Positions 1 through 64,000 of a stretch of DNA of 64,000 nucleotides are shown in pieces. The notes under the pieces were generated by a model. That model was given only the letters and a program-made list of their open reading frames with translations. It searched no databases and was not told where the DNA came from. The translations under genes were made by a program, and so were the position numbers. Source of the DNA: Micrococcaceae bacterium Sec5.1. Lineage in GTDB: Bacteria > Actinomycetota > Actinomycetes > Actinomycetales > Micrococcaceae. The stretch's first letter is position 1; each line of letters opens with the position of its first letter. The stretch spans positions 1,178,001 to 1,242,000 of the forward strand of contig CP143430.1 of NCBI GenBank assembly GCA_039636795.1, written 5' to 3'.

Positions 1-189
1 CATACCGCCGGAAGCCAGGCCGCCCAGGGATGAGTACCGTTCCAGGAGGGTGACTTTGGCTCCTGAGCGGGCAGCGGTAACCGCCGCGGCGACGCCTGCG
101 GGACCACCGCCAACTACCAGGACGTCGGATCGTGAGATGACAGGGGCGGTGAGGTCCGCCGTCGTAGTGCTGAGTTCAAGCGAGTTCAT
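1..189 (-). CDS. FAD-dependent oxidoreductase, N-terminal part (cut by window edge)
   Basis: The minus-strand frame opens with ATG at 189, preceded by an AAGGA-type ribosome site, and runs off the window after 63 residues. About 20 residues in, it carries the dinucleotide-binding fold: VLVVGGGPAGVAAAVTAARSG followed by an acidic residue after the second strand (LLERYSSLGG). That is the Rossmann glycine motif of FAD-dependent oxidoreductases, so the cofactor is probably FAD. The substrate cannot be read from this fragment. It lies 9 bases downstream of the MFS transporter gene on the same strand, so the two are probably co-transcribed and the enzyme may act on the imported compound. Confidence 0.8.
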   Translation of the reverse strand, partial: MNSLELSTTTADLTAPVISRSDVLVVGGGPAGVAAAVTAARSGAKVTLLERYSSLGGLASGGM

Positions 190-198
190 GGTGAGTCC

Positions 199-1530
199 TT
201 ACTTTCCGACGAAGATGCCGTTGGAGCGGCGCGCGGCGAGGTAGAAAACGATGCTGAGGATGGAGAGGACGGCCACGTAGACCGGGAAGATCCAAGTGAG
301 GTTCAGGGACTGGAACCAAACCAGAAGGTAGGAGGCGGTGCCACCGAAAAGTGCCACTCCGATGCCGTAGCCCAGGGCGACGCCGGTGCCGCGGATGTTC
401 TTGGGCATCAGTGAGGAGCTGACCACGTTGTAGAGGGTCATGTTCAGGACCAGGACGATCGAGCCGCCCAGGAGGACTGCTGCGAATCCGCCAATGCCCG
501 GCTGGACGTACATCAGCATGAGGAACACGGACGGGATGGCGAGGATGCGGGTCACCAGGAACCAGCGGGACATTGCTTTGCCGTCGGCCAGCTTGCCGAT
601 GATCCAACTGCCTACTACGAGGATGATGGCCAGGATGGTGGTGAGGGCGAAGACCGCGGTGGGATCTTCCTTGAAACCGCTGCGGGCTGCGGTGGGAAGG
701 CCAACGTTCCAGGCGTAGTTGTAGGCCTGTGCTGCACCCACCACGAAGATGATGGCAAGGACGGAGAGCCAGTGCTTACGGACTCCGGACCACACGGCAC
801 GCGGCGTGTTCGTGGCCATTTCCTCGGCCTTGAGGGTTTCCGGTAGGGAGCGGCGGAGGTAGAGAACCACAAAACCGAAAGCAGCGCCGATAATGAACGG
901 TACGCGCCAGCCCCAGTCGGCCATGGCTGCGCCGCCGAGGACAAGACTGCAGAGGAAACTCACCAGCGAGGCCAGCAGGATGCCGATGTTCACGTAGAAG
1001 GACATAATGCCGGCCACGTAGCCTTCGCGGCCTTCCGGGGCGAGCTCAACGGCGTGGGAGGTGGAGAGTGGGGCTTCGATTCCTGTGGAGATACCCTGCA
1101 GAACGCGGCACACCAGAAGGATGATGCCGGCCCAGGCGCCAATGGTGGCGTAGTTGGGCGTGATGGCAATGATCAGCGTGGTGCCGGCCATGAGCATGAT
1201 GGACAAGAGCATGACCCGACGTCGGCCGATTCGGTCTGCGAGCGTCCCGAGCAGTATGCCGCCCAAGGGCCGGAAGGCGAACCCGACGGCGAACACGGCC
1301 AGTGCGTTCAGTGTGGCGGAGAGTGGCTCTGTGTTGGGGAAGAAGTTCGGTCCAATGAAGGCTGACAGCAGGCCGAAGACCATCCAGTCGTACCATTCAA
1401 GGGCGTTGCCGAGGCCCAGGCCCAACAGGCCTTTGCGGACCTGGGGAGTGAACTTTGGGTTCTTTGTGGGGGAGGAGTGGCTGGTGCTTGGTGACGGGAC
1501 GGCGTTGTCTGTCGTTTGGGTGTTGAGCAT
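199..1530 (-). CDS. MFS transporter, metabolite:H+ symporter (MHS) type
   Basis: This is a 443-residue, 12-segment secondary transporter of the inner membrane. The first transmembrane helix has the MHS signature GNALEWYDW, and the loop between helices 2 and 3 has DRIGRRR, the MFS motif. Family members import organic acids, betaines or aromatic acids with protons; the substrate here is unknown. The frame extends upstream to 1638, but ATG 1530 is chosen because AAGGACA precedes it and the N-terminus then is an ordinary polar tail (MLNTQTTDN). The gene lies between the XRE-cupin regulator gene and an FAD oxidoreductase gene, all on the minus strand, which suggests a small uptake-and-oxidation unit controlled by that regulator. 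Confidence 0.88.
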   Translation of the reverse strand: MLNTQTTDNAVPSPSTSHSSPTKNPKFTPQVRKGLLGLGLGNALEWYDWMVFGLLSAFIGPNFFPNTEPLSATLNALAVFAVGFAFRPLGGILLGTLADRIGRRRVMLLSIMLMAGTTLIIAITPNYATIGAWAGIILLVCRVLQGISTGIEAPLSTSHAVELAPEGREGYVAGIMSFYVNIGILLASLVSFLCSLVLGGAAMADWGWRVPFIIGAAFGFVVLYLRRSLPETLKAEEMATNTPRAVWSGVRKHWLSVLAIIFVVGAAQAYNYAWNVGLPTAARSGFKEDPTAVFALTTILAIILVVGSWIIGKLADGKAMSRWFLVTRILAIPSVFLMLMYVQPGIGGFAAVLLGGSIVLVLNMTLYNVVSSSLMPKNIRGTGVALGYGIGVALFGGTASYLLVWFQSLNLTWIFPVYVAVLSILSIVFYLAARRSNGIFVGK

Positions 1531-1693
1531 GGAAGTGTCCTTACGCTGACGCCCCGGAGGGCGTGGGAGGGTATGACGCAGGAACGCCTGTTGGAAGAGG
1601 CGCGTTGTGCGAAAGTGGCAAGGATTGTCTGCGGCCACGGTTCGTGTCCGGACAGTTAAGGGAAAACGCTGGCGCCGTTGATGGGCGGCCGTG

Positions 1694-2293
1694 TTACCAC
1701 GCGTGTGGTGCGTTGACCCAGATGGCTACGCATACCTCTTCGTAGCTGTTTTTGTACCAGTGGGGGATCTCTGAGGAGTAGGTGATCGAGTCCCCCTCTT
1801 CAAGGCTGTAGCAGACGCCGTCCAGGTAGACGTCCTTACGGCCGGAGATGATGTAGCAGAACTCTTCACCGCTGTGGGTAAAAGGGGTTGCGCTGGTGTC
1901 GTGCCCTGGGGGCGTGCTGATCCACTGCGCTTCGATGCTTCCGTCGCGGTTGGGAGTCAGCAGTTCGTGTACGGCTTCGCCCACGGATTCGCGGGTGACG
2001 TTCTTCAGGTTGCGTCGCTCGGATCTGCGGACCACCGGTGAGGTGGACTGGTCCTGGCCTATGAAGAATCTCCCTACGGGGATGTCCAGACCGTGGGCCA
2101 ATTGGGCCAGCGTGGTGAAGGAAGGGTTGGCCATTCCGCGTTCGATTTGGCTGACGATCGCCTGGCTGAGGCCGGTGATGTCCGAGAGCTGGGCGAGGGT
2201 CATGCCCTTTGCCTTGCGCATGGTGCGCACCTTGTTCCCCACAGTTGCCAGCAGTTCGCTGGTGGCTGGCGGTGCAGGAGTCTCGGTAGTCAT
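1694..2293 (-). CDS. XRE-family transcriptional regulator with C-terminal cupin
   Basis: This 199-residue protein has an XRE helix-turn-helix at about residues 17-70 (KVRTMRKAKGMTLAQLSDITGLSQAIVSQIERG) and a cupin fold at about 120-195 (HSGEEFCYIISGRKDVYLDGVCYSLEEGDSITYSSEIPHWYKN). This is the usual design of small-molecule-sensing regulators in which the cupin binds the effector. ATG 2293 follows a GAAGGA site. It is probably the local controller of the transporter and oxidoreductase genes downstream on the same strand, with 163 bases between it and the transporter start. Two related 17-base motifs and a 14-base palindrome upstream of the start are candidate autoregulatory sites. Confidence 0.9.
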   Translation of the reverse strand: MTTETPAPPATSELLATVGNKVRTMRKAKGMTLAQLSDITGLSQAIVSQIERGMANPSFTTLAQLAHGLDIPVGRFFIGQDQSTSPVVRRSERRNLKNVTRESVGEAVHELLTPNRDGSIEAQWISTPPGHDTSATPFTHSGEEFCYIISGRKDVYLDGVCYSLEEGDSITYSSEIPHWYKNSYEEVCVAIWVNAPHAW

Positions 2294-2310
2294 TGCCGCA
2301 TCCTTCGTTG

Positions 2311-2324
2311 GTGAGCTAACTCAC
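2311..2324. promoter_or_regulatory. Palindrome upstream of the XRE regulator, candidate operator
   Basis: GTGAGCTAACTCAC is an inverted repeat (GTGAG, four-base spacer, CTCAC) ending 18 bases before the regulator's ATG. A site here would block transcription of the regulator gene. That it is an operator is inferred from position and symmetry. Confidence 0.35.
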
Positions 2325-2333
2325 ACAACTATA

Positions 2334-2390
2334 GTGAAGATTTTTAGCGAGTCAATGGTTTTCTTTATTTTCGTGAAGATCTTTACGAAA
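2334..2390. promoter_or_regulatory. Two-copy GTGAAGATYTTTA motif, candidate XRE operators
   Basis: GTGAAGATTTTTAGCGA (2334-2350) and GTGAAGATCTTTACGAA (2373-2389) are close copies whose centres lie 39 bases apart. The second copy sits in a near-perfect 22-base palindrome (2369-2390). Paired copies upstream of a self-regulating XRE gene suggest cooperative repressor sites. The right-hand site overlaps the last codons of the HPt-like gene. Confidence 0.45.
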
Positions 2391-2763
2391 GCGAGGGTTG
2401 GAGTTCGCAGATCGTTCCGAAAACGAAGGCCTCAATCAGCTCCACTTGCGGCCTCAGTTCCTGAAGATGCCCGGCGTTGGGGAGGAGCCTGATGCTGATC
2501 TCCAGTTCCGTGGCCAAGCGGCGCATGCAGATGGCGCCCACCATGTGGCTTGATGTCTTCAGGCTCAGCACGGCGTCCATGGCATCTTCCATGTCCAGGT
2601 TGTTCAGTGCGTGATGCAGGCGGTCAACCCGCCACGGCAGGAGATCTATGTAGTTGCGGACGAACCTGCTGACGATGGATCGGTCTCCGCCAAGTTCCGC
2701 CTGGAGTCCGATGAGGACGGTGGGATCAACCAGTGAGTCTGTGCACTCGTCATACTCAGACAC
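2383..2763 (-). CDS. HPt-domain-like protein lacking the phospho-acceptor histidine
   Basis: The 126-residue product is predicted all-helical and matches the histidine phosphotransfer fold. It has a VLSLKTSSHMVGA segment where HPt domains have AHxLKGxxxxxGA. The lysine, the small residues and the glycine align, but the position of the phosphorylated histidine is Leu66, so classical phosphotransfer is unlikely. The start is taken as GTG 2763 because GGGAGGGG lies just upstream; the frame itself extends back to a GTG at 2796. No histidine kinase or receiver gene is adjacent. It may be a pseudo-HPt adaptor. The fold assignment comes from a short motif, so confidence in function is modest. Confidence 0.65.
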   Translation of the reverse strand: MSEYDECTDSLVDPTVLIGLQAELGGDRSIVSRFVRNYIDLLPWRVDRLHHALNNLDMEDAMDAVLSLKTSSHMVGAICMRRLATELEISIRLLPNAGHLQELRPQVELIEAFVFGTICELQPSLS

Positions 2764-2955
2764 CAAACCCCTCCCGCCTCCGAACAATAGATTCACGATT
2801 CAACAGTAGGCTCCGGGGAACTCTGGGGGCGTCGGAAAAGCAAAGCTTGATCCAATCTTGAGCGGACTCAGAGGGAGTCTTGATCGAAGCCCCCGAAAGT
2901 AAGTAAAGGAAATGGAGTAATCGCTGAATCGGGGGATCAAGGCGTGGGTAAAGGA

Positions 2956-3156
2956 ATGGAAATCAGCATGAACGGTGGCGTTCGACCCTCGCTGGGTCTC
3001 ATGGTCATCATCGTGTTGTGCCTGACGGTCCTGCTCGGTATTGGTGGAACGTCAGCGTATGCGTTGTGGGAGCAGGGCTCCCACGCCGGCAATGATCACT
3101 CAGACTCCGCTGGGACTTCTGGGACTGCCGGGAGTGTCGGCTCCAAGGCCCCGTAG
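2956..3156 (+). CDS. Small protein with signal-peptide-like segment, hypothetical
   Basis: A short frame encodes about 65 residues with a hydrophobic stretch LGLMVIIVLCLTVLLGIGG, then TSAYALWEQGS and a Gly/Ser/Thr-rich tail. The GGTxAYALW end of the hydrophobic segment resembles the 'alternate-type' (SipW-like) signal peptides of actinobacteria, but nothing recognisable follows, so it could be a tiny secreted or anchored peptide or a decayed gene. Starts at GTG 2944, ATG 2956 or ATG 2968 are all possible and none has a convincing ribosome site. Its last 61 bases overlap the convergent vsr gene, which lowers confidence. Confidence 0.35.
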   Translation: MEISMNGGVRPSLGLMVIIVLCLTVLLGIGGTSAYALWEQGSHAGNDHSDSAGTSGTAGSVGSKAP

Positions 3157-3605
3157 GGCGGACTGCCCTCCACATACCCCTCCAAGAACGCTGTCAGCCG
3201 TTCTTCCAGGACTGAGCTGTCCCGCAGCTCGCACTCCCACACCGTCAGCACCTCCCAACCGGCAGAGCGCAGCTGTTTCCTCTGAGCGAGGTCGCGTTCA
3301 CGGGTGCGCATGCGTTTGGTCTCCCAGAACTCCGCATTGGCCGTGGGGGAGTTCAGGCCAACCTTGCAATCATGGAAGTGCCAGAAGCAGCCGTTGACGA
3401 AAATGACCTTGCGACGGCTCGAGAACACCAAATCAGGCCGGCCCGGCAGCTTGGTCGCACCAGCTTGCCCGTGCAGCCGGTAGCGGTACCCCTTGGCATG
3501 CAGGAGTTTCCGGACCAGTAACTCGGGCTTGGTGTTTTTGCCCCTGATCCTGGACATGTTTCGGCTACGCTGCTCCGGTGTCAGCAAGTCCCGGCTCTCG
3601 CCCAT
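3096..3605 (-). CDS. vsr: Very short patch repair endonuclease (Vsr)
   Basis: Vsr nicks DNA 5' of T in T:G mismatches created by deamination of 5-methylcytosine. The 169-residue product matches the family throughout: LTPEQRSRNMSRIRGKNTKPELLVRKLLHAKGYRYRLH, the catalytic-region PGRPDLVF, the zinc-site segment VNGCFWHFHDC, and the C-terminal WEVLTVWECELRD. ATG 3605 is preferred; a GTG at 3623 would add six residues. It starts 27 bases after the P450 gene of the biotin operon on the same strand. No cytosine methyltransferase or restriction gene lies in this window, so this is a stand-alone vsr. The last codons overlap a small convergent frame. Confidence 0.92.
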   Translation of the reverse strand: MGESRDLLTPEQRSRNMSRIRGKNTKPELLVRKLLHAKGYRYRLHGQAGATKLPGRPDLVFSSRRKVIFVNGCFWHFHDCKVGLNSPTANAEFWETKRMRTRERDLAQRKQLRSAGWEVLTVWECELRDSSVLEERLTAFLEGYVEGSPPYGALEPTLPAVPEVPAESE

Positions 3606-3632
3606 AAAGTCCAGCCTACCCACCCAAACTTG

Positions 3633-4775
3633 CTAGTGGAGTGCGACGCTGACCGTCCGGGGAGCTTGGAAGGAGAGCAGCCGCAGCCATTCCGGGTTGG
3701 GGTCCAGGAGCCGGACCCCCTTGAGTGCCGCGGTAGTCTCCTGGACCACGACGGCGGCCTCCAGTTCGGCGAGCTTGGCACCAAGGCAGCGATGTATTCC
3801 TGAGCCGAAGGCCAGACCGTAAGGTGTGGGTCCCTGATGCTCAGTACCTTCCCCGGCAGGTTCCCCAGCGCCTTCCCCGGCTGCCCACGGAAAGCCGTGG
3901 TTCCCCGTCAGCTCCACCAGGATTTCTTCCCCCGCAAGGATGTGCTCACCGTTGAGCTCGGTATCGCGGGCGGCCACCCGGCGCCACGTAGGCACTGAAG
4001 ATTCAGTGGCCAACACATGCCGAACAATGTCCCGGGCTTTGGCGCTGGAGGATGCCTCGTCCCAGGAAATTCCCCGGGAGCCCTCGGCAAGACGGAAGAG
4101 CGTGGTGCTGATGAGCTGCGTGGTGGTCTCCTGGCCGGCGATGAGCAGGAAGTAGCCCAAGGAACAGATCTCCGGGGTGCTGAGCCCGTGGTCTGCGAGT
4201 GCCCTGAACAGGTTTGGTTCCGGGGCGGCTACGGCTTCAAGCACCAGCTCCCGCAGCCACGCGTAGAAGTCCGCTGCAGTGTGGGCCAGCTCGAGCTGCC
4301 GTGCGGGATCCGGCCATCCCCAGAACAGTTCAAGGGAGTCCAGGCTCCACGCCTTCAATTGGGGGAGGTCGCGGACGGGAAGGCCGAGCATCTCCAGCAT
4401 GATGACTGCCGGCGGATACGCGGCCACTGCCTGCACCAAATCAACGCTTCCTGCCGAGCTGAGGAGCTGGGCTGCGCCCGCGGCTGACTCCCGGGAGAGC
4501 TGCCTGATGCGCGGTTCCATGGCCGCAACTTTGGCGGGAGTGAAGAAGCCCGCCACTACCTTGCGGATAGCAGCATGTGAGGGGGAGTGGTTGCTGGCCA
4601 GAACAGGTGGAAGGGCGAAGCGTGCCTTCTGCAGGACGCGGAGGGCCTGACCGGTCAGGGGCGTCACGGCCAGGAGCGCGTTGGCTGGGCTGAAGTCGTC
4701 AGGCCTGTGGAGGACCTCGCGGACGGTATCAGGATCGCGCAACACCTTGTAGGGGCAGGTGGTGATGGTGCTCAT
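3633..4775 (-). CDS. Cytochrome P450 encoded in the biotin operon (BioI-like role possible)
   Basis: The 380-residue soluble P450 has the heme-cysteine loop FGSGIHRCLG near its C-terminus, an I-helix AGQETT and the C-helix segment HSPSHAAIRKVVAGFFTPAKV. The K-helix ExxR motif, almost invariant in P450s, reads HVLA (within DIVRHVLATESSVPTWRRVA), and the usual NRDP segment is replaced by a Gly/Glu-rich insert. Its ATG overlaps the bioD stop (ATGA). In Bacillus, P450 BioI cleaves fatty acyl-ACP to make the pimeloyl precursor; no bioC, bioH or bioW is seen here, so a similar role is a reasonable inference. It is not proven by sequence, and the missing ExxR could also mean altered chemistry. Confidence 0.9.
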   Translation of the reverse strand: MSTITTCPYKVLRDPDTVREVLHRPDDFSPANALLAVTPLTGQALRVLQKARFALPPVLASNHSPSHAAIRKVVAGFFTPAKVAAMEPRIRQLSRESAAGAAQLLSSAGSVDLVQAVAAYPPAVIMLEMLGLPVRDLPQLKAWSLDSLELFWGWPDPARQLELAHTAADFYAWLRELVLEAVAAPEPNLFRALADHGLSTPEICSLGYFLLIAGQETTTQLISTTLFRLAEGSRGISWDEASSSAKARDIVRHVLATESSVPTWRRVAARDTELNGEHILAGEEILVELTGNHGFPWAAGEGAGEPAGEGTEHQGPTPYGLAFGSGIHRCLGAKLAELEAAVVVQETTAALKGVRLLDPNPEWLRLLSFQAPRTVSVALH

Positions 4776-5455
4776 GCCGGAACCCCTTGAAGCCAGGAGG
4801 CCGCCTGTTCTCGGAACACTTTGGGCTCCATTCCGGCGGCTTCGTGCCGGATGGCGCCCAGCAGGGGGACAGGCCAGTCGGAGATCGTGGCACGGTTGCT
4901 TCGTTCCACCGCACCGGGGACCGCGGGCCAGCTGCCAAGCACAACACCGACCACTGGCAGGCCCCTCCGATCGAGGGCTTCCAGCGTCAGCGCAGTATGG
5001 TTCAAAGTGCCCAACGACGGCCGCGCCACCACGGCGAAGCCAGCCGAATCGCCCAGGAGGGTTCCGAGGTCAGCCAGCGTCCCGCCGTCGTGGTCCAACT
5101 CAACCAGCACACCACCGGCGCCTTCTACAAGGACGTGGTCATGGGTGTTGGCCAGGGCGCGAATTCGCTGGGCATGCGAAGCAAGATGCGGCAGCACCAC
5201 TTCGTCACAGGCAGCAGCGGGGACGGGGGCCAGCGGCTGTTCCAGCACGATGCCGGCCTCGGCGGTGAGCGGGCCGGCGAGCCGCACTACTTCCGCGCAG
5301 TCCGAATCGCCGTCGACGTTGCCGCTTTGGCACGGCTTGTAGACCGCCACCGAGCAGCCGCGTTGCTTAAGGGCTGTGGCGAGTGCCGCCGTCGTGATGG
5401 TCTTCCCGACGCCGGTATCGGTACCGGTCACCAGGATGATGCGGGGAAGTTTCAT
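4772..5455 (-). CDS. bioD: Dethiobiotin synthetase
   Basis: BioD closes the ureido ring of dethiobiotin from 7,8-diaminopelargonate, CO2 and ATP. The 227-residue sequence begins MKLPRIILVTGTDTGVGKTITTAAL, the modified P-loop (TGTDTGVGKT) of the family, followed by YKPCQSG and VLVEGAGGVLV, both characteristic BioD segments. Length is normal. The start ATG overlaps the bioF stop and its own stop overlaps the P450 start (both ATGA), so translation is probably coupled along the operon. The enzyme is cytoplasmic. Confidence 0.97.
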   Translation of the reverse strand: MKLPRIILVTGTDTGVGKTITTAALATALKQRGCSVAVYKPCQSGNVDGDSDCAEVVRLAGPLTAEAGIVLEQPLAPVPAAACDEVVLPHLASHAQRIRALANTHDHVLVEGAGGVLVELDHDGGTLADLGTLLGDSAGFAVVARPSLGTLNHTALTLEALDRRGLPVVGVVLGSWPAVPGAVERSNRATISDWPVPLLGAIRHEAAGMEPKVFREQAASWLQGVPA

Positions 5456-6663
5456 GAGGTTCGCTCCAGGATGCCGCGCAGCACTGCGCAGGCGTGGTCG
5501 AGGTCGGTGGGGGTGAGGTTGGCCCGGGCTGTGAGTCGCAGGCGGGAGATGCCGTCGGGCACTGAGGGCGGCCGGAAACAGCCCACCTGGACGCCGGCAG
5601 CGTACGCGGCGCGGCTCGCAGCCAAGGCGGCTTCCGCTGAAGGCATGCGGACGGATTGAACTGCTCCGGCAGAACGCTCGACGGCGGCTGCGCGTCCCAG
5701 CGCGGGTTGCAATTGGGCTGCGAGAGCGGCTGCGTTGTGGTGAACCGCTGCGGCGCGCCAGGGTTCCTGCTGGATGATTCCGACGGCGGCCATGGCAGCG
5801 GCCGCTGAGGGCGGGGCCAGCGCGGTGTCGAAAATGAAGCTCCGCGAACGGTTCACCAAGTGCTCCCGCAGCAAGCCTGAACTAAGCACGGCCCCGCCCT
5901 GACTGCCCAAGGCTTTGGACAGGGTGGCGGTGCGGACTACGCCCGGATGGTCCGCCAGGCTGGTGCCAGCCACCGCGCCGCGCCCTTGAAAGGCTCCAAC
6001 GCCGGCAACTCCCAGGCTGTGGGCCTCGTCGATCAGCAGCACGGCGTCGTGCTCTTGGGCGAGGTTGAACACCTCTTGTAATGGAGCAGCGTCCCCGCCG
6101 ACGCTGTAGATGGACTCCACCACAACAAGGGCTCGCGGCTGTGTACGTCCCTCCAGGAGGCGGGCCGCGTCCGCAGCGTCATTGTGCTTGAATTCCCGCA
6201 CTTCGGAGCGGCTCAGCCTAAAACCGTCGATCAACGAGGCATGGCAGTGCTCGTCCGCCACAATCAACGTTCCGGGACCACCCAAAGCAGTGGTGACACC
6301 CAGATTGGCGAGGTAACCGGAGGAGAACACCAACGCAGCCTCCGCTCCTGTGAACAGGGCAAGGTGGTGCTCCAACTCAAGATGCAGCTCCGTGGTGCCG
6401 GTGACCAGCCGGGACGATGCAGCGCCAGTGCCCCAGCGCCTGATGGCATCCGTGGCAGCCTCCGCCAGTCGTGGATCCGTGGACAGGCCCAGGTAATCGT
6501 TGCTGGCGAGGTCGACCATCCGGCGCTGTCCGCCTTCTTTGCCCGGGGTGCCCCCTTTGCCCGCGGCGCCTTGCGGTCCGCGCACCATCGGCTTCCGGAC
6601 CAGCCCACGGCGCTCGCGGACCTCTGCCTGTTGCTCCAGCCAGGCGGTCATGGAGACACTCAT
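5452..6663 (-). CDS. bioF: 8-amino-7-oxononanoate synthase
   Basis: BioF is a PLP enzyme that condenses pimeloyl-ACP or pimeloyl-CoA with L-alanine. The 403-residue product has the alpha-oxoamine synthase features in order: VDLASNDYLGLSTDPRL, GTGAASSRLVTGTTELHLELE, SGYLANLGV, DEHCHASLIDG, DEAHSLGVAG and the PLP-lysine region TATLSKALGSQGGAVL. The open frame continues upstream to 6795, but ATG 6663 is chosen because it overlaps the bioA stop as ATGA, the pattern of every junction in this operon; ATG 6651 is an alternative. Confidence 0.95.
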   Translation of the reverse strand: MSVSMTAWLEQQAEVRERRGLVRKPMVRGPQGAAGKGGTPGKEGGQRRMVDLASNDYLGLSTDPRLAEAATDAIRRWGTGAASSRLVTGTTELHLELEHHLALFTGAEAALVFSSGYLANLGVTTALGGPGTLIVADEHCHASLIDGFRLSRSEVREFKHNDAADAARLLEGRTQPRALVVVESIYSVGGDAAPLQEVFNLAQEHDAVLLIDEAHSLGVAGVGAFQGRGAVAGTSLADHPGVVRTATLSKALGSQGGAVLSSGLLREHLVNRSRSFIFDTALAPPSAAAAMAAVGIIQQEPWRAAAVHHNAAALAAQLQPALGRAAAVERSAGAVQSVRMPSAEAALAASRAAYAAGVQVGCFRPPSVPDGISRLRLTARANLTPTDLDHACAVLRGILERTS

Positions 6664-7988
6664 CCTCTGGCCTCCAGCCTGTCTGCAGTGATGGAGACTG
6701 CGGCCACCATTCCAGCAGTGATGGTCCTGATCTGGGAGGTTGAGCTGATGTACGGCGGCATCGTATAGACGAGGTTGCGGAAGGGGCGGACCCACACCCC
6801 GTGCTCGATCGCCGCCCGGGTCACTGCAGCGACGTCCACCGCGTCCGCCAACTCAATGACGCCCACGGCGCCGATGGTGCGGACGTCCATCACGCCGTCG
6901 AGCGCCAACGCAGGGGCCAGACCCTCCGCGAGCCCTTGGCCGATGCGGTCAACGTCCGCCCGCCAATCCCCGTCCCGCAGCAGTCCGAGGCTCGCATTGG
7001 CCACGGCGCACGCGAGCGGGTTGCCCATGAACGTGGGGCCGTGGAGCAGCGCACCCGCACCACCGCCAGAGACCACGCGGGCAAGCTCAGCTGTGCACAA
7101 CGTTGCAGCCAGCGTCATGTACCCGCCCGTGAGGGCCTTGCCGACACACAGGATGTCCGGAACGACGCCGGCATGGTTCGCCGCGAACAATTCCCCGGTT
7201 CGACCAAAGCCCGTGGCGATCTCGTCCAGGATGAGCAACATCCCATGTTCGTCAGCCACCTCGCGCAGGATCCGCACGCACTCGGCCGGGTAGATGAACA
7301 TCCCGCCCGCTCCCTGCAGGACAGGTTCCACGATGATGGCCGCGAGCTCATCGGAATGCTCACGGGCCAGCACCTCAACAGACGATCGCCACTCACTGAT
7401 GTCTGTTGGCGTGGCGGTCGCCGCGGCTGGGGGACGCGGCGCGAACACGTTGCGCGCCAGCAAACCAGGGAACGCGGAATGCATACCGTCAAGGGGATCA
7501 CAAACGCCCATCGCCGCGAACGTGTCGCCGTGATAGCCACCGCGGACCGTCAGGAAGCGCTGCCGTTGTGGACGCCCCGAGGCCGTCTGGAACTGCACAG
7601 CCAGCTTCAGCGCCACCTCCACCGAAATAGAACCGGAATCAGCCAGGAACACGCGCTCCAACTGGCGGCCAGGCTCGCCCGGTGCCAAAGCCAACAGGTT
7701 CTCCGCCAGGTCCACGGCAGGCTGATGTGTCAGTCCACCAAACATCACATGGCTGAAGGACCCCAGCTGACGCTGAATCGCGGCGTCCAGCACAGGATGG
7801 CGGTACCCATGGATCACCGACCACCACGACGACATAGCATCCAGCACCTCATGCGTGCGGCCGTCCTCGTCCCGCAGCCGCAGCGCCACGCCGTCGGCCG
7901 CTTCAACTTCCCAGAGCGGCAGCGTCCCGGACGCCGGAGCATAAGGATGCCAGAGGCTCGCCCGGTCCCGCTCAATCAGCGAACTCAT
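6660..7988 (-). CDS. bioA: Adenosylmethionine-8-amino-7-oxononanoate aminotransferase
   Basis: BioA transfers the amino group of S-adenosylmethionine to 8-amino-7-oxononanoate. The 442-residue PLP aminotransferase (class III) begins [18 protein letters not shown]; the LWHPY motif and [16 protein letters not shown] are typical of BioA. Further on are [32 protein letters not shown] and the PLP-lysine segment [20 protein letters not shown] 7988 overlaps the bsaP stop (ATGA), which decides the start even though no separate ribosome site is visible; the frame itself runs back to 8075. Confidence 0.96.
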
Positions 7989-8230
7989 CGGGACACGCGC
8001 CCATGACGTGAGCACTCCGCCGACCACCCCAGCGGCGTCACCTGAACCTTCATCCGGCGGCGGCACTGCGTGCAATAGCGGGGCGGCTCCATCGCCAACC
8101 GTTGATGGCAGCCCTGGTGCGGGTCCGACGTCGGGTGCTCGCCGTTGGTGCCTTTATCAGCGGTGCCTTGACTAACAGTCCCGCCGCAGTGCCCGCAGTA
8201 TTCCGCCGTCGTGGCGCCTACCGCGGTCAT
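7985..8230 (-). CDS. bsaP: Biotin synthase auxiliary protein BsaP
   Basis: This 81-residue protein has four Cys-rich clusters: CGHCGG near the N-terminus, [27 protein letters not shown], and the terminal [10 protein letters not shown]. The RYCxxCxRRM-VQVxPxGWxAxCSRHG block matches the actinobacterial biotin synthase auxiliary protein described in mycobacteria, where it is needed for biotin synthase activity and is thought to serve its iron-sulfur cluster. Position supports this: its ATG overlaps the bioB stop and its stop overlaps the bioA start. The family is small and easily missed. The identification rests on recognised motif order plus context. Confidence 0.85.
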
Positions 8231-9261
8231 AGCGTCTTCTGGAGTTCCTTGATGGGCATGTTGAGCTCCACCAGGAGGTTGAGGTCGGCGGTGGCGGGGC
8301 GGCCCAGGGTGGTGAGGTAGTTGCCCACGATCACTGCGTTGATGCCGCCGAGCAGGCCTTCGCGGGTGCCGAGGTCGCCGAGGGTCAGTTCGCGGCCGCC
8401 GGCGTAGCGGAGCACTGTGCGCGGCATGGCGAGCCGGAAGGCGGCGATGGCGCGGAGGGCGTCCTTGCCGTCCATGATGCCCTGGTTTTCCAGCGGTGTT
8501 CCCGGACGGGGATTGAGGAAGTTCAATGGGACCTCATGTGGTTCCAATGCGGCCAGCTGGGTGGCGAGTTCAGCCCGCTGCTCCAGGGTTTCGCCCATGC
8601 CGATCAGGGCGCCGCAGCACAATTCCATGCCGGCGGCCTTGACCATGTTGCAGGTGTCCAGACGTTCCTCATAGCTGTGCGTGGTCACGACCTCGGGGAA
8701 GTAGCTCCGGGCGGTTTCAAGGTTGTGGTTGTAGCGGTGGACGCCCCACTCCGCCAGCTGGTCAACCTGGCGCTGGGTCAACATCCCCAGGGAGCACGCG
8801 ATGTTGATATCAACTTCCTCGTTGATGCGATCGATCGCGAACTTGATCTGGTTCATCAGCTTGATGTCGGGGCCACGCACAGCTGCGACGATGCAGAACT
8901 CGGTGGCACCGGTGGCGGCTGTTTCCTTGGCAGCCTTCACCAGCTCGGGGATATCCAGCCACACGCCTCTTACCGGGCTGTCAAAGAGGCCGGACTGGCT
9001 GCAGAAGTGGCAATCTTCGGGGCAGCCGCCGGTCTTGATGGAGATGATGCCCTCAACCTCGACGTCCTCGCCGCAGTGCTTCAGGCGGACCTCGTGGGCG
9101 AGCTGCATAGCAGCGGGAATCGCTTCGTCAGGAAGTTGGAGGATCTCCACAAGCTGGGCTTCGTTGAGGCCTTCACCGCGCTCAAGGACCTGCTCGCGTG
9201 CGATGTCCAGGATGGCGTAGGCAGCGACTGCTGGGGTTCGATGAGTTGTTTGGGTCGTCAT
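8227..9261 (-). CDS. bioB: Biotin synthase
   Basis: BioB is the radical SAM enzyme that inserts sulfur into dethiobiotin. The 344-residue product carries the radical-SAM cysteines in [13 protein letters not shown] (CxxxCxxC) and the family segments [42 protein letters not shown] and [12 protein letters not shown], including the further cysteines and arginine around the [2Fe-2S] site. It is the first gene of the overlapping minus-strand operon bioB-bsaP-bioA-bioF-bioD-P450, and faces a divergent NCS1 permease gene across 208 bases. I found no convincing BioQ-type or BirA-type operator in that gap. Confidence 0.97.
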
Positions 9262-9469
9262 GGACTTGACGGTATCCGCGGGCGCGCATCGCGATTTTGT
9301 GGGGTCCGTACAAAGGGGTGCTAGGGATTTTGGAGCGCCTTTATGGATCCTGGGCGAGACGGCTGGTGCAGAAGTTACAGCTGTGAAACATCGTTGTGAC
9401 TGATTTGACCCGCTGCGTGACTAGCGTCGTTGGCGAAGCACCGACCACGAATTTCGAAAGTGAGCACGG

Positions 9470-11146
9470 ATGAGCGACGTTCTGACAGACACCCAAAGAG
9501 CTACGACGGCGGGGAACGCCGATGCGATGAGCGCTGCGAAGGAGAGCCTGGAAGATTACACACTCCGGTTCGCCCCGCGCTCTTACCGGAAGTGGAGCGC
9601 CGGTGTGGTGGCGACCAGTGCCCTTGGCGGGATTGCCTACCTGGCTGACTTCTCCATCGGGGCCAACATCGGCATCGCCTACGGCACAGTGAATGCTATC
9701 TTCGGGATCATTGTGGCCGCGGTGATCATCTTCGCCACCGGCTTTCCGCTGGCGTATTACGCCGCCCGCTATAACATCGATCTTGACCTCATCACCCGTG
9801 GGTCAGGCTTTGGCTACTACGGGTCAGTGGTCACAAACATCATTTTCGCCACCTTCACCTTTATCTTCTTTGCCCTCGAAGGCTCCATCATGGCCCAGGG
9901 CCTGCAATTGGGGCTCGGTGTCCCGCAGTGGCTTGGCTACGCTGTTTCCACGATCATCATCATTCCGCTGGTGATCTACGGGATGAAGACGCTGGCTACT
10001 CTGCAAGTTTGGACCACGCCCTTGTGGTTGCTGCTCATGGTGGTTCCCGTTGGTTATTTGCTGCTGTCACACCCGGACAGCATCGACGCCTTCTTTGCAT
10101 ACACCGGGGCTTCGGGCGAGGGCGGCACCAATCTCGCGTCGGTGATGCTGGCTGCCGGCGTCTGCCTCTCCCTGATGGCCCAGATCGCAGAGCAGATCGA
10201 TTACCTGCGCTTCATGCCACCCAAGACGGCAGAGAACAAGGGTGCTTGGTGGCGTGCCGTCATTCTTGCTGGACCCGGCTGGGTTATTTTCGGTGCCATC
10301 AAGCAGATTGTGGGCATGTTCATAGCCATCTACTTGATCGCCAGGCTCGATCCCGCCGCCTCCGTGCACGCCAACGAACCGGTCCACCAGTTCCTGGGCG
10401 TGTACCAGGAGATGATGCCGGCCTGGCTCGCGATGTCCCTGGCCGTTGTGTTGGTGGTTATTTCGCAGATCAAGATCAACGTCACCAACGCCTATTCCGG
10501 CTCGCTGGCCTGGACCAATTCGTTCACCCGCATCACCAAGACTTACCCCGGCCGGATGGTTTTCGTGGTGGTCAACCTGGTGATTGCGTTGATCCTCATG
10601 GAGTCGAACATGTTCGAGTTCCTCAACACGATCCTGGGGTTCTACGCGAACTGTGCCATGGCCTGGGTGGTCACAGTTGCCTCTGATATCGCGATCAACA
10701 AGTACCTGTTGAAGATCTCACCCAAGGTTCCTGAGTTCCGCCGAGGCATGCTCTACGCCGTCAACCCGGTCGGGTTCGTGTCCATGCTGGTGTCCGCAGG
10801 CATCTCCATCGCGGTCTTCTTTGGGGCTTTCGGCGTTGGAGTCCAACCGTATTCGCCGATCTTCGCCGTCGGCCTGGCTTTGGTACTTCCGCCGGTCCTG
10901 GCTTTGGCGACGCGTGGCCGCTACTACCTGCGCCGCACCGACGACGGAATTGATCTGCCCATGTTCGACGCCGACGGAAACCCCAGCGACGAGAAGCTCC
11001 TCTGCCACGTCACCGGCCTTGAGTTCGAACGCCCGGACATGCTCCGCTCAGGCCAGGACGGACCCGACGGCGAACCCCGCTTCATCTCTTCCCTCGCCTT
11101 GTCTACGGACAAGTCGGGCGCACTGGTGCTGCCAGCCCAGAAATAG
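9470..11146 (+). CDS. NCS1-family purine/cytosine-type permease
   Basis: The 558-residue integral membrane protein has about 12 hydrophobic segments and NCS1 landmarks: LRFAPRSYRKWSAG near the N-terminus, GIVVAAVI-type second helix, DLITRGSGFGYYGS and the conserved INVTNAYSGSLAWTN segment. Family members import nucleobases, allantoin, hydantoins or thiamine precursors with Na+ or H+. It has an unusually long hydrophilic C-terminal tail (about 90 residues after RTDDGIDLPMFDADG). It is divergent from bioB. An adenine deaminase and a cytosine deaminase are encoded elsewhere in this window, but no substrate can be assigned from sequence. Confidence 0.88.
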   Translation: MSDVLTDTQRATTAGNADAMSAAKESLEDYTLRFAPRSYRKWSAGVVATSALGGIAYLADFSIGANIGIAYGTVNAIFGIIVAAVIIFATGFPLAYYAARYNIDLDLITRGSGFGYYGSVVTNIIFATFTFIFFALEGSIMAQGLQLGLGVPQWLGYAVSTIIIIPLVIYGMKTLATLQVWTTPLWLLLMVVPVGYLLLSHPDSIDAFFAYTGASGEGGTNLASVMLAAGVCLSLMAQIAEQIDYLRFMPPKTAENKGAWWRAVILAGPGWVIFGAIKQIVGMFIAIYLIARLDPAASVHANEPVHQFLGVYQEMMPAWLAMSLAVVLVVISQIKINVTNAYSGSLAWTNSFTRITKTYPGRMVFVVVNLVIALILMESNMFEFLNTILGFYANCAMAWVVTVASDIAINKYLLKISPKVPEFRRGMLYAVNPVGFVSMLVSAGISIAVFFGAFGVGVQPYSPIFAVGLALVLPPVLALATRGRYYLRRTDDGIDLPMFDADGNPSDEKLLCHVTGLEFERPDMLRSGQDGPDGEPRFISSLALSTDKSGALVLPAQK

Positions 11147-11156
11147 CCCCCCTCAC

Positions 11157-11186
11157 CCAAGTAGGTCGCAGCAGAGCGCGTTTTGA
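11157..11186. repeat. Left arm of a 66-bp palindrome split by the IS30 element
   Basis: This 30-base arm begins CCCAAGTAGGTCGCAG and is the exact reverse complement of 12489-12518. Removing the insertion sequence and one GTA target copy restores a 66-bp palindrome with a six-base loop (AGTACG). It directly follows the stop of the NCS1 permease gene, where it would also have acted as a transcript 3'-end hairpin. Confidence 0.85.
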
Positions 11187-11190
11187 GTAG

Positions 11191-12483
11191 GCGATGTCAA
11201 GGGGTGCGTGCAACACGGCCGTGGTTAGGCTGCCTGTTCGAAGAGTAGCTGGTTGAGACGTTGTGCCGGGGTGTCCAGGTTCAGGGTGGGCCGTGGTCTG
11301 CGGTTCAAGGAGTCCTGGATCCGTTTGAGGTCCTTGGCGGTGTATTCGGACAGGTCCGTGCCTTTTTCGAACCAGTGGCGAAGTAGGCGGTTCGTGTTCT
11401 CGTTGGTTCCGCGCTGCCATGGTGAGTGGGGGTCGCAGAGGTAGACCGGAGCGTCCAGTTCCATGCGGATTTGTTCGTAGCCGGCAATTTCCGAACCGCG
11501 GTCCCAGGTGATGGTCCGGCGCAGGTGCTCGGGCAGGTCCTTCATTTGGGCGATCATTGCCGCGGTGACGGCGTCGGCGCCATGGTCCAGGGGTAAATGG
11601 AGGAGGATCGTGAACCGCGTACTGCGCTCGACCAGTGTGCCAATGGCGGATTTGCCGCGTGCTCCGATGATGAGATCACCTTCCCAGTGCCCTGGCACGG
11701 CGCGGTCGGCTACTTCAGCCGGTCGTTCGCTGATCTTCAGAGCATCGTTGAACCGGCCCCGGGTTTCGCCGTCCTGGGTCTTCTCACGAGGCACGCGGGC
11801 CTTGCGTTTGAGGCTCAAGTACTGAGAGAGGTCCTTGCGCAGTTGGCCGCGGGTCTGAACGTAAAGGCACTTGTAGATGGTCTCGTGGCTGATCTGCATG
11901 GATACATCATGGCCGTGTTCCTTGGCCAGGACATCGGAGATCAGCTTCGGACTCCACCCCTCTTCGAGGTTCTCGGCGATGAACGTCGACAACCCGGAGC
12001 TGATGATCTTGAACGGCTTGGGACGCAATGCCCGGGCAGCGGCCCGGGCATTGGCAGTCCCGGCATAGTAGAGACCGTCCGGGCCGCTGTTTCGGCGGAT
12101 TTCCCGCCAAACAACACTCCGGTGACGCCCCAGCGTCGCGGCAATCCCGGCAACGCTCTTACGTTCCCGCAGACCGATCTGGATCTCTATCCGTTCATCC
12201 AGGCTCAACGGATGACCCGGGCCGGACGGGCTATCCGCCCGACCCGGACCCGCGATACCGCCTCCGCCTTTTCCCTTTATCAGCTCCATGGCACCAGCTT
12301 CATGCCACCACCTCGTGCCACCGCGCCTCGACACACCCACATCACCGGCAGCAACCGCCAACGCAGTGCCCGAGCAAACCAACGCTATGAAACGATCACG
12401 ATCAACCTGACCAAACGAAAACCTTGTAACCAACGCAACCTCCACCGAAACCAGGAATGTTGCACTGACCATATGATTCCGCC
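11191..12483. mobile_element. IS30-family insertion sequence, about 1.29 kb
   Basis: The element encloses one transposase gene and is bounded by imperfect inverted ends: GGCG..TCA...GG.....GTGCAACA at 11191-11216 and its counterpart at 12458-12483. GTA flanks both sides (11188-11190 and 12484-12486), fitting the 2-3 bp target duplications of IS30 elements. It sits exactly in the loop of a 66-bp palindrome, so insertion was probably guided by the palindrome. The gene is intact and the flanking arms are still identical, suggesting a recent insertion. Confidence 0.85.
11225..12433 (-). CDS. IS30-family transposase
   Basis: The DDE transposase has an N-terminal helix-turn-helix (VAAGDVGVSRRGGTRWW), the IS30 helix-turn-helix LSLDERIEIQIGLRERKSVAGIAATLGRHRSVVWREIRRN, and the catalytic triad in GHWEGDLIIG (D), ITWDRGSE (D) and NENTNRLLR (E). 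The C-terminus, LNRRPRPTLNLDTPAQRLNQLL, is also family-typical. TTG 12433 is chosen because GGAGG precedes it by five bases and it keeps the first helix-turn-helix; an ATG at 12289 would remove that domain, and the frame upstream of 12483 lies outside the element. About 402 residues, full length. Confidence 0.92.
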   Translation of the reverse strand: MVTRFSFGQVDRDRFIALVCSGTALAVAAGDVGVSRRGGTRWWHEAGAMELIKGKGGGGIAGPGRADSPSGPGHPLSLDERIEIQIGLRERKSVAGIAATLGRHRSVVWREIRRNSGPDGLYYAGTANARAAARALRPKPFKIISSGLSTFIAENLEEGWSPKLISDVLAKEHGHDVSMQISHETIYKCLYVQTRGQLRKDLSQYLSLKRKARVPREKTQDGETRGRFNDALKISERPAEVADRAVPGHWEGDLIIGARGKSAIGTLVERSTRFTILLHLPLDHGADAVTAAMIAQMKDLPEHLRRTITWDRGSEIAGYEQIRMELDAPVYLCDPHSPWQRGTNENTNRLLRHWFEKGTDLSEYTAKDLKRIQDSLNRRPRPTLNLDTPAQRLNQLLFEQAA

Positions 12484-12488
12484 GTACG

Positions 12489-12518
12489 CAAAACGCGCTC
12501 TGCTGCGACCTACTTGGG
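12489..12518. repeat. Right arm of the IS30-split palindrome
   Basis: Perfect 30-base reverse complement of 11157-11186, ending TACTTGGG. Together the arms mark the original hairpin; see the family members at 17853-17918 and 26143-26208. Confidence 0.85.
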
Positions 12519-12559
12519 CTGGCGCTGCGCACGAATAGTCAGGATGCTTAGAATGAGGC

Positions 12560-13609
12560 ATGGCACAGGATGAATGGAACGAAGAGACAGGGCCGACCGG
12601 AGAATCTGAGCAGGCCGAGGGATCCGGTCAGGCCGCGGAATCTGAGCAAGTCGAGTCAACAACCGACCTCGACGAAGACATCGCGATGGCTTTGGAAAAC
12701 CACGTCCTTAACCCGGCGGAGGACCCTGAAGACGCGTCTGATCCACGAACCATGTATCCATCGGGGGAGTTCGAGCCGCAAACCCAGGACTATCCGGGCT
12801 GGACCGAGGCAATGATCCCGCGGCCGGACCACGGGGAGCATAGCTATGTGGGCCATCATCGCATGATGGGATTCCGGACCTTGATTACGGGCGGCGACAG
12901 CGGGATCGGGAAAGCCGTGGCCATTGCCTTCGCCCGTGAAGGTGCAGATGTGGCGTTCACGTATTTGCCGGAAGAGGAGCAGGACGCCGAATTGACGGTC
13001 CAGCTGATCGAGGCCGCGGGCAGCCGTGCCCTCGCGCTTCCAGGGGATCTGCGGGACGAGGAATTCTGTCAGGAAGTCATCGCCCAAACCCTCCAAGAAT
13101 TCGATGGCCTGAACGTCCTGGTGAATAACGCAGGGTTCCAAATGACTACGAGCCAGGGGATCGAAGACCTTAGCAGCGAACAGTTCGACCGGACCTTTAA
13201 GAGCAATGTCTATGCACTCTTCTGGCTTATCAAAGCGGCCCTGCCGCACTTGCAGCCAGGGGCCTCGATCATCAACACCTCATCGATCCAGGGTTACCAT
13301 CCGAGTCCCTCGCTGATCGATTACGCCGCCACCAAGGCCGCCATCAACAGCATGACGTTCTCGTTGGCAGAATCCCTGGGCCCCAAGGGAATCCGGGTCA
13401 ATGCCGTAGCTCCCGGGCCGGTATGGACTCCCTTGCAGCCGCCAACCCAGCCGGAGGAGAAAATTGTAAAGTTCGGACAGGACACCCCTCTCGGAAGGGC
13501 AGGTCAGCCTGCTGAACTTGCCGCCACGTATGTCCTGCTGGCAACAGACGAGTCCAGCTACATTTCCGGATCGGTCATTGGAGTGACCGGCGGAAAGCAC
13601 CTCGCCTAA
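12560..13609 (+). CDS. SDR-family oxidoreductase (YghA/glucose-dehydrogenase-like subgroup)
   Basis: The 349-residue product has an acidic Glu/Gln-rich N-terminal extension of about 60 residues, then MYPSGEFEPQTQDYPGWTEAMIPRPDHGE, a lead-in typical of this long SDR subgroup. The Rossmann fold follows: TGGDSGIGKAVAIAF (cofactor loop), NNAG, catalytic Ser in INTSSIQ and YAATK for the Tyr-Lys pair. Members reduce aldehydes or ketones with NAD(P)H and are often stress-induced. The substrate is unknown. A TAGAAT -10-like hexamer lies five bases before the ATG, so the message may be leaderless. It converges with the zinc alcohol dehydrogenase gene. Confidence 0.9.
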   Translation: MAQDEWNEETGPTGESEQAEGSGQAAESEQVESTTDLDEDIAMALENHVLNPAEDPEDASDPRTMYPSGEFEPQTQDYPGWTEAMIPRPDHGEHSYVGHHRMMGFRTLITGGDSGIGKAVAIAFAREGADVAFTYLPEEEQDAELTVQLIEAAGSRALALPGDLRDEEFCQEVIAQTLQEFDGLNVLVNNAGFQMTTSQGIEDLSSEQFDRTFKSNVYALFWLIKAALPHLQPGASIINTSSIQGYHPSPSLIDYAATKAAINSMTFSLAESLGPKGIRVNAVAPGPVWTPLQPPTQPEEKIVKFGQDTPLGRAGQPAELAATYVLLATDESSYISGSVIGVTGGKHLA

Positions 13610-13655
13610 GGCGCCAGCCACCGGTTCCCTCCGGTCAAGAGGATCTTCCAAGAAG

Positions 13656-14831
13656 TCAGGGCTTGAGCACCACCTTGATGCAGCCGTCCTGCTTCTTCTG
13701 GAATTTCTCGTACAAGTCAGGGGCGTCATCCAGACCACCTGTGTGGGTGACCAAATGCATGACTCCCAGCGGATCGGCGTCGTCCTCTACCAAGGGGAGC
13801 AGCTGGTCAGTCCAGCTGCGGACGTTGCATTGCCCCATGCGGAGTTGGACTTGCTTGTCGAACATGGTCATCAGTGGCATGGGGTCGGCCTGGCCGCCGT
13901 AGACGCCGCTGAGTGAAATAGTCCCGCCGCGCCGCACCAGATCCACTGCCGTGTGGAGGGCGGCAAGACGGTCCACGCTCATGGTCTCCATGGCTACCTG
14001 TGCCGGCTTATCAGGGAGCAGGGAAACGGCCCGATGCAGGAATGAGGCCACTGGTGAGCCGTGGGCTTCCATGCCCACGGCATCCACTACCGAGTCCGGA
14101 CCACGGCCGAGGGTCTCCTCGCGGATCTGCGCGGCGACGTCCGGGCTGTAGTCCATGGTCTCCACTCCGTGTGCTTCCGCCATTGCCCGGCGCTCAGTAA
14201 CTGGATCCACACCAATGACGCGGAAACCCTTGTGGACGCCAATTCTGGAGGCGAACTGGCCCACAGGACCCAGCCCCAGCACTGCCAAGGTGCCGCCCTC
14301 GGGGACGTTGGCGTATTCGACGGCCTGCCATGCAGTGGGAAGGATGTCCGAGAGGAACAGGTAGCGCTCGTCGGGGAGGTCGGAATCTACTTTGATGGGT
14401 CCGTAGTCTCCGAAAGGCACACGCAGATACTGTGCCTGGCCGCCTGGGACGGAGCCATAGAGTTCTGAGTATCCAAAGAGTGCAGCCCCCGTACCTTTGG
14501 CTTTGACTTGCGTGGTTTCGCATTGGGATTGAAGGCCTTGGTTGCACATGTAGCACCGGCCGCAGGAGATGTTGAAGGGCACCACAACGCGGTCGCCCTT
14601 CTGGAGCCGGTGGACCTCTGAGCCCACTTCTTCCACGATTCCCATGGGCTCATGGCCGATGACGTCGCCCTTGTGCATGTAAGGGCCCAGGACTTCGTAG
14701 AGGTGCAGGTCCGAGCCGCAAATGGCTGAAGATGTTATTCGGACAATGACATCGGTTGGTTCCTGGATGGTGGGATCGGGGACATCAATGACGCTCAATG
14801 AACGCCTGCCCTGCCACGTCACTGCTTTCAC
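13656..14831 (-). CDS. Zinc-dependent alcohol dehydrogenase, formaldehyde-dehydrogenase-like
   Basis: The 391-residue medium-chain dehydrogenase has catalytic-zinc residues in AICGSDLHLYE and GHEPMGIVEEVG, the structural-zinc cysteines in CGRCYMCNQGLQSQCE, and the NAD fold in LAVLGLGPVGQFASRIG. Length and layout match the glutathione-independent formaldehyde dehydrogenase/threonine dehydrogenase-like subgroup common in actinobacteria, which oxidises small alcohols or aldehydes; the substrate is not determined. The N-terminal MKAVTWQGRRSLSVIDVPDP is typical. It is convergent with the upstream SDR gene, 47 bases apart. Confidence 0.9.
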   Translation of the reverse strand: MKAVTWQGRRSLSVIDVPDPTIQEPTDVIVRITSSAICGSDLHLYEVLGPYMHKGDVIGHEPMGIVEEVGSEVHRLQKGDRVVVPFNISCGRCYMCNQGLQSQCETTQVKAKGTGAALFGYSELYGSVPGGQAQYLRVPFGDYGPIKVDSDLPDERYLFLSDILPTAWQAVEYANVPEGGTLAVLGLGPVGQFASRIGVHKGFRVIGVDPVTERRAMAEAHGVETMDYSPDVAAQIREETLGRGPDSVVDAVGMEAHGSPVASFLHRAVSLLPDKPAQVAMETMSVDRLAALHTAVDLVRRGGTISLSGVYGGQADPMPLMTMFDKQVQLRMGQCNVRSWTDQLLPLVEDDADPLGVMHLVTHTGGLDDAPDLYEKFQKKQDGCIKVVLKP

Positions 14832-14930
14832 AATCGCTCTCCCTGCTTTGGGGGCTGGAGGTGTCCCGCGCTGCAGGAGACCATCCCAGCGAAGCAGAGT
14901 TGGCAGCGCCGCACAAGGTCTTCGGTAGCC

Positions 14931-14959
14931 TCGACAGCCCCTGATGCCGGGCCTACATT
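14931..14959 (+). promoter_or_regulatory. Promoter of the acidic small protein, leaderless type
   Basis: TCGACA (14931-14936) and TACATT (14954-14959) are separated by 17 bases, and the ATG follows six bases after the -10 box. Transcription would start at or next to the ATG, giving a leaderless message. Assignment is from spacing and consensus match. Confidence 0.55.
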
Positions 14960-14965
14960 GAGGCT

Positions 14966-15187
14966 ATGAGCGAAGAATCGAGCGAACCGGACCGACCGCT
15001 TTCCGAAACCCCAGCGCCTGCTGAAGCTTCAAAACCCGGCGTACCTGCCGACGTCGAGCATGAGGACAGCAGCCCCGGGACGGGTGACTTCACTACCGAA
15101 GTGGACCCAACCTTCATCCCTGATGAAAGCGGCGAGACGCCGGAGGAGAAACGCGCCAGGGAACATCCAGAGCCGACGGGTAGCTAA
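14966..15187 (+). CDS. Small acidic, probably disordered protein, hypothetical
   Basis: The 73-residue product is rich in Glu, Asp, Pro and Ser with almost no hydrophobic residues (MSEESSEPDRPLSETP... EETPEEKRAREHPEPTGS-type tail), so it is probably unfolded. There is no good ribosome site, but a promoter with a -10 box six bases from the ATG argues for a genuine leaderless gene. Function unknown. Neighbours are an alcohol dehydrogenase gene on the other strand and a SigB-type-promoter gene downstream, so a stress-related role is possible but unproven. Confidence 0.6.
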   Translation: MSEESSEPDRPLSETPAPAEASKPGVPADVEHEDSSPGTGDFTTEVDPTFIPDESGETPEEKRAREHPEPTGS

Positions 15188-15326
15188 ACGCGCTCCTAGG
15201 CAATCAAACAGCGGACGACGGCGGCCCTCCCTTGACTGCGTCGGTCACCTGCGTCCCCAATTTAGTAAGTAACCTGATAATTGGTGTTAAGCTGGTAGGA
15301 GATAACTGTCCACGTGATCAGAAAGC

Positions 15327-15352
15327 GTTTGGAACGAACACGGGATGGGTAC
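15327..15352 (+). promoter_or_regulatory. SigB/SigF-type stress promoter
   Basis: GTTT (15327-15330), a 16-base spacer and GGGTAC (15347-15352) match the actinobacterial general-stress sigma consensus GTTT-N15-17-GGGTAT at all but one position. It lies 74 bases upstream of the membrane coiled-coil gene that starts at 15427, so that gene is probably stress-induced. Confidence 0.6.
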
Positions 15353-15426
15353 AACTTTGGGTACTAAGCACAGCATGGGCTAGGGACGGCGCCCAAACAA
15401 AGCCGTTCACGAGGGAGGCAATCCAC

Positions 15427-15975
15427 ATGGATACGGGGCAACTGGTATTGATCATCGTGTTGGCCGTCGTCGTAGTCGCAGCTGTGATCATTGCGGTGGT
15501 AGTTGGGCGCAAGAAGAAGGCCGAAGTCAATCGCCGTCGCGCAGGGGAATTGCGCGAGAAGGCAGACCAGGAAGCCGTCGGCGCACATCAGGCGAAGGCC
15601 CAGTCGGCCCAAGCCGAGGCAGCGGCCGTTCAGGCAGAAGTCGAGGCCAACCGGCTCCGGCGCGAAGCAGACCGGCACGCGGAGAAGGCCCAAGAAGCCA
15701 GCGGGCGCGTTGAGGAGCACCTGCGCCACGCCGACAAAGTGGATCCCGATGTCAGGACTGGCCGCGACCGGGAGAACGATACGGATCGTGGACGTGACCG
15801 CGACATGGATACACGTGACATGGATACAAACGACGAACGGCTTACGCGGGATCGCTCGGCACGGGAAAGCGCCGTCAGGGAAGAGCCTTTACGAGAGCGT
15901 TCTACGCGGGAGGGCTCTACCCGGGACGATTCTGTGCGAGACGGTTCCAGGCGGGACGGAGATAGGAACGTGTAA
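15427..15975 (+). CDS. Single-pass membrane protein with coiled coil and Arg/Asp-repeat tail
   Basis: The 182-residue product starts at ATG 15427 after a strong GAGGGAGG site. Residues 5-26 form one transmembrane helix (LVLIIVLAVVVVAAVIIAVVVG) followed by a basic stop (RKKK). Residues 30-105 are an Ala/Glu/Arg-rich heptad coiled coil. The tail from about 110 is built of degenerate short repeats around R-[DE]-x-S-x-R and DMDTxD, highly charged and probably disordered. No catalytic domain is seen. A SigB/SigF-like promoter upstream suggests a general-stress protein of the cell envelope. The SIS-domain gene follows 27 bases later and may be co-transcribed. Confidence 0.8.
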   Translation: MDTGQLVLIIVLAVVVVAAVIIAVVVGRKKKAEVNRRRAGELREKADQEAVGAHQAKAQSAQAEAAAVQAEVEANRLRREADRHAEKAQEASGRVEEHLRHADKVDPDVRTGRDRENDTDRGRDRDMDTRDMDTNDERLTRDRSARESAVREEPLRERSTREGSTRDDSVRDGSRRDGDRNV

Positions 15976-16002
15976 GTTCCTACGGTGAAACGGAGGCAGG
16001 AA

Positions 16003-16620
16003 GTGAGCATCGTGGTAAGGCGACCGGGACAGGTGGTGCGCCCGATGGATTCAAGGCAGAACAGGCATGCAGTTGACGTCGTTCTTGGCCATTTGGGCGA
16101 GATCGGCCCAGCGGTAGCGGCCCTGCGCCGTGAATCGTCGCGGCTCGCTGAATGGGGAGAAGAACTGGCCCGAGTACGCCTCCGTGGCGGTAGCGTGTTT
16201 GCTGCCGGCAGCGATGGATCTGCGCACGAAGCCCAGAGATTCACCTCCGAACTCGCGGCTCACGACCCCCGGGATGGCTCTGCCTTCAAGGCCCTATCTG
16301 TCAGCAATAGCGCCAACGACGGGGCCCGCGGAAGCCTCAGTGACCAGATCCGAGGCTCGGTCCGTCGCGGCGACATCGTGGTGTTGCTCGCCGCCAAGGG
16401 AATCACGGATGATCTCCGGGAGGCCGCTGCCGCGGCGAAGGCTGCCGGAGCACGGGTGTGGGCGTTGACTGGCAGGGACTCGAAGGACCTTGCTCAAGCC
16501 GTCAATGAAGCCATCTGCATCGACACGGATCCACCCCATGCCGAAGAAGCGCACCTGGTTGCCGTCCTGGCTCTTTGCGAGTGCTTCGACGACTCCATGA
16601 GGCTGCGGGGCCAGGGCTAA
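16003..16620 (+). CDS. SIS-domain protein, phosphoheptose-isomerase/DiaA-like
   Basis: The 205-residue sequence fits the sugar isomerase (SIS) fold of the GmhA/DiaA group: GGSVFAAGSDGSAHEAQRFTSEL is the phosphosugar-binding loop, then ALSVSNSANDGA, GDIVVLLAAKG and GARVWALTGRDSKDLAQAVNEAICIDTDPPHAEEAHLVAVLALCE. GmhA isomerises sedoheptulose 7-phosphate; DiaA is a replication regulator. No other heptose-biosynthesis gene is adjacent, so the substrate is open. GTG 16003 is chosen because GGAGG lies seven bases upstream; the frame reaches back to 15985. Several glycines and serines expected in the active loop are present, but I cannot confirm all the catalytic residues. Confidence 0.75.
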   Translation: MSIVVRRPGQVVRPMDSRQNRHAVDVVLGHLGEIGPAVAALRRESSRLAEWGEELARVRLRGGSVFAAGSDGSAHEAQRFTSELAAHDPRDGSAFKALSVSNSANDGARGSLSDQIRGSVRRGDIVVLLAAKGITDDLREAAAAAKAAGARVWALTGRDSKDLAQAVNEAICIDTDPPHAEEAHLVAVLALCECFDDSMRLRGQG

Positions 16621-16708
16621 GCCTGTGATCTGCCACTCAACCGGAATAGTTGCATACGCTGCACAGTTGCCCAGAGTGAACCCCGATTCATTCTGAAAGG
16701 AACTGCGC

Positions 16709-17779
16709 ATGCTGTTTTCCCCCTTGGCCCTTGGTGAGCTGGAACTTCCCAACCGACTGGTGATGGCACCGCTGACCCGGCTGCGGGCTGGCGCTGATGG
16801 AATTCCGGGTTCACTGATCGCTGAGCACTACCGGCAACGCGCCTCCCTTGGGCTGATTGTCAGCGAGGGAACGTACCCGACGCCGGCCGGTCAGTCGTAC
16901 CCGGGCCAGCCTGGCTTGGTCACGGACGCGCAGATTGCAGGCTGGAAGACGGTCACCGATGCCGTTCACTCTGAAGGCGGACGTATTTTTGCCCAGATCA
17001 TGCACGGCGGCCGCGTGTCCCACGCGGATATCACGGGCGGCCACGAAATCGTGGGCCCGAGTGCCGTTGCAATCGACGGCGATGTCCGCACTCCGAACGG
17101 CAAGCAGGCATATCCGGTGCCGCGCGAGCTCCGCACGGACGAGCTCCCGGGAGTCATCCAGGAGATTGTGACCGCCTCGAAGAACGCCATTGAGGCAGGA
17201 TTCGACGGCGTGGAACTCCACTCCGCCAACGGTTACCTGCTGCATGAATTCCTTGCACCCAACTCGAACGTCCGGACCGACAGTTATGGTGGCTCCCCGG
17301 AGAACCGCGCCCGCTTTGTGATCGAGACCGTCAATGCCGTGGTTGAAGCACTGGGCGCCAACCGCGTGGGCATCCGGATCTCCCCGGAACACAATGTGCA
17401 GGGCATCGCCGAAACGGATGCTGCCGACGTCCGAGCTACCTACGAAGTCCTGGTGGACACCATTGCGCCGCTCAACCTGGCGTACCTCAGCATCCTGCAC
17501 CACAACCCGCAGGGCACCTTGGTCCAGGATCTTCGCCAGCGTTTCAATGGCACGTTCCTGGTGAACACCGGCTTCAGCGAAATCACTACTCGCGACGAAG
17601 CCCTGGCAATCGTCGCCGATGGCCTCGCCGATGCCGTTGTGGTGGGCCGTCCGGCCATTGCCAACCCGGACCTCGCCCGCCGCTGGCGTGAAAGCCTCCC
17701 GCTCAACGAGCCCGATGCCTCGACCTTCTATGGCGAGGGCGCCGAGGGTTACACGGACTACCCCTTCTACGCGAACTAA
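16709..17779 (+). CDS. Old Yellow Enzyme family alkene reductase (FMN)
   Basis: The 356-residue protein is a (beta/alpha)8 FMN oxidoreductase that reduces activated C=C bonds or nitro compounds with NAD(P)H. Family marks are LFSPLALGELELPNRLVMAPLTRLRA at the N-terminus, QIMHGGRVSH, the substrate-binding pair in VELHSANGYLLHEFL, NVRTDSYGGSPENRARF, and the phosphate-binding end GLADAVVVGRPAIANPDL. ATG 16709 follows AAAGGAAC. Length is normal for NemA/OYE relatives. It ends in a GC-rich hairpin. The physiological substrate is unknown; such enzymes often belong to detoxification. Confidence 0.93.
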   Translation: MLFSPLALGELELPNRLVMAPLTRLRAGADGIPGSLIAEHYRQRASLGLIVSEGTYPTPAGQSYPGQPGLVTDAQIAGWKTVTDAVHSEGGRIFAQIMHGGRVSHADITGGHEIVGPSAVAIDGDVRTPNGKQAYPVPRELRTDELPGVIQEIVTASKNAIEAGFDGVELHSANGYLLHEFLAPNSNVRTDSYGGSPENRARFVIETVNAVVEALGANRVGIRISPEHNVQGIAETDAADVRATYEVLVDTIAPLNLAYLSILHHNPQGTLVQDLRQRFNGTFLVNTGFSEITTRDEALAIVADGLADAVVVGRPAIANPDLARRWRESLPLNEPDASTFYGEGAEGYTDYPFYAN

Positions 17780-17802
17780 AGCGCAGCACCCCAGGCAAAA
17801 TC

Positions 17803-17834
17803 CGACGTCGGCACTCACCGCAGTGCCGACGTCG
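17803..17834. terminator. Hairpin after the Old Yellow Enzyme gene
   Basis: Perfect 13-base arms (CGACGTCGGCACT and its complement) around a six-base loop begin 24 bases after the stop codon. There is no strong T-run (GTGGTTTAA follows), so it may terminate weakly or stabilise the 3' end. Confidence 0.6.
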
Positions 17835-17852
17835 TGGTTTAACGTGTGGCCA

Positions 17853-17918
17853 CCCAAGTAAGTCGCAGTTGAGCGCATTTTGAGTGCTCAGAACGCGCTC
17901 AACTGCGACTTACTTGGG
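17853..17918. repeat. 66-bp palindromic element with CCCAAGTA tips
   Basis: Perfect 24-base arms (beginning CCCAAGTAAGTCGCAG) flank an 18-base centre. The total length of 66 bp equals that of two other palindromes in this window. The right arm supplies a possible -35 (TTGGGT, 17914-17919) for the following GntR gene. Confidence 0.85.
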
Positions 17919-17933
17919 TAAGTCACGTCCTGC

Positions 17934-17947
17934 TTCCTATAGGATTT
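17934..17947. promoter_or_regulatory. Candidate GntR operator at its own promoter
   Basis: TTCCTATAGGATTT contains the palindrome TCCTATAGGA and overlaps a -10-like TATAGG (17938-17943) nine bases before the regulator's ATG. The same 14 bases, inverted, occur at 18791-18804 before the catabolic operon. Confidence 0.65.
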
Positions 17948-17952
17948 GTGGC

Positions 17953-18651
17953 ATGTCTGAACCTTCGCCGGCTCTTCCCCGCCCGGGCTTTCCCGTCAGC
18001 CGCCAGGTGTTGGCCGATCACGTTTATGAAGCCCTCCTCGAGTGGCTCATGGATGGTCGGCTCGAACCCGGGGCCGCCGTCAGCATCGACGGAATGGCGC
18101 GGGAACTGGACGTTTCTCCGACCCCGGTGCGTGAAGCGTTGGCGCGACTGGAGCATACGGGCATGGTGCGGCGCGTGGCGTTGAAAGGGTATCGGGTAGC
18201 TCCCGTGTTCACACGCGAGGATTTCGCTGAACTCATGGAAGCCCGGCTTTCGATTGAGCCCGTGAATGCCCGCCTTGCGTGCGAGCGCATGACGTCGGAA
18301 GGCCTGGACGCCCTGAAGCAAGCGGTCGAGGATCTCAAGACTGCACCCCGGGGCGGCACGTTTGCTGAGTACCGAAGCTACCTTGAGGCTGACGAGCGCT
18401 TCCACCAATTGATCGCGGCGCAAGCGAGGAATCAGTTCCTGCTCGCCGCTTACAACACTTTGGGCGGGCAGATCCAGCGCTTCCGTTTGTTTGGGGGAGT
18501 GGGCATCACTGACGCGGAGCAGGCTATCGCCGAGCACCAAGCCGTCCTCGACGCGATGACGAGCGGGGACCCCGGGAAAGCGGCCGACGCAATGGTCAAT
18601 CACGTGGAAAAGGTGCGGGGTCGGGCCATTGCTGACGCGCCGGAGGACTGA
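17953..18651 (+). CDS. GntR-family regulator, FadR/FCD subfamily
   Basis: The 232-residue protein has an N-terminal winged helix-turn-helix (about residues 15-75: DHVYEALLEWLMDGRLEPGAAVSIDGMARELDVSPTPVREALARLEHTGMV) and an all-helical FCD effector domain (about 85-220: FAELMEARLSIEPVNARLACERM..., with DERFHQLI and HQAVLDAM supplying likely metal/ligand residues). ATG 17953 sits right behind an operator-like palindrome and a -10 box, suggesting leaderless, self-repressed expression; the open frame back to 17884 lies inside a palindrome. It is probably the repressor of the catabolic operon that starts 180 bases downstream, with the substrate or a phosphorylated intermediate as inducer. Confidence 0.92.
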   Translation: MSEPSPALPRPGFPVSRQVLADHVYEALLEWLMDGRLEPGAAVSIDGMARELDVSPTPVREALARLEHTGMVRRVALKGYRVAPVFTREDFAELMEARLSIEPVNARLACERMTSEGLDALKQAVEDLKTAPRGGTFAEYRSYLEADERFHQLIAAQARNQFLLAAYNTLGGQIQRFRLFGGVGITDAEQAIAEHQAVLDAMTSGDPGKAADAMVNHVEKVRGRAIADAPED

Positions 18652-18670
18652 ATACTGCTGCTTGATAAGG

Positions 18671-18698
18671 GCTCGTCGCTGGTGCGGCGGGCTTTTTT
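18671..18698 (+). terminator. Rho-independent terminator of the GntR gene
   Basis: GCTCGTCGC / GCGGCGGGC form a nine-pair stem (with G-U pairs) around TGGT, followed directly by six T residues. It separates the regulator from the catabolic operon, so that operon needs its own promoter. Confidence 0.8.
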
Positions 18699-18734
18699 CA
18701 TGCGCTGAGTGAGCCCCTTCACAGACATATGTAA

Positions 18735-18804
18735 GACATATAGGATCTAGGAAGTTTCGCGAAAAGGGTTGACAGCTTTGCTTGGATCGTAAATCCTATA
18801 GGAA
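18735..18804 (+). promoter_or_regulatory. Promoter and GntR operators of the catabolic operon
   Basis: TTGACA (18769-18774) is a perfect -35. The -10 region 19-20 bases later is covered by AAATCCTATAGGAA (18791-18804), the exact inverse of the 14-base motif at the GntR gene. A partial copy, GACATATAGGATCT, lies at 18735-18748. A repressor bound over the -10, with help from the upstream site, is the simplest reading. Confidence 0.6.
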
Positions 18805-18831
18805 ACAGGATTCCACGAAGGAGTGATCATC

Positions 18832-19833
18832 ATGGCGTATACCGCCGAGAATTGGCCCATCACCGCGGCCCTCCTGCAGTTCCCCGGGGCAGACGCTGCA
18901 GGACAACACGTGAACGACGCCGATGCTTCCGTTTGGGCTGCCGTCCTGCAGGAAGTGAAGGAGGCGGGCTTTGCCAACGCCGACCTCACGGACAGCTGGG
19001 TCCGTCCGGGTGATCTCAGCAACGAGCGTCTGACCGAGTTCAAGCAGACGGCTGACGAAGTGGGCATCGGAGTGCCGGTCATTTCCGCAATCCGCCGCAG
19101 CGTCATCCACCAGACGGACTGGGCCGACAACCTCGCCTACAGCCACCGCACCATCGACGCCGCTGCAGAGCTTGGCTGCGAGGTCGTGTCTTTTGGTCTT
19201 CACCAGGCCCTCACTCCGGAGCAGCAGAAGCAACTGTGGTTCTGGACGGTGGAGGGCTACAAGGATCCGGTAGAGGACAAGGAAATGTGGGGCAACGCCG
19301 TCTCCCGCCTTCGTGAACTTGGCAAGCATGCAGCAGAGGCGGGCATCCTCATCTCCCTGGAAATGTACGAGGACACCTACCTCGGCACCGCTGATTCATC
19401 CGTGCAACTGGTCCAGGACATCGGCTTGGACAACGTCGGCCTCAACCCGGACCTGGGCAACCTGATCCGCCTGCACCGTCCCATCGAGGACTGGCGCGAG
19501 ATGGTGGCCAAGACCCTGCCGTACTCCAACTATTGGCACATGAAGAATTACATCCGCGACGAAGATGTGGCCCGTGACAGCTACATCACCATGCCCGCAC
19601 CCATGGAAAGTGGCCTGATCAACTACCGCGAGGCATTCAAGTTCGCTCTCTCGGTCGGCTTCCAGGGCATCCTCTGCACTGAGCACTACGGTGGCGACGG
19701 ACTCAGCGTCACGGCCAGCAACCAGGAATACCTGCGCCGCCACGTCCTGCCCAAGACCGAGGATTACAAACTCGGCAAGAGCGAAGTAGCTCAAGGACGC
19801 CAGGCACCGGTAAACCAGCTCGCAGGAGTCTAA
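18832..19833 (+). CDS. Sugar phosphate isomerase/epimerase-like TIM-barrel enzyme (xylose-isomerase-like)
   Basis: The 333-residue protein belongs to the AP-endonuclease-2/xylose-isomerase-like TIM barrels. Likely metal and substrate residues lie in VVSFGLHQ, ISLEMYEDTYLG (Glu at the end of a strand), VGLNPDLGNL (Asp), NYWHMKNY (His/Lys) and ILCTEHYGGDG (Glu/His). ATG 18832 is chosen for its AAGGAG site eight bases upstream. It heads the operon. Members isomerise, epimerise or (OiaC type) decarboxylate 3-oxo sugar acids. With a hydroxy-acid-dehydrogenase-like gene downstream, a decarboxylase making a ketotetrose is an attractive but unproven role; a plain isomerase is the alternative. Confidence 0.85.
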   Translation: MAYTAENWPITAALLQFPGADAAGQHVNDADASVWAAVLQEVKEAGFANADLTDSWVRPGDLSNERLTEFKQTADEVGIGVPVISAIRRSVIHQTDWADNLAYSHRTIDAAAELGCEVVSFGLHQALTPEQQKQLWFWTVEGYKDPVEDKEMWGNAVSRLRELGKHAAEAGILISLEMYEDTYLGTADSSVQLVQDIGLDNVGLNPDLGNLIRLHRPIEDWREMVAKTLPYSNYWHMKNYIRDEDVARDSYITMPAPMESGLINYREAFKFALSVGFQGILCTEHYGGDGLSVTASNQEYLRRHVLPKTEDYKLGKSEVAQGRQAPVNQLAGV

Positions 19834-19836
19834 GGA

Positions 19837-21585
19837 ATGACACAGATTTTCGACAACCCGGCAGACTTTGCCGATGAAGCATTGGATGGCTTCGTTGCCG
19901 CCAACCGCGGCTATGTTGCCCGGGTGGATGGCGGCGTGGTCCGCTCCACCGAAGTACCTGCAGGGCAAGTGGCGTTGGTGGTCGGCGGCGGTTCCGGGCA
20001 CTACCCGGCCTTTGCTGGACTGGTCGGCCCCGGGCTCGCAACGGGCTCGGCCTGCGGCAACATGTTCGCCTCCCCCGCAGCTGGCCAAGTGTACCGCGTG
20101 GCCAAAGCGGCCAATGCTGGAGGCGGAGTCCTGCTGAGCTACGGCAACTACGCTGGCGATGTCCTTCACTTCAGCCAGGCACAACTCCGCCTCAACGCCG
20201 AGGGCATCGAAACGCGCACTGTCACCGTCACGGACGACATCGCCAGCGCGCCGATCGATCAACTCGAGAAGCGCCGCGGCATCGCAGGCGACCTGACAGT
20301 CTTCAAGATCGCCGGCGCCGCCGCCGAAGCGGGACTGAACCTCGACGACGTCGAGCGTTTGGCCATCAAAACCAACTACCGCACTCGCTCGCTGGGCGTG
20401 GCCTTCGACGGCTGCACTCTTCCGGGTGCCAAGGATCCGCTGTTCCACGTTCCTGCCGGGCAGATGTCGCTGGGCCTCGGAATCCACGGTGAGCCCGGCA
20501 TCTCCGAGCACCCGATGCCCACCGCGTCCGAGCTTGCGGAGCTTCTGGTTTCCAAGCTGCTCGCGGACAAGCCCGACGACGCCGGGGACCGCGTGGTGGC
20601 GATCGTGAACGGCCTGGGCACGGTGAAGTATGACGAGCTCTTCCTGTTGTTCGGCAAGGTCGAGAAGCTGCTCACCGCCGCTGGCCTTACCGTTGTTCAA
20701 CCGGAATGCGGCGAACTGGTCACCAGTCTGGACATGTCCGGACTGTCCCTGACGCTGCTCTGGCTGGACGATGAACTCGAACAGTATTGGGCGGCGCCCG
20801 CGGATACCCCCGCTTTCCGCAAGGGCAGCATGGCACCCCGTGCAGCACGCGCCGAGGCAGCGATCGTCGACGCCGAAACCGCCGACGTCGAACAGGCCAC
20901 CCCGGCGGCGGCGGAACTCGGGCGGCAGGCAGTGGCCATCCTCGCCCAGGTGCGTGACGTCGTCGTCGAACACGAAGACGAGCTCGGCAAGCTGGACGCT
21001 ATCGCCGGCGATGGTGATCACGGAATCGGCATGCGCCGCGGCGTCGACGCTGCGGCTGCTGCTGGGGAAGCCGCATCCGGCTCTTCGGTAGCGCGAATCC
21101 TCCTCGCGGCCGGCGAAGCATGGAGCGAACGTGCCGGCGGAACTTCGGGCGCATTGTGGGGCTCGGCGGTCATTGCGGCCGGGCAGTCGCTCGGGAACCG
21201 TGAAACGTACAGCTCCTCGGATGCCGCCGACGCGGTGAATGCCTTCGTCCTGGCCATCACCGAACTCGGCAAGGCCGAGCCCGGAGACAAGACCATGGTG
21301 GACGCCCTCTTGCCGTTCCGGGATGCGTTCCTGACCGAGCTCGACGGCGGTGCGCCCGTGGATCGGGCACTGGCAGCAGCCGCTGCGGCTGCTGAATTGG
21401 CTGCCGCGCAGACCGCTGAACTTCGCCCGCTCAAGGGCCGGGCGCGCCCACTTGCCGAGAAGAGCCTCGGCCATCCGGATCCCGGCGCAGTCTCCTTTGG
21501 CCTGATCGCCACGAGGATCTCCCACCACATCGATTCACTACTGGCCAGCGCTGCTTCAGCGGCTCCGGCCGGAAACGGAGCCTGA
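19837..21585 (+). CDS. DhaK-DhaL fusion kinase, dihydroxyacetone/erythrulose kinase type
   Basis: The 582-residue ATP-dependent kinase joins DhaK (about 1-335) and DhaL (about 365-570). DhaK shows [33 protein letters not shown], and GIHGEPGI contains the histidine that binds ketose substrates covalently. DhaL shows [10 protein letters not shown] for Mg-ATP and GGTSGALWG. Such fused kinases phosphorylate dihydroxyacetone or, in mycobacterial tetritol pathways, L- or D-erythrulose (LerK/DerK). The neighbouring RpiB-like and TIM-like genes favour an erythrulose-type ketotetrose. It starts three bases after the stop of the first gene and is followed two bases later by the RpiB-like gene. Confidence 0.92.
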
Positions 21586-21587
21586 GA

Positions 21588-22070
21588 ATGAGCGATACAC
21601 AAGGCTGGCGCATCGTCGTCGGCAATGACGAAGCCGGAGTGGAATACAAGCAAGCACTCCTGGCGCTGTTGGAATCCGACCCGCGCGTTGCATCTGTGAC
21701 CGACGTCGGAGTGGGTGCCAACGATTCCACGGCGTATCCCCACATCGCCGTCGATGCCGCCCGCAAGGTAGCTGATGGTGAGTTCGATCGCGCCCTCCTG
21801 ATCTGCGGCACCGGGCTGGGCGTGGCCATTGCGGCCAACAAGGTCCCCGGAATCCGTGCGGTTACGGCCCACGACAGCTACTCGGTGGAACGATCCGTAC
21901 TGAGCAACAACGCGCAGGTCCTCACGCTCGGGCAGCGGGTGATTGGCTTGGAACTGGCCAAGAAGCTCGTAGGGGAGTGGCTCGGCCACCGCTTTGACCA
22001 AAACTCATCCTCCGCCGCCAAGGTGGACGCCATTTGCTCCTACGAGCCCAACTACACGAAGGCAGTTTGA
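21588..22070 (+). CDS. RpiB/LacAB-family sugar phosphate isomerase (EryI-like)
   Basis: The 160-residue protein matches the RpiB fold: [16 protein letters not shown] at the N-terminus, [27 protein letters not shown] (catalytic cysteine in CGTGLG and the anion-binding loop) and [14 protein letters not shown]. RpiB proper isomerises ribose 5-phosphate; paralogues in tetritol operons (EryI) convert D-erythrulose 4-phosphate to D-erythrose 4-phosphate. Tight linkage to a DhaKL kinase and a TIM-like isomerase favours the tetrose role here. The usual DHxG near the N-terminus is NDEAG in this protein, a difference worth noting for substrate choice. Confidence 0.88.
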
Positions 22071-22072
22071 TC

Positions 22073-23062
22073 ATGACCATTCCTGAAGCAACCGAAGGCA
22101 CCGCGAAAAACGCAGCCCGGAAGATCGCCGTCGTCGGCTCCGGCTACATGGGCGGCGGCATCGCCCAGGTCCTGGCGCTCGGCGGGGCACGCGTGGCTTT
22201 GGCGGATGTGTCCGCCGAGATCGCGCAGAAGAACTTCGATCGCCTGCTGGTCGAATCCGATCAGTTCATCGCCGATGGGCTCTTTCCGGCGGGATCCACT
22301 GAAATCCTCAAGCAGAACCTGTGGGCTGCGAAGGACATCGAGGAAGCCGTTGCTGATGCCGACTTCATCGAGGAATGCGTTCCCGAGGTCCTGGAAATCA
22401 AGCACCAGACCCTGGCCCGGATCAGCGCCGCGGCCAAGCCGGATGCCCTGATTGGCTCCAACACGTCCACGATTTCCATTGCCGCCCTGGCAGAAGCCGT
22501 GACCAACCCGGAGCGGTTCCTGGGCATTCACTTCTCCAACCCGTCGCCGTTTATCCCCGGCGTGGAGGTCATTCCGCACGCCGGCACTGCCGCCGCCTCG
22601 GTAGCCGCTTCCCGCGAGCTGGTTCACGCGGCCGGTAAGCAGACTGCCGTCGTCAAGGACGTGACGGGTTTTGTGCTCAACCGCCTGCAGTACGCGCTGT
22701 TCCACGAGGCTGCGCAGCTGGTGGAGCAGGGCATCGCAACAGCGGACGACGTCGACACCCTGGTGCGTACGACGTTCGGCTTCCGTTTGCCGTTCTTTGG
22801 TCCGTTCGCGATCGCGGACATGGCCGGTTTGGATGTCTACAACTTCTGCTACAAGTCCCTGCAGACCGGCTTCCCGGAGCGGTTTGCAACGCCGAAGATC
22901 CTGTCGGACCTCGTGGAGGCAGGCAAGCTCGGCACCAAGACCGGTGCCGGTTTCCTCAACGTCCCGGCCGAGCGCACGCCGGAACTCATCGCGTATCGGA
23001 ACAAGGCCTACGTCGCCATGCAAAAGCTCATTGAAGAGCTTGGCCCGGCACCCATCAACTAA
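22073..23062 (+). CDS. 3-hydroxyacyl-CoA dehydrogenase-family NAD enzyme, probably a hydroxy-acid dehydrogenase
   Basis: The 329-residue enzyme has an N-terminal NAD fold (KIAVVGSGYMGGGIAQVLALGGARVALAD), the catalytic-region segments IEECVPEVLEIKHQTLARI, SNTSTISIAALAEAVTNPERFLGIHFSNPSPFIPGVEVI, and a C-terminal helical domain VTGFVLNRLQYALFHEAAQLVEQGIA...DMAGLDVY. The family includes hydroxybutyryl-CoA, carnitine and L-gulonate 3-dehydrogenases. The sugar-catabolic setting suggests oxidation of a 3-hydroxy sugar acid to a 3-oxo acid. ATG 22073 is chosen; it falls two bases after the RpiB-like stop. The upstream extension of the frame reads through the previous gene. Confidence 0.88.
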   Translation: MTIPEATEGTAKNAARKIAVVGSGYMGGGIAQVLALGGARVALADVSAEIAQKNFDRLLVESDQFIADGLFPAGSTEILKQNLWAAKDIEEAVADADFIEECVPEVLEIKHQTLARISAAAKPDALIGSNTSTISIAALAEAVTNPERFLGIHFSNPSPFIPGVEVIPHAGTAAASVAASRELVHAAGKQTAVVKDVTGFVLNRLQYALFHEAAQLVEQGIATADDVDTLVRTTFGFRLPFFGPFAIADMAGLDVYNFCYKSLQTGFPERFATPKILSDLVEAGKLGTKTGAGFLNVPAERTPELIAYRNKAYVAMQKLIEELGPAPIN

Positions 23063-23083
23063 CCCTTTTTCAGGAGATCCTTC

Positions 23084-23851
23084 ATGAGCACTTTCCCCTC
23101 TGAACGCACCGCCATCGTCACCGGCGCTGTTTCCGAGCGCGGCATCGGCCGCGCAACAGTGAACTACCTGGCCGCCCAAGGCTGGAACATCGGCATCATC
23201 GATCTTGACGACGCCGCCTGCAAGGCTGCAGCGAAGGAAGTTGCTGCAGAATACGGGGTCCAGGCCCACGGAGTCGGCGCGAACGTCGCCAGCGAAGCCG
23301 AAGTCCGGGCTGCGATCGATGAGCTGGAAGCCGAGCTGCCGCAGATCGTCGCCTTGGCCAATGTTGCCGGCGTCAGCTCACCCATCGGCTACCTGGAACT
23401 CGAACCTGCTGAGTGGGATCGCGTGCTGAGCATCAACCTCAACGGTGTCCACTACGCCACCCGCCGGGTGGCCGAATCCATGGTGAAGAACCGGATCGGC
23501 CGGATCGTGAACATCTCCTCGGTGTCGGCGCAGCGCGGTGGCGGAACGTTCTCCAAGACCCCCTACTCGGTGGCCAAAGCCGGTGTCATCGGCCTGACCC
23601 GTGCCACGGCCCGGGAACTGGGCGAATACGACATCACCGTCAACGCGATCTCGCCCGGCCCCATCGACACCGACATTATGGGCGGAACCCTGAGCCAGGA
23701 ACGCAAGGACGAACTGACCAAGGACCTCGTGGTGAACCGTGTGGGCTCCACCAGGGACATCGCCGCCGCCATCGCCTTCCTCATCAGCGAGGACTCCGGA
23801 TACATCTCCGGGCAGACGCTGAATGTGGATGGCGGTCTGTACATGCACTAG
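23084..23851 (+). CDS. SDR-family dehydrogenase in the catabolic operon
   Basis: This 255-residue classical short-chain dehydrogenase has TGAVSERGIGRATVNYL (cofactor loop), an Asp after the second strand (IIDLDD) that favours NAD over NADP, LANVAGVSS, the catalytic Ser in VNISSVSAQRGG and the Tyr-Lys pair in PYSVAKAG, with the C-terminal SGYISGQTLNVDGGLYMH. The start follows AGGAGATCCTTC. It probably oxidises a polyol or sugar acid that feeds this pathway; the substrate cannot be read from sequence. Confidence 0.93.
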   Translation: MSTFPSERTAIVTGAVSERGIGRATVNYLAAQGWNIGIIDLDDAACKAAAKEVAAEYGVQAHGVGANVASEAEVRAAIDELEAELPQIVALANVAGVSSPIGYLELEPAEWDRVLSINLNGVHYATRRVAESMVKNRIGRIVNISSVSAQRGGGTFSKTPYSVAKAGVIGLTRATARELGEYDITVNAISPGPIDTDIMGGTLSQERKDELTKDLVVNRVGSTRDIAAAIAFLISEDSGYISGQTLNVDGGLYMH

Positions 23852-23880
23852 GGCTTCCCCGATATGAAGACCCTGACGAT

Positions 23881-23973
23881 ATGAAGGCCTGGACCAGAGA
23901 ACGCAAGATCTACCTTGCCGTGGGCATCCTTGCCTGCGCAGTGGGCATGGTGCTCATTTTCTTCCCGCGCTGA
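23881..23973 (+). CDS. 30-residue single-pass membrane peptide
   Basis: A short frame between the SDR and transporter genes encodes MKAWTRERK, a hydrophobic helix (IYLAVGILACAVGMVLIFF) and PR at the end. A basic N-terminus, one transmembrane span and position just before a transporter gene are what a small transporter-associated peptide would show. The ribosome site is weak and the frame also lies within a longer shadow frame, so it may be non-coding. Confidence 0.4.
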   Translation: MKAWTRERKIYLAVGILACAVGMVLIFFPR

Positions 23974-24028
23974 TGGCGCGCTGCGTTAGCCATCTCAACC
24001 CCAACTGATTGCTCAAAGAGGAGTTTCA

Positions 24029-25378
24029 ATGTCCGTTGCCTCAACTTCCACCAAGGAGTTGCTGGATTCGCCGATTCTGAAGTCGGCCATATCCAAGGCT
24101 TCTCGGCGGCTGATGCCGATGCTCGTCATCCTGTACGTGGTGGCGTTCCTTGACCGCACCAATGTGGGCTTCGCCGAAGCTGCCCTTGGGGTGGACAAAG
24201 GTATCACCGCGGGTGCTTACGCCCTGGGTGCCGGTATCTTCTTCATCGGCTATGCCCTGTTCGAGATCCCCAGCAACTTGCTGCTTACCAAGTTCGGCGC
24301 CAAAGTCTGGCTTGCCCGCATCGCCATCACCTGGGGCATAGTGTCCGCGTGCTTTGCCTTCGTGCAAGGCGAGACGTCTTTCATCATTCTCCGCTTCCTG
24401 CTGGGTGTCACCGAGGCAGGACTCTTCCCAGGCGTCATCATGTTCCTCGCCGCATGGTTCCCCAACAAAGTCCGCGTGAAGATGTTCGCCATCTTCTACC
24501 TGGCTCAGCCTCTCTCCCAGATGCTTGGGGCTCCGCTGTCCGGGTGGCTCATCAACATCGGCGACCAGGTTCCCGGGATCGCCGGATGGCAGGTCATGTT
24601 CTTCGTTGAAGGTTCGTTGGCCATCGTGGCCGGCATCGCGTCCTTCTTCTTCCTCATCAACAGCCCACAGGATGCCAAGTTCCTGAGCAAAGAAGAGAAG
24701 CTTGCCCTGACGGATGTCATGGCACTGGAAGACACCGTCAAGGAAGAATCAGGTCCGCGCGGCGTCCTGGCTGCCATGCGCAACGGTCGTGTCTGGTACT
24801 TCACCGTCATCTACTTCTGCCTGCAGATCGCGGTCTACGGCGTCACGTTCTACTTGCCGCAGCAGGTGTCCCAGCTCACCGGCCAAAAGGTGGGGCTCGC
24901 CGTCGGACTCCTGGCCGCTATCCCGTGGTTCTTCGGGATCTTTGCCTGCTACTTCGTTGGCAAGGCGGCAAACACGGTTGCACGTCGTCGCCGCTGGGGC
25001 ACCGCATTGTTCATCTCCACGGGTCTTTGCATCTTCGGTTCAGCCTGGGCCGGCGCCAACCACCTTCCGGCGCTCGGCATTATCTTCATCAGCCTGGCGG
25101 TGTGCAGCTTCCTGTCGACCGGTCCCATCTGCTGGTCATATCCGACGGCGTTCCTCACCGGAACTGCTGCGGCTGCGGGTATCGGGCTGATCAACTCCCT
25201 GGGCAACCTCGGCGGCTTCGTCGCACCGATCCTTCGCACCACGGTCAACCAGGTCACAGCTTCGGACACGGGCACTATGGGTGTCTACGCTCTGGGTGTC
25301 CTGCCGTTCCTGGCCGCGGTGATGATGTTCGGCACCCGGGCCTTCACCAACAAGGCCGACGAGTTGCTGGACAAGTAA
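24029..25378 (+). CDS. MFS transporter, anion:cation symporter (ACS) family
   Basis: The 449-residue, 12-segment transporter shows ACS features: RLMPMLVILYVVAFLDRTNVGFAEAAL in the first helix, GYALFEIPSNLLLTKFGAKVWLARI, and GVTEAGLFPGVIMFLAAWFP. Relatives take up organic or sugar acids (tartrate, hexuronates, phthalate) with H+. Placed within the catabolic operon after an AAAGAGGAG ribosome site, it is the likely importer of the pathway's substrate, which argues for an acidic compound. Its stop is two bases before the GTG of the TIM-like gene. Confidence 0.92.
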   Translation: MSVASTSTKELLDSPILKSAISKASRRLMPMLVILYVVAFLDRTNVGFAEAALGVDKGITAGAYALGAGIFFIGYALFEIPSNLLLTKFGAKVWLARIAITWGIVSACFAFVQGETSFIILRFLLGVTEAGLFPGVIMFLAAWFPNKVRVKMFAIFYLAQPLSQMLGAPLSGWLINIGDQVPGIAGWQVMFFVEGSLAIVAGIASFFFLINSPQDAKFLSKEEKLALTDVMALEDTVKEESGPRGVLAAMRNGRVWYFTVIYFCLQIAVYGVTFYLPQQVSQLTGQKVGLAVGLLAAIPWFFGIFACYFVGKAANTVARRRRWGTALFISTGLCIFGSAWAGANHLPALGIIFISLAVCSFLSTGPICWSYPTAFLTGTAAAAGIGLINSLGNLGGFVAPILRTTVNQVTASDTGTMGVYALGVLPFLAAVMMFGTRAFTNKADELLDK

Positions 25379-25380
25379 CC

Positions 25381-26151
25381 GTGAGTAGTGCTGCCCTTAC
25401 AGGCCCCTTGTTTATTGGGGTCAGTACCAAGATGTACATGGGTTATGCGCAGAGTCTGGCGTGGCTGGAGCAGTTGCTGGCAGAAGTGGACGCCCGTCCG
25501 GCCCTTGGGGCCGGGCGGGTGGTCCCGTTTGTGATCCCGTCATTCCCGGTGCTGCCCACAGCGTCCGCGATGATTCAGGGTTCGCCGTTGGTCCTTGGGG
25601 CCCAGAACTGTGGCTGGTCGGATGGGCCGTGGACTGGCGAAGTCTCACCGTCGATGCTGGTCGAACTTGGCGTCGGCCTGGTGGAGATCGGCCATGCCGA
25701 ACGGCGCCGGTACTTTGCCGAAGACGATGCGATGGTAGCCCTGAAGGTTCGTGCCGCCGTCGACGCCGGCCTGACGCCATTGCTGTGCGTCGGGGAGGCC
25801 GTGCTTGCTGAACCTGAAGATGCCGCCGCTACCGTCTTTGGTCAGGTCAAGGCGGCCGTGTCCGGAGACTGGTCGGTCGCTTCACAACTGGTGATCGCCT
25901 ACGAACCCGTGTGGGCGATCGGTGCTGCAGAGCCGGCGTCGGCTGCTTATGTTTCCCAGGTTGTAGCTGCACTGCGGGGATTGCTCGGTGCCCACGGATT
26001 GGCTGAGCTGCCCATCATCTATGGCGGCTCGGCAAAACCGGGTCTGCTGCCGCAGCTGAATGGTGTCTCCGGACTCTTCCTGGGCCGCTTCGCGCACGAC
26101 GCCACAAACTTCGGCCGTGTGTTGGACGAAGCCCTCGCCCTCCCCAACTGA
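25381..26151 (+). CDS. Triosephosphate-isomerase-like enzyme (EryH/LerI-like)
   Basis: The 256-residue TIM homologue keeps the catalytic residues: Lys in IGVSTKMYMG, His in VEIGHAERRRYF and Glu in VIAYEPVWAIG, plus the phosphate loop YGGSAKPG and FLGRFAHD. It differs from housekeeping TIM (STKMYM instead of NWKMN). Such paralogues in tetritol operons isomerise L-erythrulose 1-phosphate to D-erythrulose 4-phosphate, fitting its place after the DhaKL and RpiB-like genes. The GTG at 25381 is the start; the frame upstream reads through the transporter gene. The stop lies within the next palindrome. Confidence 0.9.
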   Translation: MSSAALTGPLFIGVSTKMYMGYAQSLAWLEQLLAEVDARPALGAGRVVPFVIPSFPVLPTASAMIQGSPLVLGAQNCGWSDGPWTGEVSPSMLVELGVGLVEIGHAERRRYFAEDDAMVALKVRAAVDAGLTPLLCVGEAVLAEPEDAAATVFGQVKAAVSGDWSVASQLVIAYEPVWAIGAAEPASAAYVSQVVAALRGLLGAHGLAELPIIYGGSAKPGLLPQLNGVSGLFLGRFAHDATNFGRVLDEALALPN

Positions 26152-26208
26152 CTGGCATTTGTGGTTGTTCCCAGAGCTGGGAACAACCACTATTGCCAGT
26201 TACTTGGG
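26143..26208. repeat. 66-bp palindromic element at the operon end
   Basis: Left side CCCAACTGACTGGCA (26143-26157) pairs with TGCCAGTTACTTGGG (26194-26208), and a perfect inner stem GTGGTTGTTCCCAG/CTGGGAACAACCAC (26161-26190) closes on a two-base loop. It has the same 66-bp length and, on the right side, the same CCCAAGTA tip as the elements at 17853 and 11157/12518. It overlaps the TIM-like stop codon and could end the transcript. Confidence 0.8.
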
Positions 26209-26220
26209 CCGGGTGTGCGC

Positions 26221-29200
26221 TTAGGTGACCCCATGCTGGCATAGGGCCACAAAGCCGCCAAGGTTTTCCAGGCCCTCCGGATGCGTCGGGAGGTAGTTGG
26301 TCAGTTCAGGCGAACGCACGACGACGGCGCGCCACTGCCCGCGCGACACCGCCACGTTGATTCGGTTGCGCAAGAGCAAGAACTCCATGCCGCGCGGTAC
26401 TTCCCCCGCGGCTGAGGCGGCCATGGAGACGATGACCACCGGCGCTTCCTGGCCTTGGAACTTGTCTACCGTTCCTACCCGCACTTTTGCCAACCCCGCT
26501 GCGCGGAGCTCGTGCTTGATCAGCTGTACTTGGGCGTTGTAAGCCGCAACCACCAGGATGTCAGTCTCTTCAAGAGGCCGGCTCGCCGGGGCATCAGAGG
26601 GGTCAGTCCACGGCAGGCCCACGTGTGCCTGGACCTGCCGGACAACCTCGGCGGCTTCCTCCGGCGAGGACGTCGAGTTGTCCGTATGCGGGACATACAC
26701 ACAGGAAATGCCAGGGCTGGCACCTTCCAAGTGGCGAAGTGATGCGGCCGGCGCTGCTTCGAGTCGGTTGTCATAGGAGAGCTCGGAGACTGCGTCACAT
26801 AGGGCGGGATGCATCCGCCAGGACAACGCGAGGAAATAACCGAGTTCGGGGGGCAACGTGTTGTAACCATCCGACAACCACCCCAGCGCAGATTCGTCCA
26901 CGGGTTCAGGGTGTTTGCCCTGGGTGACTTGCGGTAGTTGCTGGGGATCACCCAACAGCAGGAGGCGTTTGGCTGCGCGGCTCACAGCCATGGTGTTAGC
27001 CAGGGAGAACTGGCCGGCCTCGTCAATGACCAGCAGGTCCAGCGAGCCAGCCGGAACTTCCTTGCCTACCATCGCCCATGCAGTACCGCCGATGAGAGCT
27101 CCGCCCGGTTTGGACAGGATGTCGCTGACGTCGGCCTTGGCGCACGCACTCCACGGCACCGGATCACCGTGCTTCACTTCCTTGGCCACCCGTTCTGGAT
27201 CCACGCCTGCTTTCTCCACAGCAGCGCAGAGCATGTGCTCCACCACGGCGTGGGACTGGGCCACAACGCCGACTTTCCAGCCATCTGCTACGAGCCTGGC
27301 CAGAACGTGGGCCCCCACATGGGTCTTTCCGCTGCCGGGAGGGCCCTGGACGGCCAGGTAGGAATGGTCCAGGTCCTTTACTGCCGCAGTGATGGCGTCG
27401 ATGTAGCCATCAGGACCGGATCCCACGGCGGGCAGGGATTCCAGGCTGCGCAGTTTTGGCGGCTTCCTTCGCACCAAATCCAACGCGGGATCCTGCGGCC
27501 ATTCCGGCAACGAATCCCCGAGCCTGCCGGCCAACACGGCCAACGCCGCCCTCTGGCCGTTCGTTGGGATCGGATTGTCTGGCGTTAGCGCCATTGGTAT
27601 CTGGCTAAACTCCGTGGAGTCCTTGCGAAGTCCTTCGCAGATGGTGACTGTCTCGGCGTCGTCCGTCTCCCCGACCTCAATGACGTCCGTGCCCCACCAG
27701 CCAGCACGGCCGAGCACGGAGGATTCATTTGCCACCAACGCATCGGGCAGGGGCGGACCGTACATGCGGAAATACGTCTTGCCGGGCTCCAATCCCGCGC
27801 CGTCCCCGGAACGGCCGAGCAGCTTCACGGTCCGGGCAGGGCGACTGCGAGGCGTTGGTTTGGCCCAGTCCTTCAGCACCACAGCCTGCTCCACCGTGAA
27901 AATATCGCGGCCGTCCTCCCACTGGGACACTGGCTTTTCCAAGCGGTCGAAGTGCCCCCACCAATATTGTTTGTCCTCACGCCGGTGATATCCAACGCCC
28001 GCTGCCACAATCGCTATGGCTCGGGCATCGGGGGACAGCCTTTCCTTATCCGGCAGCGCGGCAACGTAGTCCAGCAAGGCGGTTTCTTCCGGCGCAGCCT
28101 CATATTTTTTCGGTTCAGCGGTCTGCGAGGCATCGGACCCGTTCCCCAAATCTTCCGCATCCCCGGAGTCGTCGCCGGCCGAGCCCTGCGGCACAATGGA
28201 ACGCTCTGCCGCGCGGGCAAGAAGCCAGTTGCGCAACTCCAACGTTGAGAGACAGTCGTACTCGTTGTAGTCCCTGATGCTTTCGAGGATGGCCGCAGCC
28301 TGCTCAGGGTTATCGGTGTCCCGCGCCGTGCAGTAGTCCGCGTAGGCAACCACGGATGCTCCGGCGTCGGTCACGTCACCGGAGCGCAAGTGCTGGCCCA
28401 TGTACAGAGGCTCGAGCTTCTTGATGCTGTACGAATTCTCGGACACGCGGATGCTGTGCCGGACGGTATCGAAGAGGTCCACCAGGACGCCTTGGCGCAA
28501 AAGGTCATCGACGGCGGTTTCGCCCACCACGTGCGTCAAGGACAGGTTGCGCAGGGCCGTCTTCTCGTAAGCCGCGTAGTGGTAGATATGCATGCCGGGG
28601 TAGCTGGCACGGCGTTTGGCCACGTACTCCAGGAAGTCCACGAACGCCTGGCCTTCCTCAGCCCGCGAATGTGCCCAGAACGGGCGAAAAACCGGCTCGG
28701 CGCCAGGCTCCAAGGGATTTTCGATGACTCCGAAAAGGTACTCTAAACCCCATTTGCCCGTGGCTGGATCCTGCCAGAGGGGATCGCCCTCGAAGTCAAA
28801 GAAGATGTCCCCGGGGTCCGGCGCGGGTAGCCTGCCGAGGGTGTTGTCCGGCAGCACCTTGTAGCTCACGGCCTTGGCTTCGCCGGCTTTGTCCGTGTAG
28901 TTCACCGTGCCATCAGGCGTTCCTGTGCCCGTCTGGAGCTGGGCTTGCTCCCGAAGGCGCAGCAGCGTGGGGTCGCCGACTTCCGGAAGCGCGGCCAGTT
29001 GGTCGATGGTGGTGACCCCGGCTTCCATCAGCTTCTTGCGGCGGCTGATACGCATACCGGCAACCATAAGGAGGTCACGGTGCAGTTTGACTTGCTCGGC
29101 GCAGTAATCGCAGCGGCCGCACGCGGAGAAACGGGAGTCGCCCCATTCGACAGTCCCCGCCTCCGCAATATGGGCCGCGGCCATTCCAAGGAAGCGTTGC

Positions 29201-29817
29201 CGGCGTTCCTTGAAGACCGGCAGAATCTCCGCGAGACGGTGATCGCTGTGCACCCGGTTGCCCAGCACCAACGTGACCGTGGGATCCGGCGTAATACCGG
29301 CCCGAAGGAGTTGATCGCCATAGGCAGCCAGCTGCAATAGGGCAGTGACCTTGGCATGGCGGGCAAGCTTGGTATCGAAGACGGCGTACTGGCCGCCGGG
29401 ACGCTTGACCAGGAAGTCCGAGCGCCCGTGGAAAAGGCCATCGAAGAATGCGGCCTGGAACACGATATCCGCTCCGGAGCGCAAGGCGTCGATGGATTCC
29501 GCATGCTTGGCCAAAAGGGTGGCGCGGTCCATGGCGGAGGCGGGAACGACGTCGTAAACGCCCTTTCCTGTAGCCGGGTCCCACGGCCCGAACTCAGCCA
29601 CGAACTCATCCAGGACCCGATGCTCGTGGACATCGCCGAGCTTTGCAGTTCGCTCCAACATGGCATCTGAGGCGAAGTCAGGCTTGGGGGAGCGGCCCAG
29701 TTTTTCGTCGAGTTTCCGGAGCAGCTGGTACTCACAGGTGGCAGCGATGACAAGATCGCTGGCTGAGAACACCAAATCCTGCGGCGCGCCAGCTATCTCC
29801 GAATCGAGAAAGAACAC
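26221..29817 (-). CDS. TM0106-type RecB-like nuclease fused to a superfamily 1 helicase
   Basis: The 1198-residue protein has an N-terminal RecB-like nuclease part with a cysteine cluster around residue 230 (CGRCDYC), a helix-hairpin region (KKLMEAGVTTIDQLAALPEV), and an RNase-H-like segment IFFDFEGDPLW. The C-terminal part is a Dna2/UPF1-like helicase: P-loop QGPPGSGKTH near 825, LLVIDEAGQ near 927, LLGDPQQLPQV, SWRMHP, and TVDKFQGQE near 1117 with NVAVSRG. It should bind, unwind and cut DNA, most likely in repair or defence. GTG 29817 follows AGGGAG. It stands alone between the catabolic operon and an ABC exporter operon. Confidence 0.9.
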   Translation of the reverse strand: MFFLDSEIAGAPQDLVFSASDLVIAATCEYQLLRKLDEKLGRSPKPDFASDAMLERTAKLGDVHEHRVLDEFVAEFGPWDPATGKGVYDVVPASAMDRATLLAKHAESIDALRSGADIVFQAAFFDGLFHGRSDFLVKRPGGQYAVFDTKLARHAKVTALLQLAAYGDQLLRAGITPDPTVTLVLGNRVHSDHRLAEILPVFKERRQRFLGMAAAHIAEAGTVEWGDSRFSACGRCDYCAEQVKLHRDLLMVAGMRISRRKKLMEAGVTTIDQLAALPEVGDPTLLRLREQAQLQTGTGTPDGTVNYTDKAGEAKAVSYKVLPDNTLGRLPAPDPGDIFFDFEGDPLWQDPATGKWGLEYLFGVIENPLEPGAEPVFRPFWAHSRAEEGQAFVDFLEYVAKRRASYPGMHIYHYAAYEKTALRNLSLTHVVGETAVDDLLRQGVLVDLFDTVRHSIRVSENSYSIKKLEPLYMGQHLRSGDVTDAGASVVAYADYCTARDTDNPEQAAAILESIRDYNEYDCLSTLELRNWLLARAAERSIVPQGSAGDDSGDAEDLGNGSDASQTAEPKKYEAAPEETALLDYVAALPDKERLSPDARAIAIVAAGVGYHRREDKQYWWGHFDRLEKPVSQWEDGRDIFTVEQAVVLKDWAKPTPRSRPARTVKLLGRSGDGAGLEPGKTYFRMYGPPLPDALVANESSVLGRAGWWGTDVIEVGETDDAETVTICEGLRKDSTEFSQIPMALTPDNPIPTNGQRAALAVLAGRLGDSLPEWPQDPALDLVRRKPPKLRSLESLPAVGSGPDGYIDAITAAVKDLDHSYLAVQGPPGSGKTHVGAHVLARLVADGWKVGVVAQSHAVVEHMLCAAVEKAGVDPERVAKEVKHGDPVPWSACAKADVSDILSKPGGALIGGTAWAMVGKEVPAGSLDLLVIDEAGQFSLANTMAVSRAAKRLLLLGDPQQLPQVTQGKHPEPVDESALGWLSDGYNTLPPELGYFLALSWRMHPALCDAVSELSYDNRLEAAPAASLRHLEGASPGISCVYVPHTDNSTSSPEEAAEVVRQVQAHVGLPWTDPSDAPASRPLEETDILVVAAYNAQVQLIKHELRAAGLAKVRVGTVDKFQGQEAPVVIVSMAASAAGEVPRGMEFLLLRNRINVAVSRGQWRAVVVRSPELTNYLPTHPEGLENLGGFVALCQHGVT

Positions 29818-29942
29818 CGTGACCTACTCCCTGTTGCCGGATGAACCACTGCAAAGTGGACCATAAAGCCAAGCTATCAGCGGCCCCCGACAATTTAGGA
29901 CCCCACTGGCAGACCCAAGGAATGCGGCAGACTGTGCGGATC

Positions 29943-31562
29943 TCACGCGGTGAGGTCCCGGCGTCGGAGCAGGTAGGCCGCTAGTCCTGCTCCCGCCACG
30001 GCAATGCCGGTCATGGTGAGGGCAGCTGCGGGGTCGAACGCTTCGATTGGCATCGCCGCTGTGTGCCGGAACGGGCTGAGATCCTGGAGCCAAGCAGGCA
30101 GGCGCATCAGTTCGCCGAACTGTCCCAGAACCAGCCCTACAGCCAGGAACCCCCACCCGAAGGCAATACTCATCCGGGGGATCGTGGCGAACGCCACCGC
30201 TGTAACGGCGACGAACACGACGGCGGCCGGCACGTGAGCCAGGGCAGCACTAACCAGCAGGCCCGGCGGCCCGCTCGCCACCCCTGAGAGGGCAAGCCCC
30301 ACGGTGGCTGCTGTTCCCGCGACCGCCGCGACGACCACTGCCGACACCGTGGCGAGGATCAGGTTCGCCGCCAGCCACCGTGCCGCGGAATGGGGTGTGG
30401 CAAGGAGAAGTTCGGCCCGGCCCTCAGCTTCTTCTGCCCGGAGCCGCAGGACCACCTGGATGCCGGCAGCCGCGGCCAGGACGCCCGCGATGCCCAGAAG
30501 CGCCGTGGTGAAGACGTCGATGAGTTCACCCCGGCCACCAGTGACGAGCCGGACGATCAGCTCCCGGAGCGACTGGTTGCCACCGATGGCGTTGGTGACT
30601 ACGGGGCCCAGTCCACCGGCGATGCTGCCGAGTAGGGCCGCGAAGATGCACCAGCCCAGCAAGGTCAGCCGTTGCTGGCGCCACGCCAAGCCCAGAAAGG
30701 AGTTACCCCCGGGCGCTGCCCGGTCCCGTCCGGCATGTTCGGGCAGAAGGCTTTCGCCCAGGTCCCTTCGACTCCTGAGCGCCAGGACCGCCAGGGCCAG
30801 AACAAGGCTCACGGCGGCCAGGACCATCAGCGGTGTTGGGTCTGCGACCGTGAACGGCCGGGAACGTTGCCCCCAGCCGATGGGCGAGAGCCACGAAAAC
30901 CATCCACTGGTCACATGGATCAGATCAGAGGATGGGGTACCGAAGGCGTCCCCGATGCCGCGCACGAAATAGGCTGCCCCGACCAGTCCGGCGGCTGCGC
31001 CGTTGGCTGCCCGGCCCGAGGGCATGATCTGCGCCACCACCGCACTGACGGCCACGAAGAATGCCCCGACGGCGCCCACGGCGGCTCCTGCCGTGAAGGC
31101 TCCTGGCCCCGGCAGTCCCGCGGCAAGGAAACCCGCCGCCACACAGAGCGTGAGGGCCACATTCGCCATGCCGCCCAGGATCAGGGTGGCCATCAGGGGC
31201 GCTGCTCTGCGGACCGGGACGGAGCCGATCAGCTCTGCCCGTCCGAGTTCCTCGTCCGTGCGGGTGTGCCGGATGACCAGGAACGTGCTCATCAGTCCTG
31301 CCAGGACAGCGGTGAAGGCGTAGCCCTGGAAGAACACCACAGCTCCGATGCCGGTGCCGTCGGGAAGTCCACGGACGAACAGGAACGCCGGGCTTGCACC
31401 AGCCACAGCGATGATCGCCGCACGGGATGCCTCATCAGCAAATTCAGTGGCGACGGCATTGGCGATAATGAAGCCCAGAAAAGCGATACCCAGGATCCAG
31501 ACAGGCAGCAGCACCCGTTCCCTTCGCGCCTGGACCAGAAATAGTCCCATCACGCCGGACAT
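29943..31562 (-). CDS. ABC exporter permease, polyketide-antibiotic exporter type
   Basis: The 539-residue integral membrane protein has about 12 hydrophobic segments in two halves, with the opening LVQARRERVLLPVWILGIAFLGF and RTDEELGRAELIGSVPVRRAAPL typical of the tetronasin/antibiotic exporter permeases of actinobacteria. Its ATG overlaps the stop of the ATP-binding gene (ATGA), so the two form one exporter. Export of a drug-like or lipid molecule is likely; no biosynthetic genes adjoin, so it may serve self-defence against other organisms' products. Confidence 0.9.
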   Translation of the reverse strand: MSGVMGLFLVQARRERVLLPVWILGIAFLGFIIANAVATEFADEASRAAIIAVAGASPAFLFVRGLPDGTGIGAVVFFQGYAFTAVLAGLMSTFLVIRHTRTDEELGRAELIGSVPVRRAAPLMATLILGGMANVALTLCVAAGFLAAGLPGPGAFTAGAAVGAVGAFFVAVSAVVAQIMPSGRAANGAAAGLVGAAYFVRGIGDAFGTPSSDLIHVTSGWFSWLSPIGWGQRSRPFTVADPTPLMVLAAVSLVLALAVLALRSRRDLGESLLPEHAGRDRAAPGGNSFLGLAWRQQRLTLLGWCIFAALLGSIAGGLGPVVTNAIGGNQSLRELIVRLVTGGRGELIDVFTTALLGIAGVLAAAAGIQVVLRLRAEEAEGRAELLLATPHSAARWLAANLILATVSAVVVAAVAGTAATVGLALSGVASGPPGLLVSAALAHVPAAVVFVAVTAVAFATIPRMSIAFGWGFLAVGLVLGQFGELMRLPAWLQDLSPFRHTAAMPIEAFDPAAALTMTGIAVAGAGLAAYLLRRRDLTA

Positions 31563-32470
31563 CAGCGCACCTGGCTGTTCGCGTTGCTGTAGTGGCTGAG
31601 GAAAAGGGACTCCAACGACGGCGGAGACACCGTCAGCCCGCTGATCCCGGCAGTCGCGGCTGCTTCCAAAACAGTGGCAAGATCGGCCGGGTCCACATCG
31701 AACTCAACGATGTCACCGTCAGTTGTGACGTCCTGCACTCCTGGCATGGCCGACAGTAACGCCGAGTTGGTGGCCTCGACCCTGAAATGGGTGAGCTTCA
31801 GGTGCCGCAACTCCGTTAGCGTCCCCGATTCCACGGCCCGTCCTGCCCGGATGATCGTCACTCTTTCGCAGAGATGCTCCACTTCGCTAAGGATGTGGCT
31901 GGACAGCAGCACGGTTGCACCGTCTGCGTTGACGCGCTGAACCTGACGGCGGAACACCGACTCCATGACGGGATCCAAACCGGCACTGGGTTCATCGAGC
32001 AGATACAAGCGTGCCGGACGGGCGAACGCCGCAATCAACGCGACCTTCTGACGGTTTCCCTTCGAATACGTCCGTGCCTTACGCCGCGGATCCAACTCAA
32101 ACTCCTCAACGAGGTCCCGGCGAAGCCGTTCATCGACGCCCCCACGCAGGCCGGTGAGCAGATCGATGACTTCCCCACCTGAAAGGTTCGGCCACAAGCT
32201 CACATCTCCAGGAACATACGCAACGGCGCGATGAGCGCGGACCGGATCCTGCCATGGATCCAGACCGAAAACCCGCGCAGTTCCTGAGCTGGGGCGCATA
32301 AGTCCCAGCAAGACACGCAAGGTTGTTGATTTCCCGGCACCGTTAGGGCCCAGAAAGCCGTGGACTTCGCCTTCATGGACCTGCAAATCCAGTCCATCCA
32401 GGGCACGGGTCCTGCCGAAAGTTTTGACTAGCCGTACGGCGTCGATGACTGGTTCTGATGCTGATGACAT
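31562..32470 (-). CDS. ABC exporter ATP-binding protein
   Basis: The 302-residue ATPase has Walker A GPNGAGKSTT, the signature segment YSKGNRQKVALIAAF (variant of LSGGQ), Walker B LYLLDEPSAGLDP and the switch His in LSSHILSEVEHL, followed by a C-terminal extension of about 80 residues as in DrrA-type drug exporters. ATG 32470 is chosen after AGGATCC; the frame reaches back to 32731 but overlaps the divergent deaminase region. It pairs with the permease gene that follows with a four-base overlap. Confidence 0.94.
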   Translation of the reverse strand: MSSASEPVIDAVRLVKTFGRTRALDGLDLQVHEGEVHGFLGPNGAGKSTTLRVLLGLMRPSSGTARVFGLDPWQDPVRAHRAVAYVPGDVSLWPNLSGGEVIDLLTGLRGGVDERLRRDLVEEFELDPRRKARTYSKGNRQKVALIAAFARPARLYLLDEPSAGLDPVMESVFRRQVQRVNADGATVLLSSHILSEVEHLCERVTIIRAGRAVESGTLTELRHLKLTHFRVEATNSALLSAMPGVQDVTTDGDIVEFDVDPADLATVLEAAATAGISGLTVSPPSLESLFLSHYSNANSQVR

Positions 32471-32670
32471 GGCGGATCCTGTCCCTCGGTCCAACGACCG
32501 AGGCGGATGCCAGAGCCGTTCCGCGGGCCCAACAGCCAGCGGGCCGACCAGGCTTCCCGGCTCTCCGAACCACAGCCTACGTCCGCCAGCCCGTGCGGGG
32601 AAGAGTGCGAGGGAGCAACCCTGCTGGATACGCTGGGACAACGGCCAAGAACATCCAAGGACGGAACACC

Positions 32671-33126
32671 ATGACTGAAACAGCACGTACTGCCGCCGAT
32701 CCCGCTTTCGAAGCCGCCTACGAGGCCGCACAAAAGAGTCTCAGCGAGGGCGGGATCCCTATTGGCGCCGCTTTGGCCCGCGGTGGGAAGGTCATCGCGA
32801 GTGGGCACAACGAACGTGTCCAGCATGGCGATCCGATCGCGCATGGCGAGATGTCCGCGCTGCGCGCGGCTGGCCGGCAAAAGAGCTACCGGGATACCAC
32901 GCTTTACACCACGCTTGCGCCCTGTGCGATGTGTACGGGAACCATCATCCAGTTCAAGATTCCGCGCGTCGTGGTGGGCGAAGCGGAGACGTTCCCGGGC
33001 GAATTCGACCTCCTGCGTTCGCGTGGTGTGGAAGTCGTGGTCCTCGATGACCCGCGCTGCGTGGACATGATGCGTACGTTCCAGGAAGACCACCCTGAAC
33101 TGTGGGCCGAGGACATCGCGGAATAA
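32671..33126 (+). CDS. Cytosine deaminase-like nucleoside/base deaminase
   Basis: The 151-residue zinc deaminase has HGEMSAL (zinc His and catalytic Glu) and PCAMC (two zinc cysteines). The C-terminal part, VVVGEAETFPGEFDLLRSRGVEVVVLDDPRCVDMMRTFQEDHPELWAEDIAE, matches the yeast-type cytosine deaminase much better than tRNA or cytidine deaminases. It should convert cytosine to uracil plus ammonia in pyrimidine salvage. ATG 32671 follows AAGGACGGAA. It is divergent from the ABC exporter and convergent with the HEAGH protein gene, from which a strong hairpin separates it. Confidence 0.88.
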   Translation: MTETARTAADPAFEAAYEAAQKSLSEGGIPIGAALARGGKVIASGHNERVQHGDPIAHGEMSALRAAGRQKSYRDTTLYTTLAPCAMCTGTIIQFKIPRVVVGEAETFPGEFDLLRSRGVEVVVLDDPRCVDMMRTFQEDHPELWAEDIAE

Positions 33127-33143
33127 CTGCAACAGAAGAGGGC

Positions 33144-33179
33144 GCGACGGCGGCACCAAGGGCGGGATGCCGCCGTCGC
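33144..33179. terminator. Hairpin between convergent genes
   Basis: GCGACGGCGGC and its complement GCCGCCGTCGC form a perfect 11-pair stem around a 14-base loop between the deaminase stop and the convergent gene's stop. No T-run follows, so a bidirectional 3'-end role is inferred from position. Confidence 0.6.
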
Positions 33180-33204
33180 CGGCTGCTGGGGAGCCATTTA
33201 CCGA

Positions 33205-35475
33205 CTAGCCATCCGACGGCTTTTTGGCAGGCTTCCTCGGAGCCGACCGGCGGGAACGGGCCGCCGGAGTTGAGGGGATCAGTCCCTTGACCTGGGCCAG
33301 GACAGTCGGGTTCACGCCGCGGGAGCCCAAATCTTTGGCGAGGGTTTCCACCTCTGACTTTGCCGCTGCGGTGTTATCCGCCTTCACATGCAGCTCCGTT
33401 CGTAGTTCCACGAGCTTCCGGTACGCCAGGTTGTTCGCGGCACCGGTGCCCTTCTGGTAGCTCGCGAGCCCCACATCGGTCAGCGCAAGGGCCCGCTCAG
33501 GATCGGCGCTGTGGTGCTTCACCATCTTGTCTTCCTTGCGCCGATAGAAGTCATCTCCCACGGATTGCGCGACGGCGGTGGCCGCCTTGACGCCCAAAGG
33601 CTCGCCGCCGAACCGCTCGGCTGCCTCGGTAAGGGCGTCCAGCCCTTTGCTCAGGTGCGGCGACATGGATCCTTCGAAGGCGAGCGTGAGTCCTACTTCC
33701 CGCGTGAAGAACTCGGGTGCAAACCGGTCCTCCTCCCGTGTGACCGGGAAACCGACCCGCAACGGCAAGGTGTTGGACGCCTGAACGATGCCCTCGGTCG
33801 AATAGATGGCGCGGACGAGATACTGACCAGGCTCATCGAAAGCGAAGCCCTGCACTCCAAATGCCAGCTGGACCAGTTGGCTGTAGCGGTCGCTGCCATC
33901 GCTCGTGGCGCCGGCGGCGGGTTCCAAGGTCACCGGTTCAGGGAGGCCGTAAAAGCAGACCACGGATTCGTGCAGCACCACGGTTCCGTCCGGCTTCTGC
34001 ACGTACACGGTGGTGTTCGCGAACCTGGGATCCATCCGGCCGTCCACCACCACGGGAACGTCGCTGGTGTTGCGCAAGCGGAATTCAATGGACACAGGCT
34101 CCATATAGTCGAAGTGGCTCTTGGCTGAGAGCGTCAGTTCAATATCGCTGCCCGGCCCGGAGACGGTCATGGCGCCGGCAGGGGATTCCAGATGCCCACC
34201 GGAAGCCCACGGATCTCCACCCATAATCACGGATGCACGGTCGCCATGGCGCATGTGGAGCAGTTCGTCGTCGTCGAACCTGAACCGGAAGTTGCCCCAG
34301 AAGGTGTCCGTGCCGTTGCGCTGATCGTATTTCCAGTCGTAGTTCATCCAGGACAAGGAATCCGGCCTCGCCTTGTCCCACGCATGCAGGAAGTTGAAAG
34401 CGTGCCCTGCCTCGTGGACCCACGTGTACAGGAAGTGGCGCATCGCCCAGGCCTGGTCCTGCGTGGTGGGATTGGAGACCAGGTTCGTGAACCAGGAGTG
34501 GTTGCGGAAGACCGCAAAACCCTGGCGATCCGGACCGCGACCCGCGCCGCCAAAGCCCGCAGCGGCGTCGAACATAATGCCACCAACTCCAGCGGTGTCG
34601 AAGAGACCTGCCTGCACGCCCCAAAGGTTCCAGGCAGGCCATCCGGAGTTGAACTTGCCGAAGGAGGTCTCCATGGCATCGTGAAGTTCGCCGACGTTCC
34701 ACGAGGCGAAGCCGGCAGCACTGTCATCGATCACTGTATGGACCGGATCGATGGTGACGGCGACGCCCGCGTCGCGGTACGCGGACTCGATGGTGATGGT
34801 CCGGTTGACCAGGTCCGCAGGGCGGTTGTTGTGTAAGTGGCTGTTGTAGACGGGCGCTTTGGGTTCGATGTCCACGGACGTGCAGTAGTCGAGCTCAAGG
34901 TTCATATCGCGGAAACAGCCCGAACGGTAGGCACATGCGTAAGGCTGCCCGGCAACGCCGCCCGCCGTGAACGTGACCACTGCACCAGTGATTGCGCCGT
35001 GGGACCAGGACACGGTGATTTCCACCGTTGTGGCGGGATGCGTCCCTTTCCAGAAGCGGACGGTTCCCGTGATATGTGCCTCCGCGCGGGTCATGGTGAC
35101 TACCGGGGTATCCACAATCCATGACTCCACATAGGTCTTCACGAGTTGGTTGACGCCACCTGTTTTGACCCAGCGGGTGCTGTATAGATCGCCACTGACT
35201 TTGTTCAGCACCGGAGATTCCACGCCCTGGCGGGGATCGACGTCCAAGCGGAGATCCAGCGCGCTGCCGACAGGGCCATTGCCTGCCTGATTGCCTTCAT
35301 AGCGGCCGCTCACGGGAGCGGAGCGCCAGCACCTCCACCAGTCTTCGGAGGGCCATGTCAACGTGCTGGGCTGGGCCCCAAAAGCGTGGGGCCCAGAAGC
35401 GGACGGAAACGGGATGTCAGTGGGGTTGCTGGTGACAGGGTTGTAGTGGGTGCCGGGGACGTTGGGGGTGTCCAT
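33205..35475 (-). CDS. Large protein with HEAGH zinc-protease motif, function unknown
   Basis: The 756-residue product has no signal peptide or transmembrane span. The first 330 residues look beta-rich and Trp-rich (TWPSEDWWRCW, DLYSTRWVKTGG). A zinc-protease-like HEAGH lies at residues 354-358 (FLYTWVHEAGHAFNFLHAWDKARPDSLSW). Residues about 430-600 resemble an Ig-like or C2-like beta sandwich (IELTLSAKSHFDYMEPVSIEFRLRNTSDVPVVV). The tail from about 700 is Lys/Arg/Ser/Pro-rich (STPAARSRRSAPRKPAKK). I do not recognise the family. ATG 35475 is chosen because the short upstream extension looks non-coding. An intracellular or non-classically secreted metallopeptidase is possible; catalysis is not shown. 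Confidence 0.8.
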   Translation of the reverse strand: MDTPNVPGTHYNPVTSNPTDIPFPSASGPHAFGAQPSTLTWPSEDWWRCWRSAPVSGRYEGNQAGNGPVGSALDLRLDVDPRQGVESPVLNKVSGDLYSTRWVKTGGVNQLVKTYVESWIVDTPVVTMTRAEAHITGTVRFWKGTHPATTVEITVSWSHGAITGAVVTFTAGGVAGQPYACAYRSGCFRDMNLELDYCTSVDIEPKAPVYNSHLHNNRPADLVNRTITIESAYRDAGVAVTIDPVHTVIDDSAAGFASWNVGELHDAMETSFGKFNSGWPAWNLWGVQAGLFDTAGVGGIMFDAAAGFGGAGRGPDRQGFAVFRNHSWFTNLVSNPTTQDQAWAMRHFLYTWVHEAGHAFNFLHAWDKARPDSLSWMNYDWKYDQRNGTDTFWGNFRFRFDDDELLHMRHGDRASVIMGGDPWASGGHLESPAGAMTVSGPGSDIELTLSAKSHFDYMEPVSIEFRLRNTSDVPVVVDGRMDPRFANTTVYVQKPDGTVVLHESVVCFYGLPEPVTLEPAAGATSDGSDRYSQLVQLAFGVQGFAFDEPGQYLVRAIYSTEGIVQASNTLPLRVGFPVTREEDRFAPEFFTREVGLTLAFEGSMSPHLSKGLDALTEAAERFGGEPLGVKAATAVAQSVGDDFYRRKEDKMVKHHSADPERALALTDVGLASYQKGTGAANNLAYRKLVELRTELHVKADNTAAAKSEVETLAKDLGSRGVNPTVLAQVKGLIPSTPAARSRRSAPRKPAKKPSDG

Positions 35476-35799
35476 GTGAGGATCTTTCTCGCTCTGTAAG
35501 CAGTCAATATGCGTTCGTCCATCACAGGATGACCAGATGGACGGCATGACGGTTCAGGGCGGGGCGATGCATGTGAGGAGTCCCAAAGGGGGTGAAAGTG
35601 GCCATGCCCAGAAGCCGTGTGTAACCCAAAACGAGAATACTCCACCGAATGGATTATATCTAGGGAGGCATCCAAATTTTCTGCGCGGCAACCTGCCGGA
35701 TCGCCTAGTCAGCCGCAGCAGCCAAGCGTAGGCTGGCAACATCGGCGTCGGAGCCGAAGGACCCCGCGTCGATGAACCCCATTCGATGAAGGAGGACCC
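35476..35799. other. 324-base intergenic region between divergent genes
   Basis: The stretch separates the HEAGH gene (minus) and the CBS gene (plus) and must hold both promoters. It contains an AT-rich patch (around 35640-35680, with TATATCTAGGGAGG) and the ribosome site AAGGAGGACCC of the CBS gene. Short frames here look non-coding. No RNA gene or clear operator was seen. Confidence 0.5.
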
Positions 35800-36234
35800 A
35801 TGAGTGTCGTACGTGAATTCATGACGACGGATGCCCAGTGCATTCCGGAGGACCAGACTCTTCAGGACGCCGCCCGCATGATGAGGGACTTGGACTGCGG
35901 TTCACTTCCCATCTGCGGCAATGACGGCAGGCTGACCGGCTTCATCACTGACCGCGACATCGTGGTCAAGTGTCTGGCCGAGGGAAGGGACGCCCGCGAA
36001 GTCCGGGCAAGCGAACTCGCCACCGGTAAGCCGTACTGGGTTGACGCTGATGCCAACGTTGACGAAGCCATCAACATGATGGAAGAGCATCAGGTTCGCC
36101 GTCTTCCCGTCATCAAGGATCACAAGCTGGTAGGCATCATCAGCCAGGGAGATATTGCCCGCAACCACTACGCAGAACAGCGCGTGGGCGAAATGGTGGA
36201 GCACATCTCCTCCAAGGAGCACATGTCCCACTAG
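35800..36234 (+). CDS. CBS-domain-pair protein
   Basis: The 144-residue protein is essentially two CBS motifs: residues about 7-60 (MTTDAQCIPEDQTLQDAARMMRDLDCGSLPICGNDGRLTGFITDRDIVVK) and 75-128 (YWVDADANVDEAINMMEEHQVRRLPVIKDHKLVGIISQGDIA). CBS pairs bind adenosyl nucleotides and act as energy or ligand sensors; stand-alone ones of this size are common, often hypoxia- or stress-induced, in actinobacteria. A strong ribosome site (AAGGAGGACCC) precedes ATG 35800. The partner protein is not evident from the neighbourhood. Confidence 0.93.
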   Translation: MSVVREFMTTDAQCIPEDQTLQDAARMMRDLDCGSLPICGNDGRLTGFITDRDIVVKCLAEGRDAREVRASELATGKPYWVDADANVDEAINMMEEHQVRRLPVIKDHKLVGIISQGDIARNHYAEQRVGEMVEHISSKEHMSH

Positions 36235-36289
36235 AGGCCGACCAGCCCGCTGTAATCCAGGTAATCCAGCCGCCGCGAAGCGCTCCCCG

Positions 36290-36586
36290 TCAGAGGAACG
36301 CCTCGCGGCCCGTTCCTTCGCGCAGCACGAGTTCGTCATCCTCTATGGAGACAATCAGGCTCCTGGGTTTACCAGCGAGCTTTTTCGTTGCGCTGAGCTT
36401 TCTGCTGCGGATTTCGACTCCCACCGTGGCGCCTTTCGCCGGCAGCTCCACCGTGATTTCGTCGGCCATACCCAACAGCATCTTGGTAGACACATCCCGT
36501 TCGGACACAGCTTCCTTGCCGTTGACGGTCACGCTCACGTCATCGGAAACAAACCCGTCCTGAAGGATGATGAGCAGTTCCTGCAT
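36290..36586 (-). CDS. Conserved-looking 98-residue protein, unknown function
   Basis: The product (MQELLIILQDGFVSDDVSVTVNGKEAVSERDVSTKML...REGTGREAFL) is soluble and predicted mostly beta, with a charged centre rich in Lys/Arg. Codon use is like that of its neighbours and the frame fills the gap between the CBS and tex genes, so it is probably real. The pattern of short strands with a LPAKGATVGVEIRSRKLSATKKLAGKPRSLIVSI segment might suit a small sandwich fold. I do not recognise a family. Confidence 0.65.
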   Translation of the reverse strand: MQELLIILQDGFVSDDVSVTVNGKEAVSERDVSTKMLLGMADEITVELPAKGATVGVEIRSRKLSATKKLAGKPRSLIVSIEDDELVLREGTGREAFL

Positions 36587-36658
36587 GCTCCAACTACAGC
36601 ACTAACAGCGCTCCCGGCATAGGCTTTCCGGAACCCGGACCTGAAAACTGTCGGTCAT

Positions 36659-39130
36659 GTGAGGCAAACTGTCAGGGTGACTCAATCTCTCCAGCACCAG
36701 TCAGCCGATTCTGCCATCCATCAACTCATCGCCAACGAACTCGGCGTGAAGGCCTGGCAGGTCAAGGCCGCGGTGGAACTGCTCGACGCCGGATCCACCG
36801 TTCCCTTCATCGCCCGCTACCGTAAGGAAGTCACAGGGACGCTCGATGACACCCAGCTTCGCGATCTTGAGGAACGCCTCCGGTACCTGCGTGAGCTGGA
36901 AGAGCGGCGCAGGACCGTTCTCGAGGCGATAGCAGCCCAAGGCAAGCTGACCCCGGAACTGGAAGCCGCCGTCGTCGGTGCTGACACCAAGGCGAGGCTG
37001 GAGGACATCTACCTCCCCTTCAAGTCCAAGCGCCGAACCAAGGCACAGATTGCCCGCGAAGCCGGGCTGGAGCCGCTGGCCGACGTCCTGCTCGCCAACC
37101 CACAGCTGGACCCCGAAACAGAAGCCGCCAAGTATCTCAACGCCGAGCACTCGATTGAGGATTCTGCCGCAGCGCTCGCGGGCGCCCGCGCGATCCTGGT
37201 GGAGCGCGTCGCCCAGGACCCTGACCTTGCCGAGGACCTGCGTGAGCGGCTCTGGAAGCAGGGGCGCATGGTCTCCCATGTCAAGAAGGGCATGGAGGCC
37301 GAAGGCCAGAAGTTCAAGGATTACTTCGAGTTCACGCAAGTCCCGTCCGGAATGCCGTCGCACCGGGTGCTCGCCCTGTTGCGGGGTGAAAAGGACGGCG
37401 TACTTGAGCTGGATCTCGCCGAAGCAGACCCCGCCGACGACGACGCCCTGGCCGCCGCCCGCGGCCGCTACGAGAACGCTGTGGCCAAGTGCCTTGGGGT
37501 CGCCAACCACGGCCGTCCCGCCGATCTCTGGCTTACCCAGACTGCCCAGCTCGCCTGGCGCGGTCGCATCCTGGACCGCCTCACCACGGATCTGCGCGGA
37601 CGCATGTTTGCTGACGCCGAGGATGAAGCTGTGCGGGTTTTCGCCGCCAATCTACGTGATGTGTTGCTCGCTGCGCCAGCCGGCAACCGCTCCACCCTCG
37701 GCCTCGACCCGGGACTCCGCACAGGGGTGAAGGTGGCGGTGGTGGATGGCACCGGCAAGGTGGTTGCCACGGACACCATCTATCCTCACGCGCCGGCAAA
37801 GAAATGGGACGAGGCGTTGTCCACCCTCGGCCGCCTCGCCAAGCAGTACAACGTGGAACTCGTGGCGATCGGCAACGGCACGGCGTCGCGGGAAACGGAC
37901 AAGCTGGCCACCGAGCTCATCAAGTCCCTTGAGGCCGCAGGCTCCAAGGGTGTCCAGAAACTGGTTGTTTCCGAGGCCGGTGCTTCCGTGTACTCCGCGT
38001 CGGCCCTGGCAGCTTCCGAGCTCCCCGGCATGGACGTCTCACTCCGCGGCGCTGTCTCCATTGCCCGCCGGCTTCAGGATCCGCTGGCCGAACTGGTGAA
38101 GATCGAACCCAAGTCCATCGGCGTGGGCCAGTACCAGCACGATGTCACCGCCGCCAAGCTGGACCGCTCACTGGACGCTGTGGTGGAAGACTGCGTGAAT
38201 GCCGTGGGCGTGGACGTCAACACGGCGTCCCCCGCGCTGCTGAGCCGTGTGGCCGGCGTCGGACCGTTGCTGAGTGAAAACATTGTGGCGTACCGCAACG
38301 AGAATGGCCCGTTCGCCAAGCGGAGCGACCTCAAGAAGGTACCCCGTCTGGGAGCCAAGGCATTCGAGCAGTGCGCCGGCTTCCTCCGGATCACCGGGGG
38401 AGCGGAGCCGTTGGATGCTTCCAGCGTGCACCCCGAGGCCTACTCCGTTGCCCGCAAGATCCTCGTCGCGGCTGGCGGTGGACCCACCACTGCACTGGAT
38501 CCGCAGACATTCGTTGACGGCACGTTCGGCCTGCCCACCGTCAAGGACATCATGTCCGAGCTCGAGAAGCCGGGCCGCGATCCCCGCCCCGCGTTCAAGG
38601 CGGCATCATTCTCCGAGGGCATTGAAAAGATCTCCGACCTCAAGCCCGGCATGATCCTGGAAGGCACAGTCACCAACGTTGCAGCGTTCGGTGCTTTCGT
38701 GGACGTCGGAGTGCACCAGGACGGGCTGGTCCACGTGTCCGCACTGTCCAACAAATTCGTCTCGGATCCCCGCGAGATCGTGAAATCCGGGCAGGTAGTG
38801 CGGGTCAAGGTGCTTGAGGCCGATCCCGAGCGCAAGCGCATCTCTCTGACCTTAAGGCTCGACGACGAACCCGGCACCGCGGGCGGCCGCGGTTCCGGTG
38901 GGCGTGCTCAGGGTGGAGGTAACCCTGGCGGAGGCGACCAGCGCGCACGGGATGCTGGAGGCCAGCGCTCAGGTGGCCAGCCGGGGCAGCGCTCAGGTGG
39001 CCAGCCGGGTCAGCGTGGCGGTGGCCAGCCGGGCCAGGGTGACCGTCGCCAGGGCAAGCCGCAGCAGTCTGAAGCTCCCGCCAACACAGCTATGGCCGAG
39101 GCACTTCGTCGGGCAGGGCTCGGGAAGTAG
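36659..39130 (+). CDS. tex: Tex-family RNA-binding transcription accessory protein
   Basis: The 823-residue protein has all Tex modules: N-terminal helical region with [27 protein letters not shown], a YqgF/RNase-H-like domain around 340-450 ([24 protein letters not shown]), helix-hairpin-helices around 500-560 ([27 protein letters not shown]), and a C-terminal S1 domain around 660-735 ([33 protein letters not shown]). An actinobacterial Gly/Arg/Gln-rich tail with repeated RSGGQPGQ units follows, suited to RNA binding. Tex acts with RNA polymerase and ribosomes. The start may be GTG 36659 or GTG 36677; neither ribosome site is strong. Confidence 0.95.
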
Positions 39131-39150
39131 CCAGCCGCAGCCCACGAAAC

Positions 39151-39206
39151 CCCACCTTGTTCGCCTGTCATGCCGTACAACGGTATGACGAGCGAACAAG
39201 GGCGGG
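39151..39206. repeat. Palindrome of the CCTTGTTCGC family, copy 1
   Basis: CCTTGTTCGC ... GCGAACAAGG with inner imperfect pairing (TGTCATGCCG/CGGTATGACGA) forms a 56-base palindrome 20 bases after the tex stop. Its tips match a second copy at 42765-42819. The convergent DUF1622 gene ends 33 bases later, so it could act as a bidirectional 3'-end hairpin. Confidence 0.75.
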
Positions 39207-39238
39207 TGTTGACAGCGGAGCAAGCTACGACGGAGTGA

Positions 39239-39643
39239 CTACGACGGAACCGACGAGCCATCCGGAACTGAACTGCCGCCGTCGTGGTCCTTTTCCTTCT
39301 GCCACGGCCAGCGGCCAGTGATCTCCAACTCAAGCGAGAAGCTCAGGAACGTCCGGATCAGCACGATGATCGCCAGGACGCCCACGCTCTCAAAGGTGGG
39401 CGTCACAGCGACTGTCCGAATGATGTCGGCGGCCACCAGGAGCTCCAGGCCCAGGAGGATGGACCGTCCCAGCAATTGCCGGTAGGCGCGGTAGGGAGAA
39501 AACGGGGCGAGCCCGCTTGCCCGTTTGGGTTGGTACCCGCGCAAAGCGAGCGGGATGGAAACCAGCGCCCCAATCACCATGACTGCCACGCCTGCGAAGT
39601 CCATGTACCGGCCGACTTCTTCGATGATGTGCTGGAAATCCAT
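39239..39643 (-). CDS. DUF1622 membrane protein
   Basis: The 134-residue protein has three probable transmembrane helices: FAGVAVMVIGALVSIPLAL, ILLGLELLVAADIIRTVAV and VGVLAIIVLIRTFLSFSLE. The segments YRQLLGRSILLGLELLVAADIIRTV and LIRTFLSFSLELEITGRWPW are the hallmarks of DUF1622. Function of the family is unknown. ATG 39643 follows GGGAGGG. It begins 16 bases after the stop of the MSMEG_6728-type gene on the same strand, so the two are likely co-transcribed. The polar tail with DGSSVP repeats is variable. Confidence 0.88.
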   Translation of the reverse strand: MDFQHIIEEVGRYMDFAGVAVMVIGALVSIPLALRGYQPKRASGLAPFSPYRAYRQLLGRSILLGLELLVAADIIRTVAVTPTFESVGVLAIIVLIRTFLSFSLELEITGRWPWQKEKDHDGGSSVPDGSSVPS

Positions 39644-39658
39644 GGCCCTCCCTAGCCA

Positions 39659-40573
39659 TTACTGTGCGGGCGCGGGGATCGGGAAGAAGACCCGCGGATC
39701 CTGCAGCAGAGCCGGGTAGTCGAAATCGGAGCGCTTGACCACATCGGTGACTTCGAAGTTCCGGGCGAACTTACCATCAACCGTGATCGGCCGTCCCTGG
39801 ACCAAGCCGACAGCGAAAATCTGGCCGCCATCGAAGGGGACGGCGATCTCGGTTTTGCCGGGAAGCGTGTTGAACGCAGCTTCCTGGGCTTGGCGTTTCC
39901 GCGTGGGCTTCTTCTCCAGTACCTTGGCAGGACGCTTTTTGGGGCCCTTGAGTTGGCGGCGGGACTTCTCTTCCGCGTACACAAATTGGTACTCGCCGGA
40001 TTCTGAATCCGCGGCAGCCTTGGCCTTGCCGTGAGGAGGCATGCTCACAGTGGTGAGCTGTTCCGGGCGGATGTCTTCCACATTGGCCCGCAGGATCCAG
40101 AGACGGTCCTCTTCAGGGTCTTCAGGGTGGAATTCATGCTTGGGCTCGGGCCAGATGTACTCAAGCTTTTCTTCGACGCCCGGGAAGAGCGGTCCGTAGA
40201 ACTTGGGGTCCTTGCCAATGAGCTTGGAGCGGTGGCTGAGGTGCAGGTCCTCGTAGCCCAGCCACGGCGGCATGATGATCCGGGAGGCGTAATCCGGGTG
40301 TGCGGCCTGGGGTGCGAACTCCGCGATGTTGTTGCGGGTGTTGTCCGGGTGGCCGCGCTGGATCCACTCGTCGGCCATTGCCAGGCCGTACATGGTGAGG
40401 GCGGGGACGTGGCCCATCCACATACGGACGGCCGGGTGCTGCTGCCAACCGTACTCCGGGATGACCAGTGCGCGGAGGACCTGGAGGGCTTCGACGCGCT
40501 GTTTGCCGAGCCTTGAGGTGTCGAGCGCCGCGGCGCTCTCACGGAAATCGGCGAAAGGGAGGAAAGTCTGCAT
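39659..40573 (-). CDS. MSMEG_6728-family protein (endonuclease-V-like fold)
   Basis: The 304-residue product begins MQTFLPFADFRESAAALDTSRLGKQRVEALQVLRAL, the defining start of the actinobacterial MSMEG_6728 family, related to the pyrimidine-dimer DNA glycosylase/T4 endonuclease V domain (DTSRLGKQRVE, WMGHVPALTMYGLAMADEW). The second half is basic (KKRPAKVLEKKPTRKRQAQ) and ends in a small beta-rich domain. DNA-damage repair is suggested by the fold but not established. ATG 40573 is preferred to the frame start at 40627. Confidence 0.85.
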   Translation of the reverse strand: MQTFLPFADFRESAAALDTSRLGKQRVEALQVLRALVIPEYGWQQHPAVRMWMGHVPALTMYGLAMADEWIQRGHPDNTRNNIAEFAPQAAHPDYASRIIMPPWLGYEDLHLSHRSKLIGKDPKFYGPLFPGVEEKLEYIWPEPKHEFHPEDPEEDRLWILRANVEDIRPEQLTTVSMPPHGKAKAAADSESGEYQFVYAEEKSRRQLKGPKKRPAKVLEKKPTRKRQAQEAAFNTLPGKTEIAVPFDGGQIFAVGLVQGRPITVDGKFARNFEVTDVVKRSDFDYPALLQDPRVFFPIPAPAQ

Positions 40574-40655
40574 CCTTTCAGTTTGGGGGTCCCGCGGCGA
40601 AGAACCAAGTTGAGTGCTCCGGGACACGTGCGGATATGGGGCCTAGAGTTGTCGA

Positions 40656-41687
40656 GTGGAAACTTTTGGCGAGAAAACGACGACGACGGCGCCCCCGGTT
40701 GCCGAACTGCACCTGCACATCGAAGGGACTCTCCAGCCGGAGCTGATCTTTGCCCTGGCCGAACGCAACGGCATCGAACTGCCGTATGAGGACATCGAAG
40801 AACTGCGGGAGAAGTACGAGTTTACGGATCTGCAGTCCTTCCTTGACCTGTACTACGCCAACATGGCCGTCCTGCAGACCGAGCAGGACTTTACCGACAT
40901 GACTCGCGCTTATCTTCAGCGCGCCGCCGCCGGGGGAGTGCGCCATGCGGAGATCATGATGGATCCCCAGGCGCATGTGTCCAGGGGTGTCCCGCTTGAG
41001 GTGTGCGTCAACGGCGTCGCGAATGCGCTGGCAACGTCGGAGGAAGACTTCGGCGTTTCGACACTCCTCATAGCGGCCTTCCTCAGGGACATGTCCCAGG
41101 ACTCCGCGATTGAAGTGCTGGACCAGCTCCTCGCGATGCACGCCCCCATCGTCGGCATTGGGCTGGACTCAGCAGAGGTGGGCAATCCGCCGTCGAAATT
41201 TGAGCGACTGTACCAGCGTGCTGGTGAGGCCGGGTTGCGAAGGATCGCCCACGCGGGCGAGGAAGGGCCAGCCGCCTACATCACCGAGGCCCTGGACGTG
41301 CTGCACGTGGAGCGGATCGACCACGGTATCCGCTGCATGGAAGACACGGAAGTGGTGCAGCGGCTCGTCGCCGAGCAGGTGCCCCTGACGGTTTGCCCGC
41401 TATCCAACGTTCGCTTGCGTGCGGTGGACAAGCTGGCCGATCACCCATTGCCGGAGATGCTTGCCATCGGTTTGAACGTTTGCGTGAACTCGGATGACCC
41501 CGCATACTTTGGCGGCTATGTAGATGACAACTTCGAGCAGCTGGCCAAGGTCCTTGAGTTCTCGGTTCCGGAGCAGGCCACTTTGGCGGCAAACTCGATC
41601 CGCTCCTCGTTCGCCAGTGACGCCCGGAAAGCCGTATTGCTGGACGAAGTGACTGAGTGGGTCAAGGCGTCGGCGCCGCCGCAATAG
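40656..41687 (+). CDS. Adenine deaminase (adenosine deaminase superfamily, Aah1 type)
   Basis: The 343-residue zinc hydrolase has ELHLHIEGTLQPE (metal His-x-His), the catalytic HAGEEGPAAYI, HGIRCMED, and CPLSNVRL then NSDDPAYFGGY. The NSDDPAYFGGY segment is characteristic of adenine deaminases rather than adenosine deaminases (which have NTDDP), so deamination of adenine to hypoxanthine is the best call. GTG 40656 is the start; TAGAGT lies six bases before it, so the message may be leaderless. The second Asp of SDDP and the catalytic Glu are present. No adjacent purine genes were seen. Confidence 0.9.
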   Translation: METFGEKTTTTAPPVAELHLHIEGTLQPELIFALAERNGIELPYEDIEELREKYEFTDLQSFLDLYYANMAVLQTEQDFTDMTRAYLQRAAAGGVRHAEIMMDPQAHVSRGVPLEVCVNGVANALATSEEDFGVSTLLIAAFLRDMSQDSAIEVLDQLLAMHAPIVGIGLDSAEVGNPPSKFERLYQRAGEAGLRRIAHAGEEGPAAYITEALDVLHVERIDHGIRCMEDTEVVQRLVAEQVPLTVCPLSNVRLRAVDKLADHPLPEMLAIGLNVCVNSDDPAYFGGYVDDNFEQLAKVLEFSVPEQATLAANSIRSSFASDARKAVLLDEVTEWVKASAPPQ

Positions 41688-41841
41688 ACCTGAATTGGCG
41701 CTCAAGGCGAGACCCGTCGATCACTTCCGGCCTCAGGAATGTCATACTCGGTCACGACACACGGTGTTTACCAATATCAGTCGCGCGAATTAACAATTCA
41801 TTGGCAAACTGCAAGGGATTATTCACCGTAGAAGGAGAAGC

Positions 41842-42741
41842 ATGGGCGCCAACACCGCCGAGAACACCAACCTTCGTCTGAAGGCCGTACTGGACATCCT
41901 CGCTGAGGGCGTATGGTCTGGAGCCACACTGAACGCAGGGGAAGTCCTGGCAGAGGCCATCGGACGCGTTCCTTTCAACGACCATGAGGCTGAACTTCTC
42001 AGTGGGGGCATTCCCCGCGGCCACAAAACCCTGACGTCGGCATCGGCAAAGCTGGTCAAGGCCGGCTGGCTGGTCAAGGGGCGTTCAGGATGGACCATCC
42101 CGGACGACGGACTGCGGGCGACGGTCGCCTTCCCTGACGTTTCGGCTTTCGCCGAGGCCCTCGACGCCGGAACACCGGTACCAGCCGATGTTCCCGTGCC
42201 TACGGCCCCTCCCGCCAAGGCCAAGACGAAGCGTGCGGCGACGTCAAAGAAGGCTGCAGCTCCGAAGGCTGCTGCAGAACCGAAGGTAGCCGCCGCGAAG
42301 GTGTCTGCGCCGAAGGCTGCTGCAACAACCAAGGCTGCCACCACCAAGGCTGCGAGCACTAAGGCTGCCCCGGCAGCGAAGAAGGCTTCCACGCGGAAGG
42401 CTCCTGCCAAGGCAGCGGCGGCTACCGCCGTCGAAACCCTGCCCCAGCCGGACGCCGTCGCGATTGCGGGTGACTTCAACAAGATCCTGGGCGCTCCGGA
42501 AGACTGGGCTCCCCAGTACGACGAAGTCCAGATGGAGTTCAACCCGCTGGTTCAGCTGTGGGCGCTGACGGCTGAACTGCCGGCCGGTTTCTATACGTAC
42601 AAGATCGCGCTGAACCGTTCATGGGATGAGAACTATGGCGCGTTCGGAGTCCGGGATGGTGCCAACCATGAGTTGAACCACGACGGCGGCCCGGTCACCT
42701 TCACCTACGACCACGCTACGCACGACATCGTGGTGGGCTGA
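41842..42741 (+). CDS. Fusion of Mrr_N-like winged helix, Lys/Ala-rich linker and X25 starch-type domain
   Basis: The 299-residue protein has three parts. Residues 8-95 (NLRLKAVLDILAEG ... RGHKTLTSASAKLVKAGWLVKGRSGWTI) match the winged-helix Mrr N-terminal type. Residues about 110-198 are an Ala/Lys/Pro-rich, histone-H1-like linker with many KAA and TKA units. Residues 203-299 (AIAGDFNKILGAPEDWAPQYDEVQMEFNPLVQLWALTAELPAGFYTYKIALNRSWDENYG) match the X25 domain of pullulanases, otherwise found in secreted amylolytic enzymes. No signal peptide is present. A DNA-binding protein that senses alpha-glucans is one idea; the true role is unknown. ATG 41842 follows AGAAGGAGAAG. Confidence 0.8.
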   Translation: MGANTAENTNLRLKAVLDILAEGVWSGATLNAGEVLAEAIGRVPFNDHEAELLSGGIPRGHKTLTSASAKLVKAGWLVKGRSGWTIPDDGLRATVAFPDVSAFAEALDAGTPVPADVPVPTAPPAKAKTKRAATSKKAAAPKAAAEPKVAAAKVSAPKAAATTKAATTKAASTKAAPAAKKASTRKAPAKAAAATAVETLPQPDAVAIAGDFNKILGAPEDWAPQYDEVQMEFNPLVQLWALTAELPAGFYTYKIALNRSWDENYGAFGVRDGANHELNHDGGPVTFTYDHATHDIVVG

Positions 42742-42764
42742 TCTAGTCCCTGCCGCTCACCGGC

Positions 42765-42819
42765 CCGCCCTTGTTCGCTCCTCTCGCCCTTGTGCGGTGA
42801 GGAGAGCGGACAAGGGCGG
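42765..42819. repeat. Palindrome of the CCTTGTTCGC family, copy 2
   Basis: CCGCCCTTGTTCGCTCCTCT pairs with the complementary AGGAGAGCGGACAAGGGCGG around an inner loop, giving a 55-base palindrome 24 bases after the X25-fusion stop, followed by TTTCG. Its tips are those of the element at 39151. Confidence 0.75.
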
Positions 42820-42836
42820 CTTTCGTCGGCCTGATG

Positions 42837-42874
42837 GTCCCAACTCCAAATTTGCTCCAAGTTGGAGTTGGGAC
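42837..42874. repeat. Hairpin with GTCCCAACTCCAA arms
   Basis: Perfect 13-base arms around a 13-base loop directly follow the preceding palindrome. The sequence is unrelated to the two palindrome families here. Its role is unknown; it lies upstream of the acylphosphatase gene. Confidence 0.6.
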
Positions 42875-42925
42875 TTGGAGAAAAAGCTTCTCCCAAGCAA
42901 GGACGGGTTTCGTTGTGCCCCGCAC

Positions 42926-42954
42926 TCGGCATCACGGGTGCGCGCGGCTAGATT
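42926..42954 (+). promoter_or_regulatory. Promoter of acylphosphatase, leaderless type
   Basis: TCGGCA (42926-42931), 17 bases, TAGATT (42949-42954), then six bases to the ATG. No ribosome site is present, which fits leaderless translation. Confidence 0.5.
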
Positions 42955-42960
42955 TGGTCC

Positions 42961-43269
42961 ATGACTGAGTCGCTGGAAAACCGCTATCGCGATGAGACGC
43001 TAAGAGTCACAGCCCGCATCACGGGCGTGGTCCAGGGCGTGGGATTCCGCTACTGGACTGCTCGCAAAGCGGATGAGCTCATGCTGAGGGGGACCGTCAG
43101 GAATAATCGCGACGGATCCGTGCAGGTGGTGGCCGAGGGATCCGTAGCCGACGCCGAGGCACTGGTGAGTTGGCTCCATTCCGCACGGGCACCTGGTCGC
43201 ATTGAGAATGTTGAATTCGAGGTTTCCGACGCAACGGGGGAGTTCGACGAGTTCCGGATCGTGGGCTAA
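42961..43269 (+). CDS. Acylphosphatase
   Basis: The 102-residue protein hydrolyses acyl phosphates such as carbamoyl phosphate and 1,3-bisphosphoglycerate. It has the catalytic Arg in TGVVQGVGFRYWTA, the catalytic Asn in GTVRNNRDGSVQVVAEG and the C-terminal EFDEFRIVG. Length is typical apart from an N-terminal extension of about 14 residues. The start at ATG 42961 is supported by a -10 box six bases upstream. Confidence 0.95.
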   Translation: MTESLENRYRDETLRVTARITGVVQGVGFRYWTARKADELMLRGTVRNNRDGSVQVVAEGSVADAEALVSWLHSARAPGRIENVEFEVSDATGEFDEFRIVG

Positions 43270-43278
43270 ACCGCCTGA

Positions 43279-43671
43279 TCAGGCCCCGGGAGACGACGTT
43301 GTGAGCCCAGATTCCACTGCTGCCAGAAGCAGTTCCACGTCGTACGCAACCAAGCTATCCACTTGGAGCCTTATGGCGGTAGCAAGGTGGATTGCATCAG
43401 CACTCCGAAGCCGTCTGGGCGAGGCCGCGGCATACATGAGATCGGACCGCGTCACATCGACCAGATTGATGCCGGCGAGGACGCTATTAACCACTTCGAA
43501 GGGCAAGTCTCGGCGACGGGCAGCGCAATGGAGTTCCGTGTATAAGAGCATGGAAGCAACAAGGTGCCCTCCCGCAGCAGTTATGTCCGAAAGGTGGGCG
43601 GCTGCTATTGCTGACTCCCGCTCTTCCACTACGAGTTTTAGTACGGCTGAAGTGTCGACATAAACAATCAC
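43279..43671 (-). CDS. PIN-domain toxin, VapC-like
   Basis: The 130-residue PIN domain has its acidic active-site residues in VYVDTSAVLKL (Asp), YTELHCAA (Glu), and SADAIHLATAI (two Asp/His positions), with a late Asp in AYDVEL. PIN toxins are Mg-dependent RNases that cleave tRNA or rRNA. The GTG start at 43671 overlaps the antitoxin stop (GTGA), the usual toxin-antitoxin arrangement. All four acidic positions appear intact, so it should be active. Confidence 0.9.
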   Translation of the reverse strand: MIVYVDTSAVLKLVVEERESAIAAAHLSDITAAGGHLVASMLLYTELHCAARRRDLPFEVVNSVLAGINLVDVTRSDLMYAAASPRRLRSADAIHLATAIRLQVDSLVAYDVELLLAAVESGLTTSSPGA

Positions 43672-43934
43672 CGGTCGCCGCGCAGATCCGCCAAAATGCC
43701 GGCGGTATCCATCTCGCTGGCGACGCGCGGAAGTATCTTGAAGTCGACGGGACTCGTGGTGGCTGCCCGCACGCTTCCAGCTTGCAACAAGCGTTCAAAG
43801 GGGGAAGCTGACGGCGGAATCAGTGTTGCGGCAACTTCACCATTATTGGTGACATCGATGATTTCGCCATTCTTGACCCGCTCCAGGATCTTGCTGCTCT
43901 GATTGCGGAGTTCACGGTGCGGAATTGTTGTCAT
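43668..43934 (-). CDS. Antitoxin, Phd/YefM-VapB type
   Basis: The 88-residue product begins MTTIPHRELRNQSSKILERVKNGEIIDVTNNGEVAATLIPP, the DNA-binding Phd/YefM fold (with EIIDVTNNG as the turn). Its C-terminal half (PFERLLQAGSVRAATTSPVDFKILPRVASEMDTAGILADLRGDR) is the toxin-binding tail. ATG 43934 follows GGAGG; the frame upstream to 43970 is non-coding. It should repress its own promoter and neutralise the PIN toxin encoded directly behind it. Confidence 0.88.
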   Translation of the reverse strand: MTTIPHRELRNQSSKILERVKNGEIIDVTNNGEVAATLIPPSASPFERLLQAGSVRAATTSPVDFKILPRVASEMDTAGILADLRGDR

Positions 43935-43994
43935 GGTTGGCCTCCGTAGCAATCGTAGCACCTCCCTCATCGAAGGCCTCTGCAGGGCAATAGC

Positions 43995-44894
43995 TCAGGC
44001 GACGAAAGACGTGCGCGTCGCCTCAATGTAGTGCTCCAAGGGCTTGAGCGCAGGCTGTGACGAAGCATCCCTAACAGCGTCCGCACCCACGGCGTTGGCC
44101 ACTGCCAGGGCATGGCTGTGCTCCAGTCCGGAGCGGAGGGCCAGGACAAGCGCGGCGCAGAAAGCATCGCCCGCTCCGATGGTGTTGGCGATGTCCGTGA
44201 CCCGAACCGCAGGAGCTTCGGCCACTCGTTCGCCATGCTCAAAGATCGCCGAGCCCTCGCCGCCGTACGTCACGGCAACAAGGGGCGCCGTGCGAAGCGC
44301 GGGGATCAGTGCGTACTCGGTCTCATTGACGATCACCAGGTCGCAGCGTTCCAGGAGCTCCGGAATGATAGGCGCGGCCGGTGCTGCGTTGAGGGCAAAG
44401 TAGCCTTTGGTCCGGCGGGCGGCTTCCAGCACCACGTCCTGATCCACTTCGAGTTGGCAGAGGACTGCTTCTTCCTCCGCGAAGGAGACTCCTTCCACGG
44501 ACACGTCGGCGTTCGCGCCCGGGCACACAACAATCTGGTTCTCGCCTTCGCCGTCCACCAGGACCAGTGCCGTCCCTGTCGCGGCATCCACTTGAGCGAT
44601 GTCCTGGACGTCGACGCCGGCACTCGCCATGGCGTCCAGGAGGCTGCGGCCTGCTTCGTCCCGGCCTACTGCCCCCACCATGCGGGAGGCGCCGGCAAGC
44701 CTGGCTGCGGCCACGGCCTGGTTGGCGCCCTTGCCGCCCGGCTGCTGACGGAGGACGGCGCCGCCAACGGTTTCGCCCGGCGTCGGGAGGCGGCTGGCGG
44801 TAGCCGTGATGTCGAGGTTGATGCTGCCTACAACGGTGAGGGCGGTGCTCGCAAGAGGCAAAATGGGCGCGGAAGACTGAGGGGAGGAGCTCAT
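43995..44894 (-). CDS. rbsK: Ribokinase
   Basis: The 299-residue PfkB-family kinase phosphorylates ribose at O5. Ribokinase segments are VVGSINLDITATASRLPTPGETVGG, QQPGGKGANQAVAAARLAG, VVNETEYALIP and the catalytic NTIGAGDAFCAALVLAL (Asp in GAGD). It lies directly downstream of the HutC-type regulator gene on the minus strand, divergent from a nucleoside permease and nucleoside hydrolase, so it fits as the kinase for ribose released from nucleosides. ATG 44894 follows GGTCCTTCC-type sequence with a moderate ribosome site (AAGGTCC). Confidence 0.93.
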   Translation of the reverse strand: MSSSPQSSAPILPLASTALTVVGSINLDITATASRLPTPGETVGGAVLRQQPGGKGANQAVAAARLAGASRMVGAVGRDEAGRSLLDAMASAGVDVQDIAQVDAATGTALVLVDGEGENQIVVCPGANADVSVEGVSFAEEEAVLCQLEVDQDVVLEAARRTKGYFALNAAPAAPIIPELLERCDLVIVNETEYALIPALRTAPLVAVTYGGEGSAIFEHGERVAEAPAVRVTDIANTIGAGDAFCAALVLALRSGLEHSHALAVANAVGADAVRDASSQPALKPLEHYIEATRTSFVA

Positions 44895-44916
44895 GGAAGG
44901 ACCTTTTCGGGAGGAT

Positions 44917-45690
44917 TCAGGAGGACTGGATGACGGAGAGGTGACCGGCCTTGGCGGCCACGAGGCATTTGGCCAGGTAGAACGGGGAGCCCTTGCGGCG
45001 GACGTATTGAGTGAGGACCAGAACCGGCTCGGACGGGCGAAGATCCAGCAACTTGGCGCGGCTGGGACCGGCGGTACTCAGGCTGATTTCGCATTCGCCA
45101 GGTCCCAGTGACGCCCGCGGAATCCCGCTGAGGACCTCCAAAAGGGTCGACGCCGAAAGCGTGGGAGCTTCCGCCGCTTCTGACAGTGCCTCGGCCTCGG
45201 GGATTCCTTGAGCCACGTTTTCCTGCAGGTGGGCCACGGGCTCGCCATTGCGGATCAGCACGCTTTCCCAAAACCAGACGTCCTGGCCGGGCTCCACGCC
45301 GATTCCGGGGGCCACGAATTCCGAGGCAGGCTGTTTGACCGCCGCAACGCGTTTGACCTGGATGTCCTGGTCCGGGCCGCCAAGGAGTTGATCGAACGGG
45401 CGGATGTGTTCGATGCCAATCCGGGGCAACGAATCAGCCACGAATCGTCCGACTCCCCGCCGCGCCCTGGTGAGTCCGTCTTCCTCCAACAGCATCAGCG
45501 CTTCCCGGATCACGGTGCGGCTGACGTCCATCATGACGCCCAGCTCGGTCTCCGTGGGGAGTAACGAGCCAGGAGGGAGGAGCTTGGTCCTGATTGCCTC
45601 GGCTATGCGTGAGTATGCCGCAACGCGCAAAGGCTGGCCGGGTTGGGGCGCAATGGGTCGGGACAGGAACTGGACGGCATTGTCGGTCAA
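44917..45690 (-). CDS. GntR-family regulator, HutC subfamily
   Basis: The 257-residue protein has an N-terminal winged helix (residues about 22-85: VAAYSRIAEAIRTKLLPPGSLLPTETELGVMMDVSRTVIREALMLLEEDGLTRARRGVGRFV) and a UTRA ligand-binding domain (about 105-250, with VWFWESVLIRNGEPVAHLQENV). UTRA domains often bind sugar phosphates or nucleoside-related effectors. Its gene is divergent from the nucleoside permease/hydrolase genes and upstream of ribokinase, so it probably controls both transcripts. The candidate operator ATACATGCTTGTAT lies in the shared promoter region. Confidence 0.92.
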   Translation of the reverse strand: MTDNAVQFLSRPIAPQPGQPLRVAAYSRIAEAIRTKLLPPGSLLPTETELGVMMDVSRTVIREALMLLEEDGLTRARRGVGRFVADSLPRIGIEHIRPFDQLLGGPDQDIQVKRVAAVKQPASEFVAPGIGVEPGQDVWFWESVLIRNGEPVAHLQENVAQGIPEAEALSEAAEAPTLSASTLLEVLSGIPRASLGPGECEISLSTAGPSRAKLLDLRPSEPVLVLTQYVRRKGSPFYLAKCLVAAKAGHLSVIQSS

Positions 45691-45743
45691 GGGTGCCTCG
45701 CTTGGGTTTGGTTATGGACACTGTACCGGAAAAATGTGATAGG

Positions 45744-45772
45744 TTGCACAAGCTCGTAATACATGCTTGTAT
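45744..45772 (+). promoter_or_regulatory. Promoter with operator for the nucleoside uptake genes
   Basis: TTGCAC (45744-45749) and TTGTAT (45767-45772) are separated by 17 bases. The palindrome ATACATGCTTGTAT (45759-45772) covers the -10 region, as expected for repression by the divergently encoded HutC-type regulator. Confidence 0.6.
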
Positions 45773-45824
45773 AACAACTCACATCTCGTGGCGCCGCCTG
45801 CGCCCTCGGACAAAGGAGTTTGAT

Positions 45825-47255
45825 GTGAATATCCCCAACACAGCGGTAGAGGCACAGCCTTCCGAAACTGTAGAAGCGACGTCGGACACCCGCCCGGGCG
45901 GTCGGGCGGCTGTCCTGCTGATCACCACGCTGGTTCTCGCCGTATTGTCGTTCCAGCTCAACGCCAGCATGATCACGCCGGCACTCCCGCACATCGGCTC
46001 CTTCTTTGGCGAAACGCCCGAAGCCGTGGCTCAGGTGCAGTCCATGTTCTTCCTTGCAGGAGCCATCTCCGGACCCGTGATTGGACGCTGGAGCGACTTC
46101 ATCGGCCGCCGCACCGCACTGCTCTTGGTCCTGGCCATCATGGGCGTCGGAACAGTGCTGTGCATCTTCGCCCCGAACTTGCCGCTGCTGGTCACCGGCC
46201 GTTTCATGCAGGGTGTCTCGAGCGCCATCTTCGCGCTCTCCTACATAGTGCTCAACGAATACTTGCCCGCCCGACTCTTCGGCACGTCCATCGGCATCAT
46301 CGCCGCCATTAATGGAGGTGTGGGCGGTGTTGATGGCTACTTTGGTGGGCTCATGGCTGAAACGCTCGGCTTCCAGTCGATTTTTGTTGCCGTCCTCGCC
46401 CTGGCCGCGATCGCCGTCGTCTGCGTCATCAAAGTTGTCCCGGGAGGGAAATCCGCTGTCGCCCCAGGCCGGATGGACTGGTGGGGCGCAGGTTCCCTTT
46501 CCCTGTTCCTGGTCTTCCTTACCTACTTCGTCTCTACTGGTTCTTCGGCCGGCTGGACCTCACCTGCCGCGCTTGGCCTGCTGGCTGGCAGCATCGCTTC
46601 CTTCACCGCGTTCTGGCTCATCGAGAAGAAACGCTCCACACCGCTGGTCGCCGTCCACCATCTCCGTTCGCGCCAGGTATGGCCGGTCATCGCCACCACT
46701 GTGCTGATGCTCGCGGGAATCTTCGCCATCATCAACTTCACCGTGGTGCTCCTGAGCCAGGACAAGGAAAACGGCTTCGGCTTGCCGGCGTCGGTCGCAG
46801 CACTGCTGTTCCTGACCCCGGCAGCACTGATCGGCGTCTTCGCGGCACCGCTCGCCGGCTGGATTGCCGACCGCCGTGGCTGGATCAAGACCGTCCGAGT
46901 CGGCACGGCCACGAGCCTGGTCTGCGCCATTGCTGCTGCACTGTTCGCCGACAACCAAGTGGCCGTCCTCATCGCGATCGCAGCCTTGGGCATCTTCTAC
47001 AACGGCTTCTTCCTCACCGCCATCAACGGGCTGTCCGTCTTGCTCTCGCCCAAGGAAGCGCCGGCCGCGCTGCCCGGAATCAACGGTGCCTCCTTCGGCA
47101 TCGGGGCGAGCCTCGGCGTCGTGGTTGTTGCCCCGTTCGCCGGTCAGGGCACCGCAGCCGGGTACTCTGCAGCGCTCTGGATTTCGGTGTCCATCACCGT
47201 CCTCGCCTTCCTTGTCAGCCTGTTCATCACAGCACCGAAGGGCGAAAAGATCTAA
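45825..47255 (+). CDS. MFS transporter, probable nucleoside importer
   Basis: The 476-residue transporter has about 14 hydrophobic segments (DHA2-like length) and MFS motif A in GRWSDFIGRRTALLLV. GTG 45825 is chosen for its AAGGAG site six bases upstream; the frame back to 45594 overlaps the regulator's reading region. It is followed 80 bases later by a nucleoside hydrolase gene and lies opposite ribokinase, so nucleosides are its likely cargo, although drug-efflux relatives share this fold. Confidence 0.88.
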   Translation: MNIPNTAVEAQPSETVEATSDTRPGGRAAVLLITTLVLAVLSFQLNASMITPALPHIGSFFGETPEAVAQVQSMFFLAGAISGPVIGRWSDFIGRRTALLLVLAIMGVGTVLCIFAPNLPLLVTGRFMQGVSSAIFALSYIVLNEYLPARLFGTSIGIIAAINGGVGGVDGYFGGLMAETLGFQSIFVAVLALAAIAVVCVIKVVPGGKSAVAPGRMDWWGAGSLSLFLVFLTYFVSTGSSAGWTSPAALGLLAGSIASFTAFWLIEKKRSTPLVAVHHLRSRQVWPVIATTVLMLAGIFAIINFTVVLLSQDKENGFGLPASVAALLFLTPAALIGVFAAPLAGWIADRRGWIKTVRVGTATSLVCAIAAALFADNQVAVLIAIAALGIFYNGFFLTAINGLSVLLSPKEAPAALPGINGASFGIGASLGVVVVAPFAGQGTAAGYSAALWISVSITVLAFLVSLFITAPKGEKI

Positions 47256-47335
47256 CGCCCGACGGCGGCACGCGGCACCGCGCGTCCGCCCAGCACTGCT
47301 TCCCATCACCCCGCTACATCCTGAAACGAGAGACC

Positions 47336-48352
47336 ATGCTTCAGCCGACCGCCGCCCCCTTCTACCTCGACTGCGATACGGGAATCGACGACGCCCTCGC
47401 CCTTGCCTACCTGCTCGCAACCCCGAGAGCGGAACTCGTGGGCATCGGCACCGTGAGTGGCAATATCAGCGCCGCCGGTGGAGCCCGAAACACGCTGGAC
47501 CTGCTCAAACTGGCCGGGCACCCGGACATCCCCGTGGCGATCGGTGCACATGATCCGCAGGTCGGCACCTACCATGGTGGCGCCCCGCATGTCCATGGCG
47601 ACAACGGGATCGGCGGGGTGGAGCTGGTTCCGTCGGATCGTAAGCCCGTTGAGGCAACGGCTGCTGAGCTCCTGGTGCAGCTGGCACACAAGCATGCCGG
47701 GGAACTTCGCGTTGTGGCGATCGGCCCGCTGACCAACATCGCCGAAGCCCTTCGGCTGGAGCCAAAGCTGCCGGAGCTCATCGCCGAAATCACTATCATG
47801 GGCGGCGCGGCGCTGGCCCCGGGAAACATCACGCCGGTGGCAGAAGCCAACATCGCCAACGACCCCGAGGCTGCCGCGGAAGTACTCGCTGCCGACTGGA
47901 ATGTGACGTTGGTGCCGCTGGACGTCACCATGACCAACGTCCTGGAAGAATCCCACCGTCAAGAGCTGCTGGCATCCGAGCACCCCGTTTCGCAGGCCCT
48001 CGGCGACATGCTTGGCTACTACTTCGGCTTCTATGTGGACATCTTCGGGCGGGCGTGTTCAGCGATGCACGACCCCCTGGCTGCTGCCATTGCCGTCAGG
48101 GGAGTGGAGCTGACCGTGGCGCCGACGGTGCGCGTGGAGGTAGACACAACCAACGGTCCGAGCCGCGGGCAGACCGTGTGCGACCTTCGGGGACAGTACC
48201 TCGGGTTCCCCGACCAGCGCGGCGTGCGATGCCGCGTGGTGCTGGAAATCGGCGAAGACTTTGCCCCGCATCTGCTGGGCACCATGCAGGCAGCCTGGCT
48301 GTCTGAAGAGGAGCTGGCGGCTCCGGAACAGACAGCGGCTCCCGTCGCCTAA
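47336..48352 (+). CDS. Inosine-uridine-type nucleoside hydrolase
   Basis: The 338-residue enzyme cleaves the N-glycosidic bond of ribonucleosides to ribose and base. The calcium/ribose motif DCDTGIDDALAL is near the N-terminus, followed by GTVSGNISAAGGARNT, VHGDNGIGG, AIGPLTNIAEAL and IMGGAAL with the C-terminal MHDPLAAA, a well-conserved Asp-containing segment. ATG 47336 is chosen from the reading pattern. It forms an operon with the MFS gene upstream and complements the ribokinase gene opposite. A hairpin terminator follows. Confidence 0.94.
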   Translation: MLQPTAAPFYLDCDTGIDDALALAYLLATPRAELVGIGTVSGNISAAGGARNTLDLLKLAGHPDIPVAIGAHDPQVGTYHGGAPHVHGDNGIGGVELVPSDRKPVEATAAELLVQLAHKHAGELRVVAIGPLTNIAEALRLEPKLPELIAEITIMGGAALAPGNITPVAEANIANDPEAAAEVLAADWNVTLVPLDVTMTNVLEESHRQELLASEHPVSQALGDMLGYYFGFYVDIFGRACSAMHDPLAAAIAVRGVELTVAPTVRVEVDTTNGPSRGQTVCDLRGQYLGFPDQRGVRCRVVLEIGEDFAPHLLGTMQAAWLSEEELAAPEQTAAPVA

Positions 48353-48375
48353 CTGGCGGGAGGCGACAAGTAGCG

Positions 48376-48408
48376 ACGACGACGGCGGGAAGGTTCCGCC
48401 GTCGTCGT
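48376..48408. terminator. Bidirectional hairpin between convergent genes
   Basis: ACGACGACGGCGG and its complement CCGCCGTCGTCGT form a perfect 13-pair stem with a seven-base loop. It lies between the nucleoside hydrolase stop and the convergent ArsR-SRPBCC stop, and both arms carry the over-represented decamer. Confidence 0.7.
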
Positions 48409-48421
48409 GGTTACAGCGTGC

Positions 48422-49174
48422 CTAGGCGTACATGAGTGAGCCGGGCGTTGTCAGTGTTTCGCCTGTTTCGAGCCAGGTCTTGAGTCCGGAGAGGATCATG
48501 GGCCAGCCGCCGTAGAGCTGCTCGTTGGCGCCTTCGCGGAGCTGGTCGTGCGTGACGGTGAGGTGGCAGGAATCGCCCACGGGTTCGATTTCCCACGTGA
48601 TCCGCGACGTTCCTTCAGCTTTGACGTCCTCGCCCCACAACGCTTGCATCGTCTGGACCAGCCGCCGCGGGGGATCGACCTCGATGTTCTCGCCCTCGCC
48701 CAAGGGCTCGTCCGCTTTGACGTTCCGCATTTCAAACCGGCCGCCAGGAGTCCAGTCCGCCGTGAACGTGTTCCCGAACTGGTACTTGCTCCGGATTTCG
48801 CTGTTGGTGATGGCTTCCCAGAGCCGTTCCGGGGTGGTCTTGATGTAAATCTCGAAGATCTTTTCCATGGGACTTTCCAATCTGGATTTGAGGTCGCTGA
48901 GTGCAGCGGCCCATGGTTCTGCGTATTTGCTCACCCAGCGATCATGGATGAGCCTGATGGGGACGGGGTTCAGGAAATGCAGCTTTTCGCGTCCTCGGCG
49001 GCGTGTGACCACCAGCCCGGCATCCTCCAACAACTTCAGGTGCTTTGCGATGCCGAAACGGGTCATCTCGAACCGGGCTCCGAGGGCGGTGAGGGTTTGC
49101 CCATCCTCGCGGAACAGCTCATCGAGCAGTTCCCGCCGGGTGGGGTCTGCCAGTGCTTTGAACACGGCGTCCAT
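48422..49174 (-). CDS. ArsR-type regulator fused to an SRPBCC (AHSA1) domain
   Basis: The 250-residue protein joins a winged-helix ArsR domain (residues about 1-85: MDAVFKALADPTRRELLDELFREDGQTLTALGARFEMTRFGIAKHLKLLEDAGLVVTRRRGREKLHFLN) and a START-like SRPBCC/AHSA1 domain (about 105-245: IFEIYIKTTPERLWEAITNSEIRSKYQFGNTF). No metal-binding cysteines are in the ArsR part, so the SRPBCC pocket probably senses a hydrophobic ligand. ATG 49174 is chosen because the promoter -10 and the operator lie directly upstream; starts at 49195 or 49228 would place them in coding sequence. It likely represses itself and perhaps the divergent PfkB gene. Confidence 0.9.
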   Translation of the reverse strand: MDAVFKALADPTRRELLDELFREDGQTLTALGARFEMTRFGIAKHLKLLEDAGLVVTRRRGREKLHFLNPVPIRLIHDRWVSKYAEPWAAALSDLKSRLESPMEKIFEIYIKTTPERLWEAITNSEIRSKYQFGNTFTADWTPGGRFEMRNVKADEPLGEGENIEVDPPRRLVQTMQALWGEDVKAEGTSRITWEIEPVGDSCHLTVTHDQLREGANEQLYGGWPMILSGLKTWLETGETLTTPGSLMYA

Positions 49175-49180
49175 GGCTTC

Positions 49181-49210
49181 AGAATAGGTGACCATTTGGT
49201 CACGTGTCAA
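49181..49210 (-). promoter_or_regulatory. ArsR-fusion promoter with operator between -35 and -10
   Basis: On the minus strand TTGACA (49205-49210) and TATTCT (49181-49186) are 18 bases apart. The perfect palindrome GTGACCATTTGGTCAC (49188-49203) fills the spacer, a textbook position for an ArsR repressor. The gene's ATG lies six bases after the -10, so the message is leaderless. Confidence 0.7.
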
Positions 49211-49272
49211 CGGTTTTGAACTGGCCACTTTGTTTCCGGGAACGTGGTCCCGGACCGTGCTTGGATAGTGCC

Positions 49273-50127
49273 ATGCCTGCTACTCCGACCGTTGCCGTCT
49301 GCGGCCCTGCCTCGTGGAACCAACTCATCCTGCTGGACCACCTCCCTGAGCCCGTCCCGCATATGCAGTTCGCACGTAGCGCCTGGGAGACAGTCGGCGG
49401 AACGTCGGCGGGGAAAGCGGTGCACCTTGCGGATCTGGGCATCGGCGTGCGGTTGTGCTCGCCCCTGGGGGCGGACGACGACGGCGCGAGGGTCCTCCGC
49501 GCACTCACCAACGCCGGCGTCACCGTGGAAAAGATCGCCTCCGACCGAACCGAGCGTCACGTCAACCTCATGACCGACGACGGCAGCCGGGTATCTCTCT
49601 ACGTCTCGGTGCCTTCAGCCCCGTCGGACGAGGATCTTGCGACGACGGCTGCCGTGGTGGCTGCCGCTGATCTCGCCGTAATTGACCTCAGTGAATTTGG
49701 CGTGCTGCTGCTGGAGCGCGAAGAGGTTCACCAGACGCCTTTATGGGTGGACCTTCATGATTACGACGGATCCTCGGCCTTCCATGAACCGTTCCTGAGG
49801 GCTGCCGGTGTGGTGTTTATGAATGACGACAGGACAGATGATCCGTGGGCGTTGATGCATTCCTGCCTTGCGCGGGGACCTCGCTTGGCGGTCTGCACAC
49901 TCGGTGCGGAAGGTGCCGTCGGCTTGGAAGCGGACGGCACCCAGCACGAGGTTCCCGCAGTTCGCGCCGATGTGGTGGATACGAACGGCGCCGGCGATGC
50001 GTTCATGGCTGGCTTCCTTGCAGCGACCCTGCGGGGCGCACCCGTTTTCGATGCCCTCGAGGCAGGGGCGGTTCAAGCCCGCGTCGCGATTGAGAGTGAA
50101 CATCTGCATCCGGCATTGGGGCGTTGA
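49273..50127 (+). CDS. PfkB-family carbohydrate kinase
   Basis: The 284-residue kinase has the PfkB glycine-rich start VGGTSAGKAVHLADLGIGVRLCSPLGADDDG and the catalytic signature VDTNGAGDAFMAGFLAAT (Asp in NGAGD). It differs from ribokinase in its N-terminus, and the substrate (sugar or nucleoside) is open. ATG 49273 is chosen from the family start (TPTVAVCGPASWNQLILLDHL). It is divergent from the ArsR fusion, and the GH42 operon follows 271 bases downstream, so a role in that sugar pathway is possible but not shown. Confidence 0.88.
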   Translation: MPATPTVAVCGPASWNQLILLDHLPEPVPHMQFARSAWETVGGTSAGKAVHLADLGIGVRLCSPLGADDDGARVLRALTNAGVTVEKIASDRTERHVNLMTDDGSRVSLYVSVPSAPSDEDLATTAAVVAAADLAVIDLSEFGVLLLEREEVHQTPLWVDLHDYDGSSAFHEPFLRAAGVVFMNDDRTDDPWALMHSCLARGPRLAVCTLGAEGAVGLEADGTQHEVPAVRADVVDTNGAGDAFMAGFLAATLRGAPVFDALEAGAVQARVAIESEHLHPALGR

Positions 50128-50398
50128 GCACTGACTAGGGCTTGCTTCAACTCCGATAGTTTCTGAATTTCTTCGGAAACAAATCTAGGTATCAGTTGCT
50201 ATTCGCGCGCCATCAGTGCTTTGTGGACGTTTGAAAGTCCGAGATTACTCAATTCTTGGCTGCAATAACAGCCGATAAGTTACTCTCCAGTTTCGGTAAG
50301 TGGACTGTTGTTATTGCGTAAAGTTTACGATAGTTTCTCTCTGTGATGTGTGTCGCACTGTAGTTCCCAGGGCGACCAAGGCCGAGCGAAGGACAAAG
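50128..50398. other. AT-rich promoter region of the GH42 operon
   Basis: These 271 bases are clearly richer in A and T than the surrounding DNA and contain no frame worth calling. The inverted repeat CGTAAAGTTTACG (50317-50329), six-base arms around one base, lies 70 bases upstream of the beta-galactosidase ATG and is a candidate operator. I could not fix a single -35/-10 pair with confidence. The ribosome site GAAGGACAAAG closes the region. Confidence 0.5.
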
Positions 50399-52549
50399 AT
50401 GACCATCGACCCTGAGGACTTACGGACTGCTGAAAAGCGGCTGGAGCAGTTGCATCAAAAACTTGGCGGCATCGCCTACGGCGGTGATTACAACCCGGAG
50501 CAATGGCCGCGTGAGGTCTGGCTTGAGGATGCAAAGCTCATGCAGCAGGCCGGGGTAAACCTTGTGACCCTCGCTGTCTTCTCGTGGAGTCGGTTGGAAA
50601 CCAGTGACGGCGTCTTCGACTTTGAATGGCTCGATGAGGTCATGGACCTGATGCATGCGCACGGGATTGGCGTGGATCTGGCAACGCCTGACGCCGTCCC
50701 CCCGGCCTGGCTCGTGGAGCAGCACCCGGACATCATGCCGGAACGAGCCGACGGAAGTATCTTCGGCTTCGGATCCCGCCAACACTTTGACGTCTCCCAT
50801 CCTGTGTATCGAGCAAAGTCCCTGGCTCTGGCGGAAAAGATGGGGGAGCGCTACGCAAAACATCCCGCCCTGCGCATGTGGCATGTAGGAAACGAATACG
50901 GGCCCACGTCCTATGGGCCGTGGGCTGAGAAAGCGTTTCGTGAGTGGCTGCAGAGGAAGTACTCATCGCTCGATGAACTCAATGAAGCATGGAGCACCAC
51001 CGTGTGGGGCCAGATCTACACGGACTGGAACCAGGTACGCGTTCCCGCGCAGCCCCGCACGTGGTCCAACCCTTCCCGGCGTCTGGACTTTCACCGCTTC
51101 ACCTCGGACAGCATGCTGGAACACTTCAAGGCCGAACGGGACATCCTCAGGCGCCACACCCCTGACCTGCCGATTGTCACCAACTTCATGCGCTTCTACA
51201 AAACCAACGACTACTGGGCATGGGCCGCTCAGGAGGACGCCGCAGCGCTGGATATTTACCCGGATCCCCGTGAAGACGATGCACATATAGCCGCCGCATT
51301 GAACTTTGACCTCATGCGATCTCTGCGCCACGGACAACCGTGGATGGTCATGGAGCAAGCGACTGGCGCGGTCAGCCAATGGTCCGTCAACGTCTCCAAG
51401 CTTCCAGGCAAGATGCGGCTCGGCTCTTACCAAGCCATCGCGCAGGGCGCCGATTCGATCCTTTTCTTCCAGTGGCGCCAGGCTAAGGGTGGAACCGAGC
51501 GCTACCACTCAGCCATGGTGAACCACGCTGGCCCGAACACACGGATCTTCCGCGAGGTCTGCGAGCTCGGTCAAGAACTGAAATCGTTGGGCGGCCTGAC
51601 GGGAACGCGGTCCACGGCCAAGGTCGCCATCGTGTTCGACTGGGACTGCTGGTGGGCCTTGGAATTGGGGAATTCGCCGCGCTCGGACCTGAACTACACC
51701 CAGGAAGTGCTCCGTTTCTACCGCCCGCTTTTCGACGCCAACGTCACAGTCGACTTCGTCAATGCCAACAGCGACCTGTCCACGTACAGCCTGGTGATCA
51801 TGCCGGCGTCGTACTTGCTCACCGACGCCGCCGCCGCAAAGTTCGAAAACTACGTGTCCGACGGCGGCCGACTGGTGGTCTCTTACCTCTCCGGCATCGT
51901 GGACCAGGACAACACCATCCGCTTAGGGGGATACCCCGGCGCCCTACGCAACGTGCTGGGCGCGTGGAGCGAAGAAATGCATCCGCTCGCCGGGGATGGC
52001 GAACAGGTGAAGCTCTCCACGTTCGACGGCGGTACCTCCTCGGCGAGCTACTGGACAGAGCACTTGCACGCCGGGACGGCGGACGTCCTGGCCAGCTACT
52101 CTTCTGGGCGCCTCGCGGGAGCCCCCGCCATCACCCGCAACAGTTTCGGGCAAGGAACCGCGGTTTACCTTTCAGCACGGATCGAGGAAGGGCTGCTCAA
52201 GCAATTGCTCGACGACGAACTTCAGAGCGCAGGCGTGGAACCGGAACTGAAGGCGCCTACGGGAGTCCAGGTCCGCCGTCGTGCTGGCTTCCGTTCTGCT
52301 GGCCTGGGTCCCGACGCCGGCGGTTCTAACGACACCGCCAAAAGTTTCCTCCTGGTGCTCAACCACAACGACGCGCCTTCCAGGGTGAACGTCCTCGACG
52401 GGGGAACAGACCGCATCAGCGGACAGCCGATTCACGGGGAAGTGGAACTTCCAGCGAACGGCGTCCTGGTCATTGAAGAAGTCGTAGTCCTTGAAGAAGT
52501 CCTGGTCCGTGAAGAATCTGCAGCTAAGGCGGGAACCCCATGGCACTAA
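50399..52549 (+). CDS. GH42 beta-galactosidase
   Basis: The 716-residue enzyme hydrolyses terminal beta-galactosides and is probably cytoplasmic (no signal peptide). GH42 landmarks are GIAYGGDYNPEQWPREVWLEDAKLMQQAGVNLVTLAVFSWSRLE, the acid/base Glu in MWHVGNEYGP, and the nucleophile Glu in WMVMEQATGAVSQW. The C-terminal half holds the trimerisation (flavodoxin-like) domain (NVTVDFVNANSDLSTYSLVIMPASYLLTDAAAAKFENYVSDGGRLVVSYLSG). ATG 50399 follows GAAGGACAAAG. It starts the operon with an ABC importer and overlaps the first permease gene by 10 bases, so the imported substrate is probably a galactosyl oligosaccharide from plant galactan. Confidence 0.94.
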   Translation: MTIDPEDLRTAEKRLEQLHQKLGGIAYGGDYNPEQWPREVWLEDAKLMQQAGVNLVTLAVFSWSRLETSDGVFDFEWLDEVMDLMHAHGIGVDLATPDAVPPAWLVEQHPDIMPERADGSIFGFGSRQHFDVSHPVYRAKSLALAEKMGERYAKHPALRMWHVGNEYGPTSYGPWAEKAFREWLQRKYSSLDELNEAWSTTVWGQIYTDWNQVRVPAQPRTWSNPSRRLDFHRFTSDSMLEHFKAERDILRRHTPDLPIVTNFMRFYKTNDYWAWAAQEDAAALDIYPDPREDDAHIAAALNFDLMRSLRHGQPWMVMEQATGAVSQWSVNVSKLPGKMRLGSYQAIAQGADSILFFQWRQAKGGTERYHSAMVNHAGPNTRIFREVCELGQELKSLGGLTGTRSTAKVAIVFDWDCWWALELGNSPRSDLNYTQEVLRFYRPLFDANVTVDFVNANSDLSTYSLVIMPASYLLTDAAAAKFENYVSDGGRLVVSYLSGIVDQDNTIRLGGYPGALRNVLGAWSEEMHPLAGDGEQVKLSTFDGGTSSASYWTEHLHAGTADVLASYSSGRLAGAPAITRNSFGQGTAVYLSARIEEGLLKQLLDDELQSAGVEPELKAPTGVQVRRRAGFRSAGLGPDAGGSNDTAKSFLLVLNHNDAPSRVNVLDGGTDRISGQPIHGEVELPANGVLVIEEVVVLEEVLVREESAAKAGTPWH

Positions 52550-53520
52550 AGCTGGACGCTCCGCCAAAGGTGGTCCCGGGCAGTGAGCCGAGTAAACAGA
52601 AAAAGCGGCGCATCAAGCCTGGAAGCTGGAGGCTGGCGCTCAAACGGGACTGGCGCCTGTACACACTGTTAGCGCAGCCACTGGCATACCTCCTCATTTT
52701 CAGGTATCTGCCCATGGCCGGGAACGTCATTGCCTTCCGCCAATTTCAGCCTGGCGGCAGCATCTTCGGGGAGAAATGGGTGGGTTTCAAATACATCACC
52801 CTCTTCATCAACGACCCCAGCTTTTGGCAGGCCTTCCAGAACACCATCGTTCTGGGCATCCTCACCCTGGTGTTCTGCTTCCCGATGCCCATCATCTTCG
52901 CGCTGATGCTCAATGAACTCCGGTCGCAGAAGTTCAAGAAGTTTGTGCAGACCGTGGCCTACCTGCCGCACTTCATGTCGGTGGTGATCATCGCCGGCAT
53001 GATCCTGCAGAACTTCTCCATGACCGGCACGGTGAACCAGACCGCTGAGTCGCTGTTCGGCCACACTGTGAACTTCACACAGGATCCGGGCTGGTTCCGG
53101 CCGATGTACATCAGCTCAGAGGTCTGGCAAACCATGGGATGGGGAGCGATCCTCTACCTGGCCGCGCTCACCCGGGTGGACGAGTCGCTGTACGAGGCGG
53201 CAAGGATCGACGGAGCCAACAGATGGCAACAGACCTGGCACGTGACGCTGCCCGCCATCCGGCCGACCATCATCACACTGCTGATCCTGAACATCGGCAC
53301 GTTCATGGCAGTGGGCTTCGAGAAGATCCTGCTCATCTATAACCCGCTCAACTACGCAACGTCAGACGTTATCTCCACCTACCTCTACCGGGTGGGCCTT
53401 GAATCCAGCAACTTCAGCTATGCGGCGGCGATCGGAATGTTTGAATCCGTCATCGGCCTCACGCTGATCCTCTCAGCGAACGCGATATCCAAGCGCCTCG
53501 CAGGAACGAGCCTGTGGTGA
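52540..53520 (+). CDS. ABC sugar permease (LplB/UgpA type)
   Basis: The 326-residue membrane protein has about six transmembrane helices and the permease EAA loop YEAARIDGANRWQQTWHVTLPAIRPTI, the site that contacts the ATPase. LplB-type features include the N-terminal LYTLLAQPLAYLLIFRYLPMAG. It pairs with the next gene and with the lipoprotein encoded further down. No ATPase gene is in the operon, so a shared MsmK-type ATPase elsewhere is expected, as is common for these importers. Overlaps the GH42 gene by 10 bases and the next gene by seven. Confidence 0.94.
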   Translation: MALKLDAPPKVVPGSEPSKQKKRRIKPGSWRLALKRDWRLYTLLAQPLAYLLIFRYLPMAGNVIAFRQFQPGGSIFGEKWVGFKYITLFINDPSFWQAFQNTIVLGILTLVFCFPMPIIFALMLNELRSQKFKKFVQTVAYLPHFMSVVIIAGMILQNFSMTGTVNQTAESLFGHTVNFTQDPGWFRPMYISSEVWQTMGWGAILYLAALTRVDESLYEAARIDGANRWQQTWHVTLPAIRPTIITLLILNIGTFMAVGFEKILLIYNPLNYATSDVISTYLYRVGLESSNFSYAAAIGMFESVIGLTLILSANAISKRLAGTSLW

Positions 53521-54458
53521 ACAAGACAGCAACCAAGTCCACTCCTTCTTTGCGTCCTCCCGCTGCGGGCGGTGTCCTCCTAAAGGACATGAGGGTTTCG
53601 ACGGGAATGCGGATCTTCAGGGCCTTCAACCTGGTGTTCCTACTGTTCGTAGTGTTCCTGACGGTCTATCCGTTCCTGAACATCATCGCTCAGTCGTTCT
53701 CCAGCGAAGGGTTCATCAACGCAGGGCAGGTCAACCTGTTCCCGATGGGCTTCAACACCGAGACGTATAAGCTGATCCTGGCCGACTCCACGTTCTGGAC
53801 CAACTACGGAAATACCCTGTTGTACACAGTGGTTGCTACCGCGATTTCAATGGTGCTGACCACTTCATTCGCCTACGCCATTGCCAAGAAAGACCTCAAG
53901 GGCCGCAGTGTTTTCATTGGACTCGCTGTCTTCACCATGTTCTTCAACGGCGGGTTGATTCCCAACTACGTACTCATCAGTTCGCTGGGGATGCGCGATT
54001 CAATCTGGGCCGTGGTCCTGCCGAATGCCATCAGCGTGTTCAACCTGCTCATCATGAAGTCCTTCTTCGAAAACATGCCGCGTGAGCTGGAAGAAGCCGC
54101 ATCCATCGACGGTCTCACTCAGTACGGCATCCTCTTCCGGGTGGTGCTCCCGCTGAGCAAGGCGATCGTGGCCACCATGGTCCTGTTCTACGCGGTAGCC
54201 AACTGGAACTCGTGGTTCCAGGCCTTCCTGTACCTGGATAATCCCGACCTCTTTCCGGTCACCATCTACCTCCGCAACATGATCGCTGGAGTCACTACTG
54301 CAGGCTCGGCCGGGGGTACCGCGGAAAACGTGGGCCAAATCGCGGCCAACATCCAGTCGGTCACCATCGTGCTCACCGTCATTCCCATCCTTTGTGTCTA
54401 CCCCTTCGTCCAGAAGTACTTCTTCTCGGGCGTGATGCTCGGTTCCGTCAAGGAATAA
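53514..54458 (+). CDS. ABC sugar permease (LplC/YtcP type)
   Basis: The 314-residue membrane protein has six or so transmembrane helices and the EAA loop ELEEAASIDGLTQYGILFRVVLPLSKAI. Its N-terminus (FRAFNLVFLLFVVFLTVYPFLNIIAQSFSS) is typical of LplC/YtcP relatives. It forms the second channel half of the importer with the upstream permease. GTG 53514 overlaps the previous stop. A 19-base tandem duplication covers its last codons and stop. Confidence 0.93.
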   Translation: MVNKTATKSTPSLRPPAAGGVLLKDMRVSTGMRIFRAFNLVFLLFVVFLTVYPFLNIIAQSFSSEGFINAGQVNLFPMGFNTETYKLILADSTFWTNYGNTLLYTVVATAISMVLTTSFAYAIAKKDLKGRSVFIGLAVFTMFFNGGLIPNYVLISSLGMRDSIWAVVLPNAISVFNLLIMKSFFENMPRELEEAASIDGLTQYGILFRVVLPLSKAIVATMVLFYAVANWNSWFQAFLYLDNPDLFPVTIYLRNMIAGVTTAGSAGGTAENVGQIAANIQSVTIVLTVIPILCVYPFVQKYFFSGVMLGSVKE

Positions 54459-54479
54459 CCGTTCCGTCAAGGAATAACC
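54442..54479 (+). repeat. 19-base tandem duplication over a stop codon
   Basis: GTTCCGTCAAGGAATAACC occurs twice head to tail (54442-54460 and 54461-54479). The first copy encodes the last residues and the TAA of the permease; the second lies in the gap before the lipoprotein gene. It looks like a recent slippage duplication. Confidence 0.9.
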
Positions 54480-54497
54480 CTTATGAAAGGACACCCA

Positions 54498-56132
54498 ATG
54501 ATCGCCAAACGAGAGTTCCGCAGAAGAGATTTCCTGGGCCTCGCGTCCGTTGTCACCATCGGGTTGATGATGACCAGTTGTGACTCTGAAGCCACTGAGA
54601 AGGTGGATACGTCCAAGTCCCGCAATGGTGCGATGGACAGCTTCAAGGTAGGTGACACGTTCAAGGCGACGACGCCGTTGTCCTTCACCTTCCTTTTCTC
54701 GGATCAGCCGACCTATCCGTACAAGAAGGACTGGCTGCTCTTCACCAAGATGGCCAGCGACAACAACGTCACGCTGGAACCAACTATCGTCCCGAACAGC
54801 GATTATGAGCAGAAACGCAGCCTTCTCATCAGTTCCGGCAGCGCTCCGGAGATCATCGCCAAGACCTATCCCGGGCAGGAGGCCGCTTTTGTATCTGCCG
54901 GGGCGGTGCTGCCAGTCAGCGATTATGTGGAACTCATGCCGCACTTCCAGGAGAAGGTCAAGAAGTGGAAGCTTGAGCCGGAGATCGAAGGCCTTACCCA
55001 GGAAGACGGTAAGTACTATGTTCTTCCCGGCCTGCACGAGGAACTGTGGCCGGATTATTCTCTGTGCTTCCGCAAGGACGTACTGAAGAAGGAAGGCCTG
55101 GCCGAGCCCACCACATGGGACGAGTTCCGCGACGTGTTGCGGTCGCTCAAAAAGGCGTATCCCGACGTCGTGCCGTTCTCCGACAGGTTCAAAGGCGACA
55201 GTGTGCTGAACATCGCGGCACCAACCTTTGGCACGGTTGCAGGTTGGGGCCTGGTGGATGGGCTCCTGTTCGACCAGGACAAGAAGGAGTTCGGCTTTGC
55301 CGCAGGATCAGAGAAGTTCAAGGACCTGGTGACCTACTTCAACTCGCTGGTCTCTGAAGGCCTAATGGATCCTGAGAGCTTCACCCAAACCGACGACTCC
55401 GCCATCCAGAAGTTCGTTTCCGGCAAGTCGTTCGTGATCAGCGCCAATTCGCAGAACGTCATCACTTACCGCACCTCCATGGAACAGTCGTTGGGCAAGG
55501 GCAATTTCGAGATCGGCAAGATCACGGTTCCGGGCGGTCCTGCAGGCGACCTCATCGGTGGCACCCGTCTGGAAAACGGCATCATGCTGAACTCGTCCGT
55601 CAAAGACAAGGACAGCTTTGTGGCTCTCATCCAATACATCGACTGGTTGTTCTACAGCGACGCCGGCCAGGAATTCAGCAAGTGGGGCGTAGAAGGAACC
55701 ACGTTCACAAAGTCCGGCGGCAAGCGTCAACTCGCGGCTGATATCAACTTCCAGGGTCTCAATCCCGCGGGCACCAAGGACCTGCGGGTGGACTACGGAT
55801 TCTCTGGAGGAAACTTCGCTTACGGCGGCGCGACGGAACTCCTGCACTCCACGTTCAACGACGAGGAATTGGCGTTCCAAGAGGCCATGAAGTCCAAGAA
55901 GCCTCGCCCGGTTGCTCCGCCCGTGCCCTTCAACGACGTCGATCGTGAACAGGCCACGCTGTCGCTCACCCCGCTGAAGGACCACGTCAAGCAGAACACT
56001 CTCAAGTTCATTACCGGGCAACGTGCTGTCACCGAGTTTGGAGCGTACGTCAAAGAGCTCGATAGCAAGGGGCAGAGCAAGTACGTCGAACTCGCGAACA
56101 AGGCATACAAGGCCTACGCGGATAAGGAGTAG
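54498..56132 (+). CDS. Solute-binding lipoprotein of the sugar ABC importer
   Basis: The 544-residue extracellular binding protein has a signal peptide with a twin-arginine motif (RRRDFLGLASV) and a lipobox ending MTSC, so it is probably exported by Tat and lipid-anchored outside the membrane. The mature part resembles the LplA family (ISSGSAPEIIAKTYPGQ, YYVLPGLHEELWPDYSLCFRKDVLKKEGL). ATG 54498 is chosen because AAAGGA lies six bases upstream; the frame also has ATG 54483. It should capture the oligosaccharide that the two permeases carry in. Confidence 0.93.
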   Translation: MIAKREFRRRDFLGLASVVTIGLMMTSCDSEATEKVDTSKSRNGAMDSFKVGDTFKATTPLSFTFLFSDQPTYPYKKDWLLFTKMASDNNVTLEPTIVPNSDYEQKRSLLISSGSAPEIIAKTYPGQEAAFVSAGAVLPVSDYVELMPHFQEKVKKWKLEPEIEGLTQEDGKYYVLPGLHEELWPDYSLCFRKDVLKKEGLAEPTTWDEFRDVLRSLKKAYPDVVPFSDRFKGDSVLNIAAPTFGTVAGWGLVDGLLFDQDKKEFGFAAGSEKFKDLVTYFNSLVSEGLMDPESFTQTDDSAIQKFVSGKSFVISANSQNVITYRTSMEQSLGKGNFEIGKITVPGGPAGDLIGGTRLENGIMLNSSVKDKDSFVALIQYIDWLFYSDAGQEFSKWGVEGTTFTKSGGKRQLAADINFQGLNPAGTKDLRVDYGFSGGNFAYGGATELLHSTFNDEELAFQEAMKSKKPRPVAPPVPFNDVDREQATLSLTPLKDHVKQNTLKFITGQRAVTEFGAYVKELDSKGQSKYVELANKAYKAYADKE

Positions 56133-56137
56133 TTCTG

Positions 56138-56836
56138 ATGGCAGCCACGAAAGCTGAATTTGGGTCGGGTACCTTGTTCAAGGCGGCTGGAACTGTGTAC
56201 GGCATCATGGTGGGCAATGCTTTGCTGGTGCTCGCCAACGCGCTGCTGGTGCTCACTCCGGTGCTGGTTGGCGTCATTGGGCCGTTGGCTTTGATTTCCC
56301 TGGTCCTGGTAGGCCCTTCATTCGTGGCTGCCTGCTACGCCTTCAACCGGCTCCTGGCACACGAGGACACCGGAGTTTTTCGTGACTTCGTTAAGTCCTA
56401 CCGCAGTAACTTTGGCCAGGCGTTGGTGGTTTGGCTTCCGTATCTCGCGCTCCTTGCCGTCATTGCTTTCAACTTGAGTGTCCTGCCGGGGTCTTTGGGA
56501 GCCGACCCAGGAACCAACCCAGCCCAGATCGCTGCCCGGATAGGGTTGTTGGGCGTCGGAGTCATGGTGGCTACCGCCGGAGTGAACGCCATGCTCCTGT
56601 TGTCCCGCTTCTCCTTCCGGAGCAGCGACATCTATCGACTCTCCGTCTACACCTTGGGTGCCCAGCGGCGAGTGTCGTTAGGCATCGCCGGCATCATTTT
56701 CGTTTCGGGATTCGTGCTGATGGCTACCACTGCCTGGCTGATCCTGTTCGTTGCGGGGATATTCGCGTACGTGGTCTGCATGAACTCCCGTCCGCTACTG
56801 AAGTTTGTTGAGGCAAAGTTCACGGCAGCCGAATAG
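56138..56836 (+). CDS. YesL/DUF624-family membrane protein
   Basis: The 232-residue protein has about five or six transmembrane helices and the DUF624 opening (GTLFKAAGTVYGIMVGNALLVLANALLVLTPVLVGVIGPLALISLVLVGPSFVAACYAFNRLLAHEDTGVFRDFVKSYRSNF). Such proteins accompany LplABC-type importers of plant-polysaccharide fragments (YesL with YesMNOPQ in Bacillus); their function is unclear. It starts five bases after the lipoprotein stop and closes the operon. Confidence 0.9.
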   Translation: MAATKAEFGSGTLFKAAGTVYGIMVGNALLVLANALLVLTPVLVGVIGPLALISLVLVGPSFVAACYAFNRLLAHEDTGVFRDFVKSYRSNFGQALVVWLPYLALLAVIAFNLSVLPGSLGADPGTNPAQIAARIGLLGVGVMVATAGVNAMLLLSRFSFRSSDIYRLSVYTLGAQRRVSLGIAGIIFVSGFVLMATTAWLILFVAGIFAYVVCMNSRPLLKFVEAKFTAAE

Positions 56837-56882
56837 GCGGCCTTCAGTCCCCAAGCACCACGTCTACTTCTTTGAAGGACTC

Positions 56883-58829
56883 TTATGTTCTGAGTGGTGT
56901 GTGGTGGTGGTTGCGTCGGGGTGTTTGGTTGGGGTCGATGTGTGGTGGTGGGGTGAACCAGGGCACGCCGGTGTTCATGTCGATCCGCCATTGTTCTTTG
57001 TGGATGACGTGGTGGTGGTGGCTGCAGAGCAGGGTGCCGTTCTCGGTTCCTGTGGTGCCGCCGTGTGACCAGTAGGTGATGTGGTGGGCTTCGCACCAGG
57101 GGGCGGGCATGGTGCAGTCGGGGAAGGCGCAGCCGCCGTCGCGGGCGGTGATGGCTTTGCGGATGTGGGGCGGGAAGATCCGGGTGGTGCGGCCGATGTC
57201 CAGGACGCGGGAGTCGGTTCCGAGCAGGACGGGGAGGATGTCCGCGTCGCAGGCGATTTTGCGGATGGTGTTGGGGTGCATCGGGCCCAGGAACGTTGCT
57301 GTGCCGGTGCTGAGTCGTTGGTGGTCGGTGCGTCGTTCGAAGAGGTCGCGTTCGTCGATGGTGAGGGTGAGTTGGGGTCGGAGTCCGCCGTTGGCTGGCA
57401 GTTTCCCGGTGGTCATCGCGACGGCGCAGGCTCCGACGAGTCCGTCGAGGAGTTTCATGGGGCGGGAACGCCGGTCCAGGTCCGGGCCCGCTGGTTTGTT
57501 CCGGGTGTCGTTATTCCCGCCGCCGCTCCCGTCACCGCTCTCGTCGCCTTCGCCGGTGGCATTGTTCGTCCCGCCGCCCTCGCCATTGATGTTGCTGTCT
57601 CCGGTGGTGAGTCGGGGGTTGGTGGCGACGTTCATGGCGGTGGTGAGGGTTTCGTATTGTTCGGTGGTGGCGAAGATTTCGATGTGGTGGAGTCCGTGGC
57701 GGGGTTTGCGGATGAAGGTGCCTTGGAGGTGGCGGAGGGTTTCTTCGCTGGGTTCGGGGCCGTCCTGGTCGATCCTGTCGGTCCAGCGTTTGGTCATTTT
57801 CAGGACGAAGTCGGGGTCGGTCTCGGTGGCGGTGCGAGTGAGGGCGTGTTCCATCCGGGTGAGGGTGTCGTCGTCGGTGAGGAGCCGTACTTTGTCCAGG
57901 GCGGCGCTGATGATGCTCGCAGACCGGGTGGGTATCTGTGTGGTTTCGAGGGCTTGGGCGAGGATTTCGCGGCGGGGCGGGATGTGTTGCCCGGCGATTC
58001 CGGTCCGGGGGAGGACCTGGGAGGCCAGGGCGAGGCGGCGGTTGGCTTCGCTTTTGCTGATCCGCAGGCTGGCGCGGAGGAATTCCGCGGCGTTTCGGTA
58101 GCCATCATCGGCTACGGCAGCGGCGTCCGCCGCAGTAACAACTACTGCCGAAGCCACAACACCTGGCCCCGCAGTAGTAGCGGATCCAGCAAAAACCCCG
58201 GCCGGGGCCGGGGCCGCAGAGTCCGTGGTTCCGGGGTCGGTCCAGCCTGTCTGCCAACCCGTCCCGGCGGCGGATGAGGGCCGTGCCTGCTGGGCCTGCG
58301 TGCGGGTCCGTTCCACGGCGTGCGCCGCAATGACCTGCAGGTACTCCACGGTGCGGGCAATCTCCTCCACCCGCCCGGCGAATCCCGCTGCCTCTGTAAA
58401 GCCGAATGCCAGGGCACCGGCCACAGTCGCGGAACGCAGAGATTCCAACGCCTCAGCACTTTCAGCCAGCGCATCCCCAACTCCCAGCGCATGCCCAAGT
58501 GCCGGTGCATCCTGAAATGCCGGCGCGTCCTCAAGACTCAGGGCATCCGCAGGTCCCGGCGCATCCTCAAGTCCTTGGGTAGCAGGCTCGACGTCAGGGC
58601 TAACTTCACGGTCCACTTCATCAAGGTCAGGAAAGGGCCGTGGTTCAATGCCGCGAAGCAGCGCCATGGCTCCGGCGTTCTCCGAACCGGTGACTGCCGC
58701 CGTCGGGCTTTCACGGGCCGCTTGGCCGTGGGCAGACATGGTGTGGCTGCCTTGGAGAACGCGTCGGGGGCGCAACGCGACGCCAGACATCGCTGCCCGA
58801 CGCGCCAACATCTCCCCAATACTTCCCAT
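56883..58829 (-). CDS. DUF222/13E12-family HNH endonuclease
   Basis: The 648-residue protein has a variable N-terminal part, a DUF222 helical domain (about residues 230-420, with NRRLALASQVLPRTGIAGQHIPPRREILAQAL), and a C-terminal HNH nuclease (CAFPDCTMPAPWCEAHHITYWSHGGTTGTENGTLLCSHHHHVIH), with zinc cysteines and the catalytic His. The N-terminus contains a degenerate repeat rich in DAPxxxDAL between about residues 90 and 130. Such genes are multicopy in actinobacteria and vary between strains, possibly reflecting mobility. ATG 58829 is the only start for this length; 58739 is a possible shorter one. Function unknown. Confidence 0.92.
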   Translation of the reverse strand: MGSIGEMLARRAAMSGVALRPRRVLQGSHTMSAHGQAARESPTAAVTGSENAGAMALLRGIEPRPFPDLDEVDREVSPDVEPATQGLEDAPGPADALSLEDAPAFQDAPALGHALGVGDALAESAEALESLRSATVAGALAFGFTEAAGFAGRVEEIARTVEYLQVIAAHAVERTRTQAQQARPSSAAGTGWQTGWTDPGTTDSAAPAPAGVFAGSATTAGPGVVASAVVVTAADAAAVADDGYRNAAEFLRASLRISKSEANRRLALASQVLPRTGIAGQHIPPRREILAQALETTQIPTRSASIISAALDKVRLLTDDDTLTRMEHALTRTATETDPDFVLKMTKRWTDRIDQDGPEPSEETLRHLQGTFIRKPRHGLHHIEIFATTEQYETLTTAMNVATNPRLTTGDSNINGEGGGTNNATGEGDESGDGSGGGNNDTRNKPAGPDLDRRSRPMKLLDGLVGACAVAMTTGKLPANGGLRPQLTLTIDERDLFERRTDHQRLSTGTATFLGPMHPNTIRKIACDADILPVLLGTDSRVLDIGRTTRIFPPHIRKAITARDGGCAFPDCTMPAPWCEAHHITYWSHGGTTGTENGTLLCSHHHHVIHKEQWRIDMNTGVPWFTPPPHIDPNQTPRRNHHHTPLRT

Positions 58830-58904
58830 GAATAAACCCTCTCACCAGGGTCTGACATTTTTAGCTCGACCTGGTTTGGAATCAGGAAACGCGGGAAATG
58901 GCGG

Positions 58905-59402
58905 CTATTTGCTAGTGACTTGCTCCCGGAGGATGTCCGCATGACCGCAGTGCTGTGCAAGCTCGCGCAGCATGTGCAGATACACCCAGCGGAGGGGGAG
59001 CGGGCCACGTCGATTTCCGAGCACGAGGTCGTCCAGCCCCAAATCCGAAGCAGCCAGCCGTGAGGCCTCGCACGCTTCGCGATGTGCCTGCTGAATGCTT
59101 GCGATGGTGTCCGCGTCGTCAAGGATGAACGATTCGTCAGGCGTAGCCGGGATGCCGATTTCGCTCCGGGACCGGCATGAGATGGCTTCATCGAACCACA
59201 CCTTCTCCACGAAGGTTGCGTGTTTGACCAAGCCCAGAAGCGTCGTGCGGGAGGGGACCAGCCGCCGTCGTGCTTGTTCTTCCGTCAGACCGTCCAAAGA
59301 CTCGTAGAGTGCGCGCCGATGCTCATCAAGGAAAGCATCGAATTGGGCCCGGGCGTCGTGGTTGATGACATCCTCAGCGAAGGTCGGCGGGAAGACGCTC
59401 AT
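58905..59402 (-). CDS. DinB/DUF664-family protein
   Basis: The 165-residue protein is predicted as a four-helix bundle, with the DUF664 elements [50 protein letters not shown] and [23 protein letters not shown]. The His residues (VKHA and AQHCGHAD) are those that bind metal in DinB-like enzymes, so it may be a thiol-transferase or a metal-binding scaffold. It overlaps the VOC gene upstream by four bases (ATGA). Confidence 0.9.
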
Positions 59403-59866
59403 CCGAAAACCACCGTGCCGTCGTCGTCGATTCGCCAGCCCGGGTTGTGCGCGATCTCCCAGACGATGCCGTTCGGATCCTTGACGTGGCCGTGGAAAAT
59501 GCCCCCGAAAGCGCTGGCCTGGGCCGGCTTCAGGACAGTTGCACCAGCCGCCACCAAGGCGTCGATCGTGTTGGACACCTCTGCTGCACTATCGACGTTA
59601 TGCGAAAGCGTCACGCCGCTGACGCTGCCCGTCGGAACGGTGCTACTCGTCGGAACGTCGCTGCCAGTCGGAATATCCCTGTTGAGGTCTTGGTCGAACT
59701 TTTCAGCATCGAACAGGCCAAGCATCAAGCCCGGCCCGACCTGGAAGAAAATGATCTCCCCGGGCACGTCCATGATCGGATCCCAACCGAGCCCGTCCTT
59801 GTAGAACGAACGGGCTCGGTCGAGATCCGCGGTGGCAAACGTGATGAAATGCAGTCGCTGATCCAT
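59399..59866 (-). CDS. VOC-family (glyoxalase-like) protein
   Basis: The 155-residue protein has the two beta-alpha-beta modules of the vicinal-oxygen-chelate fold: [48 protein letters not shown] and [25 protein letters not shown]. The His and Glu positions of metal-binding members are partly present. Function (fosfomycin-type resistance, dioxygenase, isomerase) cannot be assigned. It is joined to the DinB gene by an ATGA overlap. Confidence 0.88.
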
Positions 59867-59901
59867 AGGGACATGCTAGCGACAGGGTACGACGGCGGGA
59901 C

Positions 59902-60669
59902 CTAGCTCAGGTGCTGACGCGCGCCGTTGAGGTGGGAAGCCGGGGCCGCGAAGAGAGCAGAGACGTGGTCGCCAAGCTCGTTGACGTGGGTGTAGCCCGG
60001 GAACTTGCGGTGCGGAGCAGCTTTTTTCATGGCGTCGTCCAGCAGGGCCTTGACCACGAACACCACTGCGGCCGATGTCTGTTCCTTGGGCTCGGTCTTG
60101 TGGCCGGACTGGGCTGCCTCGAAGCCATCTGCAACACCGAGAACCCAGGCTTCGGACGCCGCCTTGATTGCCGAGTAGCTGGCGCCGGACGCTGTGGGCT
60201 TGGCAGCAGCGACAGCCGAAACAATGGCCAGGCGTCCACGCGGCGATGCTTCCAGATCCGAGTAGAACGCACGCGAGGTGTTCCGGAGCGTCGTCATGAT
60301 GCTGGTGTGCAGGACGTCCCAGTCCTCGTCCTTCTGGCCGACAATTCCCTCGCCGCCGCGCCATCCGCCCACAAGATGGATAAGCCCATCCACCGATCCG
60401 AACTCGCTCCTGACTGAACCCGCCAGGGCCTTGACCGATTCCGGGTCTGAAAGGTTGCAAGTGTAGGGCACCACACCGTCATGGGAAGCGGAGAGTGCCT
60501 CGAGTCGCGCAGCGTCCAGATCCGCGGCGGCCACACGGGCTCCCAGGGCAACCAGTGAGCCGACCACAGCCTGACCCGCGGCACTGGTGGAACCCGCAAC
60601 GACGACGTTGAGGGGCTGGATGGATGGGGCGACGGATGCCACGTCGTTGTGGTCATTCGTGATTGGCAA
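59902..60669 (-). CDS. SDR-family oxidoreductase, atypical
   Basis: The 255-residue product has a Rossmann start VVVAGSTSAAGQAVVGSLVALGARVAAADLDA, with GSTSAAG replacing the usual TGxxxGIG, and keeps the Ser-Tyr-Lys arrangement (AIVSAVAAAKPTASGASYSAIKAA). The altered cofactor loop suggests a changed or lost nucleotide preference. TTG 60669 is chosen because GGAAGGACACACA precedes it; the frame continues to 60684. Substrate unknown. Confidence 0.85.
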   Translation of the reverse strand: MPITNDHNDVASVAPSIQPLNVVVAGSTSAAGQAVVGSLVALGARVAAADLDAARLEALSASHDGVVPYTCNLSDPESVKALAGSVRSEFGSVDGLIHLVGGWRGGEGIVGQKDEDWDVLHTSIMTTLRNTSRAFYSDLEASPRGRLAIVSAVAAAKPTASGASYSAIKAASEAWVLGVADGFEAAQSGHKTEPKEQTSAAVVFVVKALLDDAMKKAAPHRKFPGYTHVNELGDHVSALFAAPASHLNGARQHLS

Positions 60670-60832
60670 TGTGTGTCCTTCCAAAGGGAAATCTGGTCAG
60701 AAGGAGCCTACCGAGTGATCCAGAGTGGCTTATCAATAAAAGGGCTGAGAGTAAGAATTTCTCATGCTCGCATAGGTTTGGCTCAGCCTAAGCCCACGGA
60801 CGAGATGCGCTTGGAAGTGGGAGGATGAATCT

Positions 60833-61522
60833 GTGGAACACCTCTTCGACTTCCTTGGCAGCTACTGGTGGCTCATTTTCCCTATCGGCGGGATGGCCGG
60901 TGGGTGGGCACGGTCGTGGTCCAAAGCCAGTGAGGAGCGCCATCGCCGGAAGGTTGAGTTGTACAAGCTGAAGAACCAGCTCGCGGTTCACGAGCAAGCC
61001 AATCAGGCCGAGGTCGTCTCCTTGGTGGCAACGCATGATGCCGTGAACCATAAATGGCTGGACTACGAGCTGGATGTTGGGAAGCTCATCGACTACCCGC
61101 TGATGACTGACGTCCGCGAGCCGCTTACCGTCGCATTCCTGCGCGCCAAAAAGGAAGCGGATGGATTGCGGCCAGCCGCGCCGCAGGAGATAACGACGCC
61201 GGCCCGGCTGGCTGAGTACCGTGCTGCTGTCCACAGCTTCGAACTCGCTTTTGATGTGGCCGAACGCGAAGCCAGGCGCATCAAGGACAGCAACTTCACC
61301 GGCCCGGAACGTCAAAGACTGGCAACGGCGAGGAAGCTTCTGCGCATTGCAGAAGACTCGGCAGCTACCCCGGCAGAACGTCAAACGGCGTACAAGCGTG
61401 CCCGCAAGGAACTCGACGGCCTGATCGTCCTTCCGGAAGCGACGCTCGCAGCACTCGAAGCCAGAATCGCTGGAATGCTCGGCGTGCGACAAGACCCTGA
61501 CACAGACGCTCGGATCCCGTGA
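60833..61522 (+). CDS. Membrane-anchored coiled-coil protein, unknown function
   Basis: The 229-residue protein has one N-terminal transmembrane segment (YWWLIFPIGGMAGGW) followed by a long helical, charged region with heptad-like patterns (RHRRKVELYKLKNQLAVHEQANQAEVVSL) and KARKLLRIAED/AYKRARKELDGL helices. Its ATG-like start is GTG 60833 after GGGAGG. I recognise no family. It resembles actinobacterial membrane-associated helical proteins in layout only. It stands alone between an SDR gene and a GNAT gene. Confidence 0.75.
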   Translation: MEHLFDFLGSYWWLIFPIGGMAGGWARSWSKASEERHRRKVELYKLKNQLAVHEQANQAEVVSLVATHDAVNHKWLDYELDVGKLIDYPLMTDVREPLTVAFLRAKKEADGLRPAAPQEITTPARLAEYRAAVHSFELAFDVAEREARRIKDSNFTGPERQRLATARKLLRIAEDSAATPAERQTAYKRARKELDGLIVLPEATLAALEARIAGMLGVRQDPDTDARIP

Positions 61523-61635
61523 CGCTCAGCCGCTTGACGCTCAGCGCTGTGTCTTTCCCGACCTTCTTTGAATCCAAGGAAGCCGTTGTGCAACCCAAAT
61601 AGGGTGCGGAAGGGCGGAACCGAGACGAAACAAGG

Positions 61636-62148
61636 TCAGGAAGCCACAGAGCCCAGCTCAATCCCCATGACTGTCCGAATGATGGAGCCACCCAGGTCAT
61701 CTTCCAAATGGGTCATCCCGATGTGCTCGGCTACTCGGCGGGAGGCAATGTTGTCGGGATGGATGATGGCTACGAGCCGAGGGACAGAGAGCACGTCGCG
61801 CGCAAAATCAACGCAAGCTTGAGCAGCTTCCTTGGCATACCCTCGCCCCTGGAGGGCCGATCGCACGTGGTAGCCGACCTCCAGCTCCGAGCGACCGTTC
61901 ACTGTTTGCCAGGTCAGCCCGCAGTCGCCCACAAAACCGCCGTCGTGCGTTTCCAGAATCCACAACCCGTACCCGTCACGGGCGTAATTGGCCTCGTTCC
62001 AAGCGATCCAAGCCGCAGCTTCTTCCCGTGACTTCGGAGCGGGGTAGTAGGCCATGACCCGAGGATCGCCGAGCATGCATGCCATATCCTCAAGGTCGGC
62101 CGGCGTCATCTCGCGGAAGCGTAGCCTGGCGGTGGGATGGGGGAGCAT
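61636..62148 (-). CDS. GNAT N-acetyltransferase, RimJ/RimL type
   Basis: The 170-residue protein fits the Acetyltransf_3 fold: LRFREMTPADLEDMACMLGDPRVMAYYPAPKSREEA, ELEVGYHVRSALQGRGYAKEAAQACVDFA (acetyl-CoA-binding loop with QGRGYA), and ARRVAEHIGM-type end (NIASRRVAEHIGM). It should acetylate an amino group, such as a ribosomal or antibiotic amine, which cannot be specified. ATG 62148 is preferred; GTG 62154 is possible. Confidence 0.92.
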   Translation of the reverse strand: MLPHPTARLRFREMTPADLEDMACMLGDPRVMAYYPAPKSREEAAAWIAWNEANYARDGYGLWILETHDGGFVGDCGLTWQTVNGRSELEVGYHVRSALQGRGYAKEAAQACVDFARDVLSVPRLVAIIHPDNIASRRVAEHIGMTHLEDDLGGSIIRTVMGIELGSVAS

Positions 62149-62170
62149 CACCACAGCCTACAGACCGCAA

Positions 62171-64000
62171 TCAAGCCAAAACCCGAACCTCCACCGGCGT
62201 CAGCATCTCCCGCTCAAACCCCACAACCCGCCGCGGCCCGTCCAGGATCACCTCGTGTGTATGAACATCACAAGTACTAGATGTGGACACATGCAGTTTC
62301 AGCAAGCCGGGCGTCACCACGCGCTTTAGGTCGAGCCCGGTAAAGGATGTGCGGTCGGCATGGACAACAAAATCCACGACGGCGGACGCGCCGGCTTCCA
62401 GCTCTACGCGGGCATAGCCGATGAGCTCGCGCAAGGGACGAACAACCTCCCCCACAGGGTCCTCCAAGTACAGCTGCACTACTTCAGCGCCAGCGCGAGC
62501 ACCCGAATTCGTCACCATACAACGGACCGTAACCGAGTCCGACGTCGTCATCACGGGGGCGCTGCACTGGTGATCTGAGAGCTCGAAGTTCGTATAGGAC
62601 AAACCGTGTCCGAAGCCGAACAGCGGAGACGGGTCCAGTGCGCTGACTTCGGTAGGCCCGGACAACCGCGAGTGAAGGTACGTTCCAGGTTGTCCGCCGG
62701 GGGAGCGGGGCACAGAAACGGGAAGCTTTCCGGAGGGATTGACGACGCCGGTCAGCACGTCCCAGAGTGCCTCGCCGCCCTCTTCGCCGGGGAAGAAGCC
62801 TTGCACGATCGCATCAGCGCGTTCCAAGAAGTCGCCAAGAGCATAGGGTCGGCCGCTGAGTACCACCACGACGGAACGGGTTCCGGAATCGGCGCAAGCG
62901 GTGAGGACGCGGTCCAGCATGCTGTGTTGGTCTCCGGGAAGGCGGAGATCGGCGGCGTCGTTTCCTTCGCCTGATGTGCCCCGGCCGAACAGTCCGGCAT
63001 TGTCGCCAACCACCACAACGCAGGTATCAACGGATGCGGCGACACCGCAGGCTGCGGAAATCTCGGCCTCGGTGGCTGACTCACAGTTCCCGGTCACGGA
63101 ACTCACCACCGACTGCAGTCGGGAGGAAGCGACGCCCGCAACCGTCGGCACGGAAATGCCCATCGGGACGTCCGGATGGGATGCCCCCACGTGTGCATCA
63201 AAGGAATAGCAACCGAGCATCGCGAAGGGGTCCTCGGCCAACGGCCCAACAACGCCAATCGTCCCGGAACCAGAAAGGGGCAATGCAGGCGACCCGGCAA
63301 AGGCCCGGTTGCTCAGCAGCACCAACGACTGTGCAGCGAGCTCACGGGCCAGCGCCCGGTCCTCGGCAGGATCCAGTTCAATGGGGCCGGAAAGGGCAGC
63401 CGGCACCGCAGAGAAGTCCGGCGACAAAAGACCAAGCTCGGCCTTCTGGGAAAGAACTCGTCGAAGCGCCGAGTCAACCACGGATTCGTCCACGGCGCCC
63501 TCGCGAACGCGTGCGGCCAGCGGCTCACCAAAGCAATTGACGGTGGGAAGTTCAACGTCGACGCCGGCCCGCAGCGCGAGCACGGCGGCGTCACCGGAAT
63601 CGGCCGCCACACCGTGCGTGACGTCAAGGAACGCGATCCCAAAGTAGTCGGCCACCACAGTGCCCGCGAAACCCCACTCCTCACGAAGCAGCCCAGTGAG
63701 TAGTTCGCGGTTCGCGGCGGCAGGTACGCCGTCGACGTCGGTATAAGCGTGCATCACGGAACGTGCCCCGCCGTGGCGGATCGCCATTTCAAACGGCGGC
63801 AGCATGACGTCCGCGAGTTCGCGAGGGCCCATGGAGACGGGTGCGTGGTTGCGGCCGGCCTGGGAAGCCGAGTAGCCGACGAAGTGCTTGAGGGTGGCGA
63901 CGATGCCTGTGGATTCCAGCCCTTGAACGTAGGCGGTCGCGACCGTGCCCACCAGGTAGGGGTCCTCACCGATGGTTTCCTCCACGCGACCCCATCGGAA
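62171..64000 (-). CDS. GH3 beta-glycosidase (beta-glucosidase/xylosidase), truncated by window edge
   Basis: The 610 residues present lack the N-terminus, since the frame runs through the window end (RWGRVEETIGEDPYLVG). The GH3 barrel shows KHFVGYSASQAGRNHAPVSM, the nucleophile Asp in VVADYFGI, the C-terminal sandwich domain (VVLSGRPYALGDFLERADAIVQGFFPGEEGGEALWDVLTG), and a fibronectin-III-like end (EVVQLYLEDPVGEVVRPLRELIGY). It hydrolyses beta-glucosides, beta-xylosides or similar oligosaccharides; substrate open. No signal peptide can be judged because the start lies outside. Confidence 0.93.
   Translation of the reverse strand, partial: FRWGRVEETIGEDPYLVGTVATAYVQGLESTGIVATLKHFVGYSASQAGRNHAPVSMGPRELADVMLPPFEMAIRHGGARSVMHAYTDVDGVPAAANRELLTGLLREEWGFAGTVVADYFGIAFLDVTHGVAADSGDAAVLALRAGVDVELPTVNCFGEPLAARVREGAVDESVVDSALRRVLSQKAELGLLSPDFSAVPAALSGPIELDPAEDRALARELAAQSLVLLSNRAFAGSPALPLSGSGTIGVVGPLAEDPFAMLGCYSFDAHVGASHPDVPMGISVPTVAGVASSRLQSVVSSVTGNCESATEAEISAACGVAASVDTCVVVVGDNAGLFGRGTSGEGNDAADLRLPGDQHSMLDRVLTACADSGTRSVVVVLSGRPYALGDFLERADAIVQGFFPGEEGGEALWDVLTGVVNPSGKLPVSVPRSPGGQPGTYLHSRLSGPTEVSALDPSPLFGFGHGLSYTNFELSDHQCSAPVMTTSDSVTVRCMVTNSGARAGAEVVQLYLEDPVGEVVRPLRELIGYARVELEAGASAVVDFVVHADRTSFTGLDLKRVVTPGLLKLHVSTSSTCDVHTHEVILDGPRRVVGFEREMLTPVEVRVLA

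Follow-up and report, generated by a model that had tools for sequence, protein, structure and literature searches.

Organization of the operon

The window analyzed here, a 64,000-nucleotide stretch of contig CP143430.1 of Micrococcaceae bacterium Sec5.1 (positions 1,178,001 to 1,242,000 of the forward strand), contains an eight-gene operon at 17953-26151 with all genes on the + strand. Pfam matches give the order gntR, TIM barrel, DhaK-DhaL kinase, RpiB-like isomerase, 3-hydroxyacyl-CoA-dehydrogenase-like enzyme (HCDH), SDR, MFS transporter and TIM-like isomerase, just as the initial annotation had listed them. The intergenic gaps are 180, 3, 2, 2, 21, 177 and 2 bases, and its description of short gaps throughout fits most junctions but not the 180 bases before the barrel gene or the 177 bases between the SDR and MFS genes, which contain a small open reading frame.

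This gene order is not a chance arrangement: the barrel, kinase, RpiB-like and HCDH genes occur together in 77 of the 80 named loci among the barrel matches listed; the other three (L031, L040 and L104) end at contig ends. The SDR, MFS and TIM genes are also present in 65 of these 80 listed loci. By title, 79 of the 80 are Arthrobacter, Paenarthrobacter, Pseudarthrobacter or Micrococcaceae, and one is an Acidobacteria MAG. Eight loci (L086-L088 and L090-L094) have the core without SDR, MFS or TIM matches, and in the one examined by Pfam the core is coupled to genes for an ABC transporter, Gfo/Idh and ThuA, which points to entry of a sugar, not an acid, at that locus.

The gntR gene (17953-18651, + strand; PF00392 and PF07729) codes for a GntR family FCD-domain regulator, none of whose 10 NCBIfam matches reaches the cut-off. 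A candidate palindromic operator, TCCTATAGGA, is located at 17935-17944, 8 bp before the gntR start, and a second exact copy is at 18794-18803, 28 bp ahead of the barrel gene, the first to encode an enzyme. No further exact copy exists in the 5.43 Mb genome; as a control, reversing the pattern, which keeps its composition, gives 4 places. Among the 80 named loci in the matches listed, CCTATAGG precedes the barrel gene by no more than 260 bp in all 66 that have GntR, in just one (L059) of 11 that lack GntR although over 4 kb of their upstream sequence is covered, and in all three whose upstream DNA is cut short; a looser pattern set matches no more than 260 bp ahead of gntR at 53 of 66 named loci. 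GntR would bind TCCTATAGGA both before its own gene and before the barrel gene; autoregulation through the 17935-17944 site is probable, and the operator evidence makes action as a repressor plausible. The operon supplies a clean regulator-operator pair.

The MFS transporter (24029-25378, + strand; PF07690) is D-galactonate/ACS-like, and its best model is TIGR00893 (D-galactonate transporter), with 263.7 bits, under the cut-off of 395. An acidic substrate had been argued from this carrier, and the argument gains from the recurrence of sugar-acid-type carriers near the barrel in relatives: GntP in L024 and L025, TctA/TctC together with PdxA, and an extra MFS protein with a 2-hydroxyacid dehydrogenase in L056.

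The unannotated open reading frame in the SDR-MFS gap (23881-23973, + strand) codes for 30 amino acids and is probably a single-span membrane protein, the span being judged by eye. A matching reading frame occurs in 48 of 48 named loci with a gap of at least 145 bp and in none of 16 with shorter gaps, using a motif drawn from the same loci as those scored. Protein databases contain 40 relatives, none with a Pfam domain, and the sole Pfam match of the window copy is to DUF475, at E 0.095 and 13 bits where the cut-off is 27. The reading frame is part of the operon and would encode an overlooked small membrane protein.

A tetrulose-phosphate module

Mycobacterium smegmatis catabolizes tetritols using LerK, LerI and EryI, and the window contains candidates for a similar set. 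The kinase (19837-21585, + strand; PF02733 and PF02734, Dak1 and Dak2) has fused DhaK and DhaL parts, as in LerK, and a GIHGEPG motif with His217, presumably the covalent substrate-binding histidine. It is 55% identical to the kinase of a second module in the same genome (L118, at G000:C1:400.9-407.9 kb) and 39% identical, over the DhaK part, to a separate DhaK.

The RpiB-like protein (21588-22070, + strand; LacAB_rpiB, PF02502) shares 63% identity with the second-module RpiB, 42% with that of a rhizobial erythritol-type cluster and 27% with the single-copy RpiB. It scores 160.6 bits against a model named for rhizobial members, compared to 143.6 for the second-module protein and 66.6 for the single-copy one; the RPI_actino model (cut-off 168.2) is passed by all three (194.9, 205.2 and 202.6) and does not discriminate.

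The TIM-like isomerase (25381-26151, + strand; PF00121) is 42% identical to the second-module copy and 33% to the single-copy paralogue. The canonical N-W-K is replaced by S-T-K, with the H and E retained. Serine occupies the asparagine position in 11 of 12 aligned tetrulose-module sequences (window included) and glycine does so in L019, whereas the pgk-linked TIM has asparagine. The best PDB match is 3s6d ('putative triosephosphate isomerase') and the second is 11ef (136.8 bits), named L-erythrulose-1-phosphate isomerase, whose aligned letters read TSWKM; ordinary TIMs follow from 118.6 bits.

Since all three proteins are closer to the second module, itself complete, than to the single-copy paralogues, we interpret them as a tetrulose-phosphate module, and the earlier assignment is upheld by this closeness together with the asparagine-to-serine change and the 11ef match. 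We propose that the kinase is LerK-like and would convert L-erythrulose to L-erythrulose 1-phosphate, that the TIM-like enzyme would convert this to D-erythrulose 4-phosphate, and that the RpiB-like protein is a D-erythrulose 4-phosphate isomerase, forming D-erythrose 4-phosphate for entry into the pentose phosphate pathway. The presence of a LerI-like isomerase makes the L form of erythrulose the most likely one.

The barrel and its exchangeable dehydrogenases

HCDH (22073-23062, + strand; PF02737 and PF00725) has the Rossmann domain and C-terminal 3HCDH domain of its family, and residues S132, H153, E165 and N203, which we take to be the catalytic Ser/His/Glu/Asn, are invariant in nine aligned sequences including that of the window. 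In the order, 396 genomes were searched: 82 have HCDH, 99 the barrel and 79 both (Fisher p 7e-60, uncorrected for relatedness), and in 76 the two share a contig and are no more than 30 kb apart; the HCDH search scored the best 5 to 7 candidates per genome, and the counts are of closest homologues. A class set of 296 genomes has HCDH in 12, the barrel in 13 and both in 9, with starts no more than 3.3 kb apart in all nine.

Barrel clusters without HCDH commonly have a different enzyme in its place. Nineteen such clusters of the order were fetched, and 17 contain another beta-hydroxyacid-type dehydrogenase: in five a HIBADH-type enzyme lies between the barrel and the kinase, in six an SDR precedes a HIBADH-like enzyme, four have PdxA and two an SDR only, with none clearly present in the remaining two. 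Two loci of the class set, L017 and L020, have an Iso_dh enzyme and PdxA, respectively. Some loci count against the pathway proposed below. Alongside their barrel and kinase, L022 and L146 show only weak, distant matches to an SDR (34% over 97 aa and 32% over 193 aa), and L019, where the upstream side is cut by the contig start, has no such dehydrogenase. No kinase or isomerases are found with the barrel in the stretches fetched for L017 and L023, the latter having the HCDH-barrel pair standing by itself in 19.5 kb; a search around the cores of L018, L022 and S. meliloti L001 finds no TIM, and L001 has no RpiB there either. L139 and L140 have HCDH homologues without a barrel, near a beta-keto acid cleavage enzyme. 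The suggestion that the front end couples beta-hydroxyacid oxidation to a barrel acting on the beta-keto acid is strengthened by the HCDH residues, the co-occurrence, the dehydrogenase exchange and L139 and L140, and we propose HCDH as the C3 dehydrogenase of a sugar acid. The FabG-like SDR (23084-23851, + strand; PF13561/PF00106), whose top PDB matches are 3-oxoacyl-ACP reductases and whose homologues (45-53%) adjoin the barrel in 8 of the 19 clusters, is proposed as a second dehydrogenase.

The barrel itself (18832-19833, + strand; PF01261, AP_endonuc_2) is a xylose-isomerase-like protein of 333 aa, which we propose to be a 3-oxo-acid decarboxylase forming erythrulose. Its top PDB match is 5tnv (314 bits over residues 3-303), and no NCBIfam cut-off is reached (psicose 3-epimerase, 25 bits against 300). 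Residues E177, D207, H236 and E284, which are putative metal ligands, are invariant in 14 aligned sequences including the window's but cannot tell a decarboxylase from an epimerase, because both kinds of member of this superfamily share the metal site. The only other PDB match, to the ketose 3-epimerase 3vyl (E 0.0095), could favor a scenario in which the beta-keto acid made by HCDH decarboxylates unaided, spontaneous CO2 loss being possible for beta-keto acids, while the barrel, as an isomerase or epimerase, works on an earlier or a later step. We regard this as distinctly unlikely, given that what stays constant is the barrel rather than HCDH, with several dehydrogenase families around it.

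A tetritol operon is another candidate explanation, with the SDR oxidizing erythritol or threitol, the barrel epimerizing erythrulose or its phosphate as an EryC-like 3-epimerase, and HCDH as an accessory. The kinase, TIM-like and RpiB-like genes are indeed those of tetritol pathways, and the R. johnstonii pRL12 cluster (L122), presumably for erythritol catabolism, has a TIM barrel together with a kinase, a dehydrogenase, TIM and RpiB; yet profile comparison detects no relation of its barrel, in the EryC position, to that of the window (hhalign probability 1.1%, with a single sequence on the L122 side). The presence of the barrel in nearly all HCDH genomes, the lone HCDH-barrel pair of L023 and the GntP or Tct acid transporters of some relatives also run counter to this explanation, which seems to us quite improbable.

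The second module and apionate

The D-apionate pathway, which Carter et al. are said to have described in 2018, reportedly proceeds via ApnO, OiaC, LerK, LerI and EryI. The second module, L118, contains a PGDH_C (PF16896) gene, presumably ApnO-type, beside a 270-aa barrel that we take from the layout to be OiaC. We take L118 as the apionate layout, and with it L123, a plasmid locus of Erwinia sp. E602 in which no gene is annotated as an apionate enzyme. Because these ApnO-type and OiaC-type genes are already present in L118, the operon would represent a parallel pathway. This genome would show how one tetrulose-phosphate module can be equipped with more than one front end.

The window barrel is unlikely to be this genome's OiaC, as the earlier comparison with an OiaC-type barrel had implied: it is just 22% identical over 110 aa to the 270-aa barrel of L118. 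Taking that barrel as reference, the operon has no OiaC orthologue, and it has no ApnO-type enzyme, HCDH having no PF16896 match in Pfam and an insignificant 15 bits to the ApnO-type protein. A second apionate (or apiose) operon, in which HCDH would stand in for ApnO and the barrel would be a divergent OiaC, is unlikely, even though the kinase/TIM/RpiB set is common to both clusters, hhalign pairs the two barrels with metal-site positions matching (96% probability, E 2e-9), and L086 has two Gfo/Idh proteins, of the family of apiose dehydrogenase, upstream of its core. A duplicate of L118 would need a reason, and in relatives the barrel pairs with other dehydrogenase families, none of which is known to be a hydroxymethyl-migrating enzyme.

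A proposed pathway

Our preferred interpretation is that the operon, conserved in soil bacteria, probably degrades a sugar acid of five carbons through C3 oxidation, CO2 loss and erythrulose. The MFS carrier would import the acid, HCDH (perhaps with the SDR) would oxidize the C3 hydroxyl to give a beta-keto acid, and the metal-dependent barrel would remove C1 as CO2 to yield erythrulose for the module. The initial annotation had proposed this chemistry, through to erythrose 4-phosphate, and it is well supported by inference from the module, the front-end co-occurrence and the dehydrogenase exchange; judged from sequence, we consider the pathway as a whole likely. We infer the reactions, their stereochemistry and the substrate, our best guess for the last being an L-pentonate, for instance L-arabinonate or L-ribonate.

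If so, five-carbon sugar acids gain a C3-oxidation/decarboxylation route whose barrel occurs in 99 of the 396 genomes sampled in the order, and testable names become available for proteins annotated as 'sugar phosphate isomerase/epimerase' or as '3-hydroxyacyl- or 3-hydroxybutyryl-CoA dehydrogenase'. More tentatively, the barrel could be a general 3-oxo-pentonate decarboxylase node served by at least five exchanged dehydrogenase families (3HCDH, PdxA, HIBADH, FabG-like SDR and, at one locus, Iso_dh), and constitute a third pentonate route beside phosphorylation and dehydration. HCDH and the SDR might then accept opposite C3 configurations (for example, L-arabinonate or L-ribonate through HCDH and L-xylonate or L-lyxonate through the SDR), bringing several L-pentonates into one L-erythrulose pool, with the 30-aa protein assisting the carrier.

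Comparison with known systems

The apionate layout shares with the operon the DhaKL kinase, TIM-like and RpiB-like proteins, an MFS transporter and a TIM barrel, with an NAD-binding enzyme feeding it, as well as the presumed product, erythrose 4-phosphate. It differs in having the ApnO-type PGDH_C enzyme where the operon has HCDH, the SDR and a different, 333-aa barrel, and the two GntR proteins are also different (26% identity). The closest structure to the window barrel, 5tnv ('AP endonuclease, family protein 2'), presumably from Mycobacterium smegmatis, belongs to the same barrel family, and its letters are, by eye, close to the L024 and L025 barrels, which have HCDH adjoining; its PDB listing gives no function.

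Tetritol pathways have the tetrulose kinase and isomerase steps in common with the operon, and one report describes LerK, LerI and DerI as feeding tetritols into erythrose 4-phosphate (PMC10733421). The operon differs in its front end, where a beta-hydroxyacid-type dehydrogenase and a barrel for which no relation to that of L122 is detected come first.

A known parallel to this front end is the L-gulonate route, in which L-gulonate 3-dehydrogenase (lambda-crystallin) acts before the decarboxylation of 3-dehydro-L-gulonate to L-xylulose. Both would involve oxidation of an aldonate at C3 by a 3HCDH-family enzyme and subsequent CO2 loss, although HCDH is nearer to other 3HCDH proteins (for example 4om8, 172 bits) than to the lambda-crystallin homologue 3f3s (118 bits), and the L-gulonate route starts from a six-carbon substrate and gives a pentulose.

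Operon organization and distribution

All eight genes that the initial annotation had assigned to this operon were found in the sequence, on the + strand at window positions 17953-26151. Their order is gntR, a gene for a 333-aa xylose-isomerase-like TIM barrel (hereafter the barrel), a DhaKL kinase gene, an RpiB-like gene, a 3-hydroxyacyl-CoA-dehydrogenase-like gene (HCDH), an SDR gene, an MFS carrier gene and a TIM-like gene, with successive intergenic gaps of 180, 3, 2, 2, 21, 177 and 2 bases. A hairpin with perfect 14-bp arms, GTGGTTGTTCCCAG AG CTGGGAACAACCAC (identified by eye; window 26161-26190), lies 3' of the last gene and between convergent genes, and is likely a terminator. Upstream of the operon, window 17852-17919 holds an inverted REP-like pair built from CTCAACTGCGACTTACTTGGGT, which has 15 genome matches at up to two mismatches (none for the reversed control) and forms inverted pairs 46 bp apart three times.

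The operon was compared with 80 Micrococcaceae-type, barrel-bearing loci with organism titles (the named loci; L and a number denote a compared locus), these being the best 80 of 588 confirmed contig matches. The barrel, kinase, RpiB and HCDH genes, which form the core, occur together in 77 of these best 80, and the other three (L031, L040 and L104) stop at contig ends. SDR, MFS and TIM genes are additionally present in 65/80 at the set identity thresholds. The 15 named loci without the full set are eight with the core only, the three cut loci, L079 and L082 (with SDR and MFS paralogues at 53-54% and 39%), L029, where neither MFS nor TIM was found at those thresholds, and L081, where neither SDR nor MFS was found. 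Genes in unannotated loci were called by a GC3 heuristic, and some starts and frames are misplaced; the protein-database searches, covering the best 120 of 3322 and the best 120 of 4402 matches, extend to close relatives only. The host genome is a single 5.43 Mb contig, on which the window occupies G000:C1:1178001-1242000. The closest named loci are from Arthrobacter and Paenarthrobacter (top barrel protein identity 95% among the matches listed), and we infer that the host belongs to this group. No description of the gene combination was found in the literature searched, which lay mainly outside subscription journals and included long result lists in part.

Regulation and a small membrane-type ORF

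Exactly two genome matches to TCCTATAGGA are present, one 5' of gntR and the other 5' of the barrel gene (the reversed control gave four). Its core lies 5' of the barrel gene in 66/66 named loci with GntR (best 80 of 588), in just one of 11 GntR-less loci extending more than 4 kb upstream, and in 3/3 with short upstream DNA. Because the core tracks the presence of GntR, it is a putative operator tied to this regulator; binding of GntR to TCCTATAGGA and the direction of control are predictions from sequence.

The 177-base SDR-MFS gap contains an unannotated, membrane-type ORF of 30 aa (window 23881-23973, + strand). An ORF of this kind is found in 48/48 named loci in which the gap is at least 145 bp and in 0/16 with shorter gaps (best 80 of 588), most with the pattern W-S/T-R/K-x-R-x-x-Y-L, a motif drawn after viewing these loci's sequences. 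Cruder earlier patterns detected it in 27/64 loci, and another flagged 48/64 with some wrong-frame picks. Among four wider contexts it is present in L015 and absent from L016, L021 and L026, L021 lacking it despite a 175 bp gap. Its 40 database relatives are from Arthrobacter where an organism is given, are named 'hypothetical protein' apart from one 'uncharacterized membrane protein', and showed no Pfam domain. The product is probably a short membrane protein, and is a candidate accessory protein of the carrier.

A probable tetrulose-phosphate module

The kinase, RpiB-like and TIM-like genes probably form a tetrulose-phosphate module. The genome has three copies each of RpiB, TIM and Dak1, with one set in the window, a second clustered at 402.6-405.5 kb and the other copies scattered, the third TIM copy adjoining pgk. 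Identity to the second set is 55% for the window kinase, 63% for its RpiB and 42% for its TIM; against the other copies the values are 39%, 27% and 33%, respectively. The window TIM-like protein has S-T-K in place of the canonical N-W-K; serine holds the first position in 11 of 12 aligned tetrulose-module sequences (the window's included) and glycine in one, and the pgk-linked TIM has asparagine. The best PDB match of this protein is 3s6d (140 bits), a putative triosephosphate isomerase, followed by 11ef (136.8 bits), named L-erythrulose-1-phosphate isomerase and reading TSWKM at the N-W-K position; further TIMs score from 118.6 bits down. The window RpiB falls below the cut-off of the curated D-erythrulose 4-phosphate isomerase model (160.6 vs 240 bits), and the single-copy RpiB scores 66.6 bits. 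PMC10733421 describes a route in which EltD, LerK, LerI and DerI convert tetritols to erythrose 4-phosphate. Together, the copy comparison, the N-W-K change, the PDB matches and that route suggest the last three steps of the pathway, in which the kinase, TIM-like and RpiB-like enzymes would carry erythrulose to erythrose 4-phosphate. Viral contigs searched with the TIM-like protein yielded two relatives at 36% identity.

The barrel and its dehydrogenase

HCDH and the barrel would together make up the front end of the pathway. All nine aligned HCDH sequences retain the Ser/His/Glu/Asn residues that are catalytic in this family. E177, D207, H236 and E284 of the barrel are kept in 14 aligned sequences, and its structure model has a mean pLDDT of 86. 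An EryC-like epimerase was dropped as an identity for the barrel after a weak comparison, with a single sequence on the other side.

The two genes travel together. Among 296 genomes sampled in the class (the class set; barrel at E 1e-30 or better, HCDH at E 1e-80 or better), 13 have the barrel, 12 HCDH and nine both, with starts no more than 3.3 kb apart in 9/9. Among 396 sampled in the order (the order set), the numbers are 99, 82 and 79, and the pair lies within 30 kb on one contig in 76/79 and within 6 kb in 67 (Fisher p 7e-60 for co-occurrence, kinship ignored). The samples overlap in some genomes, and the best few candidates per genome were scored. HCDH occurs in 27/109 order-set genera and the barrel in 36/109; three genomes have HCDH without the barrel, and 12 of 88 HCDH places have no barrel inside 30 kb. 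HCDH homologues away from the barrel adjoin an SDR in L141 and L142, and in L139 and L140 (52-53%) lie close to beta-keto acid cleavage enzymes (PF05853), with a metallo-beta-lactamase-type gene also in L140; this neighbourhood perhaps represents an uncharacterised beta-hydroxyacid pathway.

Where HCDH is missing, other dehydrogenases usually stand by the barrel. Twenty order-set genomes have the barrel without HCDH, and 19 clusters were examined, the G574 fragment being left out. A HIBADH-type enzyme (called by Pfam for three proteins and otherwise by similarity) lies between barrel and kinase in five (L151, L156, L162-L164). In six (L147, L149, L150, L158, L159, L161) an SDR precedes a HIBADH-like enzyme (38-40%); of these, L149, L150 and L161 additionally show matches to PdxA and Tct at a distance of 5-7 kb from the barrel. 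PdxA accompanied by Tct transport genes is found in four (L152, L155, L157, L160) and an SDR alone in two (L153, L154). In L146 there is a 2-hydroxyacid dehydrogenase along with a weak, distant SDR match, and no dehydrogenase was found on the 5 kb contig of L148. Within the class set, PdxA and Tct are found in L020 and an Iso_dh enzyme with Tct matches in L017, and no clear dehydrogenase was seen in L019 or L022; in L022 the neighbours of the barrel, kinase and RpiB genes are an adenosine-deaminase-like gene and an ABC transporter. In the S. meliloti cluster, genes annotated as PdxA and a tripartite transporter adjoin barrel and kinase.

PdxA, Iso_dh, HIBADH and 3HCDH enzymes are known to act on hydroxyl groups located beta to a carboxylate or thioester. 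The common denominator of the exchanged dehydrogenases would be a beta-keto acid passed to the barrel, and their shared beta-hydroxyl type is the main support for oxidation at C3 followed by decarboxylation. The logic proposed at the outset, in which these steps yield erythrulose and then erythrose 4-phosphate, is probably sound, apart from the OiaC label given to the barrel.

Candidate substrates

Acid-type carriers are found repeatedly in these clusters, including GntP in L024 and L025, Tct, and the ACS-like MFS; L056 has an inserted MFS gene and 2-hydroxyacid dehydrogenase gene. A pentonate oxidised at C3 and losing C1 as CO2 would give erythrulose with the configuration of C4, and since this operon would use LerI, an L-pentonate is the candidate substrate. 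L-arabinonate and L-ribonate would fit best if HCDH keeps its family's L-3-hydroxy preference, and acids of the other C3 configuration could be oxidised by the FabG-like SDR; FabG resemblance is common among SDRs.

The eight core-only loci (L086-L088, L090-L094) are without MFS, which counts against a purely acidic substrate range. Gene lists were viewed for three of the eight (L086, L088, L094), with Pfam on L086 and one L088 permease. Upstream of its barrel gene, L086 carries genes for LacI, an ABC sugar transporter, Gfo/Idh, a barrel, ThuA and Gfo/Idh. This front end may represent a variant of the module that glycosides enter. GH51-type arabinofuranosidase genes lie close to the barrel in 3/112 context loci: L018 (13438-14928, directly 3' of HCDH), L151 (4091-5620, separated from the barrel by a GH3 gene) and L026 (from 18335). 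They hint at arabinose chemistry and are too rare to carry weight.

Relationship to the apionate route

The second tetrulose-phosphate cluster of the host genome (L118, G000:C1:393000-412900, at 7864-14927) comprises genes for an MFS carrier, kinase, RpiB, TIM, a 270-aa barrel and a PGDH_C (PF16896) protein, with GntR adjoining. Erwinia sp. E602 has consecutive genes for MFS, kinase, TIM-like protein, a barrel (53% identity with its L118 counterpart) and a PGDH_C protein, with rpiB close by. We take this shared layout to be that of the apionate route (ApnO, OiaC), and L118 is presumed to be the host's apionate operon. The initial annotation had likened the window barrel to OiaC; that label is probably wrong, and the window barrel was rejected as the genome's OiaC, the PGDH_C and 270-aa barrel genes being in L118. 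HCDH does not significantly match the PGDH_C protein of L118, and the two barrels share 22% identity over 110 aa and a remote likeness by hhalign (96%, E 2e-9). The window operon therefore probably runs beside the apionate route and is distinct from it.
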